This document shows, one piece after another, positions 1-64,000 of a stretch of DNA of 64,000 nucleotides (the first letter of the stretch is position 1; the number at the start of each line of letters is the position of its first letter). The notes below the pieces were generated by a model. That model had not been told where the DNA came from, did not search any database, and was given only the letters and a program-made list of their open reading frames with translations. Source of the stretch: Escallonia rubra (taxonomy: Eukaryota > Streptophyta > Magnoliopsida > Escalloniales > Escalloniaceae). The position numbers were made by a program, and so were the translations under genes. The DNA lies in contig JAVXUO010002817.1 in NCBI GenBank assembly GCA_033065855.1, positions 124,001 through 188,000 of the forward strand, in the 5' to 3' direction.

Positions 1-521
1 TATGAGCATTATGCTTCTTATTCTTCATTGTATTCTTATTTTGACCCGACTGAACTTGTACCAAACCTACAACGCAAAGAGAATTGATATTTCTGATGTA
101 AATAGTAGTGGCAAATGCTCAAATTGTCAAATATGCTTTCACTGGTCAACAAATTTCATGGGTGACAGAGAAGACAGCTACAAGGAAAATAATAGGAGTC
201 AAATCTCCGGATAAGAGGACAAGGAAACTCATATATACGCTCTCATCGGACTACAAAGGAATCCATACAAAGATAAAAAAAAATGTTGTACAAGATTGCA
301 GTTTTGATTGGGTCATCAGGTTCAAGTTAGCAGAACAATGAGATACAGCTGCCTGAGGCCCCAAACTGCGAGCGTTCACTATTAGCACGGACAGAAAAAA
401 AAAAGTCAAAATTCAATTGCTTCACTTTGGATGGGAGCAGCCAACAAGCAGATGATGTGATCCCGAAAGTCCATCCAACAGAGCATTGGAAGAGTTGTTG
501 GAAGGGTTGCTAAAATAATGC
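1..521. other. Region 3' of cyclin copy A, no gene seen
   Basis: This is the stretch beyond the stop codon of the first cyclin gene, so it should contain its 3' untranslated region on the minus strand. Short open frames on both strands have no recognisable domain and no codon pattern I trust. Nothing else is seen. Confidence 0.4.
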
Positions 522-3500
522 CTAGCTGGTTAGGTTCTGGAAGTATTCTGGCGGTATTGATGGTGGACAGAACTTCTTCGCAACAAACTTGTACTGAATC
601 ACAAAGCAAAATTTTCATGTAAGGTTAAGCGAGACAAACAATGACATATAAACCACAGTTTAATTAGGTGGTAGGGCATCAGCTTATTTTGGTTTCTATC
701 GCATCAAAACCAAACCAAAATCTGTTACCACCGGTTGAAAGCAACTTATAATTAGATTTAAGGGATTCACTCCCTGACCCTCTTGCGCAATCCAAAAAGC
801 TTCTATTCTACAGCTAGAGTCGGGTGTCCTCACACTTGAAAAAATTTCCAACCCCGAAAAAAATTTCAAAACGTGGACTGATTATCCTTATTACATCAGA
901 TACATGAACTGGGGATTAGAGCGTGACTCTTATTTCATTGTTAAGCTTGCCCTACATTTTTTGTTCTTTTGTATACTTGCAAGTGCAACAAGAGTAGTGC
1001 TAAATAAGAGTATACATTATAAACAGCTCCAACGAACCATGTAGCAAACAAATCAAAGAACTTTACAGGGTAAAAAGTTTTTATTGTAATTATTCTTCTC
1101 AAGTAACTCACCAATGTGAAACACCTATGCTTCCTAGTTCCTACATATTACAATGTGAAGTATGATTATCACTAGGCGAGTATGTTTATTGGATTCGATA
1201 AGCGTCACAAAGTCTATAGCAAATTCATCACTGGATTCGATAAACAGCTCTGCCAGATTTGCTCAATGCACATGCACACATACACATAAATAGATAGAAA
1301 GATAGATAAATGAGGGAGAGAGAGAGAGAGAGAGAGTCTGGAAGTATGATTATCACTAGGCGAGTATGTTTATTGCAGTTGATTTGCTAGGCAAGTGCAC
1401 ATATTAATACCCAAGTATGTTTATCAAGAGACAAGTATGTAAAGCTTACCTTATGCTGGCTGTATTTCTCCCTAATTGCAGGCAAAGTAGAATTGATACT
1501 GTCACAACAAAGGGTATGAAGTGCTTTAACACATTCACGTAGATCAGTCGGCTGGTAAAGTGTGTAATGCCGCAAGGTAGGATTCTATATCAAACAGATT
1601 TGAATTAGAATGTGCAAAAAGAATATGCAGGGAAAGATTTAGGAAAAGTAAAAAAATCATATTAACTGTATGTATCTATAGATCAAACAGGGAGATTTTG
1701 TTGGTCGTCAAACAAGACATACCCAAGGTTTTCTTGAGGGAAAAAGTATATATTTGGCCAAAAAAATTGCTGATGCAGCAATTAATGAGGGGGTATAGCA
1801 AAGCATCGTATACTCCAAAAGCGATAACTCTGCTAGATAGTTGGCTAAGCACTCCAACTGCAATGACGGAGCCTGGAAACAGAGCAGATAGAACAACTTA
1901 GGACCAACGTTTTGTCAGCAGGCTTTGTGACAAAACAACTATTTATATGCATGACTTTGTGAAATAATACTACTAATTACAACAACTTCAGGATACTCTT
2001 AAAACACAGTTAAGTTACAATCATCAAAAAAGAGAACGGTGCCAAAACAAAATGAATACACGCCGCATAGTTTTCAGCTCCAAATGTCAAAAATAAACAA
2101 GTATTAAGTCGTAGAGGTACCTCGTTCACCCCTTGAGCAGCACGAACAAATCGCCTGAATCATGTGTCAATCAAAAGAAGTTAATACCTATAAAAGCTCT
2201 TACAGACATAAGGGCATGGAAAAAAAAAGGGAACATAAAGATCTAGAACACTAGTGATTACCTCAAAAAGCATTTAGCTGTAGGGGCGGTCATTTCAAAC
2301 TTCAAGAAATTTAAAACAGCAGATTCCATTTGCAGAACCTGCAATCATTTAAATTGCTTAATCCTTATGCAGAAAACCAGAGAAGCATCTAATAAACGTA
2401 TAAAGCCAGCACATAAACCGCACCTCCTCCTTAAAGTATGTGTTGTCAGTTATGTAGCAGAACTCTTCCACCTGGGGAGCACAGATCTCCTCGTATTTAC
2501 TGGCAAAGAATGCATTTTCTGGTTAACATTCTCAGTAGAAAGTGAGCATTTTCTGAGAGGAAAGCTCATGTGGAAAAGGACATATACAGAAAGGGAAACG
2601 GAAGCTTTGAGTCTTACGCGGCAATCATCATGCATGCAACACCAAGTAATTGCAGGCGTTGCCTATCCATCGTATTGCCAGAGAGATATCGATCTATGTA
2701 ATTAACAGTCAAATACAATGTATCAGGGACAAGCCTATATTCTTCAGCAACCTGCGTTTTAAGTTTGCAGTCAGGCAATGAATTCACCAAAACGACAGAA
2801 ATGGTAGCTCACACCGTCATGTTGCCATTCAAGCCTATTCTTCAAGGTAAAAGGGAATTTATATATACACATTTCCGCACTTATAATAGTTTCACCGAGA
2901 ATGTGTACCTCAACAAGCCAATCAACTAGTATTGCACGCATGCTGGTATTAATGTCTTTTTGGACCCTTTCCATGAAGTCAGTAGAAGGCCTTTTTTTTG
3001 CCTGAAATAAAAAGAAGAAATTAATGATCAGTCAAAAAGTAAGTTGCTGAAATGCTGCCAGATTATGCTTTGTCTGCTATGAAGGACTGCACATCCTCTC
3101 CAAGAAAATAGTTCCCTGCATGGGTTGATGGTTTCAGGCCTACTTTATAACATTACTATTAGCAGATGAACATGATAACAGACTTAAATGAATATTTAAG
3201 TCAAACACAAAACTGTTATACATTCAGTTTCAAAAGTCAAAATGATGGGGAATCACAAAAGGTTTCATGAAGCCATGGGGATTAGCATAAGCATGCATAA
3301 GGAGATGCATCTACAAAATTGTGTGAAGTTGATCGCATGTGTCTTTCAGCTAAAATCTTGCAATTCAACTTTTCAAGATTAAGAGAACATATCATCCATA
3401 ACTTACGTGCCACTGTTACTTATAGCTGACCGTCATGTAGCCTATCAATCTAAAAACCATGTCCTGTAAATTGTTTGAGATGCAGTCTACCCAAAGCAAG

Positions 3501-5609
3501 TTACTTGAAATAGAGCATGTTCTTCAACCAGGCAAACACCTTTTCTTGTTCAGAATTGTGCATCTATTAAGACAATAAGGAAGGGACAAGGTGTAAAATA
3601 TATATTTTAATCTGAAAGGGTTATGATGAACCTCAGATGCTCGCAAGTGCTTGTAGATGTCACAAGCCATGGTTGCACATAATTGCGGGTCCATGAAATT
3701 GTCATCGACTTCAATAATTTTGTTACTTGTTTCCATCTCCGCAAGTGTGTCTCTCTTGCATATATTCCCTGTGAGCACGCAGGAGAATTTTAATTCACAA
3801 TCTTTTCAAGGCAGTCCAAAACTATAGTACAAGAAAAGTTAGAGATCAAAACACAACACCTGAAACTTCCACATGTTCTGATATGAAGAGCTTGCTACAT
3901 GTCTTCCTCTCAATAGATTCAACAGCAGCTATGTCATTGTTATCAATATACTCAACATCCGGACTCTTCAATGAGTCACAAGTAGACATAGACTCGTCCA
4001 TAGAAATGGATAAGGAATCTGATTGGATAGGAGATATATCAACGCTGCGTGGGGCAGGCGGGGCAGAAACTGTAGAGATGGGAAGAGAGACATTTCTACT
4101 TGAAATAACAGTACATGGCTTCACAACTGAGGATGATGGCAGATTATTTCCGGAGAAACTAGCGCTATTGTTGAATGTCGAAGCTCCCTTTTTGGGATTG
4201 GTAATTTTAACAGGACATGGTACCTTCAAAAGAAATTCAGTTGATGAACATCAGATTGAGTAGAAGAATAAAGTTCCAACACGGAAACTGCAAAACTGAA
4301 AACTTTCGAAGTAACAAAAACAAAATGTAAAATCCCGTTCAGAGGAAATGCTAAGCAAGTTGGCCCGATCTCAGCCTAGTCATTGATAATAGATTCTGAA
4401 GATACGCTAAATGCTTGGAGGAACAAAACAGAAATATAATTCCATGTAGCTTCGCAAGTCCAATCTCTTCAGTTAGCAACCCCCAAAGTTCATTTCTGAA
4501 GTATAAATGAGATGACTAGTAATTGCTTAACGTTCACTCTGGACTGTAAATTGTGTGGACGTACACACTCTGCCTAAGAAGGGTAGAGAACTCCATGTTT
4601 AGAATTGCAGAACTTAGCATTTATTCCCAGATGCTGCTACATTTTGTGGGTGGAGACTAATCACCTGATTGAATGAACAAGGAAAGCAAGGTTCCAAATT
4701 TTTGTTGTTTCACCAACTCTTACAAATTATTGCAATTTCCGGCGTGACAACAGTGTACAAATTCAAAACATTCTTGGAATAAACGTTTGCAAAACTACAA
4801 TTTTGGACATTGTCACGTACAAAGGAAAGAAAGTTGGAGAATTTGAATCACTCTAGCTTGTTCATGACCTGATAAATTCTTTTGCTTCTCACGTGTCTTA
4901 TTCACAACTTGGCCCTTCGCAACCACAGCTTTTACACGGTGATACTTATTCTTTTCACGCTTGAAACTGAGTCTGTAAACAAATGAAACCCACCACGCCA
5001 AAAGCCAACAACTTTGCAGTTCAACATCAATCTCTCAAACACAATTCACGACCAGCACCCAGACGACATTATTATAACCCTACAAAGCTCAACACATGTA
5101 TGCTCCACTCCTCTGACATACCTAATTTAGCGACCTTTCTCATCAAGCATTCACCAAATTGCATTAACTTAGTCAGTCACAGGCATGGTTTCAAATCGCA
5201 GTTTCCCCACACATTGTTCTCCCATATGTCAAAATTTTCAAGAAAAAAAATAAGAATTGATATGTCAAGTCAATTATCACAAAGACAAATATAGTCAAAG
5301 CAGTTTTTCACTCTACAACTGCATTTAGTAACCAAGAACCAACAAGTAGCTATATATGAAAAATCCTAAGAAAACCCCATGATTCGAACATAACAAATGA
5401 CAAACCAAATTTTATGAAGAACACACCATGTTTGCCGAATTTCGAGCGACATTGTTAGAACTTGGCCGCTGATTGGTCACGTTAGCGAGAGCGGGCCGTT
5501 TCTTGGCCATAGGCGGTACCACCATCACCTTTCCAACATTCTCCGACTGCCGCTTGGCCAACGAAGATGACGACGATATCAAAGAAGAACGGCGGCTCTG
5601 GGTCGTCAT
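522..5609 (-). CDS. CYCA1: A1-type mitotic cyclin, tandem copy A
   Basis: A-type cyclins bind and activate CDKA/CDKB kinases in S phase and early mitosis in the nucleus. Eleven exons can be placed with GT-AG borders and consistent phases: 5609-5427, 4223-3860, 3768-3632, 3001-2909, 2751-2618, 2499-2424, 2338-2262, 2154-2121, 1872-1723, 1584-1450 and 593-522. They join to 484 codons plus stop. A destruction box (RPALANVTN) lies at residues 38-46, the hydrophobic-patch motif MRAIL at 249-253 followed by VDWLVEV, then YIDRYLSG and KYEEICAPQVEEF. The N-terminal cyclin box runs from about 208 to 335 and the C-terminal box to about 460, ending in a KFVAKKFCPP tail. An in-frame ATG lies 78 codons upstream (5843), but 5609 is preferred because it aligns with the start of copy B. 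No disabling change is seen. The family assignment is firm; the exact subgroup number is inferred. Confidence 0.93.
1316..1336. repeat. (GA)n microsatellite in cyclin copy A intron 10
   Basis: A pure GA dinucleotide run of about 21 bases lies in intron 10, some 115 bases downstream of the exon 10 donor on the coding (minus) strand, where it reads as CT. Copy B has a similar run in the same intron. Confidence 0.9.
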
Positions 5610-6817
5610 TATTTTAAAATGTCGATCAAGAAAGCCACGGAAAACAGTCAAAATGTGTGTGTCTATGTGTGAACTTGAGCTTGAGATTGAAGAAAGACTA
5701 AAGTGTGGTAGGAATCGAGTTTTTGAAAGAATTTGGATACATGGTTCTTGGCTAACTGGATTAATGTTCAAAATTTCTTTGATTCCTGAATCAAGAAAGC
5801 TCGTGAAAACGATCAAAAGGTGTACGTGTTTGTGCGTATGCACTTGAGCTTGGGGAAAGGTTAAAAAACGCGATGGGAATCAGGGTTTTAAAGGGTTTGG
5901 ATTGATGGGTGCTTGGATGATTTGATTGATTCTCGGAAAGAGAGAAAACAAACCAATTTCTGTCTCTGATTTTCTCACCCGATTATCAACCAAGAAAGGT
6001 CAAGCTGAACGCAAGGAGCGAACTCGAGCTTGAGAAGAGATTTGAAAATGGGTATAGCAAATCAGGGTTAGGAAGGGGTTTGGACTGATGGGTCGCTGAT
6101 GAAAGGGAGAAACGAAGGGGAAGCAGAGAAGCATAGATAGATATAGAGTGGGTGTGTGTGTGTTATGTGTGCGTAGGACAATGAGAGGGATTAAGAGTGT
6201 CTTTTTCAGGCGGGCGAAAAGGGTGATTTGAATTAAGGTCGTGAGCGTTGGATGGACATGTCGTTAGGGGGAGCGGACACGGGTGGGGCCCACCGGGTTC
6301 TCTCTTCATTTTGAATTGAGTTCAGCAGCAGCCTTCTTCTTCATTTTTGTTGGCTTTGGTGTCAGAGCCAGAGAGAGAGAGAGTGGCTGTGACATTTCCC
6401 TACACAAATACAGGGGTTGGGGGGGGGGGGGGGGGGTTCTGAGCCAATGGGAGAGCGGGGGTGAGGGGGCTTAAGGTGACAGGCGGTGGGGTGTGAGGGG
6501 GGGTTTTGAATTTTGAACTTTCGAATTTAAACGGTAACACATTGCCCGATTTCGCTTCCGGATATATATATATATTTCCAAATGTATGTGTGCCGAAGAC
6601 GCAAGTGTCTCCTGCGTGGCAAACTGAACCAATTTTGAGTCCCCTGTTAAGCAGCTCAAATCTCCCGTTTGTTTTCTTCTTTTCCGGAGTTTTGATTCCG
6701 GACTAGCAACTTCCAGAATAGTGTCGCTAATTTAATTTTAATAGACAAATAATTATTATTATAGATTTTTACAACAACGACAAAATACTTTTATTACTAG
6801 TAATTACTAAAATTATA
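5610..6817. other. Upstream region of cyclin copy A
   Basis: This is the 5' untranslated region and putative promoter of the minus-strand cyclin. It contains GA-rich stretches, a run of 18 G (6419-6436) and a short TA tract near 6561. One AACGG, the core of the mitosis-specific activator element, occurs near 6530, about 0.9 kb upstream of the start; this is weak. Short open frames here lack recognisable domains. Confidence 0.4.
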
Positions 6818-7161
6818 TTTCCTCCATCCCACATAAATTGATCATATATATTTTTTTTTATTGTCCCGCAAAAATTGCTCACTCTCCAAATTAAGAAAGA
6901 TTTTGTAAGTATTTTTATATATTTACTATTTTTATATTTTTTTATTCTACTTCTTTCTCCACAAACTCATTTTTCTCTCGTGACCCACCTTCTTACATTA
7001 TTTTTACTATATTTCTCTCTCCACATTTAACATAACACTAATTCATTTTGTCTCTCATGGCTCAATTTCTTCCCTAAAATGGAAAACATAGAATATATGA
7101 CTAACATCCTTACTCTGCGTGCAGGAAAAAAAAAAGTGATCGAATTATGTGAGACAGAGAG
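6818..7161. mobile_element. Stowaway-like MITE (Tc1/Mariner)
   Basis: The left end reads TTTCCTCCATCCCACATAAA after a TA dinucleotide. The right end, read on the minus strand, is CTCTCTGTCTCACATAATTC, again bordered by TA at 7162-7163. These imperfect inverted ends of about 27 bases, the TA target duplication, the 344-bp length and the AT-rich non-coding interior fit a Stowaway-type miniature element. No open frame of note lies inside. Confidence 0.7.
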
Positions 7162-7163
7162 TA

Positions 7164-7860
7164 CACCATAAGATCGTTATAAGATAATTTCACACATTTC
7201 CTTTTAATCTTGGCTAGGGTTTTTCTTTATGAACTTGAGTTGCCATAGATCAACTGAAAAATACTATGTTACTCTCATTTATGCACAAATGAGATATATT
7301 TGTGACGCTTGAAAGTGAATTGACATCTGGTGCTCGCATGTTACTGCAGTTGGTTGAACTGAAGATGTAACTTTAAAGCATTAAATTCAATTGACGGATG
7401 AGTTGACAAAGTTTGTAGCCCGTTTTCACATGTATCGTATTTGAATGTACGCCAAAAGTGTGTTAGGAATATGTAAACCATTAGAATGTATTGTATGGTC
7501 TTAGTCATTCCAAAAACCGTTGGTCACGCCTACGATCATTCTTTGCTCTTCTATACCTTGCTTCTATCACATGAGTTGTCCTTGACCCACCGGCCAGCTC
7601 TTATATAATCGTAACTATAAAGGATCATTGCATAACTGTACGAGAATTCTCAACACCCCCCCCCCCCCCCTCCAAAACCCACCTCCCTCTTCTCTCCGGG
7701 GCACACTTTTATCATATATATCACTCCATATCGAAGAGTTCTAGACATTTTATGATAAATGGTCCGGGACTGTGCATAACTGCTCTTAGAACTTAGAGGC
7801 AAGTGATTTATTTGCATTTTAAACATAAGAGAAAATTTCAAATTTGCTAGCAATTAATGT
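7164..7860. other. Intergenic DNA, no gene seen
   Basis: AT-rich sequence between the MITE and the retroposed insertion. The only feature is a run of 15 C at 7656-7670. No coding signal is seen. Confidence 0.5.
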
Positions 7861-9716
7861 GCCACAACAACCCTTTTTTTTTCTAAGCAAATTTGATTAA
7901 AACACGTTACCCATTACAACCTAAGGCGATACCCAAACGGGTATTCCTGGAACAATTAAGACAACGCATCCAAACGGATGGTCTTGGAAAATGGCCCACG
8001 TGGCCTTGGAGGAAAGCACTGTAACTGTAAACATAAGGGCTACCCGTATCTGGGGTTACCAAATTAAGGGGTAGCCAGAGACGGGAAGATGCAATTTCTT
8101 GCATCATATCCCTAGCTCCCACCGAGACAGGGGAGAGAGCCATGGGCCGCTTTAGATGGCAGTTTACATTACTGCAGCGGTTTTCATCAGAGCTCCAACA
8201 GCTGAAGGAGGGTCCTCCCAAGGTCGGATCGAAACGATCCGCAGCTCGAAGAGAGTATGCATCCTCCAACTCTCGCAAATTCGGCATCTTCAAGCCACAA
8301 ATTCTCCATTTCTGATTAACATCGGATGAATCTAACCAAACCAACCGGATCAAAGATCTGGCAACGATGACGACAGATCTAAGAACAAATCTCAGATCTG
8401 AGGATTTCAGAAGGAGGGGGGAACCTTGAGGCCGAAGGAGGACCGATATGTGGGGGAATGGCTGATCGGCGCGAGGAAGTCGATGATGGGCGGCAGCGCG
8501 AGTCGGCAGAAATGGAGTGCCGAGGCAGCAGGAGAGGATGCCATATAGAGGAAGAAAAGGAGAAGGAGTGCAGGGAGTAGGGCTGTATACGAACCGAGTT
8601 CGAGCCGAACATGGGTGTGTTCGAACTCGGTTCGTATAATTTCAAGGGTGTTTGAGCTCGGCTCGTGTTCGTTTAGGAGCCAGACATGGGTGTTTGAACT
8701 CGGCTCGAGTTCGTCAACGCACAACTCAGGCTCGACTCGGCTCGTTCGTCTAAAGAGAGAAACTGAATCGACAATAAAAAAATGGCCAGAAAAATGACCG
8801 GAGAAGAAGATGAAGACGTATGGCCGAAAAAACAACCGAAGAAGAAGATGAAGACTTGGAGTCGTAAAATATCCCAGATCTGATCGGGGGATGCCAGATC
8901 TGTGTGGAGGAGCATCTGTGTTTGTAGGGCTTTGGCCTGACTTGGCAGAGGTCTAGCCGGCGATGTGGGCGATGATTTGGCTGGCGGTGTGCTTGTGTGA
9001 TGAGAGAGAGAGAGAGAGAGCAGAGGGTGTTCGACGACCGTTCGATCGTCTGAGAGAAGGCCGTAACGGGGGGATGATCTGGCGTGCAGCGTGGGCGGTG
9101 GTCTGGCCAGCGGTGTGGCCGGTGGTCTGGCCAGTGGTCTGGCCGGCGATGTGCCTGTATGATGACGACGAGTATTGGCCGGCGGTGTGGGTGTTTGTTG
9201 AGTCTGTGTCTAATGAGATGAAGAAAATGAACTTTGAGAGAAAGATAGAGGAAGCATGGGTGATCCACATGCTTCCACGTCTCAACAGTTTCAACATAAG
9301 TAGATATTTTTTATAGGTTTACAATATATATTATATTTTTTTAATGAATAAATGAACCGATGTTCGTTTATAATAAGGCTCGGCTCGTGTTCGGCTCGTT
9401 AAGTAAACGAGCCCTCTTGTTCACGAACATAAATAAACAAACATCATTATGTTAAAACTCGGCTCGTTTAATAAACGAGCCCTAAAATTGTGTTCGTGTT
9501 CGTTTCACTTATTATATGAACGAACATAAACGAGTTTTTGAGAGAACGAACATCGAGTTATTCGTGAACAACTATGTTCATTTACAGCCCTAGCAGGGAG
9601 GGCCTCCCCTTCCATCCTCATAGCCATGGAAGTTGAAGAGGAGGAAGGGGCGGCAGTAGAGTTTTCTGAAAGAAAGAGGCGGTAGAGAAAGGGTTTGACC
9701 GCCACAACAACCCTTT
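7861..9716 (-). mobile_element. Retroposed sequence with 16-bp target duplication
   Basis: The 16-mer GCCACAACAACCCTTT occurs at 7861-7876 and again at 9701-9716. Next to the left copy is a T run, which is a short poly(A) tail on the minus strand. Long direct repeats plus a terminal A tract are the signature of LINE-machinery insertion. Without the nested hAT element the insert is about 0.8 kb. On the minus strand it holds an open frame of 148 codons (8353-7907) and, further 5', another interrupted by the hAT. I recognise neither protein. It could be a processed pseudogene or a non-autonomous retroposon; the parent is unknown. Confidence 0.7.
8578..9592. mobile_element. Non-autonomous hAT element, 1015 bp
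   Basis: The ends are TAGGGCTGTA and, inverted, TACAGCCCTA. The 8-bp direct repeat GCAGGGAG flanks it at 8570-8577 and 9593-9600, the duplication size of the hAT superfamily. Subterminal DNA is full of short direct and inverted copies of CGAACNCGGCTCG-like motifs, as expected for transposase-binding sites. The interior has no transposase; it has GA-rich sequence and a short array of GGTGTGGCC/GGTCTGGCC repeats at 9090-9160. It is inserted in the retroposed sequence. Confidence 0.88.
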
Positions 9717-10445
9717 ATTTAGTCTCAAATGTGTCCAAAATGCACCAAAGTCATAAGTTGGACTGAACCTGCACGAGGGTTCACGTTGGGACTTGGAGGG
9801 TTTTTCAACTTTCAAACATAACCCATTGTGATGATTTTGAAATCGGTATGGTTTCGTAGTGAGATCAGTTACATTAAACCAGAATAGTTTGGGAAACTGT
9901 AGTCGCTGCAGCCTCCCCCACATAACAAAATGACACCAGGAAAAGAGCAGCCACTCACCAGAATACTCTCCCAAGTGCCAATCGTCGAGTTTTACGATTC
10001 TACCTTACTAATCAAAAGAGCATCTCTTGGTCAATGGCCTGGAATCAGCTTCCACAGGCTGGGGTTCAGGGGCATCTTCTAACAATCTGCCATGTACTTG
10101 GACACTTTCCACTTTTTCTGGAAGGAAGGTCCTCGGCCGGTACTTTCGTAACTCTAGAGGATCCAATACTAACAGCACGAGGATAAATGACAGGGAAAGG
10201 AAGCAGTGATTCGATACACAGATTTCAGCACAGGTACAAAATTCAACAAAAAAAGGTGTAGTAAAATTTACGTTATGAGATAGTAGAACAAGAGATTCCT
10301 ACAGTAAAAACAGCAGTCTCAAAATCCTCGTAAAACCTGTGGAGAAAAGGAAAATGAAACTAGACTTTACATGGAACTAAACAAACAGCTCTCACCATAT
10401 ACACTTGGCGCAATCCAACGAGGCACTGGAAGAAAAACAGTGAGT
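9717..10445. other. Spacer and 3' region of cyclin copy B
   Basis: This stretch follows the stop codon of the second cyclin on the minus strand and probably includes its 3' untranslated region. No separate gene is seen. Confidence 0.45.
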
Positions 10446-13400
10446 CTACATGTAGCTACTTAGCTCATGAAACAACTCCGCAGTTATTGGAGGGCAACTC
10501 TTCTTGGCCACAAACTTGTACTGATGCAGATAAAAAGAACACGTCAATACTCGTGAGATATAACTGGTACTTGCAAAAAAGGTACAAAGTATGAAAGATA
10601 CTTGAACTCTTGTACCCAATAAAAATAAACAACTGCATACTTGAGATTAATTAATTCAGTTAGATCCTTTCACAAGTATTTCAGTGATCAATCACGCTCG
10701 GTTTAAAGACCATATTACTGGAACTGTCAATTGAATGTTTCCAAGATCACCTAAAATGAATGTTATATAACAAGGCTCAAGCCCTGAAAATTTGTAGAGA
10801 ACTTAGAAAGCAGAAGCCGGAACAAGAACGGAAATAAGAAAGGCCTCTTTTGAGACAATTAGAAAACAAGTCAATAAATATTTTTTGGGTAACTAACAAG
10901 TGGACAAGTATTTGTTCCCATTTAGAGCCAATTTAACAAGGTTAGGTATTATTAGACACCAATCTATTTTACTATTCAACATCAGCTTTGTAATTTATAC
11001 GACAAAAGAAGTTTCATCTTACATTAGGTCTCAAACATCTCAATTGTCCTAAAAAGATTAAAAAAAAAAGAGCAAGTGTGTGTGTTGTGTGTGTAGAGAG
11101 AGAGAGAGAGAGTGGCATACATTGTGCTGACTGTATTTCTCCCTGATTGCAGGTAAACATAAACTTTGGCTGTTACAACACAGGCGATGTAGAGCCTTGA
11201 CGCAATCACCCAAGTCGGAGGCCATATAAAGGGTATGATGCTTCAAAGTCAAGGTCTATACCAAAACAAGCACAGGGTTAGAGTATAGGCCTTAGCAATA
11301 AACAATTATTTCCGGAATTATTACATACACTTACCCAAGGTCTTTCTGAAGGAAGAAGTATAAATTTTGCCAAAAGAGTTGCAGAAGCAGCAACCATAGA
11401 TGGGGCGTAACGAAGCATGCTGTAATCTAAAAGCGACAACTCCGCAAGATAGCTGGCGAGGAACTCCAATTGCATGGCTGGAACCTATAGTAGATATACG
11501 GACCAACGAAAATCAATCTTTGAGCAAAAACAACTAGGATACCTTTTGCCTGCCTGCATTTTTAAGCAAATTGATGCAGAAATATGAGCACTGTGTCTAA
11601 AATATGGGGACCACCACAAAGGCCTTAACATCATTACGGTTTATCTGGTATTGAATCTGATAACCTTAGTCACACCATTAAACGCATTCAACAAAATCTA
11701 ATCTTTAAAGCACTACTGATACTAAAGAAACTACTGCCAACGGCTCGACCACTACCATATCAAAGCCTAGAATTTTTTGACCTAAATCAAAGAATAGGCA
11801 AGATAGATACCTTATGAACTCGTTGAACAACCTGAACAAAGTGCCTGAACATTACATGAAAGCATCCAGTCAAAAAACATAAAAATATGAAAGGCAAACA
11901 GCAACTTAATTCAAAAACAGACCTCAGGAAACATATAGCAGTTGGTGCTGTCATCTCAAACCTCAAATAATTCAGCACAGCAGATTCCATCTCAAGGACC
12001 TATAGAAATTTTTTTAAGTGTTGGCAATACACAACGGAACTAGAAAAATCTAGCATCAGCAAGATCAAAGCAATGAACTAAACCCAACCTCATCCCTGGA
12101 GTATGTGTTATCAGTGATGTAACAGAACTCTTCCACGCGTGGTGCACAAATCTCCTCGTATTTACTGGCACCATCATTATATGTCTAGTTATTACGGTAC
12201 TTCTTAACGATCATCAATGTGCTTTTAACAAGAAGAAAATCTGTTTTTGCGTGCCTAAGAGAGAGAACTAAATAGTGTAAAGGGAAGAGGATGAACAATA
12301 AGGGGGAACGCTATTCTTACGCAGCAATCATCATGCACGCCACACCAAGCAACTGTAGTCGTTGCCTATTGATTGTATTTCCAGAGAGATAACGATCTAT
12401 GTAGTTAACAGCCAAAAACAATGTATCTGATACAAGCCTGTACTCTTCAGCAACCTACAGAAATAAAGAAACTTAGTAGCAGAAGTTGGTTGTGGAACTG
12501 GCGTACACCAGTAAAGGGATTACTATGAACCCACCCCATCCTCCCCCCCACCCCCACTCCCCACCACCCCTATCACATAAACTAGAGCAACGTTACCAAA
12601 ACTCAAGATTCCACAGTAGGGCCCGATTATAACAATATCGTGCAGGGATTGGTTATAACTTATGGAAGAATCTGTTATATCAGCTGTAAAAAAGAACACG
12701 TTGACAAAAGTTACTCATGTCATTGTCTTACCTCTACTAGCCAATCAATCAGTGTTGCGCGCATGCTGGCATTTATATCTTTCTGAATTCTCTCCATGAA
12801 ATCAGTAGAAGGCATCCTCTTTGTCTGCAAACAAGTCATTAAAAAAACGAGAACTAGCTATAAGCTATTACTAATAATACCATGAACACCTATATTTACC
12901 ACACTTCTATAACAAATTTTAGAATCCATTATGTAAGGTATCCTTGAACAGAAAAAAAACAGGTAGCCACATTCCCTTAGTAATAGGTTTCTGAATCATG
13001 TCCAGCCCGTTATAAAATTTCTAACAATTCAGTAATGGTCCATCACAATTATTCCAATTAGACAAGAAAACCTATGGAAGCAAATACAGTTGCAATTTCA
13101 TTATTTATATCAATCAAAGAGCATTCAGAAGTTTTTTCAACACGTATTCCTACATACAAAAAAACCATCTATTATCTTACAATCCGATATGTGCGATTTT
13201 ATATATCGAGAGTTAAACGTGTGTCATTTGGGCATATAAACTACTGAAACTACAAGAGTAGATCTTCTGAGAAATGCAGGCTGGTACTCCAAAAAAGCTT
13301 CCAATGGAACATCATCGGTTGCGTTACCGGATGTAGGAGCTAAACAATAATATAAATAACATTATAAGGAACTTTTTAACCCTTTCAATGTTATGAAATG

Positions 13401-16384
13401 CAAAGTACAATTCCACCAGAAAGAAACTCCAATAACGGTACTTTTTGTTCAGTATATTAGTAGCGAGGTTATCAAAGCTTACATAACCTGCTTCGATATA
13501 TGATATTATCATGTGTCCTCTTTTGCACTTTTATTTCAATTATTATTTTTTTCATTTTTGGGGAGACGGGAATGGGGTGGAACCCAAAAAGCTAGATTTG
13601 GAGTCAATTTCTAGAGCCAAAGTGACAAATGAATTGCATAAACTTTGAGAAACAAGATAGAAGTGAACCTCAGATGTTCGCAGGTTCCTATAGATGTCTC
13701 CTGCAAAGGTTGGGCAAAGCTGGGGATCCATGATGCTGTCATCCACATTAACAACTCTATTTATCGTGTCCACTTCGCCAAGTCTCTCTCTACTGCATAT
13801 ATTCCCTGAGCATAAGCATCAGAAACAGATGTTATGAAGATTTAGTCTCAAGACAAAGATTGTGGCATTAGTATCAAGGCCAACACATATATGGTCAAAC
13901 TTTCAAACAATAGCATGAATGTAGTATCAGAGCTGGCATTCACATATTAAACAGCCAAAAGATAAATAAAGAAAATAGGAACCTGTTTCTCCTGCATGAT
14001 CTGAAATGTTGACACTGTCGCATGTCTTCTTTTCGATAAAATTTACAGCTGAGGCATTATCATTTTCTATATATTCGAACTCCAGACTCTTCAGCGAATC
14101 ACAAGTAGTCATGCTCTCGTCAAAGGAAACTGAACCGCCATCAGAATGACAAGATTCTTCCATGCAGCTGGGGGTAGGAGTAGCAAGTCTAGAGCAATAT
14201 ATATCCTTGGAAGAAACAACGGAATTTGATTTGATTTTAAGGGATTCAGGCAGAGAACTCTCAGAGATGCTTGCACCATTAGTGAATACAGAAGATCCCT
14301 TCTTCAATTTGGCTATGTTAACCTCGCATGGCACCTTCATTTACGTACTTTAGTTAATTTTTCAGGAAACTTACAGCAGATATAAGTAGTGCACTTATAA
14401 GTTATGCTCCATGTCAATGTGAATTTGAACAACTATATGCCTATCTGGTATTACTATAGAGTTGAGATGCAAATCAACATAATACGAGATATGAATAGAA
14501 TTAGCTTTTAGCTCTCCATATTAATATTCTTGTTCTTTCTCTCTCTCACTGTCCTGGAAACATAAACTTCAGTAGAGAGGAAAAAAGTGCTTCACTGACT
14601 TGAAAGCACACCAATCCTCGACATGCTTAAAAGTTCCAAGTGATAAAAGGTAATAGCGACGATAAATTTATAATGTCCGAGTGGCCCGTGGAGAGATTAT
14701 GTTGCTAAGCAATGTTCAAGAAAATAAATAACACAAGTCACATGACCACAATTACGTAGTGTAATACGTATCGTTCCAGGTTTCAAATTCATTCATATTT
14801 CAGTTACTTTAGATTTCATCACAGCTTTTTGAATAGGAAAATAAAAGGACCTAAATCACCAAATCCTTGCTCCCGCTCTCAATCCTTGCTCCTGCTTTCG
14901 CTCTGCACTCTCACGCTCTCACTACCAGATATGTGTCAAATTTGCTGCTCTTACACTTGCATTTCCGGTTTCGCCCCCGCCTGAAGAACAGCTGGTGACA
15001 GCGCGGGACCGCAAACTCTACGATGATTTCTGTTTTAGCGAAACTAAAAGAAGCTTTAGGGATTTATCAAGTATGAATAATTTGAGGAAATAAATACCAT
15101 CTTCACAAAGGTACTTCTGAATATTCTTCTTGATATATATCAGCAATTAAGTATTTGATGCCACATTTATATTCCAAATATCCGTCAACTCAGATCTTTT
15201 TAGGAGAGGGAAACGGTTTAACCCAAAAGAGTTTTACTCATTAGCTTCACAACTCCAATTTCAGTCAAATGAAAAAAAAGTTACAGAAGTAGGTTTATAA
15301 CAGATTCTTCGCATGTTTCTTACAAAAACAAAATGCCTGCTGCACAATCAAAAGCCCTGCTCAAATAAAGGCAAAAAGAAGACAAAATAATATATGTGTA
15401 AATAAAGACAAAATAATTACAACAATAAAATAATAACAACAGACCTATAATTGTAAGCGATTATTTTTGGTGCAATTTTTGTTTGTAAGAAAAGCATTAG
15501 TAATTAGTTAACATACCCCATCTCAAAGAGTTTTTAACTATGTGCATTTTAGAAGTTAAATCACAGTCACATCCTGTGTTGGACAGAAACCAGCCCCAGA
15601 TTCTACTTTTTTCGAAGTAAATCCAAAGGGTTCATTTTCGTTTGTTTTTTTCTTTCTAAAATGAAGAAGCCAAAATATATCAATTTGCCTGACAAACTTC
15701 ACAAATATTACAAGCACCCTAATCATTTTCTAATTTGGAATAATCAACAAACAAGTCCATAACTAAAATATGTGCATTCTGTCAGTGGGTGTGTGACTCC
15801 AAGTGCCCTACCAAAACTTATTATTTTGAAAAGAAATATAGCCCCACAATCAATATTTTTGTTTTTTACTCCTTTTACTTTTTCTTGCTTAATATATAAA
15901 AGCCCAATATATCAATTTGCCCAATAAACCTCAAAAGTTATAAGCACCCATCTCATCTTCAAAATGTTAAAATCCATCTCATGGTCTCAACCCTAAACCC
16001 CTGTATTAGAAAGAGACAACCCCTATACATGATTTATCTAGATTAAAGCCATACAATTCACTTTTAGTTTTGCCCAAATATAATTTGCCCAATAAGAGTC
16101 ATAAATATCACAATCAACCGTCTCATTTTCTTCTTTAATCTAGAAAAATCACAAAACAAGTGTGTGCGTAAAAGAGAGATGGCGCAACAAACCATAGCCT
16201 TGGATACAACTGAGGTCCGCACAGCGTTCACAGGCGCACTCCTCTGGTTCGTAACGTTGGTTAGAGCGGGCCGCTTCTTCGCCAATTGGGGCTTCGCCGC
16301 CGCCGCCACTGCCTTGCCGCCGGTAGTCACATTCTCCTTTTCCGGTCTCGACGGAACCGACGATCGCCGATGGCGTGTCGACAT
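10446..16384 (-). CDS. CYCA1: A1-type mitotic cyclin, tandem copy B
   Basis: This is the paralogue of copy A in the same orientation, with the same 11-exon plan and intron phases: 16384-16193, 14334-13983, 13805-13669, 12824-12732, 12454-12321, 12164-12089, 11999-11923, 11844-11811, 11484-11335, 11255-11121 and 10520-10446. It also gives 484 codons plus stop. The destruction box RPALTNVTN is at residues 38-46. The hydrophobic-patch motif reads MRATL (248-252) where copy A and most family members have MRAIL. The exon 10 donor is AAT|GTATGC, giving Asn where copy A has Lys. The start at 16384 is the first ATG of a frame beginning MSTRHRRSS, the usual A1 N-terminus. Coding sequence is diverged but fully open, while introns share little, so the duplication is not recent. 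Role as for copy A, possibly with altered partner binding (inference). Confidence 0.92.
11077..11112. repeat. (TG)n(AG)n tract next to copy B exon 10 donor
   Basis: A TG-rich run passes into a pure AG run that ends a few bases from the exon 10 donor of copy B. On the coding strand this is a CT tract directly downstream of the 5' splice site. Confidence 0.85.
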
Positions 16385-19300
16385 CTCCGAAAATTTCCGG
16401 TCGCCAAAAAGAAAAACCTAACCTGCAAGAAACCCAGTCACCAAAACATTCCTTTATCGCACTCCGACACCAAGAAAAGTAATTAAACAGACGGAACTAA
16501 ACATGGGGTAGCCATATTGGCAACCCCAAAGTTGCTAACGGCACTCCCGCTTCACATGATTGTACATCATCCGAATCACGTCCAAAACGTTAGCGGTACA
16601 CAGAGTGCCACTAGCCAAAATGGAGCTACTTAGATAAATCATACCAGTATTTGTGAGAATTTAGGGTTTTGGGGGATACTGCGTGAAGGGTAGAAATGGG
16701 AGATCCTTTTCTATTGGGTTTTCCAGGGCGGGGAAAAGGGCGGGGGTTTGAATTGACAGGTGAAGATCGTGACCGCACGTGGGACTTGGTGCGATCGTGG
16801 CTGTTGATTTATTGTTTTTGGTTCTTGGGATTTACTGTATTTTTATTTATTTATTTGGATTTGATTTGGCATTTGAAGTCCGACGGTTACATTGATGCTA
16901 ATTTAAGCAATGCTTTACACAGGACTAAATTTGTAAAGATTGACTTAAGGCTATGTGTTTGGCATAGTTTGACTTTCTAAAATTGTCCAGCGTTTTTATT
17001 TGTCATGTTAATACTTCAAATTTATACTAAAAATTTAAATATCTATCTATATTTAATTTATCTATACTACTTACAATGAGACCAGCAGTTTCATTTTTGG
17101 TGTAATACTCTTTTGGTGTTACGCTCAAACTCATTTAGGTGTTCACACTTATTCATTATCAGGACAAAAATGTACAATATTATTACCCACTCTCCTCAAA
17201 CTTTCCGTCACCTCGGTGAGTCTCTCACTCCCTATATTTTACCTAACTGCACTTCTCCTTTAACAGTCTATTTTCCTCCCCTTCTTTTTTCCTTCATTTC
17301 CATTGTAGATCGAAATCAGCAACTAACGACCTTAAATTCATCATACAATTCTTTTTTTCTTCAGCACTCCAACGATAATGCTTTCTTTCGCTTTGCATTT
17401 TTCCCTAATTTTTAACAGAAATCGCGTAAAAATTGATCAGGAGCTATACAATGACAGAATCGCACATGCATCGTGTGTGTACGATAGCTCGTATATATAA
17501 AAATTTGAATAAGTTTCTTATAATCGCGATAAGTAGGATATTTAGAGCTTTTACTTTTGTGCCACGTAAGATTTTTAGGAACTCTCTCCTTTAATTCGTC
17601 TGATATTTTAAACTAAACTAAGAAATCAATTATAAATCATTATAAACTCTACGTAATCAATATAGTTATCTATTAAATAACAATAAAACATCTCAAGAAT
17701 GTAAAATTCGAAAATCATCCCTAATTATTAACTCTTTATTATGATTTTGTTATTGAAAATTTTGTAAATTTTACTGGCCCGACTTTTGTATATCTTATAA
17801 AACTAGACAACCAGTTATACATCTACGAGAACTCTGCATAAACCATAGATTTACATATTAGACTTCAAGTTTGACTATTGACATCTTGAAAGCAGAATTT
17901 TGACACATAAGATGTTTGGAGCATCCTCCAAATGCCAACTCATCTTCAATTTTCTCTGTGAGAGTCCCAAACTCGGTTAGACTCTTTATACAAACAAGAT
18001 AATAGCAAAACGAATCTATACTAAAGAGACCAAGTTTTAATCAAATTGATGACGTGCTCCTTGTGAAAGTCAACACCTTCTTGAGACATAGATTTTTTTG
18101 CAAAGCAATACTTAAAAGAATCATAGTCACATCAAACTATCACAACCAATTATGTCTTATCTATTTTTCTCTTATGTATCACTACGTAAAATGCCTTCCC
18201 GCTTTGCAATACCTCTCATATTCTTAATTATATAAAGAAGTCATGCATCTCTCCTATATGAGTTCCCTGCTCTGTCAAAGAAGTCAGTATTGCTAAGTAC
18301 AACTTTGGCTATATATAACATGAACAACATAGTCTGCAAGATCAGATTTGTCTACTTATCAATTGCCAATGGTATGTTCTTCTTTTTCATTTTATGTGGG
18401 TTCCAGGCTCTTGCCCTTGTTTGTTGCTGTGAGAATGTTGCTTCCCTTGAATTTTTGGTTATGTTGGACTGAGTATAAATAAAATGCTTACAAGGCTTTG
18501 GAAGAAGAACAAATTAACATGATAAATAATTAGATGCCATGTATCACCATAAAATCAAAAGACACTTCAAATCAGAATTGAGAAGAAAAAGAAGCAATAG
18601 GCATTAACCGTTGCCTCCAAGAAGGGGAAGAAAGTTGGCTGAAAAGTCGGTGACTATTTTCCTGTATTTCTCTTTTACCATAGTAGCACTTGAGAAAATT
18701 GTTCTTCCATGTGCAGGCACTTCTGATATATTACTCAGCATATTCAATTGACGTGTGCTTTTGCCTAAAGCAATTAAGATATCGCTATTCATCGAGATAT
18801 TAATTATACGTGTTATTGAATACGCTTGTTACTGAATACGCATGAGACCTTATGCGTCTTCACTAAAAGTAGACTATTTTAATAAAATAGAAGACGAACA
18901 TTCAACAACAATAGTAGCCTAGGTTTTCTGATAAAGGTTCTTTCCTACAACATTCTTGTATTTCTAGAACCCCGCCGTGAACTAAATCCTTTTTTTTTTT
19001 CACTTCTAAGATGTGCCACTAGACCTTTATCGCTAGTACCATGAAAGTGTAGAGAAATAGACCAATAGCCGCAAATGATTTATCCATATGCTATTAAAAC
19101 ATGCAGAAAAAAACACTAGGGTACCTACACTAACTTAAGCCATTCATTAATAGTAATTGTTACATATAAAAAGAAACAATTAACAATCTAGATGCAATCA
19201 AACCTTTAGTGACAAGGACAAGGGCACATAGAAGTTTTTAGATGTCGTCATTTTTATCATAAAAATTGTACGGTGATGCTAATTGATGGGTGTGGCTTTA

Positions 19301-19404
19301 GGAAAATAATGACATAGATCCACCCGCCCGATTATGTCAATGCACAGAAAAAATATGAGTTTTGGACTTACCTCTCACCATGTGAAGTTATTCACCAGAG
19401 GTAA
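16385..19404. other. Upstream region of cyclin copy B and intergenic DNA
   Basis: The first few hundred bases should be promoter and leader of the minus-strand cyclin. The rest is AT-rich with only short open frames. A minus-strand frame at 18792-18604 was considered but no domain is recognisable. No RNA gene or clear transposon end was found. Confidence 0.4.
16537..16541 (+). promoter_or_regulatory. Candidate mitosis-specific activator (MSA) core
   Basis: The pentamer AACGG, in the context GCTAACGGCA, lies about 150 bases upstream of the copy B start codon. AACGG is the core of the MYB3R-bound MSA element known from G2/M genes. Only the core is matched, so this is a weak candidate. Confidence 0.25.
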
Positions 19405-19515
19405 TGTAGACACTCTATTTTTGTAGTTGCTTCTAATTAAATAAATAGTTGGCTTTATTAGTAATTAGAATGCATTATTAAGTGTAGGCCTAGTTAACGC
19501 ACGTGTCGAACTTAA

Positions 19516-19574
<59 letters not shown>

Positions 19575-20560
19575 GCGTTACTTTCAGCCCCCCTCCCCCC
19601 CAAAACAAACCGCAACAAATTGTTGGGTTAGCGTTAAGTTCGACACGTGCGTAAACTAACGTACGGTTATTAGTATCACGTGAAACTTTACAGTATAGTA
19701 CGATAGACTATATTATAATTTTTGGCAAAATTTTATATTTTTCTGAGATCGTATGAATTTATAGTATTTTCTATAATTTCAGAATTGGGAAATTCTTTTG
19801 GAACCTTTAAACCCTGAAAATGTCCTGGGGAAAATTAGAGTAGTGTTTATATAGTATGATAAGGACTCAGTAAAATTTTGATGATTTTTGGGATTGATTT
19901 GCTATGGTTTCCATATCGCATTATTTTGAGCAAAACGAATATTTGAAAAATAGTTTTAATGCTTTTTAATTTCTGATTTAAATTTCTATGATTTTTATAC
20001 ATATTTTGAATCTGTTACAAAAAGTATGGGACTTATTTTGGGTCTGGAAGTATTTTTGGCAATATATCAGTTTTTATTGTATATAAAGAAATTATTTTAA
20101 TTCAAAAATATTCAAAACTTCAGAAAATTCATATTTTGACTTATTATAATGTTTTAAGCTATAAAAGTGGTTTATTTTAATTTATAGTAATTTGGAATAT
20201 TGTTACGCATTAAAGAGCGTATCGGGTTCATAGCTAGGTTGGCCGCGTGCGAAGCGCGCTTTGAGTTACGCGATTTCGGAGTTAGGAGTGAGCACGTGGG
20301 GGTATTATGATATTAGGTTTATAGTAATGTAGAATAGATTGTGTTCTAACCAATGGATTGTCAATCTAGGTTTATTCGGAGATCATTAATCGACATCGTG
20401 GTTGGTAGCATAGCTTAGCTTGGACCGAGATAAGGAATTCTATATGAACCATATTTCATTATTTTGATTTTAAATGCTTATAACAACAATTTTAAAAACT
20501 AGATCGAATGTTGATTTTTATTGATTGATATAAAAATGTTTTTAAATTGCCCATGAAACC
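19405..20560 (+). repeat. Probable Tat/Ogre-type LTR fragment
   Basis: It begins TGTAGACACTCTATTTTTGT, closely matching the start of the LTR-like unit at 43187, and like it continues with a TTGGCTTTATTA motif. The following AT-rich DNA with GAATTT/GATTTT runs resembles long Tat-type LTRs. No clear 3' end, primer site or target duplication was found. Confidence 0.4.
19497..19652. repeat. 21-bp inverted repeat around a TA/TG microsatellite
   Basis: Positions 19497-19517 and 19632-19652 are perfect 21-base reverse complements, each containing CACGTG-like core bases (GCACGTGTCG). The 114-bp loop holds (TA)n(TG)n and a C-rich run. It may be a small foldback element. Confidence 0.75.
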
Positions 20561-20565
20561 TTAAA

Positions 20566-20805
20566 TTGAGCAGGAAAAACAACCGCTACAATTCGTTGCG
20601 GTTTGTTTTGGGGGGGCCGAAAGTAATGATGGGGGGGGGGGCACCTAAAAAGGGGGGGGGGGGGAACAACCGCAACAAATTGTTGCGGTTTGTTTTGGGG
20701 GGGGAAGGACATCAGGGGGTGGGGGGAAAAGGACAACACAGCAAGCAACCGCAACAATTTGATGTGGTTGGGTGGATAATTCCCACCGGTGGGTGAGGAT
20801 CGGCC

Positions 20806-20808
<3 letters not shown>
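20566..20808. repeat. G-run block with AACCGCAACAA palindromes
   Basis: G runs of 7, 11, 13 and 8 bases at 20610-20616, 20631-20641, 20652-20664 and 20697-20704 fit a G-quadruplex pattern. Between them lies a near-perfect palindrome with arms AACCGCAACAA and TTGTTGCGGTT. The block ends in GGATCGGCCCCC against the TA tract. Read inverted, this is GGGGGCCGATCC, nearly the same as the first bases of the Mutator-like element on the other side of that tract. Confidence 0.7.

Positions 20809-20856
<48 letters not shown>
20809..20856. repeat. (TA)n microsatellite, left flank of the Mutator-like element
   Basis: Forty-eight bases of pure TA repeat end exactly at the first base of the left terminal inverted repeat. 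A 9-bp duplication ATATATATA is compatible with both flanks but cannot be separated from the microsatellite. Confidence 0.9.
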
Positions 20857-20859
<3 letters not shown>

Positions 20860-21113
20860 AGCCGATCCCTTGACAGCGCTGGCAAAATAGGACATCTTGC
20901 CAGCGCGATCTGGCCGTCCATCCCGAAGGGATGGACGGCCCAGATCACTTTTTTTTGCGGCGCTGTCAGTCGTCCGCTATATAGTGTAGCGGACGGACCT
21001 TTTTACCATCTTGCCCTCGCTCACCCGTCCGCTAGACTGTGTAGCGGACGACATTCTTGGGCCCACATCGTCCGACAAAAAGTAGTCCGCCACACTGTCT
21101 AGCGGACGACTGT
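20857..21113 (+). repeat. Left terminal inverted repeat
   Basis: About 257 bases match the right end in inverted orientation. Contents in order: a hairpin GCGCTGGCAA/TTGCCAGCGC, a 13-bp perfect hairpin GGCCGTCCATCCC/GGGATGGACGGCC, a T run, and three copies of the 23-bp inverted repeat at 20972, 21027 and 21085. A fourth copy lies just inside at 21182-21204. Confidence 0.92.
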
Positions 21114-21717
21114 CACAACTGCACAATTCTGACACAATTGTGACTTGTCTGACACAGTTGTGACTTGTTGTCGGCAATGCTGTCCGCTACACAGTATAGC
21201 GGACAGTATTGCCCATCCCCAAAACCTACTCAATTTTCTTTCAGCACAATTTTCTTCTCCTTCGGACTCGCTTCCATTTTCAGCTGCCTTCAAGCTTCGA
21301 GTAACACTTGCTTCAAGTTTCGCTCAAGCAAGGTAAGTTTGCTTCAAGTTTTCTTGATGTTCTAGAAATTTGTCACTGTATTCATCAATTTGTGATTTTA
21401 TACTCTAGATTTTTTGTGATGTTCTAGACATGATGTTCATCAAAAAGGTATAATTTGTTAACTTTATATTTAATTCATTATAGTTTAATTCGATTTTTTG
21501 GCATGATGAATTCGTCTATTTATCTTACTAATTTAAATTTGTTATGTTCAATAAATTAATAATTGTTAATTTGGAGACACTTTTGAGATTATGCATACCG
21601 TATGTTTGTCATCCTAAATTGGTCTATTCGCCAAGGTAATTTTTAGGTAATATTTTCAGTTAGAAATGCCATTTGATTGTTAAGCGTAGTCTATTTCTAC
21701 ACAGCTCTTGTTTCACA

Positions 21718-24015
21718 ATGTCTGATTTCGTGTCAAGCTCTAACGTCCCCGTAGATGCTAGTGATACGTATCTAGGACGAACATTTGCTACGTTGGAAGA
21801 AGCTGAAGAATGTTTTCGAGCGTATTCATTGAGGGTTGATTTTGGCATTAGAATAAAGACTTCAAGAACGAGCACCATAACGAGAAAGATATGCTCTCGC
21901 TTATACGAGTGCCATAGGAGTAGAAACCCAGTGCAAAATGAGACACGCGTAGGCAATGATGACAGTGATGACGAAATAGGATATCCGCGTAGAAGACGGG
22001 ACTGCTTTGAGCGCACAAATTGCCAGGTCAAGATGTTCGTAAGCTACAAACCCAAACAAGACCATTGGCTTATTACCAGCCTGGAACTGGCACACAATCA
22101 CCCGTTAGTAACTCCTTCTAAGGTGAGTCAGATGCATCAACACAAGAAGATGGGTAAGGTCGCAAGGAGCCTGATTCAAACAATGAGCAATGCGCGACTA
22201 GGACCTGCCGACATGATTAATGTTCTTGCTGAACAGGCTGGGGGAATTCAAAATTTGACCTTTAACACGACAGACGTTCGTAACGCGGTCCGAACCCATA
22301 GACGAGCCGCGTATGACCTCAATGATGCTCAAGCCACAATGAGCCTATTGAAACGGATGCAGATGGAGGACCCGCAGTTGACCTTCGATTATAAACTTGA
22401 CGATGAGCATCGAGTTAGCACAATTTTTTGGGTCGACGGTCGTTCGAGGCTTGCTTATAAGCATTTTGGGGATGTCGTGATGTTCGACACCACATACCGT
22501 ACCAACAAGTACTCGATGCCGTTCGCCCCTTTCACGGGGGTCAATCATCATTATCACTCCATCATGTTCGGGTTCGCCTTGTTAAGGGACGAGACCGAGA
22601 GTTCTTTTGAATGGTTGTTTAGGACGTGGCTGGAAGCAATGAACTTCAAAGCACCCAAAGTGATCATCACCGGTCAAGATTTGGCAATGAAGAAGGCTAT
22701 TGTGACTGTCTTCCCAGACACTCGGCACAACTTGTGCACCTGGCACATAAGCAACAAATATCCGGAACGGCTGCATCACGTGTACGCAAAGTATCCAGAC
22801 TTTAAACAGGATTTTGACAAGTGCGTCCTCAAGTCGTTAACGATTGAGGAATTCGAGGAGAGGTGGGAAAAGCTTGTTCGGGATTACTCATTGCAAGACA
22901 ACGAGTGGCTCCAGCACTTGTTCGAGCGCAAAGAGCAATGGATTGGCGTTTACACGAGGAGGTATTTTTCAGCGGGCATGAAAACGACGGGCATGAGTGA
23001 ATCCATGAATGCCACGTTCGATAGTTATGTGGGTACAGCTACCAATTTGAAGACTTTCGTTGCATCCGCACAAAAAGCGGTAGCTTCGTTGTTCGTAAAA
23101 GAAAGGGCTGCCGACTTTGCAACAACGTACAAACAAAGGAGAAGGTTGCTCGAGACCCCGCTGGAGCTGAACGGTGCCAAAGTCTATACGAAGGAGATCT
23201 TCTTGCTATACCAAGTAGAGCTGCGAAAATCCGGATGATACAGTATAAACAAGGTGGCAGAAATGTCTACGCGTGAGTACAAGGTTTATTCGCTCGTGAA
23301 TGACCTCGTCCCTGAGAAGCTGCGCAGAATGTATACGGTGAGCCACGACACATTGACGGACTCGGTGACATGTGTTTGCAAGAAGTTTGAGTTCCATGGC
23401 ATCCTGTGTAGACACGTTCTGCGGTTTTTCACCCAGAACAATATCAGGACAATCCCCGATAAATACGTCTTGCCACGGTGGACGAAAGGTGCAAACAGGT
23501 TGCACGGTACCATTTCCTTTCCGGAGCACCCGTATACTGACTTTGAAGAATCAGAGACGTTGCGGTATAATCATCTGGTGACGATGTTCACCCGTTTGTC
23601 CGTAAAGGGTGCTGCTACAATGGTCGGTTATAAACATCTCCTCGAGGTAGCTCAGCAACAAGAGCCCATCGTCGACCAGTTGGAAGTAGCTTCAGTCACC
23701 AATGCGATTGACACCGAGCCTACGACGGGGGTATCAGAAGATGACGAGCCGGAGGAGGAAGACGACAATGATATCCGTTTGTTGGATCCAATTATATCGC
23801 AAACGAAAGGCCGCAAGAGATCTACGCGGATGAAAAGCTTTATTGAAACGGCAACTCAACCTAAAAAGCTGTGAAGGTGTGCATTGTGCAACAAAATGAC
23901 CGACCACGACAAGCGGAACCATTACAAGGCACTGGGGATAAGTTCAGGGGGTTTGCAAGACGGGGAAGAAGGTGACGCCGAAGATGAGGACGAACAAGCT
24001 GCAGTGGACCTTTAA
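21718..24015 (+). pseudogene. FAR1/MULE/SWIM transposase, two in-frame TGA codons
   Basis: One frame from ATG 21718 to TAA 24013-24015 spans 765 codons, interrupted by TGA at 23236 (codon 507) and 23872 (codon 719), with no frameshift. Domains in order: FAR1 DNA-binding domain (about 18-132, with paired Cys and a C-terminal AHNHP motif), MULE transposase domain (about 240-345) with candidate DDE residues Asp (codon at 22486), Asp in TGQDLAM (22678) and Glu in GMSESMN (22999) and a CTWH motif, then a SWIM zinc finger CVC-X9-CRH (23371-23415). The part after the second TGA carries CALC and a KRNHY stretch, like the zinc-knuckle tail of FAR1 proteins. Start choice: the frame opens further upstream without ATG. 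A leader intron is possible from the AAGGTAAGT near 21330. Both TGAs are consistent with single C-to-T changes (inference). Confidence 0.9.
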
Positions 24016-24167
24016 TTTTTTGTACAACTTTATGACATTTCTAATAATTTTCGGAGGGATAATTTTTCGACCGAATACTGGAATTTTTTAAAAATGGACC
24101 TATGAGAGGCCATCGAATCAAATCTAAAGTCTTTATTTCAATTTTTTTTTTTTTTTTTGTAAGCCCC

Positions 24168-24404
24168 GTCCGCTATACAATGTAGCGGACGTCATCGACT
24201 TTTGGTCTTTTACGTCCGTTATATTGTATAGCGGACGGCATCGCAGTAAAACTTTTGGTCTTCTTTTACGTCCGCTATACAATGTAGCGGACGTCATAGC
24301 AGGCAAACTTTTGGTCTTCTTTAATGTCCGCTATACAATATAGCGGACGTCATCGCAGTAAAACTTTTGGTCTTCTTTTACGTCCGCTATACAATGTAGC
24401 GGAG
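24168..24404. repeat. Array 1 of the 23-bp inverted repeat (5 units)
   Basis: Units start at 24168, 24214, 24270, 24326 and 24382; the last four are exactly 56 bases apart. Each is GTCCGCTA, a 7-base spacer (mostly TACAATG) and TAGCGGAC. The second unit carries the spacer in reverse complement; the last has lost its final base match. The units are separated by a common linker containing ACTTTTGGTCTTC. The array lies between the transposase and the B3 gene. Confidence 0.92.
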
Positions 24405-24584
24405 AACTCTATCCTATGATATATATTAATCATATCGGGCAATCGGCTGTTATCAGTCCTATCTGGAGGGCACTCTCTCTGTCTCGAACATCTAGCCCAG
24501 GCCACTACTCCATCTCCGGCGACCCACATCTCCGGTGACCCACAACTCCGGCGATAAACCGTCCCCCCCTCAACGCCGACCTCG

Positions 24585-25073
24585 ATGGCTTCTGGATCGG
24601 AGACCACCTACGATTTTATTGGCAACTTGCACCTGGCAGGCAAACACTTTTTCAAAGTCATGATGCCGGGGTTTGAGAATGAACTTGTATGCCATCCCTC
24701 TTTCTCTGTATTTTCGTGTGTTAAAGGTTTGATCTTTTGGTTAAAAACTAACCTATTTTTTGTGTATTGTGTTTGTTAGGACATACCGGAAGCCTTGACC
24801 AATCAATTTACAACAATTCATGAGAGTGCAAGATTATATAGCCGCAAGGGGGCATGGCAGGTTGAAATCAAGCTGAAGCCCGGCCGACCCCAAAAAAAGC
24901 AATTCGCAGAGGGTTGGAACGTCTTCGTGCGCCAGCATGGCCTCGAACTCGGGGACTTTGTAGTGTTTGAACACCTTGGGTGGTGGGATTTTCAAGTTGT
25001 AATCTTTGATCAGAGCACTTGTGAAAAATTTCTTTCCCCCAATGTGAACCCTAATTTATTATTAATAAAATAA
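24585..25073 (+). CDS. B3 DNA-binding domain protein, two exons
   Basis: Exons 24585-24686 and 24780-25073 join in phase 0 across a 93-bp intron (GTATGC...TTAG) to give 131 residues. Almost the whole protein is one B3 domain: KHFFKVMMPGF at about 20-30, DIPEAL directly after the intron, WQVEIKL, FAEGWNVFVRQHGLELGDF and VVIFDQSTCEKF near the end. This is the REM-like pattern of plant B3 proteins, which bind DNA in the nucleus. The reading frame is undamaged, unlike the other two genes of the element. It sits between the two inverted-repeat arrays. It could be a captured host gene or an element-borne regulator; the sequence does not decide. The ATG is the first in frame and precedes the domain closely. 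Confidence 0.85.
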
Positions 25074-25205
25074 TTTGTGTTCTTGTTGATTGTGTTTCGA
25101 AATTTTTCCTCGCTTAATTGTGCTTAATTGTGTCGTTTGAGATTCCATCGATATATTGAGATCGTTGATTGTGAATCGTACGTTAATTGCAGAAACTGAT
25201 TTTAC

Positions 25206-26128
25206 GTCCGCCATAAAATGTAGCGGACGGCATAGCAGAAACTGATTTTACGTCCGCTATACAATGTAGCGGACGGCGCAGCAGAAACTCCACCCATCAA
25301 CACTTAGAAATATTTGGTCTTCATTTTACGTCCGCTATACAATGTAGCGGACGGCGCAGCAGAAACTCCACCCATCAACACTTAGAAATATTTGGTCTTC
25401 AATTTACGTCCGCCATACAATGTAGCGGACGGCATAGCAGAAACTTTGGTCTTCATTTTACGTCCGCCATACAATGTAGCGGACGGCGCAGCAGAAACTC
25501 CACCCATCAACACTTAGAAAAATTTGGTCTCCATTTTACGTCCGCCATACAATGTAGCGGACGGCGCAGCAGAAACTCCACCAAAATATTTGGTCTTCAA
25601 TTTACGTCCGCCATACAATGTAGCGGATGGCATAGCAGAAACTTTGGTCTTCATTTTACGTCCGCCATACAATGTAGCAGACGGCGCAGCAGAAAGCTCC
25701 ACCCATCAACACTTAGAAATATTTGGTCTTCATTTTACGTCCGCTATACAATGTAGCGGACGGCGCAGCAGAAACTCCACCCATCAACACTTAGAAAAAT
25801 TTGGTCTTCATTTTACGTTCGCCATACAATGTAGCGGACGGCGCAACAGAAACTCCACCCATCAACACTTAGAAATATTTGGTCTTCAATTTACGTCCGC
25901 CATACAATGTAGCGGACGGCATAGCAGAAACTTTGGTCTTCATTTTACGTCCGCTATACAATGTAGCAGACGGTGCAGCAGAAAGCTCCACCCATCAACA
26001 CTTAGAAATATTTGGTCTTCATTTTACGACCGCTATATTGTATAGCGGACGGCGCAGCGGAAAGCTCCACCCATCAACACTTAGAAAAATTCTCTACCTA
26101 CATTAGTCCGCTACATTGTATAGCGGAC
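25206..26128. repeat. Array 2 of the 23-bp inverted repeat (14 units)
   Basis: Units start at 25206, 25252, 25330, 25408, 25462, 25540, 25606, 25660, 25739, 25817, 25895, 25949, 26028 and 26106. Spacing is mostly 78-79 or 54 bases, the short spacing lacking a CTCCACCCATCAACACTTAG segment. The last two units carry the spacer in the opposite orientation. Open frames across the array follow the repeat and are not taken as genes. Confidence 0.93.
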
Positions 26129-26410
26129 GGCACAGCAGAAAGACTAAAGTTCACTACTTACAAAATTTTGCACCATTTCGTTTTCTACATTTCAATCATT
26201 CCCAATGAGGCCAAAAAACCAACAACTGAAATCAATCAATCAGTAATCGACAACAGAAATCAACACAAAACAAATCACACCAATGAATCACGGTTTATGT
26301 AAAAAATACTGTTATGATACAAATCAAATCACACCAATGAATCACGGATTCTCGTCATAAGCTGGATTTTCTATAAACCTAACCGCTCTAGGCCGGCCTT
26401 TCATAATTTG
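26129..26410. other. Short AT-rich spacer with a 22-bp direct repeat
   Basis: This lies between array 2 and the 3' end of the PMD-protease gene. A direct repeat containing AAATCACACCAATGAATCAC occurs near 26271 and 26326. It probably includes the 3' untranslated region of the minus-strand gene. Confidence 0.5.
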
Positions 26411-29400
26411 CTAAGCTATTCTATATCTATAGGCTTCAACTTCCGCTTGGCTCCAGACGGCCGCCTTGAGGCTCTCAGAGCGACAAATGAAATCCATGTA
26501 CATGCAAAGGAAGACGCCACAGTCCGAAGTGTTACGTTGCTTGGGCCTCCTTTTCTTCAATCGCCTATCGAGATTTGGCCGCGTCGGTACGGGGTCACCA
26601 CGGGCACAATTGACCATTGCACAAAAAATATTCTGCGGGAAACAGAAAATGGCGTAAGACACGAGTTAAAATTTATGGCAAGATAGAATCAGAGCATTAT
26701 ACAGCGATCGTAATATTACCAATGAGTCCAACTGGGCTCTGTACATCTGCAGCACAGGCATATCGAGAGTATCGTCGTGGAGACTGTCGATCACCGATAC
26801 GACTTTACTTGTTGGGGCGTAGCAAACCAAGTACCAGTGGCTTTCCCCTAGAAATGGGATTAGAAACACATCGGCAACACTTGCGCTCACCGGACTATCC
26901 CTATTAAGATACGCTCGTAGGTTAGCGGACGGTCTCCAATGGGCCAACTTTTTCTTCCCCCTATGTTCGACCCACTCCCGCCATTCAGACACTAGGATGC
27001 TATGAAAAAAGGCATCCACCAAAAAAACGGCCGGATAGGTCGGCTGCTGCCGACACCTTTCCTTCAGAATCTCCACGTAGGTGGAGACGACACCGTTGTC
27101 TAACCAACTCCCCGGAGCCAGGGAGGCCATTTCTCCCCACGAGCAACTGTAATCCATGCCCTCCGGATGATCCACACTATACGACGCGTTGTCATGCCGG
27201 TAGCCGCTAAAATAACGCTCTCTGATTATCTGGCATTTATGCGGCTTTAGGGGCTTCAACGGATGCCCTTTGCGATATTGCCCTCGGGGGTCGACCGGGG
27301 GATATTGCACTCCTTCGGGGGGATCGACTGGGGGATATTGCACTCCTTCGGGGGGGTCAATGGGGGGGTATTGCCCGCCTTCGGCAATAGATGGTCCTGC
27401 CCACGGGACAATGGGCAGTGTCTCGAACAGATTGATGTTTTCGAAACCCCAGTCTTGCGTGACTTGACTCTGAGAGAGGGGTTGGGGTTCCGAATCCAAT
27501 AGCAAAGAGAAGGAGGGCGCATTGTAATCTTCCCACGGCGCTTGAGCCTGGCCCATGGTGCTTGGCGATCCCCAATCACCACCCATTTCCTGTACAGAGG
27601 GAAAACCATATCCCTGGCTCACTCCCGAAGTCTGTCCCGAGGGATCGGTGCATCCCTCGGGAACAAACGGCCGCTGCCACCCCGGATAACCCATTCCCGG
27701 GATGACGCCCGAAGGCCGTCCCGATGCTTACCGCAAAAAATTCCCGCAGCCATACGCCAACGCTTCAGCCTGTTGGCGAAGCTCCTCGCCCATGGCATCC
27801 ACCAAATCCTTCCGCTCGCTCAACTTCTGGAAGAAGGCGAACAAGGCATTAACCTACATCCAGAGAGATAATAAATAAGTAACTTCGTACACACTTAGAA
27901 TGATCAAAGTTCAATTAGAAGCACTGGTTGGGCAACTTACCAGATTGTATGCCATGTGCTCATCGATCTGACCCCTAGGGTGGTACTTCTCCCCGCGTTC
28001 AAACCTTACTGGAGCTACTCTCCTCCGGGTGATGCGGTAGTACCACTCATTGTACTGTTCGATGCTGATGACGGGGTCAGGCTCCGACACAATGGTCGCC
28101 AGCGTGTCCTGCCAGGAATTCCAGACCTCAATTTCACGCGCGCACAAGTCGTGCGCATTCGCCCTGCCAAACAGTCCGACACCCGGTGGGTTCCTGTTAA
28201 GCCTCATATCTGGCGCGCCGGCTGGCAACCCCTGCAGGCAGTCAAAATGGCACATAGCGCGATCTGGCAGCTGCCACTCTGCGACCTCGAAGTGGATCAG
28301 GGGTGTGCGTTGCAACCCGGAGAGCGTGAAGACGAACGACTCTCCCACCCGTCGCGCCAAACATTTGTACGGTGCCCATCGCATCTGGCCAGGAGATAAC
28401 GAGTCGAGCTCCCCCCGATAGTATGAAATGTTGTGATGGGGATCGTCTCTCCTCTCGTAGTGGGTTTCCTTCCGGCTGTACTCCCAGGCGCACAACCGAG
28501 GCCACACATTATCTGTTCCGTCCCTACGCCTGGGTGCGCCGGTAGCAAGGTGTTCATAAGACCACACCTGAGAGCAAAGACATTAAATAAAGTATCGTCA
28601 ACATTTATTGTCCATTCAACAAAAAAAACAACAACAAAGAGCACGTAATGAAGAATTGTATGATATACCTGCAATAGCGAGAGACATGCACATATCGCTT
28701 TGGAGTCGGGCCTCGTTGCCTTGTGCAATGCTCGGTACAGGTATGCAAGAGTTGCTGCACCCCAGGCATAATCCCCAACCTCAGCCAGGTTACGCAAAAA
28801 CGGTAAATATTTGACGCTGACCGTGTTCTTCGACGTCGTTGGGAATAATATTGCCCCCATCACCCACCAGAGGAAGGCTTGTGTGTACAGCACAAGGTCA
28901 TGGCCCGTATAGTTTTCTGGCAAAACCCCGTAGGTATCTACCAACCACTTCAACTTGATACCACCACTGCTAAATCCATCCTGGGGTATCGAAGTAAAGA
29001 AGTCCCTAGCGGTCCTCTTATTCGTTGCTTCGGACGGATGAGCTATTACCGGCCGCCCCGTCACCGGTAACCCTAAGATGAACCCTACATCTTCTAGGGT
29101 AATTGTCATCTCTCCGAGAGGGAAGTGAAACGTATTCGTTTCACTTCTCCACCTTTCAACAAGGGCACCTATTAAGTGCCGGTCAAGTTGTTGAAAGATC
29201 TGCCCATGCGTGAAAATCCCAAACCCAATCCCACGCAGTAATCTTTTCTGGGTTTTGTTCAATTTCCAGGCGTTGAAATTATCGCTTACTTCTACCGTAT
29301 TGACAAGTGCTCTTTCCTACGAATTAATAAATATTATTTAAGCAAAATAAACGATATACAACGGTCGCAACTGAAATACGTAAGCAAAATAAACGATATA

Positions 29401-29506
29401 AACGATAAAATAAGTATCTTACTCCACCATCCCATATGAGCGTACTGATATGGTTTGCTTGGTCGTATAATACGGACGAATCTTCTGGTCCAGGGTTGAA
29501 ATCCAT
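26411..29506 (-). pseudogene. Plant mobile domain fused to Ulp1-type cysteine protease
   Basis: Five exons fit GT-AG borders in one phase: 29506-29423, 29316-28669, 28567-27941, 27853-26720 and 26632-26411, 904 codons. A single TAA at 27730-27728 (codon 495) breaks the frame, unless an extra intron beginning at the overlapping GTAAGC removes it. Residues 1-453 are a plant mobile domain (PF10536 type: RLLRGIGFG, ITLEDVGFILGLPV, LLQVWSYEHLA). A Pro/Gln-rich linker with PPEGVQYPPVD repeats follows. The C-terminus is a C48 protease with His in GESHWYLV, Asp in VIDSLHDD, Gln in PKQRN and Cys in SDCGVF, the last two in the final exon. Ulp1 enzymes cut SUMO-type modifiers; that activity here is inferred. 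It is convergent to the B3 gene. Confidence 0.85.
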
Positions 29507-29987
29507 TTTTTGCAACTGAAATAATGGAAAGAGGGCAAGGTTGGAAGCGTAAACATTCCCAAACATACAACGCTAGCATATTCAGCGCTAGCATGTGATC
29601 AGATAATACGCAATACACATATATAATATATATGTATATACATTGACAAACGCTAGCATAGTGCCGATCTACTTGCCAACGCCGCAAGATGAACTCTAGA
29701 TTATGAACAAAGAAAGGATTAGTTTGTGAACTTACGTGATTGATGAGACGATTAAAGGATTTCTTGCAAAGAAATTGCGCCGATCTACTTGCCAACGCCG
29801 CTGGTTTGATCGTGAGAAGAAGGAATAGTTTGATTGTGAGAAGAAGGAATTAATAGAAGTTTAGAAGGTTTCGAATACTTGCCAACGTCCGCTACACTGT
29901 GTTGCGGACGCTGGGATAACGACAAAGTAACAGTCGTGCATCGACTGATGTGACAACTGTCAGGGGGAAGTGGGTGGTTTGACGGAA
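29507..29987 (-). other. Leader region of the PMD-protease gene
   Basis: It holds two copies of a 23-base direct repeat (29663-29685 and 29779-29801) and a third partial copy that runs into an isolated unit of the 23-bp inverted repeat at 29887-29909. Three CGCTAGCAT motifs occur near 29575-29655. It presumably holds the minus-strand promoter, but no TATA box is assigned. Confidence 0.5.
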
Positions 29988-30228
29988 ACAGTCGTCCGCT
30001 AGACAGTGTAGCGGACTACTTTTTGTTGGACGATGTGGGCCCAAGAATGTCGTCCGCTATACAGTCTAGCGGACGGGTGAGCGAGGGCAAGATGGTAAAA
30101 AGGTCCGTCCGCTACACTATATAGCGGACGACTGACAGCGCCGCAAAAAAAAGTGATCTGGGCCGAATGGACGCCAGATCGCGCTGGCAAGATGTCCTAT
30201 TTTGTCAGCGCTGTCAATGGATCAGCTC

Positions 30229-30230
<2 letters not shown>
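29988..30230 (-). repeat. Right terminal inverted repeat
   Basis: About 243 bases mirror the left end, with three 23-bp inverted repeats at 29994, 30052 and 30107. It lacks about 14 bases of the GGCCGTCCATCCC hairpin that is complete in the left TIR. It ends exactly at the (TA)n tract. Confidence 0.92.

Positions 30231-30299
<69 letters not shown>
30231..30299. repeat. (TA)n microsatellite, right flank of the Mutator-like element
   Basis: Sixty-nine bases of pure AT repeat start at the outer base of the right TIR. Together with the left tract this shows insertion within a microsatellite. Confidence 0.9.
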
Positions 30300-30304
<5 letters not shown>

Positions 30305-32596
30305 AAAGAGACAAAAGAATGGAGACGAAGGAGAAGAGACAGAATACATAGAAGTGGTTTCTCAAGGAAGATTGGCAACTAAAATGTTTGGTAGCCATTT
30401 TGTTTTTAATTTTGGTTTTCTAAAAAACACAAGCAAAAACTCGTTGTGATTTTCTTTTTAAAAAAAAGAGGTGAATGCTTGGTACACCAGTTTTTGTTTC
30501 AAGAGAATATTTATTTTTCCTTTATATTCTCATTCTCATTCTTTCCGAACAGACAAAGAAGTCTATAGTACCACCAACCAAACGCCACCATGACCCAGTA
30601 TCACCACCACCGATAGCCACGAACCACCACCCATCATGACCGACCGCCAAGATCACTACCACGACGAAGTTAATTGGAACCTCAAACCAAATCTGATTAA
30701 AACTAAGCTACAGATCTGGAGATCAAAGGTGTCGACAAGATATTTATTAGAAGTAAACTATGGGTGGTGGGAGTCGTGAAATCGACGACACTGAAAATTG
30801 ATCGGGTTGACATTGATCGATGTTCTTTGGTGGTTGTGGTGTATGGTGGTTGAGGCAGCGACACTTGTGGTGGTGGTGCTTGGTGGTTAAGACGTGGTGG
30901 TGGTGTATGGTGGTCAAGGCGGTGGCAGTTGTGGTGGTGGGGACAGTATGTCTGGTGGTGAAGATTGGTATCACTGAATTTCTGGTATGTTAATTTGTTT
31001 TAATCAAGAAATTGTGATGTGAAAATGGTTGGGAATGGTGATGTGAAAATTGTTATGGAGGTTTTGGTGTTGGGTGGTGGCGATAAGGCCGCGATGGTAG
31101 ATAGAGGCTACATGTTGTGTTTCAGTGTAGTGGTAACTGTTGAATGATTGAAATGGAGTAGGAAAAATATTGTTTGATTTTGCTTCTAATAAAAGGTGAA
31201 AGGTGGATCTCAAAATAATAACCATAACTGAAAATTAAAACTCAAAATTGGAGTTTTAAAAAACAGTCCCATTTTAAAGACTAGTTTATAAAACTGAAGG
31301 AAAAGAAAACGAAAACTATCTGTCAAACATATTTTTTCATTCCAGTTTTTAAAACTGAATGAAAAACTTAAAGTAAAAACTGTTTCAAACCCTACAAAAG
31401 TTTTAACAGACAATGGTGGTCGATGAAAATGGCAGCGACGCGTTATTATGAGATGGTGGTAACAATCAATTGTTCTAAGTGAAAATGACAGAGAAAATAG
31501 AGGACACAAAGTTGAAGGTTAATAAGGTGATAAGAATGAGAAAGAGCAATATAAATATTTTGAGCACAGAGAATCTACGGGCTTGACTTTCAAAATTTTG
31601 CTAGACTTGATTTTCTGTACTAGCAATGGTTTACTATGCTTAAGAATTACATCCAACTCGATAGTTGCCCCATAACCTCATCAACTTGCCTAGTTGGTGC
31701 AGTATTGGCGGTGGTTTGTTACTCTGTATTACCTAAGAAGATGATGTAGGGTTAGACAAGCACTTTTAGAATTGAGCAATTATGGCTAGCCCATTTTGAA
31801 CTCGAAGTCAGATGAGCTTGTTTATGAACAACCTAAGTTGAGATGGCCTTAAATTTGTTTCAGTTTGAGCAAGACTTCCATTTTCTTGGCATAGGACCTG
31901 TTGTTATTGGGCCTTTCTCTTGCATCTTCACAGTTGGAGGATTTAGGTCATTGCTAATTGTATATTGAATAACTTTTCAGAAAATATACTAAAATGATGT
32001 TTTATTGTGATTCACGACCTTAGAATCTCCTTGTAGTCATTTGCTTTAGACCTTACAAGGTTGTTGTCAATTTTTATAGGACTTGTCAACAATAACTGAA
32101 AGTCTAAGAGGCATTGTTCATCTTTGTGCCCAAGTCTTCCTCCTTGGGATAAAAGGATGATAGCCAATCGAAAGTGCTTTTTTTTACTTAATTTTCCCTC
32201 TCAATCTTAATATATTGTTGTCCTTTCTTTTGATTTGAATGTCGTTTCCATAAATCTACCATGAGATTGTTAACCACGATGTTGAAGAATTTGTTGTCAT
32301 CAAAGCATTCTGCCCAATTACTCTTGTACCCAATGAGAACTCCGAAATAATTTTAGGGTTAATTACACCTAAGTTTATGAGATTAGGGTGAAATTGCATG
32401 TGTATTCTTTAGCATGGACAAATAGCAATTACATTCCTTAATTATTGGAAATCATGAAATACATAATGTTTTAACAAAATGACTATATTGCTTGACTTGG
32501 AAGATAAATTCTTGAAATGACACCCCTTTCTTAAAATATGAAAAAAAAAAATAAGTAAACCAAAAAAATCTCATCACGTACGTCTCTCTATGGAGC
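30300..32596. other. Intergenic DNA, low-complexity blocks
   Basis: There are TTTT/AAAA-rich stretches at 30390-30550 and 31220-31400 that are roughly inverted copies of one another, and a GGTGGT-rich block at 30760-30960. These may mark a decayed foldback or Mutator-like element, but no ends or duplication were found. No gene is seen. Confidence 0.4.
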
Positions 32597-32604
32597 CGAA
32601 TGAG

Positions 32605-33762
32605 TAGGGATGGCAATGGGGCGGGTCGGATGCGGATCTACTAAAATCCGAACCCGCCCCGCTACCTCTGAAATCCCACCCCGCCCCGCACCCGCCCCGC
32701 GCTGGGTTCTGTAACCTTAATACCACATCCGACCCTAACATACTTCAGAAAACCCATCCCCGCCCCGCCTCGCCCAAACCTCTTCTTAAACTCTTCTCTT
32801 TCTCTGAAGGCTCCCCCCAGGCCAAAGCCATGGATCGATCTCAGATTGTGTGGCCGGCGGTGGAGTCGCAGAAGATCAGTGGCCTTCGGATCGATCTCAG
32901 ATTCTCGGTGAGCGAGGGCCGGCGGTGGAGTCGAAGAAGATGCGGTGGCCTTCGCATCAATCTCAGATTCTCCGTGAAGACCGGCGGTGGAGAAGACGCA
33001 GCGGAAGTGAGAGTTTGAGAGAAGATGGGCGGCGTTGAGAAAACAGAGAGAGAAGTGAGTTTGAGAGAAGGGGCGGCAGAACTGAGAGGCAAGAGAAAGA
33101 GAGAGAGTCAACTTCATCTAGCCCACTTCTGCCACGACCACAGTCCAGTGTAAGCAGTAACTATGTATTCTTTGTCATATACAAACGAATTTTGACGATT
33201 CAAGAGGAATTGCTGGCCTTCTATGAGGAGATACAAAGAGAAAAGACGAAGAAACCTACCATTTTAATACCAATCCTGATGGTGCCATTCTACAAAGAAT
33301 CATTAGGGAAGAATTCTCGACATGAAGAAGAAGAAAAAGTGATGGCGGGAGCGGCTGCCAGAGTGGACCGGCCAGGTTCTTTGACTCGATCAAGATGTAC
33401 TTTCCGACTCTTTATGATATCAAGCACTTGATGAAGAGAGAGAAGTGAGTTTGAGAGAAGGGGAGGCAGAACTGAGAAGCAAGAGAAAGAGAAAGGCTTT
33501 ATCCATTATATATACTATAAGATGGATGGTCGAGATCGCCTAGATCTAGGGTTAGTATAAAAACTAATTATATATAAGATAGCGGGGAGGGGCGGGGCGC
33601 GGGGCGGTTAGCCTAAATACCAAACCCGCCCCGTACCCGCTGCGGGTTTAAATTTTATATACCATACCCGCCCCGTAACCCGGTCAAAGTCAAGAAAACC
33701 CGCTCCTATAGGATCGGGGCGGGGCGGATATCCACCGGTTGCGGATCAAATTGCCATCCCTA
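32605..33762. mobile_element. Non-autonomous hAT element, 1158 bp
   Basis: The ends are TAGGGATGGCAAT and, inverted, the same motif at the right (ATTTGCCATCCCTA region). The 8-bp duplication CGAATGAG lies at 32597-32604 and 33763-33770. Subterminal GGGCGGGTCGGAT and CCCGCCCCG blocks match those of the larger hAT at 36518, so they are one family. The interior has a repeated segment of about 60 bases containing GATCTCAGATTCTC and no transposase. Confidence 0.92.
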
Positions 33763-33770
33763 CGAATGAG

Positions 33771-35243
33771 AGTGGAGAACTGAGCATTGTTACCATTTAC
33801 CATCACCAAAACCCACATCCAACCATCACCACCGCCGCCGCTACCTCGCCCACTAATGGGATCCTACCAAGTGCCTCCGACAGGTCCCTGCAAGTGGTGT
33901 ACCCTCACTCTGCTCCTTTTGAGGCCTCGTCGCTACCAGATCGCCTGTCTCTGAAGGAAGAGAGGGAAGCTCAGGAAGTACGGCAAGTCAGAGCAGGCCA
34001 CAATCGCCAACATATTCTGTGTTTCCTCTCCTACCTCAAATTCTCAATTTGACCGTTTGGCTTGAAGAATGAGAGGACCTATTCCAACAGTTGTGGGTTT
34101 TGTATCTCTTGGATGTTGATTTTGTTTTGGGTTTTGATTATGTGTTGTGTTTGTGTTTGATTTTGTTTTTGTTTTGGGTTTTGATGGCGGGTTGCAATGG
34201 TGGTTATGAAGGCACACGGTGGTAATGGACGCATGCTATGAAGGGTTGTGGTGGTTATGAAAGGCACACAGTGGTTATGGAGGCACGCTGTGAAGGGCAA
34301 TGGTGTTGAAAATTAGAGAATTAAGATTTCTAACCCTATTTGGAAATTACGGGTCGAAAATTAGGAAATTATGACTTAAAACTCTAACTTGGAAATTAGG
34401 GTTTTAAATTGTTGTGGCCTTTAAGAAATGCGTGTTCATGACATCAGGAAAAAAATATACTTTTTTAACGGGTCAACGACGATGAACACGGCTGATACTT
34501 TTTCAAAGTTGTTGGCCATGATCTGTTACCTTTTAAAACTTATTGCCTTCATCATAATTTCACCCTAACCGACTTGAGTGTTATTAATCCGATAGTTTAA
34601 TTTTATCATGTTCTATATGGTCTTTACATTTTCTTAAAAGCCTTTACCCATCATCAGGCTCGTTAGCACATCTTCGCCAACCAATAGCAACCAAAATGCA
34701 AAAGCCTATTCTACATCCTTCATCCGTAACTGTAGCAGAAGCAATGGTTAGTTGTTACACAACCAAACATTTTTGTACCCATTTTATCTCCCCATATGTA
34801 CACTTTCTAGGCAACATAACAGTCAAACCAACTTGCCCCTAAGCACTTTCTTGATCAATTTTACCAATTGAGTTTAGTTCATTGATGCACATTTTTAAGC
34901 ATGTACATGTATCTACATACGTGTGTGTGTATGTAATTACACCAAGAGTTTGTGATTGTGGGCCTGTCTGCACATGCGCGATTTTATATGTGTGCGCGCG
35001 CGCAATTTTATATGATTGTATGATTGTGTGTGTGAGTCTGGGTGCTTCTTTATGTGTGTGATTTTGGCTATTGTCATGATACTCATGTCTGAGGTCTTAT
35101 CTTTGGATTATTTTGACTTATCATGAAGGCTTGAACTTCTTACTTTTAAGGCTGAATCATAGACTAGTGAGGTGGATTCGGAAATTTACGAGTATGATAT
35201 GATCTTTTGTCTAAATATTCGTTTAAAAAGTACGTAATACGAG
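33771..35243. other. Intergenic DNA, no gene seen
   Basis: The sequence includes a short GGTGGTTATGAAGGCACAC repeat near 34200-34290 and a TG/CG microsatellite near 34920-35030. Open frames are short and unrecognised. Confidence 0.4.
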
Positions 35244-36517
35244 TATATTGTTGACCTATGGGTCTAGATTCTTTTTTGATGATTCCAAGATTACTATTCT
35301 TAATTAATCTAATTGTGTTATGAAGTACGATTTCAGGATAAACCAAAGTGTGGACATACCTTTGGACGAAAACTTTTGGACTTAGACTAGATCCATTCCT
35401 ATTCTTTGTAAAATTTAAGTTAAGCCTTCTTAAAGATCTAATAGAAAATCGAAAAGAGTCAAAACCATGAAGCATCGTGTATCTTTTGAATGAAATCAAT
35501 TTCATTTGACTGAATCCTTCAAACTTCCTTTAGGTTTTGATAGATGGTCTTTCATTCGCATGGAACCCTCTTCATTCGATCTTTTCCATCAGAAAACCAT
35601 CTTTGAAAACTCAATGTTTTTCATTCAAAAGAATATGTTTGTATTCGAATGTCTTCATCAGAAATTCAGTTTTGCTCGAAAGATAATTTCATTCAAAGTT
35701 TCTCTAAATTCCTTCGATCGACGATTCCAACAGTTAAAACTAATTTTCATTCAAAAGTTAGTTTCATTCGAAAGATTGTGTTTTCATTCGATTGAATCCT
35801 TCAGTGGCTTGAATTTACTTCCGCTCTTCAATTTCATCCGAATGAATCTTGTATTTATTCGACCGATTTCTTTAGTGGTAATCTTAACCCTTCTTGAATG
35901 AAATTCTTTCAAATGATTTTAACTATTCATTCGAATCATTTCTTTTCAAAATATTCTATGTCTTATCCCTTGAAATGCTCTTCAACGGTCATAATCTTTG
36001 TAGTATAAAAAGGACCTTTAAAAAGTTTACTACCAACTTTTTTTTTTATCTCTAAAAGATCTCTCTAATCTCTAAAAAAGCACTCTCAACATTTTTACAC
36101 ATATTTACACAATTCTTTGAGCAAGTTCTTTGTTTGAGATCTTGTCAACCAAGCTTCTTGGTCAAGCTCTTTAAGATTCAGATTTTCTCACCTAAGAAAG
36201 CTTAACTCATTTGTTTTCGTTGAACTATCTACTTTTTGAGGAGCGTGAACTGTATTTCAATTGTAAATCTTCATTTCATTTGTAATTGTTGGAAACCTTG
36301 AAGAGGTTTTGGAACTGTACTGAGGTTTGAGCTAGCACCCAAAGCTAGTTGTTTAGTAGAAGGCTCGAGTAGGTCTCCCTTGTGTGGAGTGCTCAGGGAC
36401 TGGACGTAGGCAGGTAGGGCCGAACCAGTATAAATATTTTGTGTTGATCTGTGATTGTTATTATCTTGTTAGCTAAAATTTTAAATTTCCGCTTAAACCT
36501 GTAGAGACCTATTCACC

Positions 36518-39500
36518 TAGGGATGGCAATAGGGCGGGTCGGATGTGGATCTTCTAACATACGTACCCGCCCTGCTAATCATTGAATTTTGCCCCGCCCC
36601 GCACCGGGTTATGTATTTAAAATACCATAACCGATCCTATGTGGATTTAGGAACCCCGAACCCGCCTCGTTCCGCCCCGCCCTCGCTGTAGCACGCCAAA
36701 TTGGTTTTGCAAATATTTCACTCTCTTTAAACATGTATTATTGTTACACCAAAACTTGCACCTGTGTCACAAAAAATAAACTATACACATCATATTAATG
36801 TCTAAAAATCCTAAAGAAGACATTGATAAGTTACAACATAGTTCAAAATAAATTACAACATAGTTCAAATTAATGTTCAAATAGACTACACAATAGTTGA
36901 CAGTTCAAATATATTACACCACATTAACGTTCAATCACTTGGAAGCAGCAAATAGGATTATAAGTGCAGCAAGTAACAAATATGAATATAAAAGAAAGCT
37001 CGTTCAGTTGGTCCGCATTCCAACTCCAAATACAACTGCAGTCACTGTTCACTGAAAAAATACTAGGAAAAAATGACTTTAAATAAATGGATACAAAAAA
37101 GTAAAATTAAATTGAAATACAATTTACATAAGGAATCATACATCTGTAACACATGAGTTGTCATCGTCATTGTCATCATTAATCGTTGCATATCCCTTGT
37201 GTGCTAGATTAGATACACCTACAACACCATAGTACAAATTTACAAGTACACGTGAAAATTCAAAGTATTGTCAAATTTAACTCCATGAATAAAATAATAG
37301 AATGAGTTTACCTTTCATTTCAGCAGCCCACAACCAGTCTTGAGCACGCATTAACGTTTCTAGTGTCTTTGGATGATGCTTATTCCGGTGAGGACTCACT
37401 AACCTACCATTTGTGCTAAAACGCCTCCAATGCGACTATAGATATGAGAATAGCAAGAATATCCTTAGCCATCAGCTGTAATGTTGGGTATTTCAATCCA
37501 TTAGTCCTCCACCACGCCAAAATATCAAAGTCCAAAAACCTAGGCAACACATCATCATCGAGATAATGATCCAACTCAGATTTCACTATAGTCTTTCTCT
37601 TCTTCTTGACATGTTCATCGAAACCTTTAAAAGAATCTAGACATCCCACCTCAACACGCTCTTGCGAGCGAACAGATGAACCAATACGAGTATCATGATC
37701 ACTAGCCTCTCTATTTTGGTACTCACGAAGAAGTCTATAACAAAGTGATGACACCTTTTTAGTTTCTCCCGCTTCTCCCGACCCGTAAATCTGACTATAA
37801 TAATACTGAATCAACTCCATTTTGTACCTAGGATCCAACACTACAGCAACCGCCATGATTCCATGAATATCCAACCAATATTTATTGAACTTCTTAAGCA
37901 TTTGCTCAGCCATACTTCTAATCACCGCACTTGAGCTCATGAGCCACTCACCTAACACCATTTTAATCTCACAAATTTTAGGAAAAAACAAGTTAGCAGT
38001 AGGATACTTTGTGCCTGAAAACATCTATGTTGTTTCATAAAACAACTCAACTTGTCACATATCTCTCTTGCAAAAGTCCACTCTTCTTCACTTGGGCAAG
38101 TTTTATATTGAGACTCCCGTTGGTACAAGCGAAAAAAAACATCTTTATACACAAATGCAGTTTCAAGCATCAAAAAAGTTGAGTTTCATCTTGTAGGGCA
38201 ATCAAGTGCCAACTTTTTGGTGCTTGAAATACGCAATTGACAAGCAGTCTCTTCAAATTTCTCATCTATCTTTGGCGTTGCCCTCCAAAAAGCCACTCTC
38301 TCTAACTTTTTCAATTCCCTCCTTTTCACAGTTAACCCATCTTTAACAATCAAATTCAACACATGTGCCATACAGCGCATATGAATCAATTCACCAAACA
38401 ACAATAGAGAATTAGAATCCAACTTAAGCAACATGTCATCAATCATCGCATCATTCGTACTACAATTGTCAACCGTAATTGTACATAATTTTCTATCAAT
38501 GTTCCAATCAAGCAATGTTTGAGACAAAGCATCACAAATAACTTCACTAGTGTGTGGACATGGCAAATATAAGAACCTAAAAAGGATAAAGTTAACAATT
38601 ATTATGCGAAAGTAGGAAAATAATTAGATTGTAAAATACCAAAATTGCAAAAAAGTAAAGCATACCTCAAAATGCGAATTTGAAGAATGAACTGTTCATC
38701 GATAAAATGTCCTGTGACAGCCATTAAACCCTTCTTTTGATTACCAGAAGTCCACAAATCAGTAGTGACAACAATCCTACTTCTTATCCCCTCCAACAGC
38801 TTCATCACTTGCTCCCTCTCATGTTCATAGATTTTTATAATGTCGATCTTCACTGTGTTCCGGGTTGGTATCTTAAACAATGGCTGAAGTGCAGACGAAT
38901 ACCTCTTGAACACCATGTGGTCAACAATAGATAACGGGTATTCATGCAAAATTATCATGTTTCCAAGTTCTCTCCTGGCAAAATCTTGATCATCAAAGGT
39001 ATAATTACCTAGTTCGGGCTTAGCATTTGCTTTACCCATTATCCCAGTCAAGAGTTTCTATCTAACATCCGGTTGCCTTAGACGTTTACATATGTCTAAG
39101 TGCATACGCAGGTGAGTACTCTTATTTTTTGGGTTTGCCCCAAGGGTTTTCCCACAGTGAATACATGTTGTTGTCACGTTTACTCCATTTTTTTTCCTTT
39201 CAAAGTGTGTCTACACACTACGTTTCAAGTTCTCGTTGTTTAACTCATCAGGGCCACTGTCAAGGTCAACTGGTTCAGAACCAGAGACTCCCATGCTTGC
39301 ATTTGGTGTTGATGGCTAAGAAGTTTGATCCTTTAATGTAGCTCTAGGGGTTTGCACCGGAGATGATGCAATGGGAGAAGATGTAATTTCATTGGAAGAC
39401 ATGATTTTATCTAAATATTCATTTAAACAAAAAAGAATGATTTTCAAGAAAATCAAAAGAATAATACCTACTCCGAAATAATACCAAATTCAAGTTACAG

Positions 39501-40837
39501 AAATGATAAGAGATGATACAACCAAGTAAGCTATGATACTACAAAATGATACTACAAAACATGTCCCAAAAATATACATTCTGGTATCTGCATCTAGAAA
39601 ACCAAGAAGACCAAGAAAACTATTTACATATCATCTGCATTAAAAATCAAGAAAACCAATGTATATTTTTAATGCATATGATATGTTTTCCCCTAAATGC
39701 TGCTAGTTAATGGTGTTACAAAGTACTATGTTTAGTTTCTTCTTCTTTCTTTTATGTGCTTATAATTTGTTTTAGGGCTTTTATTCACCTTGCATTACCC
39801 TGATTTTTCTTTCGTTTGGTTATGAATAGAGATACGAAAGCACGTTGGTTCCTAGAATATTTTTGGCGAAACAAGAACTAATATGTTCCTAGAATCATGA
39901 AATGCTTTCATGTGATTGGCAGTCTTCCATATGCACTGGATGATAGAACTAAAAAAATCCCTTGTTGATATCTTAACAGTCACAATCATAGTAGCAACCC
40001 AAGAACAAAAGACAGCCTATCCACTAATCCACATGCTTGTGTGCTAGTGCACTGTGGTTTTGACCCATTTGGCCATCTAAGGGGTCCATGATTTGGACAT
40101 CATTTTCTCGTTCTCAGATCTTCCTAACACTCCATTAAGATATGACCTTATGCTTTCTTAGGAAATCATGACTGCTTATTAAGAGCTACAAAAGCAAAAC
40201 TCTAGAAAGTTATTGGCAGTGAAGCACCAAGTTGGGCTGACCAACAAAAACAAAGGCAACATCAAGAAGAAGGTAGGTTCATCCACCGGACTCACATCAG
40301 GAAGGGTTTATCAAACGGCATCACGTGGATCAAGAACAAATCCCAAAAGAAGAAACCAGAAAAAAGCTCAAAAGACAGCACTTTTCGACAGTGCAATACT
40401 TGAACCCTATAATCAGTGCAATCGAAACAAAATCGGCAAAAATACTTCTAATCAGTGCAATTGAAACAAAATCGGCAAAAAATTCATGCTCAGTTACAGT
40501 GAGGGAGAGAGACTTACTAATGCAGGTGAGGGAAGACGGAGGAAGGCCAACGAATGTAGGTCGTTCGCCAGTGATGAAGCGTTCGCCAGATGGAGGTGGT
40601 TCGCCGGCGATAGAGCTAATGCCGGAAAGACTGCACACTGAAATTTCCAAAAGTCCCAAATCAAAACCCTAATAATCCTAGATTTCCACCAAAGTATACA
40701 GGACGATAAAAATACTTAGCTAGAGAGGGAAATTGGGGTCGTACGGTGGAGAGTGGCCGTGCGCCGTGCGTGCGGTACTACGATGGAGAGGCAGATAGTG
40801 GAGAGCCGAGGGTTAGAAGGCACATATTAGGGTTTGC

Positions 40838-40876
<39 letters not shown>

Positions 40877-41099
40877 GATGGACGGCTAAGATCAATTAAA
40901 GTATTAGGGTAATTATACCGGGGCGGGTCGCGGGGCAGATTAGGGTAAATACTGAATACCATACCCGATCCTAACCCACTGCAGGTTTTAAAAAAAATAC
41001 CATACCCGCCCCACGCCCCGGTCAAAGTCAACACAACCCGCTCCTATCAGGGCGGGGCGGGGTGGAGATTCGCGGGTTCGGATATTTTTGCCATCCCTA
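36518..41099 (-). mobile_element. 4.6-kb hAT element with decayed transposase
   Basis: The inverted ends are TAGGGATGGCAAT and TTGCCATCCCTA, with a perfect 8-bp duplication TATTCACC at 36510-36517 and 41100-41107. GC-rich subterminal repeats match the 1.2-kb element at 32605. The transposase gene lies on the minus strand. The last 1.7 kb (39403-41099) is non-coding and includes a short (AT)n at 40841-40870. Confidence 0.93.
37136..39402 (-). pseudogene. BED-type hAT transposase, multiple stops and frameshifts
   Basis: Reading leftwards from ATG 39402: a BED zinc finger (CIHCGK ... THLRMHLDIC), the hAT core (RRELGNMIILHEYPLSIVDH; TTDLWTSGNQKKG; TVDNCSTNDAMID; MRCMAHVLNLIVKDGL), a DCPTR motif and the C-terminal hAT dimerisation region (YPTLQLMAKDILAI and a degraded continuation). 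Introns at 38665-38577 and about 37311-37220 have GT-AG borders; a last short exon ends at 37136. In-frame stops occur in the Ser/Pro-rich N-terminus, directly before THFERKK, after QPDVR and after DCPTR. The frame shifts near 38030 and near 37425. RICESLEEPER/DAYSLEEPER-like relatives are full length without these breaks. This copy is inactive. Confidence 0.9.
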
Positions 41100-41140
41100 T
41101 ATTCACCTCCCTCTAGGTGTATTTAGGGACCTACATATAT

Positions 41141-43186
41141 TACATTCAATGATAAAAGTATAGGACCAAAAGTTCGGATATATTAAGTGTATCGTAGAAA
41201 TTCATCTCACAAACATGAAAATCTTACAAAAACTTGACAAATAGGTATTCCTTATTAGTAGAAGTGTAACTTTTTCTAACGAGTCTTACCATTTTCAGTT
41301 TTTTGCTTCTTAAAAAACGTCTATGAAGTAAAAGTAATCTATAGAAGAAAGAAATTGTAATGAGTTTTAAAAAAAAGAGAGAAATTCATTAGTGAAGAGA
41401 GAAATTCTTTGGAATTCGTGAAGTAACTTACTGGGGGGAAGGTACACTATAGAGAGAGTTGCCAGAAACGTCTGTTGCGTTTTTCATAATGAGAAAGATG
41501 GCTAAACCGTTCTTTATGTGATAAAGACCACGAGTTATACGAACAACGTTTTTAGTGTATGATTGAAAACAAAACAAAAATAAAAAAGAAACTAGTCAAA
41601 GAGGAAACTTGTCTATGTGTGTGTTTATGTCTTTTTTCGAATGGAGAAATGGTTTGGAACAAGCCAAAAAGGAATAGGGATAGAGAAAGAACCCAATGGA
41701 ATAGAAGGATTAGCATTATTTCCACGGCTACTAAAAATCAAGGCATACTAAGACATGTATTCTAGATATTAAAAATCTACATGTGCTAAATAATTATTCC
41801 ATGAAGAAAAGGACTCAATAGAGCAAGTGATGTTTGATAACCCCCTGAGGTTTTAATAGAGCAAGCGATGGCCAAATTACAAATAACCTCCTGAGGTTTG
41901 TAACTTAGTCTCACTTAAGAGCCTGAGGTTTTAATTGTAACATGTGAGCCCTTGTGATTGACAAAAGTGTTGCATAAGTACCCAATGTGTCACCACGTGA
42001 CTTTTTTAAGGGTAGAGTAGGAATGGCATAAGAAAGAGGAATTTTTAACACAAGAATAGAAAATTTTTATGATTTTAAAATATTTTTTCTTGTTAGTTCA
42101 CTGTTCTTGGACTTGATTTCTGTCCACCACCCACTTCTAGCCTTTTAGCCCCGTCGTCTAACTAAGCCATTCTTGACATGGTAGTCGTCCTCGACCAATT
42201 GACCGTTGAAAAGCAACATATTTATTAGAAAATACATGTCAAGATTGCCTAGTTTAAACCATAACCATCACAACCACAACATGCCTCCACCATTGGTATT
42301 ATATCTCCAGTAAAGCAAACTACCCCCAAATCTCATGCTCCTCCTCCAAGCCATCATGAACCATAAATCATGTGCCACATCTTAAATAAATCAGTTACTT
42401 AAATTAGCAATCGCAATCTCAGTGAAAACACTATGAATACCCATTTATAATTAAGCAACAATGATTCGAATCGAGCATTATAATTGCACTAGATTTGATT
42501 GAAATATCAACTATTGTGAATGCTTAATCTCAAGACGACTACAACTCACAGGATTGAGATAAAAGTGAAATAGGGGTTAGAGAGTATTAGCATCTCTCTA
42601 GTTCACATGATTCCTTTCCAGAGCTATTGTTCTTGAAAACATCTTATCGAATCATCACCGAAATCTATGGAAATAGGGGTTTCGACAGTAGATACTACTT
42701 TATGTCCGTTTCATCAAGAGGTTAGGACATCATCTTTTTACATTGTCCTTAAATATTGGACAAGGTGTTTATTGTTTTGCGACTAACCTTTTCTTCAATG
42801 GATGTCCTGAAGAGATTATAAAGAGATGTAGAGATTGAGAACTTTATGCTTTAAACATCAAAGATTAATTTAAATAAACAGTTCAATGGAGGACTTTTTG
42901 AAATTACTTTAAATTGCAAAAAACATCATTTTCCCCACTGCAAATATCCATCTTTTAGATTTCATTCCAAATTTGCCCCTTAAAAAATTCACGTGTTGGC
43001 TCCAATTAGAGCACTTATGTTAATCTCGTAGCTTTTATGTGTTCCAATTGAAATCTCAAGTGAGACCATGTTACAAACCTTAGGGGTTATTTGAAATTCA
43101 CACTTTACTAATAACAAAACTTGAACTTCCATCACAAGAGTATCATTTCCTAACAAACATTCCTCTCTTGTCAGACTCAAGCAAGG
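41141..43186. other. Intergenic DNA, no gene seen
   Basis: It is AT-rich. Arms at 41874-41949 and 43031-43098 are diverged inverted copies (AAATAACC...GGTTTGTAAC..GTCTCACTT), so a decayed inverted-repeat transposon of about 1.2 kb may fill most of it. No open frame of note is present. Confidence 0.45.
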
Positions 43187-45583
43187 TGTAGACACTATTT
43201 TTGTAGTCCTTTTTATTTATATATATAATTATTGGCTTTATTGATAGTTAAGATTTATTACTATGGGTGTAGACCTAATAGTATATTAAAATTAATTTAT
43301 TTAGTTAAGTCCAATTGTTAATCCAGTCCAATCTAGTAGTCCAGTCCAGTCCAATTCATTGAGTCAAGTCCAGTTAGTTAGGTTTAACCCAGTCCAGTTA
43401 AGAGATCGTGATTGGTTAGATAATCTAGGATTATCTTGTGATTTATCCTCCATGCATGTGATTAATCCTCGATTTATATGAAACCTGGAGATAATTCCCG
43501 AATCTGATTCATCCAAACTATATTTTTAGAGACAATTACCAAATTAGGGGCAGATAATTGTAGGTCCATAAATACACCTAGAGATGGGGGAGGGGGGATG
43601 AATAGGTGTCCACAGATCTAAGTAGGAATTTAAAATTTTAACTCATAAGATAATATTGCTATCAAAACACAAAGATTTATACTGGTTCGGCCCCACCTGC
43701 CTACGTCCAGTCCCCGAGCACTCCACACAATGGAGACCTACTCGAGCCTTCCACCAACCAGCTAGCTTCAGGTGCTAGCTCAAACCTCAGTACAGTTTCA
43801 AAACCACTTCAAGGTTTCCAATCGTTACAAGTGAAATGAAGATACAACTGAAATACAATTCACCTCCTCAAAGAGTAGATATTACATTGAAAACAAATAA
43901 GTTAAGCTTTTTTAGGTGGGAAGATCTGAGTCTTAAAGAACTTAACCAAAAAGCTTGTTTGACAAGATCTCAAACACATAACTCACTCAAAGGATTGTAT
44001 AGAGATGTATAAATACGTTGAGAGAGTTTTTAGAGAGAGATTAGAGAGATTTTTCAGAGATCAGAAAAATTGGTAATAAAATCTATAAGGCTCCCTTTTA
44101 TACTTGAGAGGATATGACCGTTGGAAAGCATTTAAAGGGATAAGACATAGAATATTTTAAAAGAAATAATTTGAATGAATTTTTAAAATCGTTCAGAGGA
44201 ATTTCATTCAAGAAAGATTAAAGTTACCTCTGAAGAATACGATCGAATGAATACCAGATTCATTCGGATGGAATTGAAGAGTGGAAGTAACTTTGAGCCA
44301 GTAAAAGATTCAATCGAATGAAAACTATATCCTTCGAGTAAAAACTATTACCTTCGAATGAAAACCATAACTTTGGAATGAAAATGCAATCTTTCGAATG
44401 AAAAACTCTTTTAGATAAAAAAGATGTTTCTGATGGAATCGGTCGAATGTTAAAGATATATTTCAAATGAAAGCCCTTCTTTCAATCCAAAAATGAAGTC
44501 TGAAGGATTCAATCGAATGAAAGACACAATGCTTCTCGGTTTTGGCTCTTTTGATTTTCTGTTTAATCTTTAAGAAAACTTAGCTTAGAATGATTACAAA
44601 GAAAAAGAGACAGTAGTCTAAGTCCAAGGTCTTCATCTAATGAGATATCCACACTTTGATATTTCCTAAAAGTATGCTTAATAATACAGTTAGATTAGTA
44701 ACCGAATAGTAATCTTGGAATCATCAAAATAAAGAATTTAGACCCGTAGCTCAACAATAATGTCCCAAAATTAAAAAAAAAAAATTGGGTGAACTGGCTG
44801 ATTCGTCGAAAAACCGACAGATTCTTTGACCAATTGGCCGGTGCATTGACTTTTTCAAGTTTCAAATTTTCATCAAATATTCAGTTCACCCAGACCTCTA
44901 TAAATGGGGTCTTTGGGCTATATTTTCAGGGACAAGCTTTTTCTCACTAGAACTTTTATACCATTTCTCTCTTAGAAGTGGTAGATCATCTCTAAGAAAA
45001 ATTTAGCACTTTACATTCGTTTTGATATTCTTAAGCCTCTTGCATTGAGGATCCGTCTCGAAGCGTTCTCAAGTCTTCTAGGCAAGCGCATTCGAGAGGT
45101 ACATTTTATTGCTTTTCTAGGCTAGTTATAATGTGATAATTTAGAATAATTCCCTTTTCCCGCGATCTCATTTCTATTACATAAAACTCAAAAAGAGTCT
45201 TTTCATTTCATATAGTTTGAGTCTAAGACCGAAGTGTTGGTCACCTCTCGTAGGATCAGAGTTGAACTACGATGGTTTTAATTCTGGTTGTTCCGACCGG
45301 ATACCTAGGCCATTCGACCCCTGATGTCGAGTTCAAGCCAGTAATCTAGAAATAAACTTAGAGTTAGTTTTATTGCATATGTACATGTTATGTGTTTTAA
45401 AGGCCAAAAATCAATAAAATGAAGTAGAGACCGAAAGGGTGTGGCCGGTGCCTAACACCTTCCCGTTTTATAACTTAGTCCCCGAACTCATTTATCTGTT
45501 TTTGATAGATTAGTAGTCTTTTGGACATTTTAAAAGTCATTTTCGGGTTTTTTTTAAATTTTATTTTATTTATATAAATAAGA
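43187..45583 (+). mobile_element. Tat/Ogre-like LTR, interrupted
   Basis: It starts TGTAGACACTATTTTTGTAG. The 3' part contains GGTGCCTAACACCTTCCC and CCCCGAACTCATTT, then TGGTAACTCC, resembling the end of Tat/Ogre LTRs and their TGGCGACTCC primer site. A solo LTR of another family is inserted at 43559-44756. No coding part follows. The 3' boundary is approximate. Confidence 0.5.
43559..44756 (-). mobile_element. Solo LTR, second copy, inverted
   Basis: Read on the minus strand it starts TGTTGAGCTACGGGTCTA and ends GGACCTACA, matching the LTR at 35249. The 5-bp duplication ATAAT is at 43554-43558 and 44757-44761. It is 1198 bp long and lies inside the Tat/Ogre-like LTR, so it is the younger insertion. 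Confidence 0.9.
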
Positions 45584-48500
45584 TGGTAACTCCATAAAAA
45601 TTCCTTTTCGGGGGATTTTTCGATACAGTTCGCTACACAAGGCTTTCTTACAAAAGCAAACTTGCAGAGACAAGCCTTTTTTGGATTCGGAAGCATGAAG
45701 CACTTTGAGAAAAACAAGCTTTTCACCCGCAGTAAAGTAGAGTTTAACACTTCCCCTATCCAAAACCTTAGTAGAATTGTGATTCCCTACAAGCAATGTC
45801 TGCCCCTTGACGATTTCTGCATAGTCCTTGAACTGTGGTTTGTCGTTGCACACATTAACAATAGAGCCAAAACCATACCACCAGTCAAAAGCTTTAGTTA
45901 CCGTCGCATATGTTGCTCACTAATCATGCAAACTTGCATCTTGTAATTCACGAAAACGATTTCATTGGCATCTTTTTTTTTGTTGCCCCGTTTGTATTAT
46001 GGAAGTTTCTAGCATCTTCGATCTTCTACCTTTCATTTTATCCAAAATCTCGCTTGAGATGTCTATTTTTTCCTCAAATTTATAACATGTATTATATTTC
46101 TTCTTGTTATTACTAATGGATTTCCCATAGCTGCCGAAGTTATTGCTTTCAGCGAATTTCCTCTTGTTTCCCAGATAATTATTCTATAAAGTTTTCATAT
46201 TCACGAACTTCACTTTGGAGTTAGCATACATTCAGAGAATGTCATGAAGACGAGTTTTCTATCCAATTTACAAGTGCTTCAAAATTTTCTCTATAGTGAA
46301 ATCTCCTTTGTTATATGTAGAAGTTTCTTTCAATAATTATTCTAATTCGGGACAATTTGGAAATGATAGCCCTCACACGCCTTGGTTTGAAAAACCTTAA
46401 GATCTTTAACTTCGGAAACAAAGATTTTGTAACTGAAGGACTTGATCCATCACATATTCATTGTCATTAAAAAAAACTCGTAGTACTTAAGACTAAGGAA
46501 CTTATCTACACCATGCTACTCATAATTGTATTTGTTTTCGAGAACCTTTCAAATTTTATTTGAAGATTTGATTGTTGCGACAAGTCATAGACATGATAGA
46601 CTTGTTTGAACTTCTCCCTCTGCAAACCAGATCATGCTCTTCACGTTGTTTTTATGCTATTTTGATATGGCCAAAGTTCTTTGACTCTGGAAGAGGCTAC
46701 AAGTTTTGGTCCAGAACATACGAGATCTTTAATGCACTTCATAAGAACATCATCTTGTCTTGCCAACGTGTGGAATTTTTCCTGTTGAACATGTTCAGTC
46801 TAGAGTCATGATTCATCATCAGTGAAGTTGATATTCTTGATTCTTCTCCCGTTGTATATATATTTTTAATATAGTAGCAGAATGAGAGAACAAACATCAA
46901 CAATATAAATTTGAGGCACATAAAAATACACTTCCTTCACGGCTATACTTGCCCCAATTTGTGAAGAGTTTAGTAACAGGTTCAGGTTAATCACCTTTAA
47001 GATATAACAAATCCCCTAATCTATTGATATCAATTATGAAGATTTCTTACGATATTGCTCTACGAAATCGTGTTGTAAACTGAGGAATGAAATAGAATGA
47101 GAGAAAATCAGAATTAGAACTAAATTAGGCAATATTAAATTTGCAATCGATAGCTACCAAGCAGGCCTTTATGGTTGGTTTATGCTTAACTCGAATGAGG
47201 TAGCCAATGCGAATCCTGCCTAAGCAAAAGCCATCAGACTCGACTTTCAAGGCAATCTTGCAAACGGTTATACAAGGAAGACTGCCGTTACAACTTTGTT
47301 AGCATTTGAATTGTGGAGATTGCAAGATGGCTCTAACTAACAATCAATCTAAACATAAAAAGGTCATCATTTGTCTAGATCCACTGCCATTGTGGACCTC
47401 ATCAAGTCAACTGAGATAAACTCTCGCATATATAGCCCGCTAACTAATAATTGATTGTAGGGAACTAATGACCGACCGAAGGAAACCAAGATTGAGAATG
47501 TGTACGGAGTGATCAATGGATGTGCCAACATTCTCGCCAAACATGGTGGCCTCGGCACCTCCTATCACTTATTTACTTTATATTGCCTATAGACTGTAGG
47601 CAATATAAAGTTACTTAACGGACTTGGAGTTGACAGAAGCTAACATAATCACCTAATTGGATAAATTGACAAGTCAATACAAATCAAAGTTCATTGACTA
47701 AACTGAAATTTGTGTTATAGTACAACGGTCAACCAATATATTAACCTCTTTTTTTTTTCAAATATTAGTCCATGTTCTTCTCAATCCTTCAACGTTGTCT
47801 TTGTATTATGGCATGTTACCATTTTAGTCCCTCATGTATTTCCTTATTAAATTGAGGGCTAAATTGGTCATTTTATGCCTTTAACGCGAAAATGGCTCAT
47901 GCCATGCACGTGACACCCTTCACTGCTGGATCTGCCACAACAGCTGTCGCTTCTGTGCCATCACTGCTGCACAGCCCTTCCCCCTACAATCCCACCCTAC
48001 CATCATTGTTTACACACCTATCACCCACATATATCTCTCAACCATCACCATCTAACACCACCACCCCCTCCCTCCCTCAAATCTCACCATCTAACACCAC
48101 CACCCATGACCCATGACCCTGCCCCATACCCATCACCCTCTCCCCTGCCCAATCGTTACCATCTAACACCACCACCCATAACACCGCCTCCACACCCATC
48201 ACCCCTCGCTCTCCAAACCTGCACGATCTAACACCACTACCAATCACACTGCCTCCATAACCATCGACACCAACACCTATCACACTCCCTCCACACCCAT
48301 CAACCCCCTTCCTTTTCCAACTGTCACCATCAACATCGCCAAATCTATTCGCCAACACTAGCACGACCAATCTACCGCTGCCAACAGTAGCACCAACAAT
48401 CCACTGCTGCTATCACAGTACACATCAAATCAAAAAAGAAATGAAAAGGAAATAGACGATTAAAAAAATGAATAGAGGAAGAAGTGGGGCAGTGGTGAAG

Positions 48501-49255
48501 TGGTGTGGTGGTGGAGCAGACAAGTGGTGATTGACAATGCTTGTGGTGAGGCAATGATGACAGATTCAGCAGCTTCACGATCTGGATTTCATGGTGTGGC
48601 AGCGTCGTCAGTGAGGTTTGAAAAGTGGAAGGGGTATTGGTTGTGGTGGTGGTGGAGTGATGGTGGTAGCAATGGTAGGGGGCTGATGGTGTTGTTTAGC
48701 GCAACTGTGGTGTGGTGGTGGGCATTGGTGGTGGTGGTAGAATGGTGGTGGCCTCGGGGTGGTGGCTGCGAGGATGGAGAAGAGAGGGTAAGGGGGGAAG
48801 CAAAAGAGAGAGAAAGGGAAGGGAGAGATGTGGATGGTTTTAAGGCGGTTGTAATTGATCAAAATATCTCCAATTTTATAATAGAAATGCTAACGAAGGG
48901 ACTAAATCGATGATGAGCATAGTACAAAGATTCGTTTCAAATATTTGAAAATACATGAGGTGAAACAAAAAAAGGGCAAAATATGAGGGAGAAAAATAAA
49001 AATAACCCAAAATATTCATCTTCATTGTAATAATAATAGTGACGAAATGATGTAACACACGATTTAACTTTAGCGAGATAAAAACGTTCTAGACTCTTTT
49101 GTCTCCTTAGTCTGCAAGGCACTAAGGACCTCTAGTTTTCTCTCTGTACAATTGCGATCGTCTCATCCTACCTCGTGTGCTCCTGCGTCCGCGCCCGTAA
49201 CCCCGCCCAGTGATGCAAGCTGGTTTCCCCACTGCAGAGCATGACGCTCTACATG
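45584..49255. other. Intergenic DNA with CACC/GGTG-rich blocks
   Basis: No gene is recognised between 45.6 and 47.9 kb. From 47900 to 48370 the plus strand is rich in CACCA/CATCA; from 48480 to 48780 it is rich in GGTGG, the opposite strand bias. The last 150 bases before 49256 are probably the 5' part of the LINE-like sequence that resumes at 59217. Confidence 0.4.
47575..47611. repeat. Perfect 15-bp-arm hairpin
   Basis: Arms ACTTTATATTGCCTA and TAGGCAATATAAAGT are perfect reverse complements around a 7-base loop. It is the densest local foldback in this gene-free stretch. No terminator or miRNA context is evident. Confidence 0.8.
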
Positions 49256-49260
49256 GAAAC

Positions 49261-49741
49261 TGATATGGAAAGAAAATACCGCCAAAGAGATGGTGACACG
49301 TGTCACCATCTGATACTCTCAAAACTGCTCCCTTAATGGAGAAGTGGGTGTCACCATCTGATACTCTCAAAACTGCTCCCTTAATGGAGAAGTTGAGGAT
49401 AATAACCGCCCACTTTCCCACTTCTTATCCATTATGACAATAAACCCTACTTAATAACGGTAACCACCCATTAAGAAGAGTAAACCCTCATTAGTCTGGT
49501 AACTCCCGAATTAAAGGGAGAATAACTAACCACTAAGGAGGAGGGACACTATAAAAGGGAAAAAAGAAAACAATGAGAAGGTAAGTGATTTACCATTACA
49601 GTCAGATTAAATCCATCTTGAGTTTACTCTAACTTAAGCATCGGAGATTTCCCGCCAGAAATCTCTCCGGCGAGTCACCGGTGTTGTCTCTTTGTTGCGC
49701 ATGTCTATTCACGAATCAAGTTCCGGATTTCATCCACAACA
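49261..49741 (+). repeat. 5' LTR of the gypsy element
   Basis: It is 481 bp, 47 longer than the 3' LTR because of a 48-bp internal tandem duplication (units starting at 49301 and 49349). It holds an 18-bp perfect palindrome TGGTGACACGTGTCACCA with a CACGTG core at 49291-49308 and a TATA box TATAAAAGG at 49550-49558. Confidence 0.93.
49550..49558 (+). promoter_or_regulatory. TATA box in 5' LTR
   Basis: TATAAAAGG, conserved as TATAAAAGG at 59024-59032 in the 3' LTR, lies about 190 bases before the LTR end and so fits the element's RNA polymerase II promoter. Confidence 0.65.
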
Positions 49742-49744
49742 TTT

Positions 49745-49761
49745 TGGCGCCATCCGTGGGA
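49745..49761 (+). other. Primer-binding site
   Basis: TGGCGCCATCCGTGGGA starts three bases after the 5' LTR. It resembles the TGGCGCC(C/G)xxCGTGGG sites of Tat-lineage elements. The exact tRNA is not assigned. Confidence 0.75.
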
Positions 49762-49782
49762 CGAGAAATTCGTGAATAGACC

Positions 49783-52700
49783 ATGTCTCAAACTCCCACA
49801 CCACCGGCTCAGCAAGGTGGGGCAACTCCACCAATTTTACCCTTGCCACCAATCTATGATCCACTTCGTGGGGGAGCTGCATCTTCATCCTCTAGTCGCG
49901 GAAAAAAGGTCGCAACAGCTACTACCGTAGCACAAGCCACCACAGTTGCAGCACCTGTAATTCCTGCAGTAGTATCGGATGCCGTCACGACAACGTCAAC
50001 ACCCGTAACGGTAACTCCGCCCGCTGTGACAATCGCTCCTCCCTCCGTAAACATTGTCCTTCCTCCGCTCCAAGCTGTCAACGTATCCGCACCTACCACA
50101 GCGTTACCAGTCATGAGCAGCCAAGCCAACTTGATGGCCATTCTTCGGGCTATGCAACAGTCCATCGAATGGTTACAAGCCGCTGTGCGCAATCCACCTC
50201 CGCAATCAGAACCTCTCCAACCTCCAAACGAGCAACATGTAACTGGTACGCGGAGGCAGTCGGTTAAACACTGATTGAATTTCCATGAAGAACCAGGAAC
50301 CTCAAAAACTCCGGAGCGAATACAAGTAGAAGATGGTCCATCTGACGATGAACGGCGAAACCCGAGATCTAGGAGACAAGAAGAAAGCTCTTATGAAGCT
50401 CATTCTACCAGGAGGGACTCTTATTATAACCCTGGTAAGCATCGTGCCAAACGATACACCATCGCCCCAGTCATCGTTGCACGACCATTCACAGAAGAGG
50501 TTGATCACTTTCCTACGTCGCAGAGCTTCAAGATGCCTCCATGTGAATCATACGATGGCACTGGAGACCCAATGGAGCACTTAGCTCGTTTCACTTCTGG
50601 CATGAACCTGCACTTAGTCCCTGATCAAATTATGTGCCGAGCATTCCCGGTAACCCTGAAAGGAGCTGCGCACGTATGGTTTCAACATCTCGCACCCCGC
50701 TCTATCTCCTGTTGGGCCCAGTTGGCAGAATCCTTCCGCAACAACTTCTTAACAAGTCGGATACAAAGGAAAAAATCTTCGGCCCTTTTCCGTATCGTTC
50801 AAGGACCCAAGGAGTCCTTGAAATCCTACTACGCTCGCTTCAACTCCGAAAAACTCCTCATCGACCACTTAGATCCAGGAGTAACGTTTGCAGCAATGGC
50901 TAGAGGAGTGAGACCAAGCACACCCTTACGTTTCTCGTTAAACAAGCGTTCGCCAGAAAACATGTCGGACCTCCTTAACAGGGTGGAAAAGTATCTTCGG
51001 GCCAAAGAAGATTCAACAACCTCGCAGCACGAAGAAGCGCACACTGGACACAAAAGACAAGATCATCCTGAATGGGGAAATCCAAACGAAGCCAAACGCT
51101 CGAGAGCAACGCTCCCCAAGTCATTTACCCCACTCAATACTTCTCGGGGGCACATCCTAAACCAGATCAGGAGCCAAAGCATCCTCAAATGGCCAAAACC
51201 TATGAGAGGACCGGCCGAAAAGAGAGACTCCCAACTATATTGTCACTTCCATAAAGATCACGGGCATACAACCGATGAATGCAAGGTGCTTCAGCGAGAG
51301 ATTGAAAATCTCATAGCCAAAGGGCATCTCAAACAATTCATCAAAGCCAATGATCGACAACAAAATGGAAGAAGAAATCAGTGGATAACAGAGGAGACGT
51401 TGCCGAAGGATCCCCCAGTGATAAACACCATTTCCGGAGGACCGAGCGCTGGAGGATTGTCTAGCTCTTCCCGAAAGGCCTATGCTCGGCAAGTTAATTT
51501 AACGCAAGGACCAGTCAAGCGGCCGAGAGCATCCACCTCTTTGGAGTTCAACGACGCAGATCTCGACGGAATAAGCCTGCCGCACGATGATGCTCTAGTC
51601 ATCACTCTGCGCATAGATGCTTTCCAAGTTAAGCGCATCTTGGTCGACACAGGAAGTTCAGCCGATATTATATTCGAAGATGCATTCAATCAGATGGGGA
51701 TTTCTGACGATAGGATAAAGCCAATATCTTCTCCTTTATATGGCTTTACAGGTGCCTCTGCTCCAGTGAGAAGAATCGCTTCTCTCACTGTCATCGTTGG
51801 GGAAGCACCTCGACAGGCAGTACATACACTTGATTTCCTCATTGCCAAGGTCAAGTCGTCGTATAATGAGATTTTGGGCCGCACAGGCCTTAACAAGCTA
51901 CAAGCAGTAGCTTCAACCTACCACCTTGTCATGAAATTCCCCACCCCAGTAGGGATTGGCTTCGTAAAAGGCGATCAGACCCTTGCTCGAAGGTGCTACG
52001 TAGCCTCTTGCAGAGCTGAAGAGACCCTGTCGATCGATGATCAGCGCGATGAGAAGGCACTAAGGCGCGCAGAGCCTGTAGAAGCTCTTATCTCTATACC
52101 ACTCATAGAATGAGATAATGAACGACAAGTACGGATTGGCTCTATGCTAGAGCTAACAATTTGAGAACGATTAATCTTCTTCCTTCGATCCAACATGGAC
52201 ATCTTCGCGTGGAGTGCGGCAGACATGCCAGGTATAGACCCATCCGTGATCACACATCGACTTTCAGCCAATCCCGCGTGCAAACCCGTTAAGCAGAAGA
52301 AGCGACCCTTCGCACCGAAGCGGCAAGTGGTAATCAAGAAGGAAGTTGATAAACTCCTAGATGCTGGCTTCATCCACGAAATAGACTACCCCGACTGGGT
52401 AGCCAACGTCGTCATCGTGCCAAAGGGCGGAACGGGCAAGTAGAGGATTTATATCGACTACACCGATCTGAACAGAGCCTGCCCGAAAGATAGTTACCCG
52501 CTGACGCGCATCGACACGCTGATTGATGCCACGTCAGGTCATCAACTACTCAGCTTCATGGATGCATTCTCTGGCTACAACCAGATTCGCATGCACGAAG
52601 ACGACATAGCCAAGACAGCTTTCGTCACAGATCAAGGCATGTTCTGCTATAAGGTCATGCCCTTCGGATTAAAGAATGCGGGCGCTACTTACCAAAGGTT

Positions 52701-55329
52701 GGTCGACAAAATCTTCAAACCCCTCATAGGGAGAAGCATGGAAGTCTATGTAGACGACATGCTCGTCAAAAGCCTTCGAGCTGAAGAGCACATAGTCGAC
52801 CTACAGCAATGCTTTAATCTTCTTCGAGAATTTCGTATGCGCCTTAACCCCACTAAGTGCGCCTTTGGGGTATCATCTGGCAAATTTCTCGAGTTTATGG
52901 TATCAGAAAGGGGAATTGAAGCTAACCCTGAGAAAATTAAAGCCATCCAGGAAATGATCGCACCAAGGCGTGTCAAGGAAATACAGATCCTGACAGGACG
53001 AATTGCTGCCCTTAGCAGGTTTCTCTCTAAATCTGCCGAACGCTGCTTGCCATTCTTCAAGGCATTAAAGAATATAAAAAATTTTGAATGGACGGCTGAG
53101 TGTCAAACCTCCTTTGATGTATTGAAGGAATACCTAGATTGGCCGCCACTTCTCTCCACACCTGTCATGGGAGAAGATCTTGTCCTCTACTTGGCCATTG
53201 CTGAATCTGCGGTCAGCGCGGTCCTAGTCCGAGAACAAGATGGTCAGCAGCTCCCCGTCTACTACTATGTGAGCAAGGTTCTTCAGGGAGCCGAGCAAAG
53301 GTATCATAATGCGGAAAAGTTGGCATTTGCCCTGCTAACCGCCGCAAGAAAGCTTCGGCCGTATTTTCAGTCTCACACAATAACTGTGCTCACCGACAAA
53401 CCGCTTAGACGGATATTACACAGGCCAGACCTTTTCGGTCGTCTCGTTCCCTGGTCGGTCGAGTTAGGCGAGTTCGACATATACTATAGACCTCGACCTT
53501 CAATCAAAGGGCAAGCCTTGGCCGATTTCATAGTCGAGTGTACACTTCCCATTGAAGCCGAAGAGCCTCTCCTTGAGGTCGAAGAGCCTCTCCTCCCCGC
53601 CCAAACTGGGCTGTTTACATGGACGCTCTATGTTGATGGATCGTCAAACGCAAGCGGAAGTGGAGCTGGGTTGATCCTCAATGGGCCGGATGGCCTAACC
53701 ATAGAATATGCTCTTCACTTCGACTTCCAGGCTTCCAACAATGAAGCAGAATATGAAGCCTTGGTAGCAGGCATGCATCTGGCACGTGCAATGCGCGCAG
53801 CGTCTCTCCATGCTTTCAGCGACTCTGCGCTCGTCGTGAAGCAGATGTCAGGCGAATATGAAGCAAAAGACCCAAAGATGGCCGATTACTTGCGTAAAGC
53901 GAAAGAGATTGCGAATACGTTCACCCTATTCAAGATTACGCAAATTCGCAGAGAAGACAATACTTCCGCAGACGCACTCTCAAGGTTGGCCTCTCTTGAC
54001 CCGTCAGGTTTCGGCCGCACAATCCATCTGGAACTCTTGCATGAACCGAGCATCGCTACAAAGGAAGTCATGCAAACCGAGCATGAGCCATCATGGATTG
54101 ATCCCATCAAGGCCTACCTTCAGGACGGCACACTACCTGCCGATCGGAAGCAAGCCAGGAGCATCATCCATCGCTCGGCTCAATACGCCATTGTGGAAGA
54201 TGTGTTATACAAACGATCTTTCACTCTTCCTTACCTTCGTTGTCTCACCCCAACGGAATCTGACTATGCCCTGCTGGAAGTCCACAAAGGCATATGTGGA
54301 CAACACTTAGGAGGACGTGCTCTAGCGCACAAAATTCTCCGCCAAGGATATTACTGGGTGACCATGCACCGTGATGCCTTGGACTATACGAAGAAGTGCG
54401 ATGCTTGCCAACGTTTCTCCTCGATCCCCAGGCAGTCACCAAGTCCCATATCATTGTTAAGCAGCCCCATACCATTCGCAATGTGGGGAATGGACATCAT
54501 GGGCCCTTTCCCTCCAGCTACAGGTCAACGCCGATTTGTAATTGTGGCAGTGGACTACTTTACTAAGTGGGTTGAAGCCGAGGCCCTGGCTACAGTCTCT
54601 GAAAAGAAATGCAAAGATTTCTTTTGGCGCGCCGTGGTTTGTCGCTTTGGAATCTCGCGCGTGCTTGTCATTGACAATGGGAAACAGTTCGACAACCCCA
54701 CCTTTCGGACGTTTTGTGCCAACTTAAGCATTGGGCAACGCTTTACTTCTGTGGCGCACCCACAAACGAATGGGCAGACTGAAGTTACGAATCGTACTCT
54801 TCTCCAAGGGATAAAGAAAAAGCTGGATGGAGCCAAAGGACTATGGGTAGACGAATTACCCAAAATCCTCTGGGCTTACAATACGACGACGAGAACCTCT
54901 ACGGGCGAGACTCCTTTCAGTTTATCATTTGGGACAGACGCCATCATTCCCGTTGAGGTAGGGTTGCCGTCCCTTCGGCTAACAACCCACGACCCTGTCC
55001 AAAATGAGGAAGATCTTCGAGCTAGCCTTGACCTCCTTGACGAGCGTCGTGAACAAGCGGCAGTACGCCTTGCAGCCTACAAACATCGGGTATCCAAATT
55101 TTATGACCAGAGAGTCTGACATCGCGCATTCCGAGTAGGTGACCTCGTCTTGCACCGTATCGAAGCTTCAGTTCCACGTGAGGCGGTTGGCAAGTTAGCA
55201 ACAAACTGGGAAGGTCCTTATAGAGTGGTCAAGCTCGTAGGCCCGGGCGCCTATCACTTAGAGCACATCGATGGAAGACCCATACCGCGAACATGGAATG
55301 CAGCGAACTTAAGGCGCTATTATGCATGA
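49783..55329 (+). pseudogene. gag-pol polyprotein, five in-frame stops
   Basis: A single frame runs from ATG 49783 to TGA 55327-55329, broken only by stops at 50272 (TGA), 52111 (TGA), 52162 (TGA), 52441 (TAG) and 55117 (TGA). Domains in order: gag (about 50550-51030), zinc-knuckle-like [15 protein letters not shown] (about 51240), aspartic protease DTGSS at 51646-51660, reverse transcriptase with YVDD at 52747-52758, RNase H, a second archaeal-type RNase H starting LYVDGSSNASGSGAG (53625-53990), an HHCC zinc finger and integrase with Asp 54493, Asp 54673 and Glu 54781 (35 residues between the last two, DD35E). There is no frameshift, so decay has been by base substitution. It would replicate the element if intact; this copy cannot yield full polyprotein. 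Confidence 0.94.
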
Positions 55330-55797
55330 ACAAGACCGAGGGGGCCCTTACCGCCTCTGATTGCCTCTGATTGCTTTCGCTCTTGTTTATTAGATCTTGC
55401 TCATGCTTTAGATTGCTCCTTTTTATTGTTTGAGACTCTACGGCTTTATACAGCCTAGTAGTCTTTAGTTTGTTCTTTTCTAAGTCGGCTCTACGGCTTT
55501 GTGCAGCCTAGCAGCCCAAAGTTCTTTTCCATTTTCTTGGACTTGGTCAGCCATTAATGTATCTTTCCTCATCATAAATGGAAAAATATTTCACACACTT
55601 TTGCAAGCAAGAATGCCAAAACACAAAAATAGAACCTCGATGTTGGGATAAAAAAAGTTAAGAGTTTACAAATCAAAGCCCGGAGGCAGCAAAATGGATC
55701 TTAAAAGAAACTACAAAGACTAAATCTAATAGACAAAGCAAAGCCTAGTCTAATCATCCTACTCAGTGACATATATGGGTACTTCTACCTCTTGGGA
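55330..55797. other. Spacer between pol and antisense gene
   Basis: The two genes converge here. It holds two copies of a CTACGGCTTTxTxCAGCCTAG motif near 55440 and 55490, each able to fold. No coding sequence is seen. Confidence 0.5.
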
Positions 55798-57828
55798 TCA
55801 ACCTTCAGCCAGAGGCAGTTGCGGCCTTGAAACAACCATAGACGCCGACCCCGAAGCACCTACACTGCGACTCACAGAAGGGCTAGTGAGCGCGCGGGAA
55901 CTGGCAGCTTTCTTGCGTTCAACCTCTTCGGCCCGGCGCTCGGTCTCTGAAGCAACCTCTCGGGCGAACTTGTGCTCATAAATGCTCATGTCAAGGTCAG
56001 GATAATCCTTGGAGACATCATTCTTGCACTCGTTGTAGCCGTGCACAAGCGCCCCTTTGGAGTCGCGGAGACGCTGATCCAGAAAAACCTTGGACCTCTT
56101 GAACAGTTGCACAGCCTGAAATCCCACCGTGGACTTCTCAGCCTCCAAGTCCCCAATCCTAGTAGTAAGCCCGGTGTTGGACAGTTCCAAACGCTCTACC
56201 TTCTTACTCAAGTCTTCAACTTTCTTCTCAGCCTCCCTGCGAAAGTTGTTCTCAATCGTTACTCTCTTCTTCTCCTCGTCCAAAACCTTGTCTGCAGCAA
56301 TTAGCTTCTCGGCGCCGATCTGCACTTGCGCCATAGCCTATACAACAAAGAGTTAGAATGAAAACACAAAACTCTCAAAAAGAAAGAAGAGAGAAGAAGT
56401 AAACCTGTGACATTAACTGGACCATCCCATTAGCCGTCTCCGTGACTCCATAGCCAGACAACGTCTTCCTATCCATGGGAATGATTGCATGGCTAGACCA
56501 ATCCCATGCCGTTCGGGGAGACTTGAACACGGACTCATCAATGGATACTCCCTAGGCAGGACGATGCGGAGTATCAGGACGAACAGAGGATGATGTGGCT
56601 CTACTCCCAGCCTTACTTGAGACTTTTCGCTTCTTGGAAGCCTCCTTAGACTTGTCCACGGAACTCAAACCCAAGACAAAGTTCTCAGTTTGAGTCTCCG
56701 TCACTTTCGGCTGAGATCCAGAAACCAAAGCACGAAAGTCCAGATCATGCATCTCCTCATCCTCGACCCCATGAATCGAAGCTAGCTCGTTAGGGATTAT
56801 GTCCCCCAAAACTCCTTGGGCGTTGAATAGTGGTGGATCTCCTTGCGCTCTTGAAGACATGTTTTCTGTATACAAAACAAAAGTAAGATTACCATTCACG
56901 ATTAGACAAACTCAAGGTTTGGTAAGAGCTTTACCAGGATCATTTTCGCCCTCTTCCTCTTCATCTTCCTCATCAACAAGATCTTGGGGCTCAGGAGAGT
57001 AGATGATACCGCACTCGCGGAGCTGATCATTACTCAAAGGATACCTGGACTCTAAAGGCTCAGCCCCCTTAAGCTTCCCAATGTGTTCAAGGTCAGTCTC
57101 TGTCAAATCCACCTCTTTTAATTTGTTACAGGCTCTAGTCTCGCACTCAGGGAGCCATACATTATTGACTTTACTCCTTTGAGACTTAGACAATCTAACG
57201 AACAAAAATCTTTCCTTCCAATGGTGATTGGATGATGGAGGATGCGGAAATAGGTTGGCTTCCGCCTTTGAGCGCCGACTAAAAAAGTACCAACCTACTT
57301 GCTTAGTTATCGTACAGATAGTAAAAACCATCTGAATACTCTAACCCTAGGGTTTAAACCTAGCTTATGGCACTGATAGATAAAGAAACTCATAAAACGC
57401 CATGCGTGAGGAGAAAATTGGCCGGGCGCAAGGCCGTAGACTTTCAAGACTCTGATAAAGAAAGGGTGAAGGGGAACTCTAAAGCCATTGATAAACATGT
57501 CCCAATAAACACCAATCTCGTCTAGTGTAGTCATGTTGGCTGATTCATTCTCATCGGGGAGCCTAAGTTTTATAGTCGGCGGAATTTCGCAGCGCTCACG
57601 CAGAAGCTTCAAGTCGTAACTACTCAGCTTGCTTCTAAGAGTGTGCGCATCAAAGGGCTTAGGAGACTGAGCACTTTCCCTTAAGACTTCCCTAGCAGGA
57701 ACCCCCCTTGACTCTTGGAAAGGAACCAAGGGAACTCTGGTTTCTAAAAACAAAGGATCAAAGGTAGGCTCTATCCTAACACCTTGTACATTAGGCTCAG
57801 AAACAGTTTCTTCATCCATGTTGGACAT
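55798..57828 (-). pseudogene. Antisense gene of Tat element (PF04195-like)
   Basis: Reading leftwards from ATG 57828, residues around LRERCEIPPTIKLRLPDENE, FINGFRVPLHPFFIRVLKVY, GLAPGQFSPHAWRFMSFF and GWYFFSRRSK match the plant gypsy-associated family PF04195. Exon 1 runs to 56935 with a frame change near 57320. Exon 2 is 56865-56405 with an in-frame TAG at 56554-56552. Exon 3 is 56337-55798, encoding a coiled coil (EKKVEDLSKKVERLELSN) and a Ser-rich tail. Splice borders are GT-AG with matching phase. Function is unknown. Such antisense genes are recurrent in Tat/Retand elements, and this one has its own TATA box upstream. Confidence 0.82.
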
Positions 57829-58012
57829 AATTTTAGATCAAAACAAGATATCTCAAAAGAAAATTTGAAAACAAGTTTGAAGGTTACTTGGAGAAGAAGA
57901 ACCTTCGAACTCTTTGGAAATTCTCCTTTGAACAAAGCCTCCAAGTAACCTCACCCTCTCTCAACAACACTTTGAAGAAATGAGAAGTTGTGAAAAGGTA
58001 AAAGGTTTCCCC

Positions 58013-58021
58013 CTTTATATA
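58013..58021 (-). promoter_or_regulatory. TATA box of the antisense gene
   Basis: TATATAAAG on the minus strand lies about 185 bases upstream of the antisense start codon, between the gene and the tandem array. It is a reasonable core promoter. Confidence 0.5.
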
Positions 58022-58198
58022 GAAACAAGAGTCTCATCCAACGGACGAGATCTCACGACGGTTGATTTACCCTACACACGTGGCAAGATCCAGTAAAATA
58101 ACTGAGGGGCAAAATTACCTGATTACCCCACGATGGTGACTACAACATAGCCGAATGGACGAGCTACTTTGGTCCTGGCCTCTGCCGAGCAGATGAGC

Positions 58199-58690
58199 GC
58201 ATTGGACTGTACGCCTCTACTCGGCCGAGTAGAGGCGTGCTCGGCCACGCCGAGTAGACGAGCACGTTGGCACGCCTCTACTCGGCCAGGCCGAGTAGAC
58301 GAGCACGTTGGCACGCCTCTACTCGGCCAGGCCGAGTAGACGAGCACGTTGCACGCCTCTACTCGGCCAGGCCGAGTAGACGAGCACGTTGGCACGCCTC
58401 TACTCGGCCAGGCCGAGTAGGCGAGCACGTTGGCACGCCTCTACTCAGCCAGGCCGAGTAGACAGCCACGTTGGCACGCCTCGAGTAGACGAATTCCATG
58501 AGGCCTCTACTCAGCTTGGCCGAGTAGAAGAGCCCTTGATGCATCTCTACTCGGACAAGCCGAGTAGACGAACTCTTGATGCGTCTCTACTCTCTACTCA
58601 GCCAAGCCAAGTAGATGAATTCCATGAGGTCTCTACTCAGCCAAGTCGAGTAGATGAACCTGTGATGCACTTCTACTCGGCCAAAACCTA
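58199..58690. repeat. About 41-bp tandem array with palindromic units
   Basis: Each unit contains CTACTCGGCC-A-GGCCGAGTAG, a 10-bp-arm palindrome, followed by ACGAGCACGTTGGCACGCCT. Five or six central units are nearly identical and the outer ones diverge (GATGAATTCCATGAGG variants). It lies between the antisense promoter and the polypurine tract. Open frames here follow the repeat and are not genes. Confidence 0.9.
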
Positions 58691-58767
58691 GTAGAGAAGC
58701 TCCTTAAGGATTACCGAGGGGAGAAACTGTAGTGATGCTATAATTCCATATCCTCCGAAAAGAACAT

Positions 58768-58782
58768 GGAATGGGGGGCAAA
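58768..58782 (+). other. Polypurine tract
   Basis: GGAATGGGGGGCAAA directly precedes the TG of the 3' LTR, the expected place of the plus-strand primer. Confidence 0.8.
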
Positions 58783-59216
58783 TGATATGGAAAGAAAATA
58801 CCGCCTAAGAGATGGTGACACGTGTCACCATCTGATACTCTCAAAACTGCTCCCTTAATGGAGACGTAGAGGATAATAACCACCCACCTTCCCACTTCTT
58901 ATCCATTATGACAATAAACCCTACTTAATAGTGGTAACCACCCATTAAGAAGAGTAAACCCTCATTAGTCTGGTAACTCCCGAATTAAAGGGAGAATAAC
59001 TAACCACTAAGGAGGAGGGACTCTATAAAAGGGAAAGAAGAAGAACAATGGGAAGATAAGTGATTTCCAATTACAGTCAGATTAAATCCATCTTGAGTTT
59101 ACTCTAACTTAAGCATCGGAGATTTCCCGCCAGAAATATCTCCGGCGAGTCACCGGTGTTGTCTCTTTGTTGCGCAGGTCTATTCACGAATCAAGTTCCG
59201 GATTTCATCCACAACA
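58783..59216 (+). repeat. 3' LTR of the gypsy element
   Basis: It is 434 bp and very similar to the 5' LTR, with one copy of the segment that is duplicated there. The CACGTG palindrome is at 58813-58830 and the TATA box at 59024-59032. GAAAC follows. Confidence 0.93.
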
Positions 59217-59242
59217 GAAACCAACCACCATCTTCTGATCTC

Positions 59243-59848
59243 ATGGATGTAGATCAAAATCAGAGACCTTCCTCACCTGAAGAGGAACTAAGAATAAAAA
59301 ACAGCAAGAAACCCAAAAGCAGTCACACAGCTATGCTGGAAAATGCGAGCGCATATCCCTTGGATGCGGGAAATTCACTTAATGAGCTTGTTACAAATGG
59401 TGGAATCCCAAACATTCCCAAATCGTAAAAGGACGCAGTCTCAACCCCAAAAATAAATGCAGTTTATTTCGATAACAACTTCGAGGAAATCACCTCCGAT
59501 GAAGACGAGGAAGAAGATGAAGACCTTGACCCTGGGAAGGAAGATGAAAATATGACAGAAAGAGAAGATGCTGATCCTATGCTCCCAAGAATAAGGCTTT
59601 CCTCGAATCTGATTAAAAAGATCAGGAAGCCCTGAAAATCAAGCCTCATCATCAAATTGCTTGGGAAAACCATAGGTTTCAGAGCATTATCCACAAGACT
59701 CAGGAATCTGTGGAGCTTACAAGGCAATTTTGACCTGGTGGACCTAGATGATGGATTCAACTATATCTTTTCCATCACTCAAATTCACGTAGTTGTCCAC
59801 AACGAACCATTTCCCTCCCGTGAAACTCCACTCGAGTGGGCATCCTGA
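59243..59848 (+). pseudogene. LINE-1-like ORF1 fragment (DUF4283 type)
   Basis: From ATG 59243 one frame continues through TAA 59426 and TGA 59633 to TGA 59846. After an acidic stretch (SDEDEEEDED) it reads LIIKLLGKTIGFRALSTRLRNLW and DLVDLDDGFNYIF, the conserved part of plant L1 ORF1 proteins that bind the LINE RNA. The rest of the domain and ORF2 are absent. The gypsy element sits 26 bases upstream of the ATG, splitting the LINE 5' region. Confidence 0.75.
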
Positions 59849-61010
59849 AAATTCTGAGATCCATATTTTTTTTCTCCCTCCTACCGGGACTGTCATAATA
59901 GCAGCCACCGGTTGTACTATTCTAACTCCCACAATCTTTTTGTAGAAGTCTCGCTAGCTCTTTCTTAAGGTCTTCTTGACCTAATACAACTCTCTGCTTA
60001 TTCCTTCCACCTACATCCTCGACATTCACAATAATTACTACTGTTGAGGGCCCCTCTCGATTGGGAACCCTCTCTCTCTTTTCGAGGAAGGGATATCACG
60101 ATAATTAAAATTGCACACCATAATATTAACCTTCGCAGTCAAACATCTAATGGTTTTCATCACTAAACAACCTCTTTCTACAATAGTATGTAAATAATAC
60201 TAGTTCCCCATCACCCTTCCCATTCTCAATCACAACTTTAGGTCCGATTTTAAAAGCGGACTCCACCCCTATTTGTACACCCTATCAACCTCAGAGAAAC
60301 CATACTCTCCTTGACTCCCTCTTCGAATCAATTGTTGCCTATCTTTAGGTATTGCCCTATTAGAAGGGCAATCACGAACAACCTGTCATATTTGTTTTTT
60401 CCGAGTGACCCGTATACTGACATCCATCGTCTCCCTTAATATCTAATTCGATACTTATTCCTGCCCTCTTACTCAACTTTAGCCTCTCTATCGTTTAGTT
60501 AATACCGCTAGTTTGGGCCTCGAACTGACTTGTCGATTAGTCCATTTTTCCTCATCACTTGGAAGTACTTTTCTTCCAAAATCTCATCAAAATTCTACTC
60601 ATTCTCACCCTCGGCTCCTCATTTCTCCATTCACGGTTTACACACTAGAAGTGTCTAACCTCATCGATTATCCCCATAGGTCCTTCAAATTCACTTCCCA
60701 CTAGACCTTCAACTGGAGCCCTAATTTCATCTCGTCTACATTTTCACCAGGATCTTTTTTTTTTTTTTTTAGATCCGACACCACAACCTTATCATCATCA
60801 AACCATTCTTCTAAAACTAGGTCAACCAACTCTTTCTTCCATTCTCTGCAACAATAGCAGGAATGTCAAGGTCACAATATATATGCCTTAGCCAACCTCA
60901 ACCCGCATATCTTAACCATCCTCCTAGTTCAGCCAAATCATCAAGATTCTTCTTCTACAACTTAGGCCTTCCACCAGACACTTCAAAAGTCTACAGAATC
61001 ATTTACCTAA
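59849..61010. other. Probable decayed internal region, no gene seen
   Basis: It should be the internal start of the minus-strand LTR element on its right, but no gag is recognisable. It has a run of 16 T near 60755 and short open frames only. Confidence 0.35.
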
Positions 61011-61022
61011 GCTCTGATACCA
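61011..61022 (-). other. Primer-binding site, initiator-Met type
   Basis: On the minus strand this reads TGGTATCAGAGC, the classical site complementary to plant initiator methionine tRNA, three bases from an LTR end. It marks a minus-strand LTR retrotransposon. Confidence 0.8.
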
Positions 61023-61025
61023 ACC

Positions 61026-63644
61026 TGTGACACCCCCAACCCAAATGACGTCACCAGAGCCGGGTTGTCAGTCATGACTGCATTATAAACCCTGTCGATA
61101 CAGAGCAATTCTAGAAACATCCTTGAATATACATAAGGTTTCACAAAAAGCCATCCTTACAAAAAATTTCACCGTAAAGCTCAACATGAGCACAGCGGAA
61201 GTATTTACACAAAATATCTAGTCCCCAAAATACACCTATCCTTGTCTTACTTTCCTATTCACCGATCCAGTGCTTTCTCTTTCTCTTTCTTCGAAGTTTC
61301 CCCTACTTCGCCCTGACTGCCTGAAACATTACAAGTAAGGAATGAGCGCAAATCGCCCAGTAAAGATAATACGAGGAACAACGCAGACAACGAAGTGACA
61401 GCCTTGGGAAAAATGATAATCAATCTCAACGATATCAAGAATCCAGAATTTCAAAGGATGACACAACATCATTTCAATGAATCAAGCAACATGTTTTCTT
61501 TCCTTTTAGTCAGACTGAGCGGCTTTAAGGTCCAACAGAACAACATTATCACCACATTTAATGAACTGGACTGACCGACTACAATGCACGTGAACACTAA
61601 ATCGCCAAAGTAAACATCAATGAAATACAAGTCGTTAAAATCACAATGTCATAATAAAGTCAAATGCAATGCAAACACCGACCGGACTGACTGGACTTAA
61701 TCGACACGACTGACTCGAACCGCGCTCCCCACATCTTGTTTGCCGGTGATTACGTTTCACTGGCCCTCCTTTCACATAATGTCCCGTATTCCGGGATGTT
61801 CATCTCAGTCTCAAACAAATAAATGAGACATCAAGCACAAGAAGGGAACTCACGAAGAGTGTTCGTCCCCTAACCACGATATCGTAGAAGCACACACATT
61901 ACAACAACTGGACGGACTAAGGGAACATAGTCCACCTTATGTCCTCAATCAACAAACCTCTCAACAAGAAATTCCGGTCATACACGCGATCGGGGATCAA
62001 CAAAGTAACTTGGAATTATTAATAACACACACATAGTAGACTAGGGAACAAGCTAGTCGAAAACCACAACAACATTTCAAGACATGAGAGGTACCGACAC
62101 AACAACCGCCGATACCTCATATTCACCAGAAAACGTTCATCATACTTCACATCATCAATGAGGTGTATGCCACGAGGAGCAAATTCGTAGCATACAGAGA
62201 ACCGTACTATCCTTACCTGGTTGGCTTTTAGCCGACGAGCCTAATAACTTCAAACCGCCACGAGCAGAGTCACCTAATCAAATAAGACTTTACTCGTTAG
62301 CCACTAACCATCATAATACAAAATTATTCTACTTTCATTTTATCAGTTATTTATCGTGTTCTACAGCGGTCGGTTACTCCGACCCAACAGCCAGGTCTTT
62401 AACCTAGCCGAGCATCGCATTAGTGCTGATACCCTTCATTTAGGGATTTTCATCCCATTCCCCGCTTCTTGTTATTCTAGAATGTTCAATTAAGGTATTC
62501 GCGAAGTTCAGAGTTCACTCGGTAAAATTACCAAAATACCCTCGGGGTCCACTATCACTCCCATCACCTCAAATCAACTTCAAACAACCCTTTAGGTGTT
62601 TTACCACCCTTTCCGGACTAAAAAGTCCTTCGAAAAACTTTATCGGGAAAATTACAAAAATGCCCCTCTCCGGGTGGCAATTTATTGAAATGCCCCCATA
62701 AGGGTTCCCCGTATCGGTTAACCCCTTTCCAGTCCTCAGAAAAATATGAAAATTTTCTCTGATGTAGATCTCCTAAAAATACCTAGGGTCTCTTTTTCAC
62801 ACTTTGGCTAAATCCAGCTCTAGCTATTTATTAAAGATATATTAAAATCCTGCTTAATTACGTTTCCACCTTTAGCGACCATTTCAGTCACTATTTGGAT
62901 CTAAGCACACACCAAAACACATTTTTTTCACACATAGACTTCATCTTCTTCATGTGACCGAGACACAGCCATCCCGCATACTTACTTCCTTCCACTGCTA
63001 TACCCCTTCTTCCCCATTTCTCTATCTAAAACCCACATCCAACATCACCAACATATTACAACACCTAAAATTTATAGCCTAACCCATCCGAAACACACAC
63101 AATCACACACTAACACACACCTGAACTACCCACACTTCAGAACACACAAGAACACTCACTCACGCACCCCATGGCACACCCTGAAACACACTCTGCCACC
63201 CACGAGTTCACCCACCTACACCTAAATCTCTCACCCAATTCACTCATACACATGATTTTTCCCCATTACGCTCTTCACTTCACACAAATAATACCCATCA
63301 TTTCTCTCTCACTTCTATGGGCGCACACCACTACCTATACCTTCCCCTCCCCCACGCTACCTTCCCCCTCCCTTTTCCTCCCTCACCTAACCCCTCTGCA
63401 CCCACATGGCAGCAGCACAAGCTGCTGTCCTCTCCCTTTTCCTCGCCCCTTCATCCTTTCAAATATCAACACGGCACTAGCCCTTTCACCATGCGCGCCA
63501 CTGCCTTCGTCACGGCTGCTTCCCCCTTCCCCTCACTCCCTTATGCACCACCTGCTCACGCACACACAGTGCACTAACACCCAACACACCCAGCTCATCC
63601 CCAAGCAAATACACCCACTTAACTACACAGCTATACACAGTTCG

Positions 63645-63703
<59 letters not shown>

Positions 63704-64000
63704 TCACCTTGAAGCCTTGTCACCTTTCCTCTCCTTTCCTCTCTTTTTCCCGCTTGTTCTGCTTCTCTATTTTCTTTTCTTTTTTGTTTCCTTTCTTTCT
63801 TTCTTTCACCCGAGAGTAGTCATCTTACTCCCCTTTTTTTATTGTTCAATTGGCTTAGTCACCATAAACTCATAGGTGCCAACCTAATAATTAAACCTCT
63901 AAATCATATTCTATAAAATTGTATGATAGACCTCCATCTTTATGAACCCCCCCCCCCTCCTAACTCCTTTCTCTTTTTTTTTTTTTTTTTTATGTACATT
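61026..64000 (-). mobile_element. LTR of a minus-strand retrotransposon, open-ended
   Basis: The LTR edge TGTGACACCCCCAACCC adjoins the primer site; on the minus strand the LTR therefore ends GGGTGTCACA. The size (over 2.5 kb) and motif suit gypsy chromoviruses of the Tekay/Del type (inference). The far edge was not found and may lie outside the window. CA-rich DNA fills 63020-63200 and an (AT)n tract 63648-63704. The open frame from 63171 is low complexity and not taken as a gene. Confidence 0.55.
63648..63704. repeat. (AT)n microsatellite
   Basis: An AT dinucleotide run with one interruption lies inside the right-hand LTR-like region. Confidence 0.9.

Follow-up and report, generated by a model that had tools for sequence, protein, structure and literature searches.

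A Mutator-like element family of Escallonia rubra combining a FAR1-type transposase, a PMD-C48 fusion gene, palindrome arrays and an optional B3 gene

Architecture of the element

Positions 20857-30230 of the window, the whole 64,000-nucleotide stretch of Escallonia rubra DNA analysed here, form a Mutator-like element (MULE) in which three gene types and palindrome arrays lie inside terminal inverted repeats (TIRs; Table 1). An earlier note on this DNA had described two matching TIRs of about 250 bases around three genes, and this description holds: the left and right TIRs are 92% alike over their full length, with 95% identity between the arms 20857-20914 and 30173-30230 and 98% between the arms 20936-21113 and 29988-30165. 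Microsatellites of (TA)n and (AT)n directly adjoin the two ends. The assignment to MULEs made in the note is confirmed by the MULE domain of the transposase (PF10551; E = 3e-31 in the window copy and 3.7e-33 in another copy, L050) and by an exact target duplication of 9 bp, TTGTTTAAT, at L039, a full-length copy with B3; its length falls within the 8-11 bp of the Mutator superfamily. Such a duplication was found in this one of the 21 copies read; it is unrecognizable in TA-flanked copies, the window copy included.

Table 1. Features of the element and its flanks, in window coordinates
Feature	Position	Strand	Remarks
(TA)24 microsatellite (target), left end	20809..20856	.	
Left TIR	20857..21113	+	257 bp; palindromes at 20972, 21027, 21085
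FAR1-MULE-SWIM transposase gene	21718..24015	+	Stops at 23236-23238 and 23872-23874 in the window copy
Palindrome array 1	24165..24403	.	GTCCGC-n-GCGGAC units, spacing 46-56 bp
B3 exon 1	24585..24686	+	34 codons; predicted GT-AG intron next
B3 exon 2	24780..25073	+	Including stop; product 131 aa
Palindrome array 2	25201..26142	.	Spacing 46-79 bp
PMD-C48 exons 4-5	26340..27853	-	Ulp1/C48 protease domain; window copy with stops at 27728-27730 and 26411-26413; lower bound approximate
PMD-C48 exons 1-3	27941..29506	-	Plant mobile domain; 29506-29423, 29316-28669, 28567-27941
Right TIR	29988..30230	-	243 bp
(AT)n microsatellite, right end	30231..30299	.	

The transposase, B3 and PMD-protease genes that the note had listed are all present, but in the window copy only B3, which it had called intact, has an open frame; the transposase and PMD-C48 are broken. 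By Pfam profile, the transposase carries an N-terminal FAR1, a MULE and a C-terminal SWIM domain, and it comprises 765 codons in L050. Two in-frame stops interrupt the window transposase, whose ITDQD motif has G in place of the D seen in the 20 other copies read. On the minus strand of the element the profiles identify PMD and Peptidase_C48, which belong to a single protein because the spliced frame of L050 is open across 938 residues; in the window copy this frame ends at residue 494, upstream of the C48 domain. The HW, D and DCG positions of L050 match those of SENP2 in an alignment, in agreement with the His-Asp-Cys triad of Ulp1/C48 proteases, and we take the catalytic residues to be among them. 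Outside Escallonia, the best PMD matches are MAIN-LIKE 2 proteins, while no relative of the C48 part was found at E ≤ 0.001 among 793 candidates, all proteins with exact shared 5-residue words.

The B3 product has 131 residues in the window and two other copies and 125 in six of the nine complete genes read. The spliced L050 protein matches positions 1-100 of the 101 of the B3 profile (PF02362; E = 1.9e-9), and its sequence matches in the PDB are weak, the best being VRN1 (E = 0.029). One protein relative, in Escallonia herrerae, was recovered from two candidates in a search limited to proteins with exact shared 5-residue words.

Palindromes of the form GTCCGC-n-GCGGAC occur in the TIRs as well as in the internal arrays. 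Allowing up to two mismatches, 30 were counted in the element and 3 in the remaining window, and 50 dinucleotide shuffles gave 0-5 apiece; exact 6+11+6 palindromes number 20 within the element and 0 elsewhere in the window. The arrays seen in the note, of a motif that it had called TIR-derived, are confirmed by these counts.

Distribution in the host genome

The 566 Mb host genome contains 887 transposase, 488 B3 and 416 PMD marker sites, and the reversed-pattern control for the transposase marker gave 0. Of 2,339 candidate TIR loci 40 were scored, and the best 30 by similarity, all of which were read, adjoin a transposase (21) or PMD (9). Among transposase matches, all 85 scored (of 4,060 candidates) are 97-100% identical, and 73 have listed frames of 782-783 residues, three of these also being listed with stops. 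The 20 copies read besides the window copy were chosen by similarity to its transposase, which biases transposase intactness and the N/S ratio. The left flank is TA-rich in 19 of the 21 copies, with some repeats short or interrupted; the repeat is very short in L037 and absent in L039. As part of one joint explanation, we put at about even the chance that this is a recently very active MULE family targeting TA microsatellites, of which the window copy is a decayed member.

Two copies (L031 and L047) run into N and one (L038) stops at a contig end, leaving 18 that could be read through to the right end. Seven of them have a complete B3, one (L033) a remnant and ten none, whereas PMD-C48 is present in 17, the exception being the rearranged L043. 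By exact markers, 39 of the first 100 transposase sites listed have a PMD marker downstream, B3 being present in 25 of these 39, and at 47 both the PMD and the B3 marker are missing. These linkage counts cover contigs C17-C525 (or C745) and score diverged copies as absent; a site without a marker may be truncated, lie near a contig end or carry a diverged marker.

B3 as an insertion private to the window copy is rejected by its 488 sites, and B3 as a fixed component by its absence from ten of 18 copies and its presence in 25 of 39 by markers. The three gene types and TIR-like arrays described in the note represent a real family, with neither B3 nor PMD-C48 (488 and 416 sites) confined to one copy, but the idea of all three genes as a fixed set fails on the ten copies without B3 and the one with a remnant. 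Full-length copies lacking B3, which the note had named as evidence against itself, do exist and refute its proposal in part, but B3 is not confined to the window copy.

Constraint on PMD-C48 and B3

PMD-C48, constant partner of the transposase in 17 of 18 copies, could be the anti-silencing factor of the element, comparable to VANC or KIU, with the transposase reading the palindromes and B3 incidental. This is somewhat unlikely in our estimate. VANC binds short tandem-array motifs and removes methylation (PMC5735166; PMC10398659), some VANC genes carry Ulp1 (PMC13317346) and a captured PMD has been proposed as anti-silencing (PMC5418596); the TIRs also hold palindromes, and arrays are kept in copies without B3. 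However, the PMD-C48 frame is open to its end in just one of 17 copies and broken in 16, its N/S ratio of 0.69-0.82 is relaxed, PMD markers accompany only 39 of the 100 listed transposase markers, and DUF1985, a VANC domain, has no Pfam match. The broken frames and relaxed ratio imply that most copies may not need PMD-C48.

B3, by comparison, could be a passenger, a host gene captured and carried along as in Pack-MULEs with no role in the element, which we consider on the unlikely side. Its absence from ten of 18 copies would fit, and L025, a relative with a similar TIR, holds a fragment of a host DYW-deaminase gene; gene capture therefore occurs among these elements. The nine complete B3 genes differ by 10 nonsynonymous and 4 synonymous changes (dN/dS proxy 0.64; N versus S, p = 0.50), a ratio not confidently below 1. 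Nevertheless, the B3 gene is complete and spliced, has an open frame in nine of nine copies read, is present in two subfamilies and is less variable than its pooled noncoding surroundings (11 of 397 coding versus 35 of 334 noncoding columns variable; 2 versus 55 gap columns); against the intron alone the difference is not significant (11 of 397 versus 6 of 93; p = 0.11). Of 150 scored exon-2 matches, 101 by eye share one score, which also speaks against a passenger, and four (C3065, C142, C2538 and C1546:144950) have a stop other than the usual terminal TAA.

B3 as a cassette in two subfamilies

In nine of nine B3-containing copies read, the B3 cassette sits between array units. In L041, which lacks B3, unit 3 of array 1 is joined directly to an array-2 unit, and its sister L049 has B3 (tree support 99/96); in this one clear case, B3 has been lost by a deletion joining the two arrays. 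The transposase tree spanning copies with and without B3, in which 4 of 18 inner branches are starred, is compatible with more than one order of B3 gain and loss.

Two subfamilies carry B3, and their transposases are about 7% divergent. Sibling-subfamily transposases are accompanied by B3 in 10 of 14 cases on contigs up to C745 and in at least 19 of 40 overall. Among 75 B3 markers, 36 are without an exact transposase marker; of 27 B3 sites in both exon lists, the transposase marker is lacking at all 15 that have the shorter intron versus 3 of the 11 that have the longer intron, a single site having an odd spacing. At C63, a shorter-intron site, a transposase 3' end lies upstream, 95% identical and in frame, and at C25, C26 and C372 a sibling transposase lies at the expected distance from B3. 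Transposase-less elements as the source of the 36 sites are therefore rejected in part, these four being explained.

Between the subfamilies (C2824 or C63 compared with L039, L044 and L050), the B3 coding sequence has 0 synonymous and 1-2 nonsynonymous changes and the intron differs at 4-5 of 91 positions (about 5%), while the transposase ends have dS values of 0.12-0.16 and 0.08-0.09; for the transposase and B3 of C2824, two separate stretches with a gap between them were read (7860-8385 and 10700-11300). The cassette has probably been exchanged between subfamilies, and the conserved synonymous sites of B3 are compatible with both recent exchange and protein constraint. A stronger version, in which B3 moves between MULE subfamilies via the flanking TIR-palindrome repeats as an exchangeable specificity cassette and equips the recipient with a regulator, either anti-silencer or activator, that acts sequence-specifically on every copy bearing the palindrome, is unlikely in our judgment.

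Role of the arrays and proposed mechanism

An array was found in all 17 copies counted, including those without B3, with means of 16.7 palindromes in seven copies with B3 and 15.4 in ten without; with array size so similar, B3 is not the sole possible reader. The arrays could instead be neutral minisatellites, spread by slippage from TIR sequence and bound by nothing, and the free variation of unit number among copies agrees with this. Their presence in each copy counted argues otherwise, as does a palindrome core that stays recognizable while the spacers between units change (arrays of L049, L041 and L035 and window array 1), and we regard neutrality as quite unlikely.

In the copies read, the core consists of the TIRs, the FAR1-MULE-SWIM transposase and the opposite-strand PMD-C48, the two genes converging on the palindrome array, inside which B3 is an optional cassette. 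We judge it an evenly balanced question whether the joint explanation holds in which the arrays are a platform for B3 and/or PMD-C48. In this explanation, deletions within the repeats on either side remove the cassette, as in the one clear case of L041, and it is probably exchanged between subfamilies. The transposase would cut at the TIRs, recognizing their palindromes, and the internal arrays would bind B3 and/or PMD-C48, which would modulate host silencing or element expression as VANC does on VANDAL arrays; B3 may thereby help the element to control its own activity, as the note had suggested. Counted against a regulator were the lack of B3 in many otherwise complete elements, an array size independent of B3, and the downstream PMD marker at 39 of 100 listed transposase sites.

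Comparison with known systems

As the note had stated, FAR1-type transposases, PMD and Ulp1 each have published instances in plant MULEs (PMC6446971; PMC2528002), and TA targeting, antisense PMD and Ulp1 are already published for MULEs, each singly. The N-terminal FAR1, C-terminal SWIM and long TIRs resemble Jittery group 36 (PMC6446971), whose TIR range of 39-292 bp includes those found here. Unlike the single ORF of that group, PMD-C48 accompanies the transposase in 17 of the 18 copies read through to the right end, and B3 in some; the Jittery plant sub-group (Table 1 of PMC6446971) has one ORF and no PMD, whereas here there are two further genes. FAR1 is listed also for half of one group-35 sub-group and a few others (PMC6446971); judged by domains and TIRs, a Jittery-type transposase has, within the joint explanation, roughly equal prospects of being right or wrong.

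MuTAnT of Medicago has TA-repeat flanks and a Jittery-like transposase, and TA repeats likewise flank the insertions here, but AutoMuTAnT has a single ORF (PMC4486113). In the parts of the SaTar/AgS-MULE description compared (PMC5907723), elements are inserted and clustered in microsatellites, some copies lie outside with ordinary target duplications of 10 bp, as against 9 bp in L039, and no B3, PMD or Ulp1 gene is mentioned. In antisense-PMD MULEs (groups 42 and 47-50; PMC6446971), PMD is often opposite to the transposase, as here, and a PMD gene within a MULE is described for PMD-C captures (PMC5418596). Known PMD MULEs have other transposase groups or PMD-transposase fusions (grasses, Amborella), whereas here PMD-C48 stands beside a FAR1-type transposase, a neighbor not found for it in the literature searched; host genes with a PMD-protease fusion have been described (PMC7156037). 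The literature searched likewise yielded no MULE with a B3 gene, the listed papers that contain 'B3 domain' being, by their titles, mapping or transcriptome studies (PMC11536578; PMC13032165; PMC9274236; PMC5700690).

VANDAL and Kaonashi elements (VANC, KIU) share with this family an accessory gene and variable arrays of tandem motifs in their noncoding parts, and the Ulp1 domain of KIU, like C48 here, is opposite to the transposase (PMC2528002). They are described as non-TIR elements with DUF1985, a domain that Pfam does not detect at E ≤ 1 in the B3, transposase or PMD-C48 proteins of L050; the present family, with its long TIRs, has PMD, B3 and palindromes that the TIRs also contain.

Among plant transposons, self-managed silencing is known mainly from VANDAL elements. 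The present elements form a separate MULE lineage of hundreds of similar copies with a PMD-protease, motif arrays and optional B3, in which an accessory gene acts as a cassette inside repeats; with natural copies with and without B3 in two subfamilies of one genome, the roles of accessory genes become directly testable.

The element in the window

The window forms part of contig C1436 in the 566-Mb genome G000. The earlier note's description of two matching TIRs of about 250 bases around three genes was borne out: the TIRs of the Mutator-like element (MULE) measure 257 and 243 bp and match at 92%, and Pfam recognizes FAR1, MULE and SWIM, B3, PMD and Peptidase_C48 domains. TA microsatellites adjoin the element at both ends. 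The palindrome GTCCGC-n-GCGGAC, with up to two mismatches, occurs 30 times in the element, including both TIRs, against 0–5 times in each of 50 shuffles. The element is a broken copy: its transposase gene carries two stops and has lost the ITDQD aspartate, which we take to be a catalytic residue and which all 20 other copies read have kept, and the frame of the plant mobile domain–Ulp1/C48 protease fusion gene (PMD-C48) has a stop at residue 494. The B3 frame is open, as the note had stated.

Coordinates of the element, its products, related loci and neighbouring features
Feature	Location	Strand	Details
MULE	window 20857-30230		9,374 bp
Gene order, left to right			transposase (+), palindrome array 1, B3 gene (+), palindrome array 2, PMD-C48 gene (-)
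L050 PMD-C48 protein, PMD	residues 71-420
L050 PMD-C48 protein, C48	residues 707-908
Sequence before left microsatellite	window 20780-20832		GGATCGGCCCCC; similar to the terminus of another TA-targeting element (terminus of this MULE: GGATCAGCTCCC)
hAT transposase fragment	window 37419-38024	-
Gypsy-type LTR retrotransposon gag and pol frames, and opposite-strand Transposase_28 frame	window 50275-55119 and 57310-57837
Minisatellite	window 58240-58482		41-bp unit, 6 copies
Relative with similar TIR, across TA/CA microsatellite	L025:1899-2871		host DYW-deaminase (PPR) fragment, PF14432 E 3.1e-37
TIR relative	L013:1-1403	-	palindromes and minisatellite around GGCAGCTCCGCTTCCGGCGACG
Two transposase copies (locus L043)	C33:81093 and 83773	+ and -	2.7 kb apart

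The family in the genome

All 85 scored transposase matches (of 4,060 candidates) are 97–100% identical; frames of 782–783 residues are listed for 73 of them, three of these also being listed with stops. Exact markers count 887 for the transposase (reversed control 0), 488 for B3 exon 1 and 416 for PMD, and 100 listed transposase markers are accompanied by B3 and PMD in 25 cases, B3 only in 14, PMD only in 14 and neither in 47. At the TIR loci read (the best 30 of 40 scored, from 2,339 candidates), a transposase adjoins in 21, two of which (L008 and L018) overlap at one end, and PMD sequence in nine. Twenty further copies, selected by transposase similarity, were read; together with the window, the transposase frame is full-length in 17 of 21, extended in L038 and truncated in L046, L048 and the window. 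The TIR-to-TIR length is 8.1–9.6 kb in the 14 copies measured; copy L039, which lies outside TA repeats, is flanked by a perfect 9-bp target duplication. L043 is a rearranged element, since its two transposases are convergent and left-type ends lie on both outer sides. Close protein relatives of B3 and PMD were found only in Escallonia herrerae and E. rubra, so the host is probably an Escallonia.

The earlier note had considered the transposase, B3 and PMD-protease genes as one set. Among the 18 copies whose sequence could be followed to the right end, PMD-C48 is indeed nearly constant (17), but B3 is not common to all, being complete in seven, a remnant in one and absent from ten; across all 21 copies the figures are nine, one (L033) and 11. 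The spliced PMD-C48 frame has five exons, with GT-AG sites kept in 16 of 17 copies and one changed acceptor in L037. Only in L050 is it open to the end (938 residues); the other 16 are broken, with an N/S proxy of 0.69–0.82, compared with 0.30 for the transposase, a figure biased by the choice of copies. The C48 portion is similar to SENP2 (E 1.2e-11), and the alignment covers the triad region.

The B3 cassette and its loss

The two-exon B3 gene encodes 125 aa in six and 131 aa in three of the nine complete copies. For exon 2, 101 of 150 scored matches (1,602 candidates) share one identical score, counted by eye, and four carry a stop that is not the usual terminal TAA. B3 is located 2.9–3.3 kb downstream of at least 19 of the 85 scored transposases. 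In all nine B3-bearing copies read, the gene, together with about 180 bp of upstream and about 70–130 bp of downstream sequence, lies between array units. B3 has been lost by deletion: in L041, which lacks B3 and is sister to the B3-bearing L049 (support 99/96), array-1 unit 3 is fused to an array-2 unit, and L033 represents another loss, as it retains array 1, the upstream part of the cassette and the end of exon 2.

A sibling subfamily

A sibling element adjoins the L002 element on contig C2824 (left end near 6912), and its transposase is about 7% divergent over the first 525 nt (34–41/525 against five copies). Forty scored sibling transposases (of 1,231 candidates) are 99–100% alike; B3 lies 2.9–3.2 kb downstream of at least 19 of them. 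Within the contigs covered by the B3 marker listing, which extends to C745, it is present downstream of 10 of 14. Between subfamilies (C2824 and sibling contig C63 versus L039, L044 and L050), B3 coding sequence has no synonymous and one or two nonsynonymous changes, with up to two more nonsynonymous in L046, L047 and L049; L038 has three synonymous and 8–9 nonsynonymous, an excess probably due in part to a frameshifted tail. Against L039, L044 and L050, 4–5 of 91 intron positions differ. Transposase dS is 0.12–0.16 (5′ end, C2824) and 0.08–0.09 (3′ end, C63). Thus the cassette appears either to postdate the subfamily split or to have been exchanged after it, and the exons of B3 are more conserved than the intron. 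The flanks show 1–15 changes in about 55 bp downstream and 3–21 in 53–80 bp upstream, depending on the alignment; among the nine B3 copies, exons compared with just the intron do not differ significantly (p=0.11). Constraint on the protein cannot by itself account for the unchanged synonymous sites, nor exchange by itself for the diverged intron; we think that both act.

Proposed mechanism and comparison with known elements

VANC binds tandemly arrayed short motifs and causes loss of methylation (PMC5735166, PMC10398659). By analogy, the transposase would read the palindromes in the TIRs, the internal arrays would serve as a platform, and PMD-C48 and B3 might modulate silencing or expression. 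Against such a model, however, the arrays are equally large in copies without B3, PMD-C48 is broken in most genes read, and just 39 of the 100 listed transposase markers have a PMD marker with them.

We found no report of a B3 gene in a MULE in the open-licence literature searched. TA-targeting MULEs have already been described (PMC4486113, PMC5907723), as have Ulp1 in MULEs and KIU (PMC2528002, PMC13317346). The element-like end GGATCGGCCCCC before the left microsatellite resembles the arrangement of clustered SaTar elements. Antisense PMD is known from other MULE groups, with none listed for Jittery (PMC6446971); PMD-C has been captured by MULEs, with a proposed anti-silencing role (PMC5418596), PMD-protease fusions occur among host genes, and PMD-C of eudicots is mainly genic (PMC7156037). 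The best match of the element's PMD outside Escallonia is MAIN-LIKE 2, and this MULE-borne PMD in a eudicot may represent a further capture.
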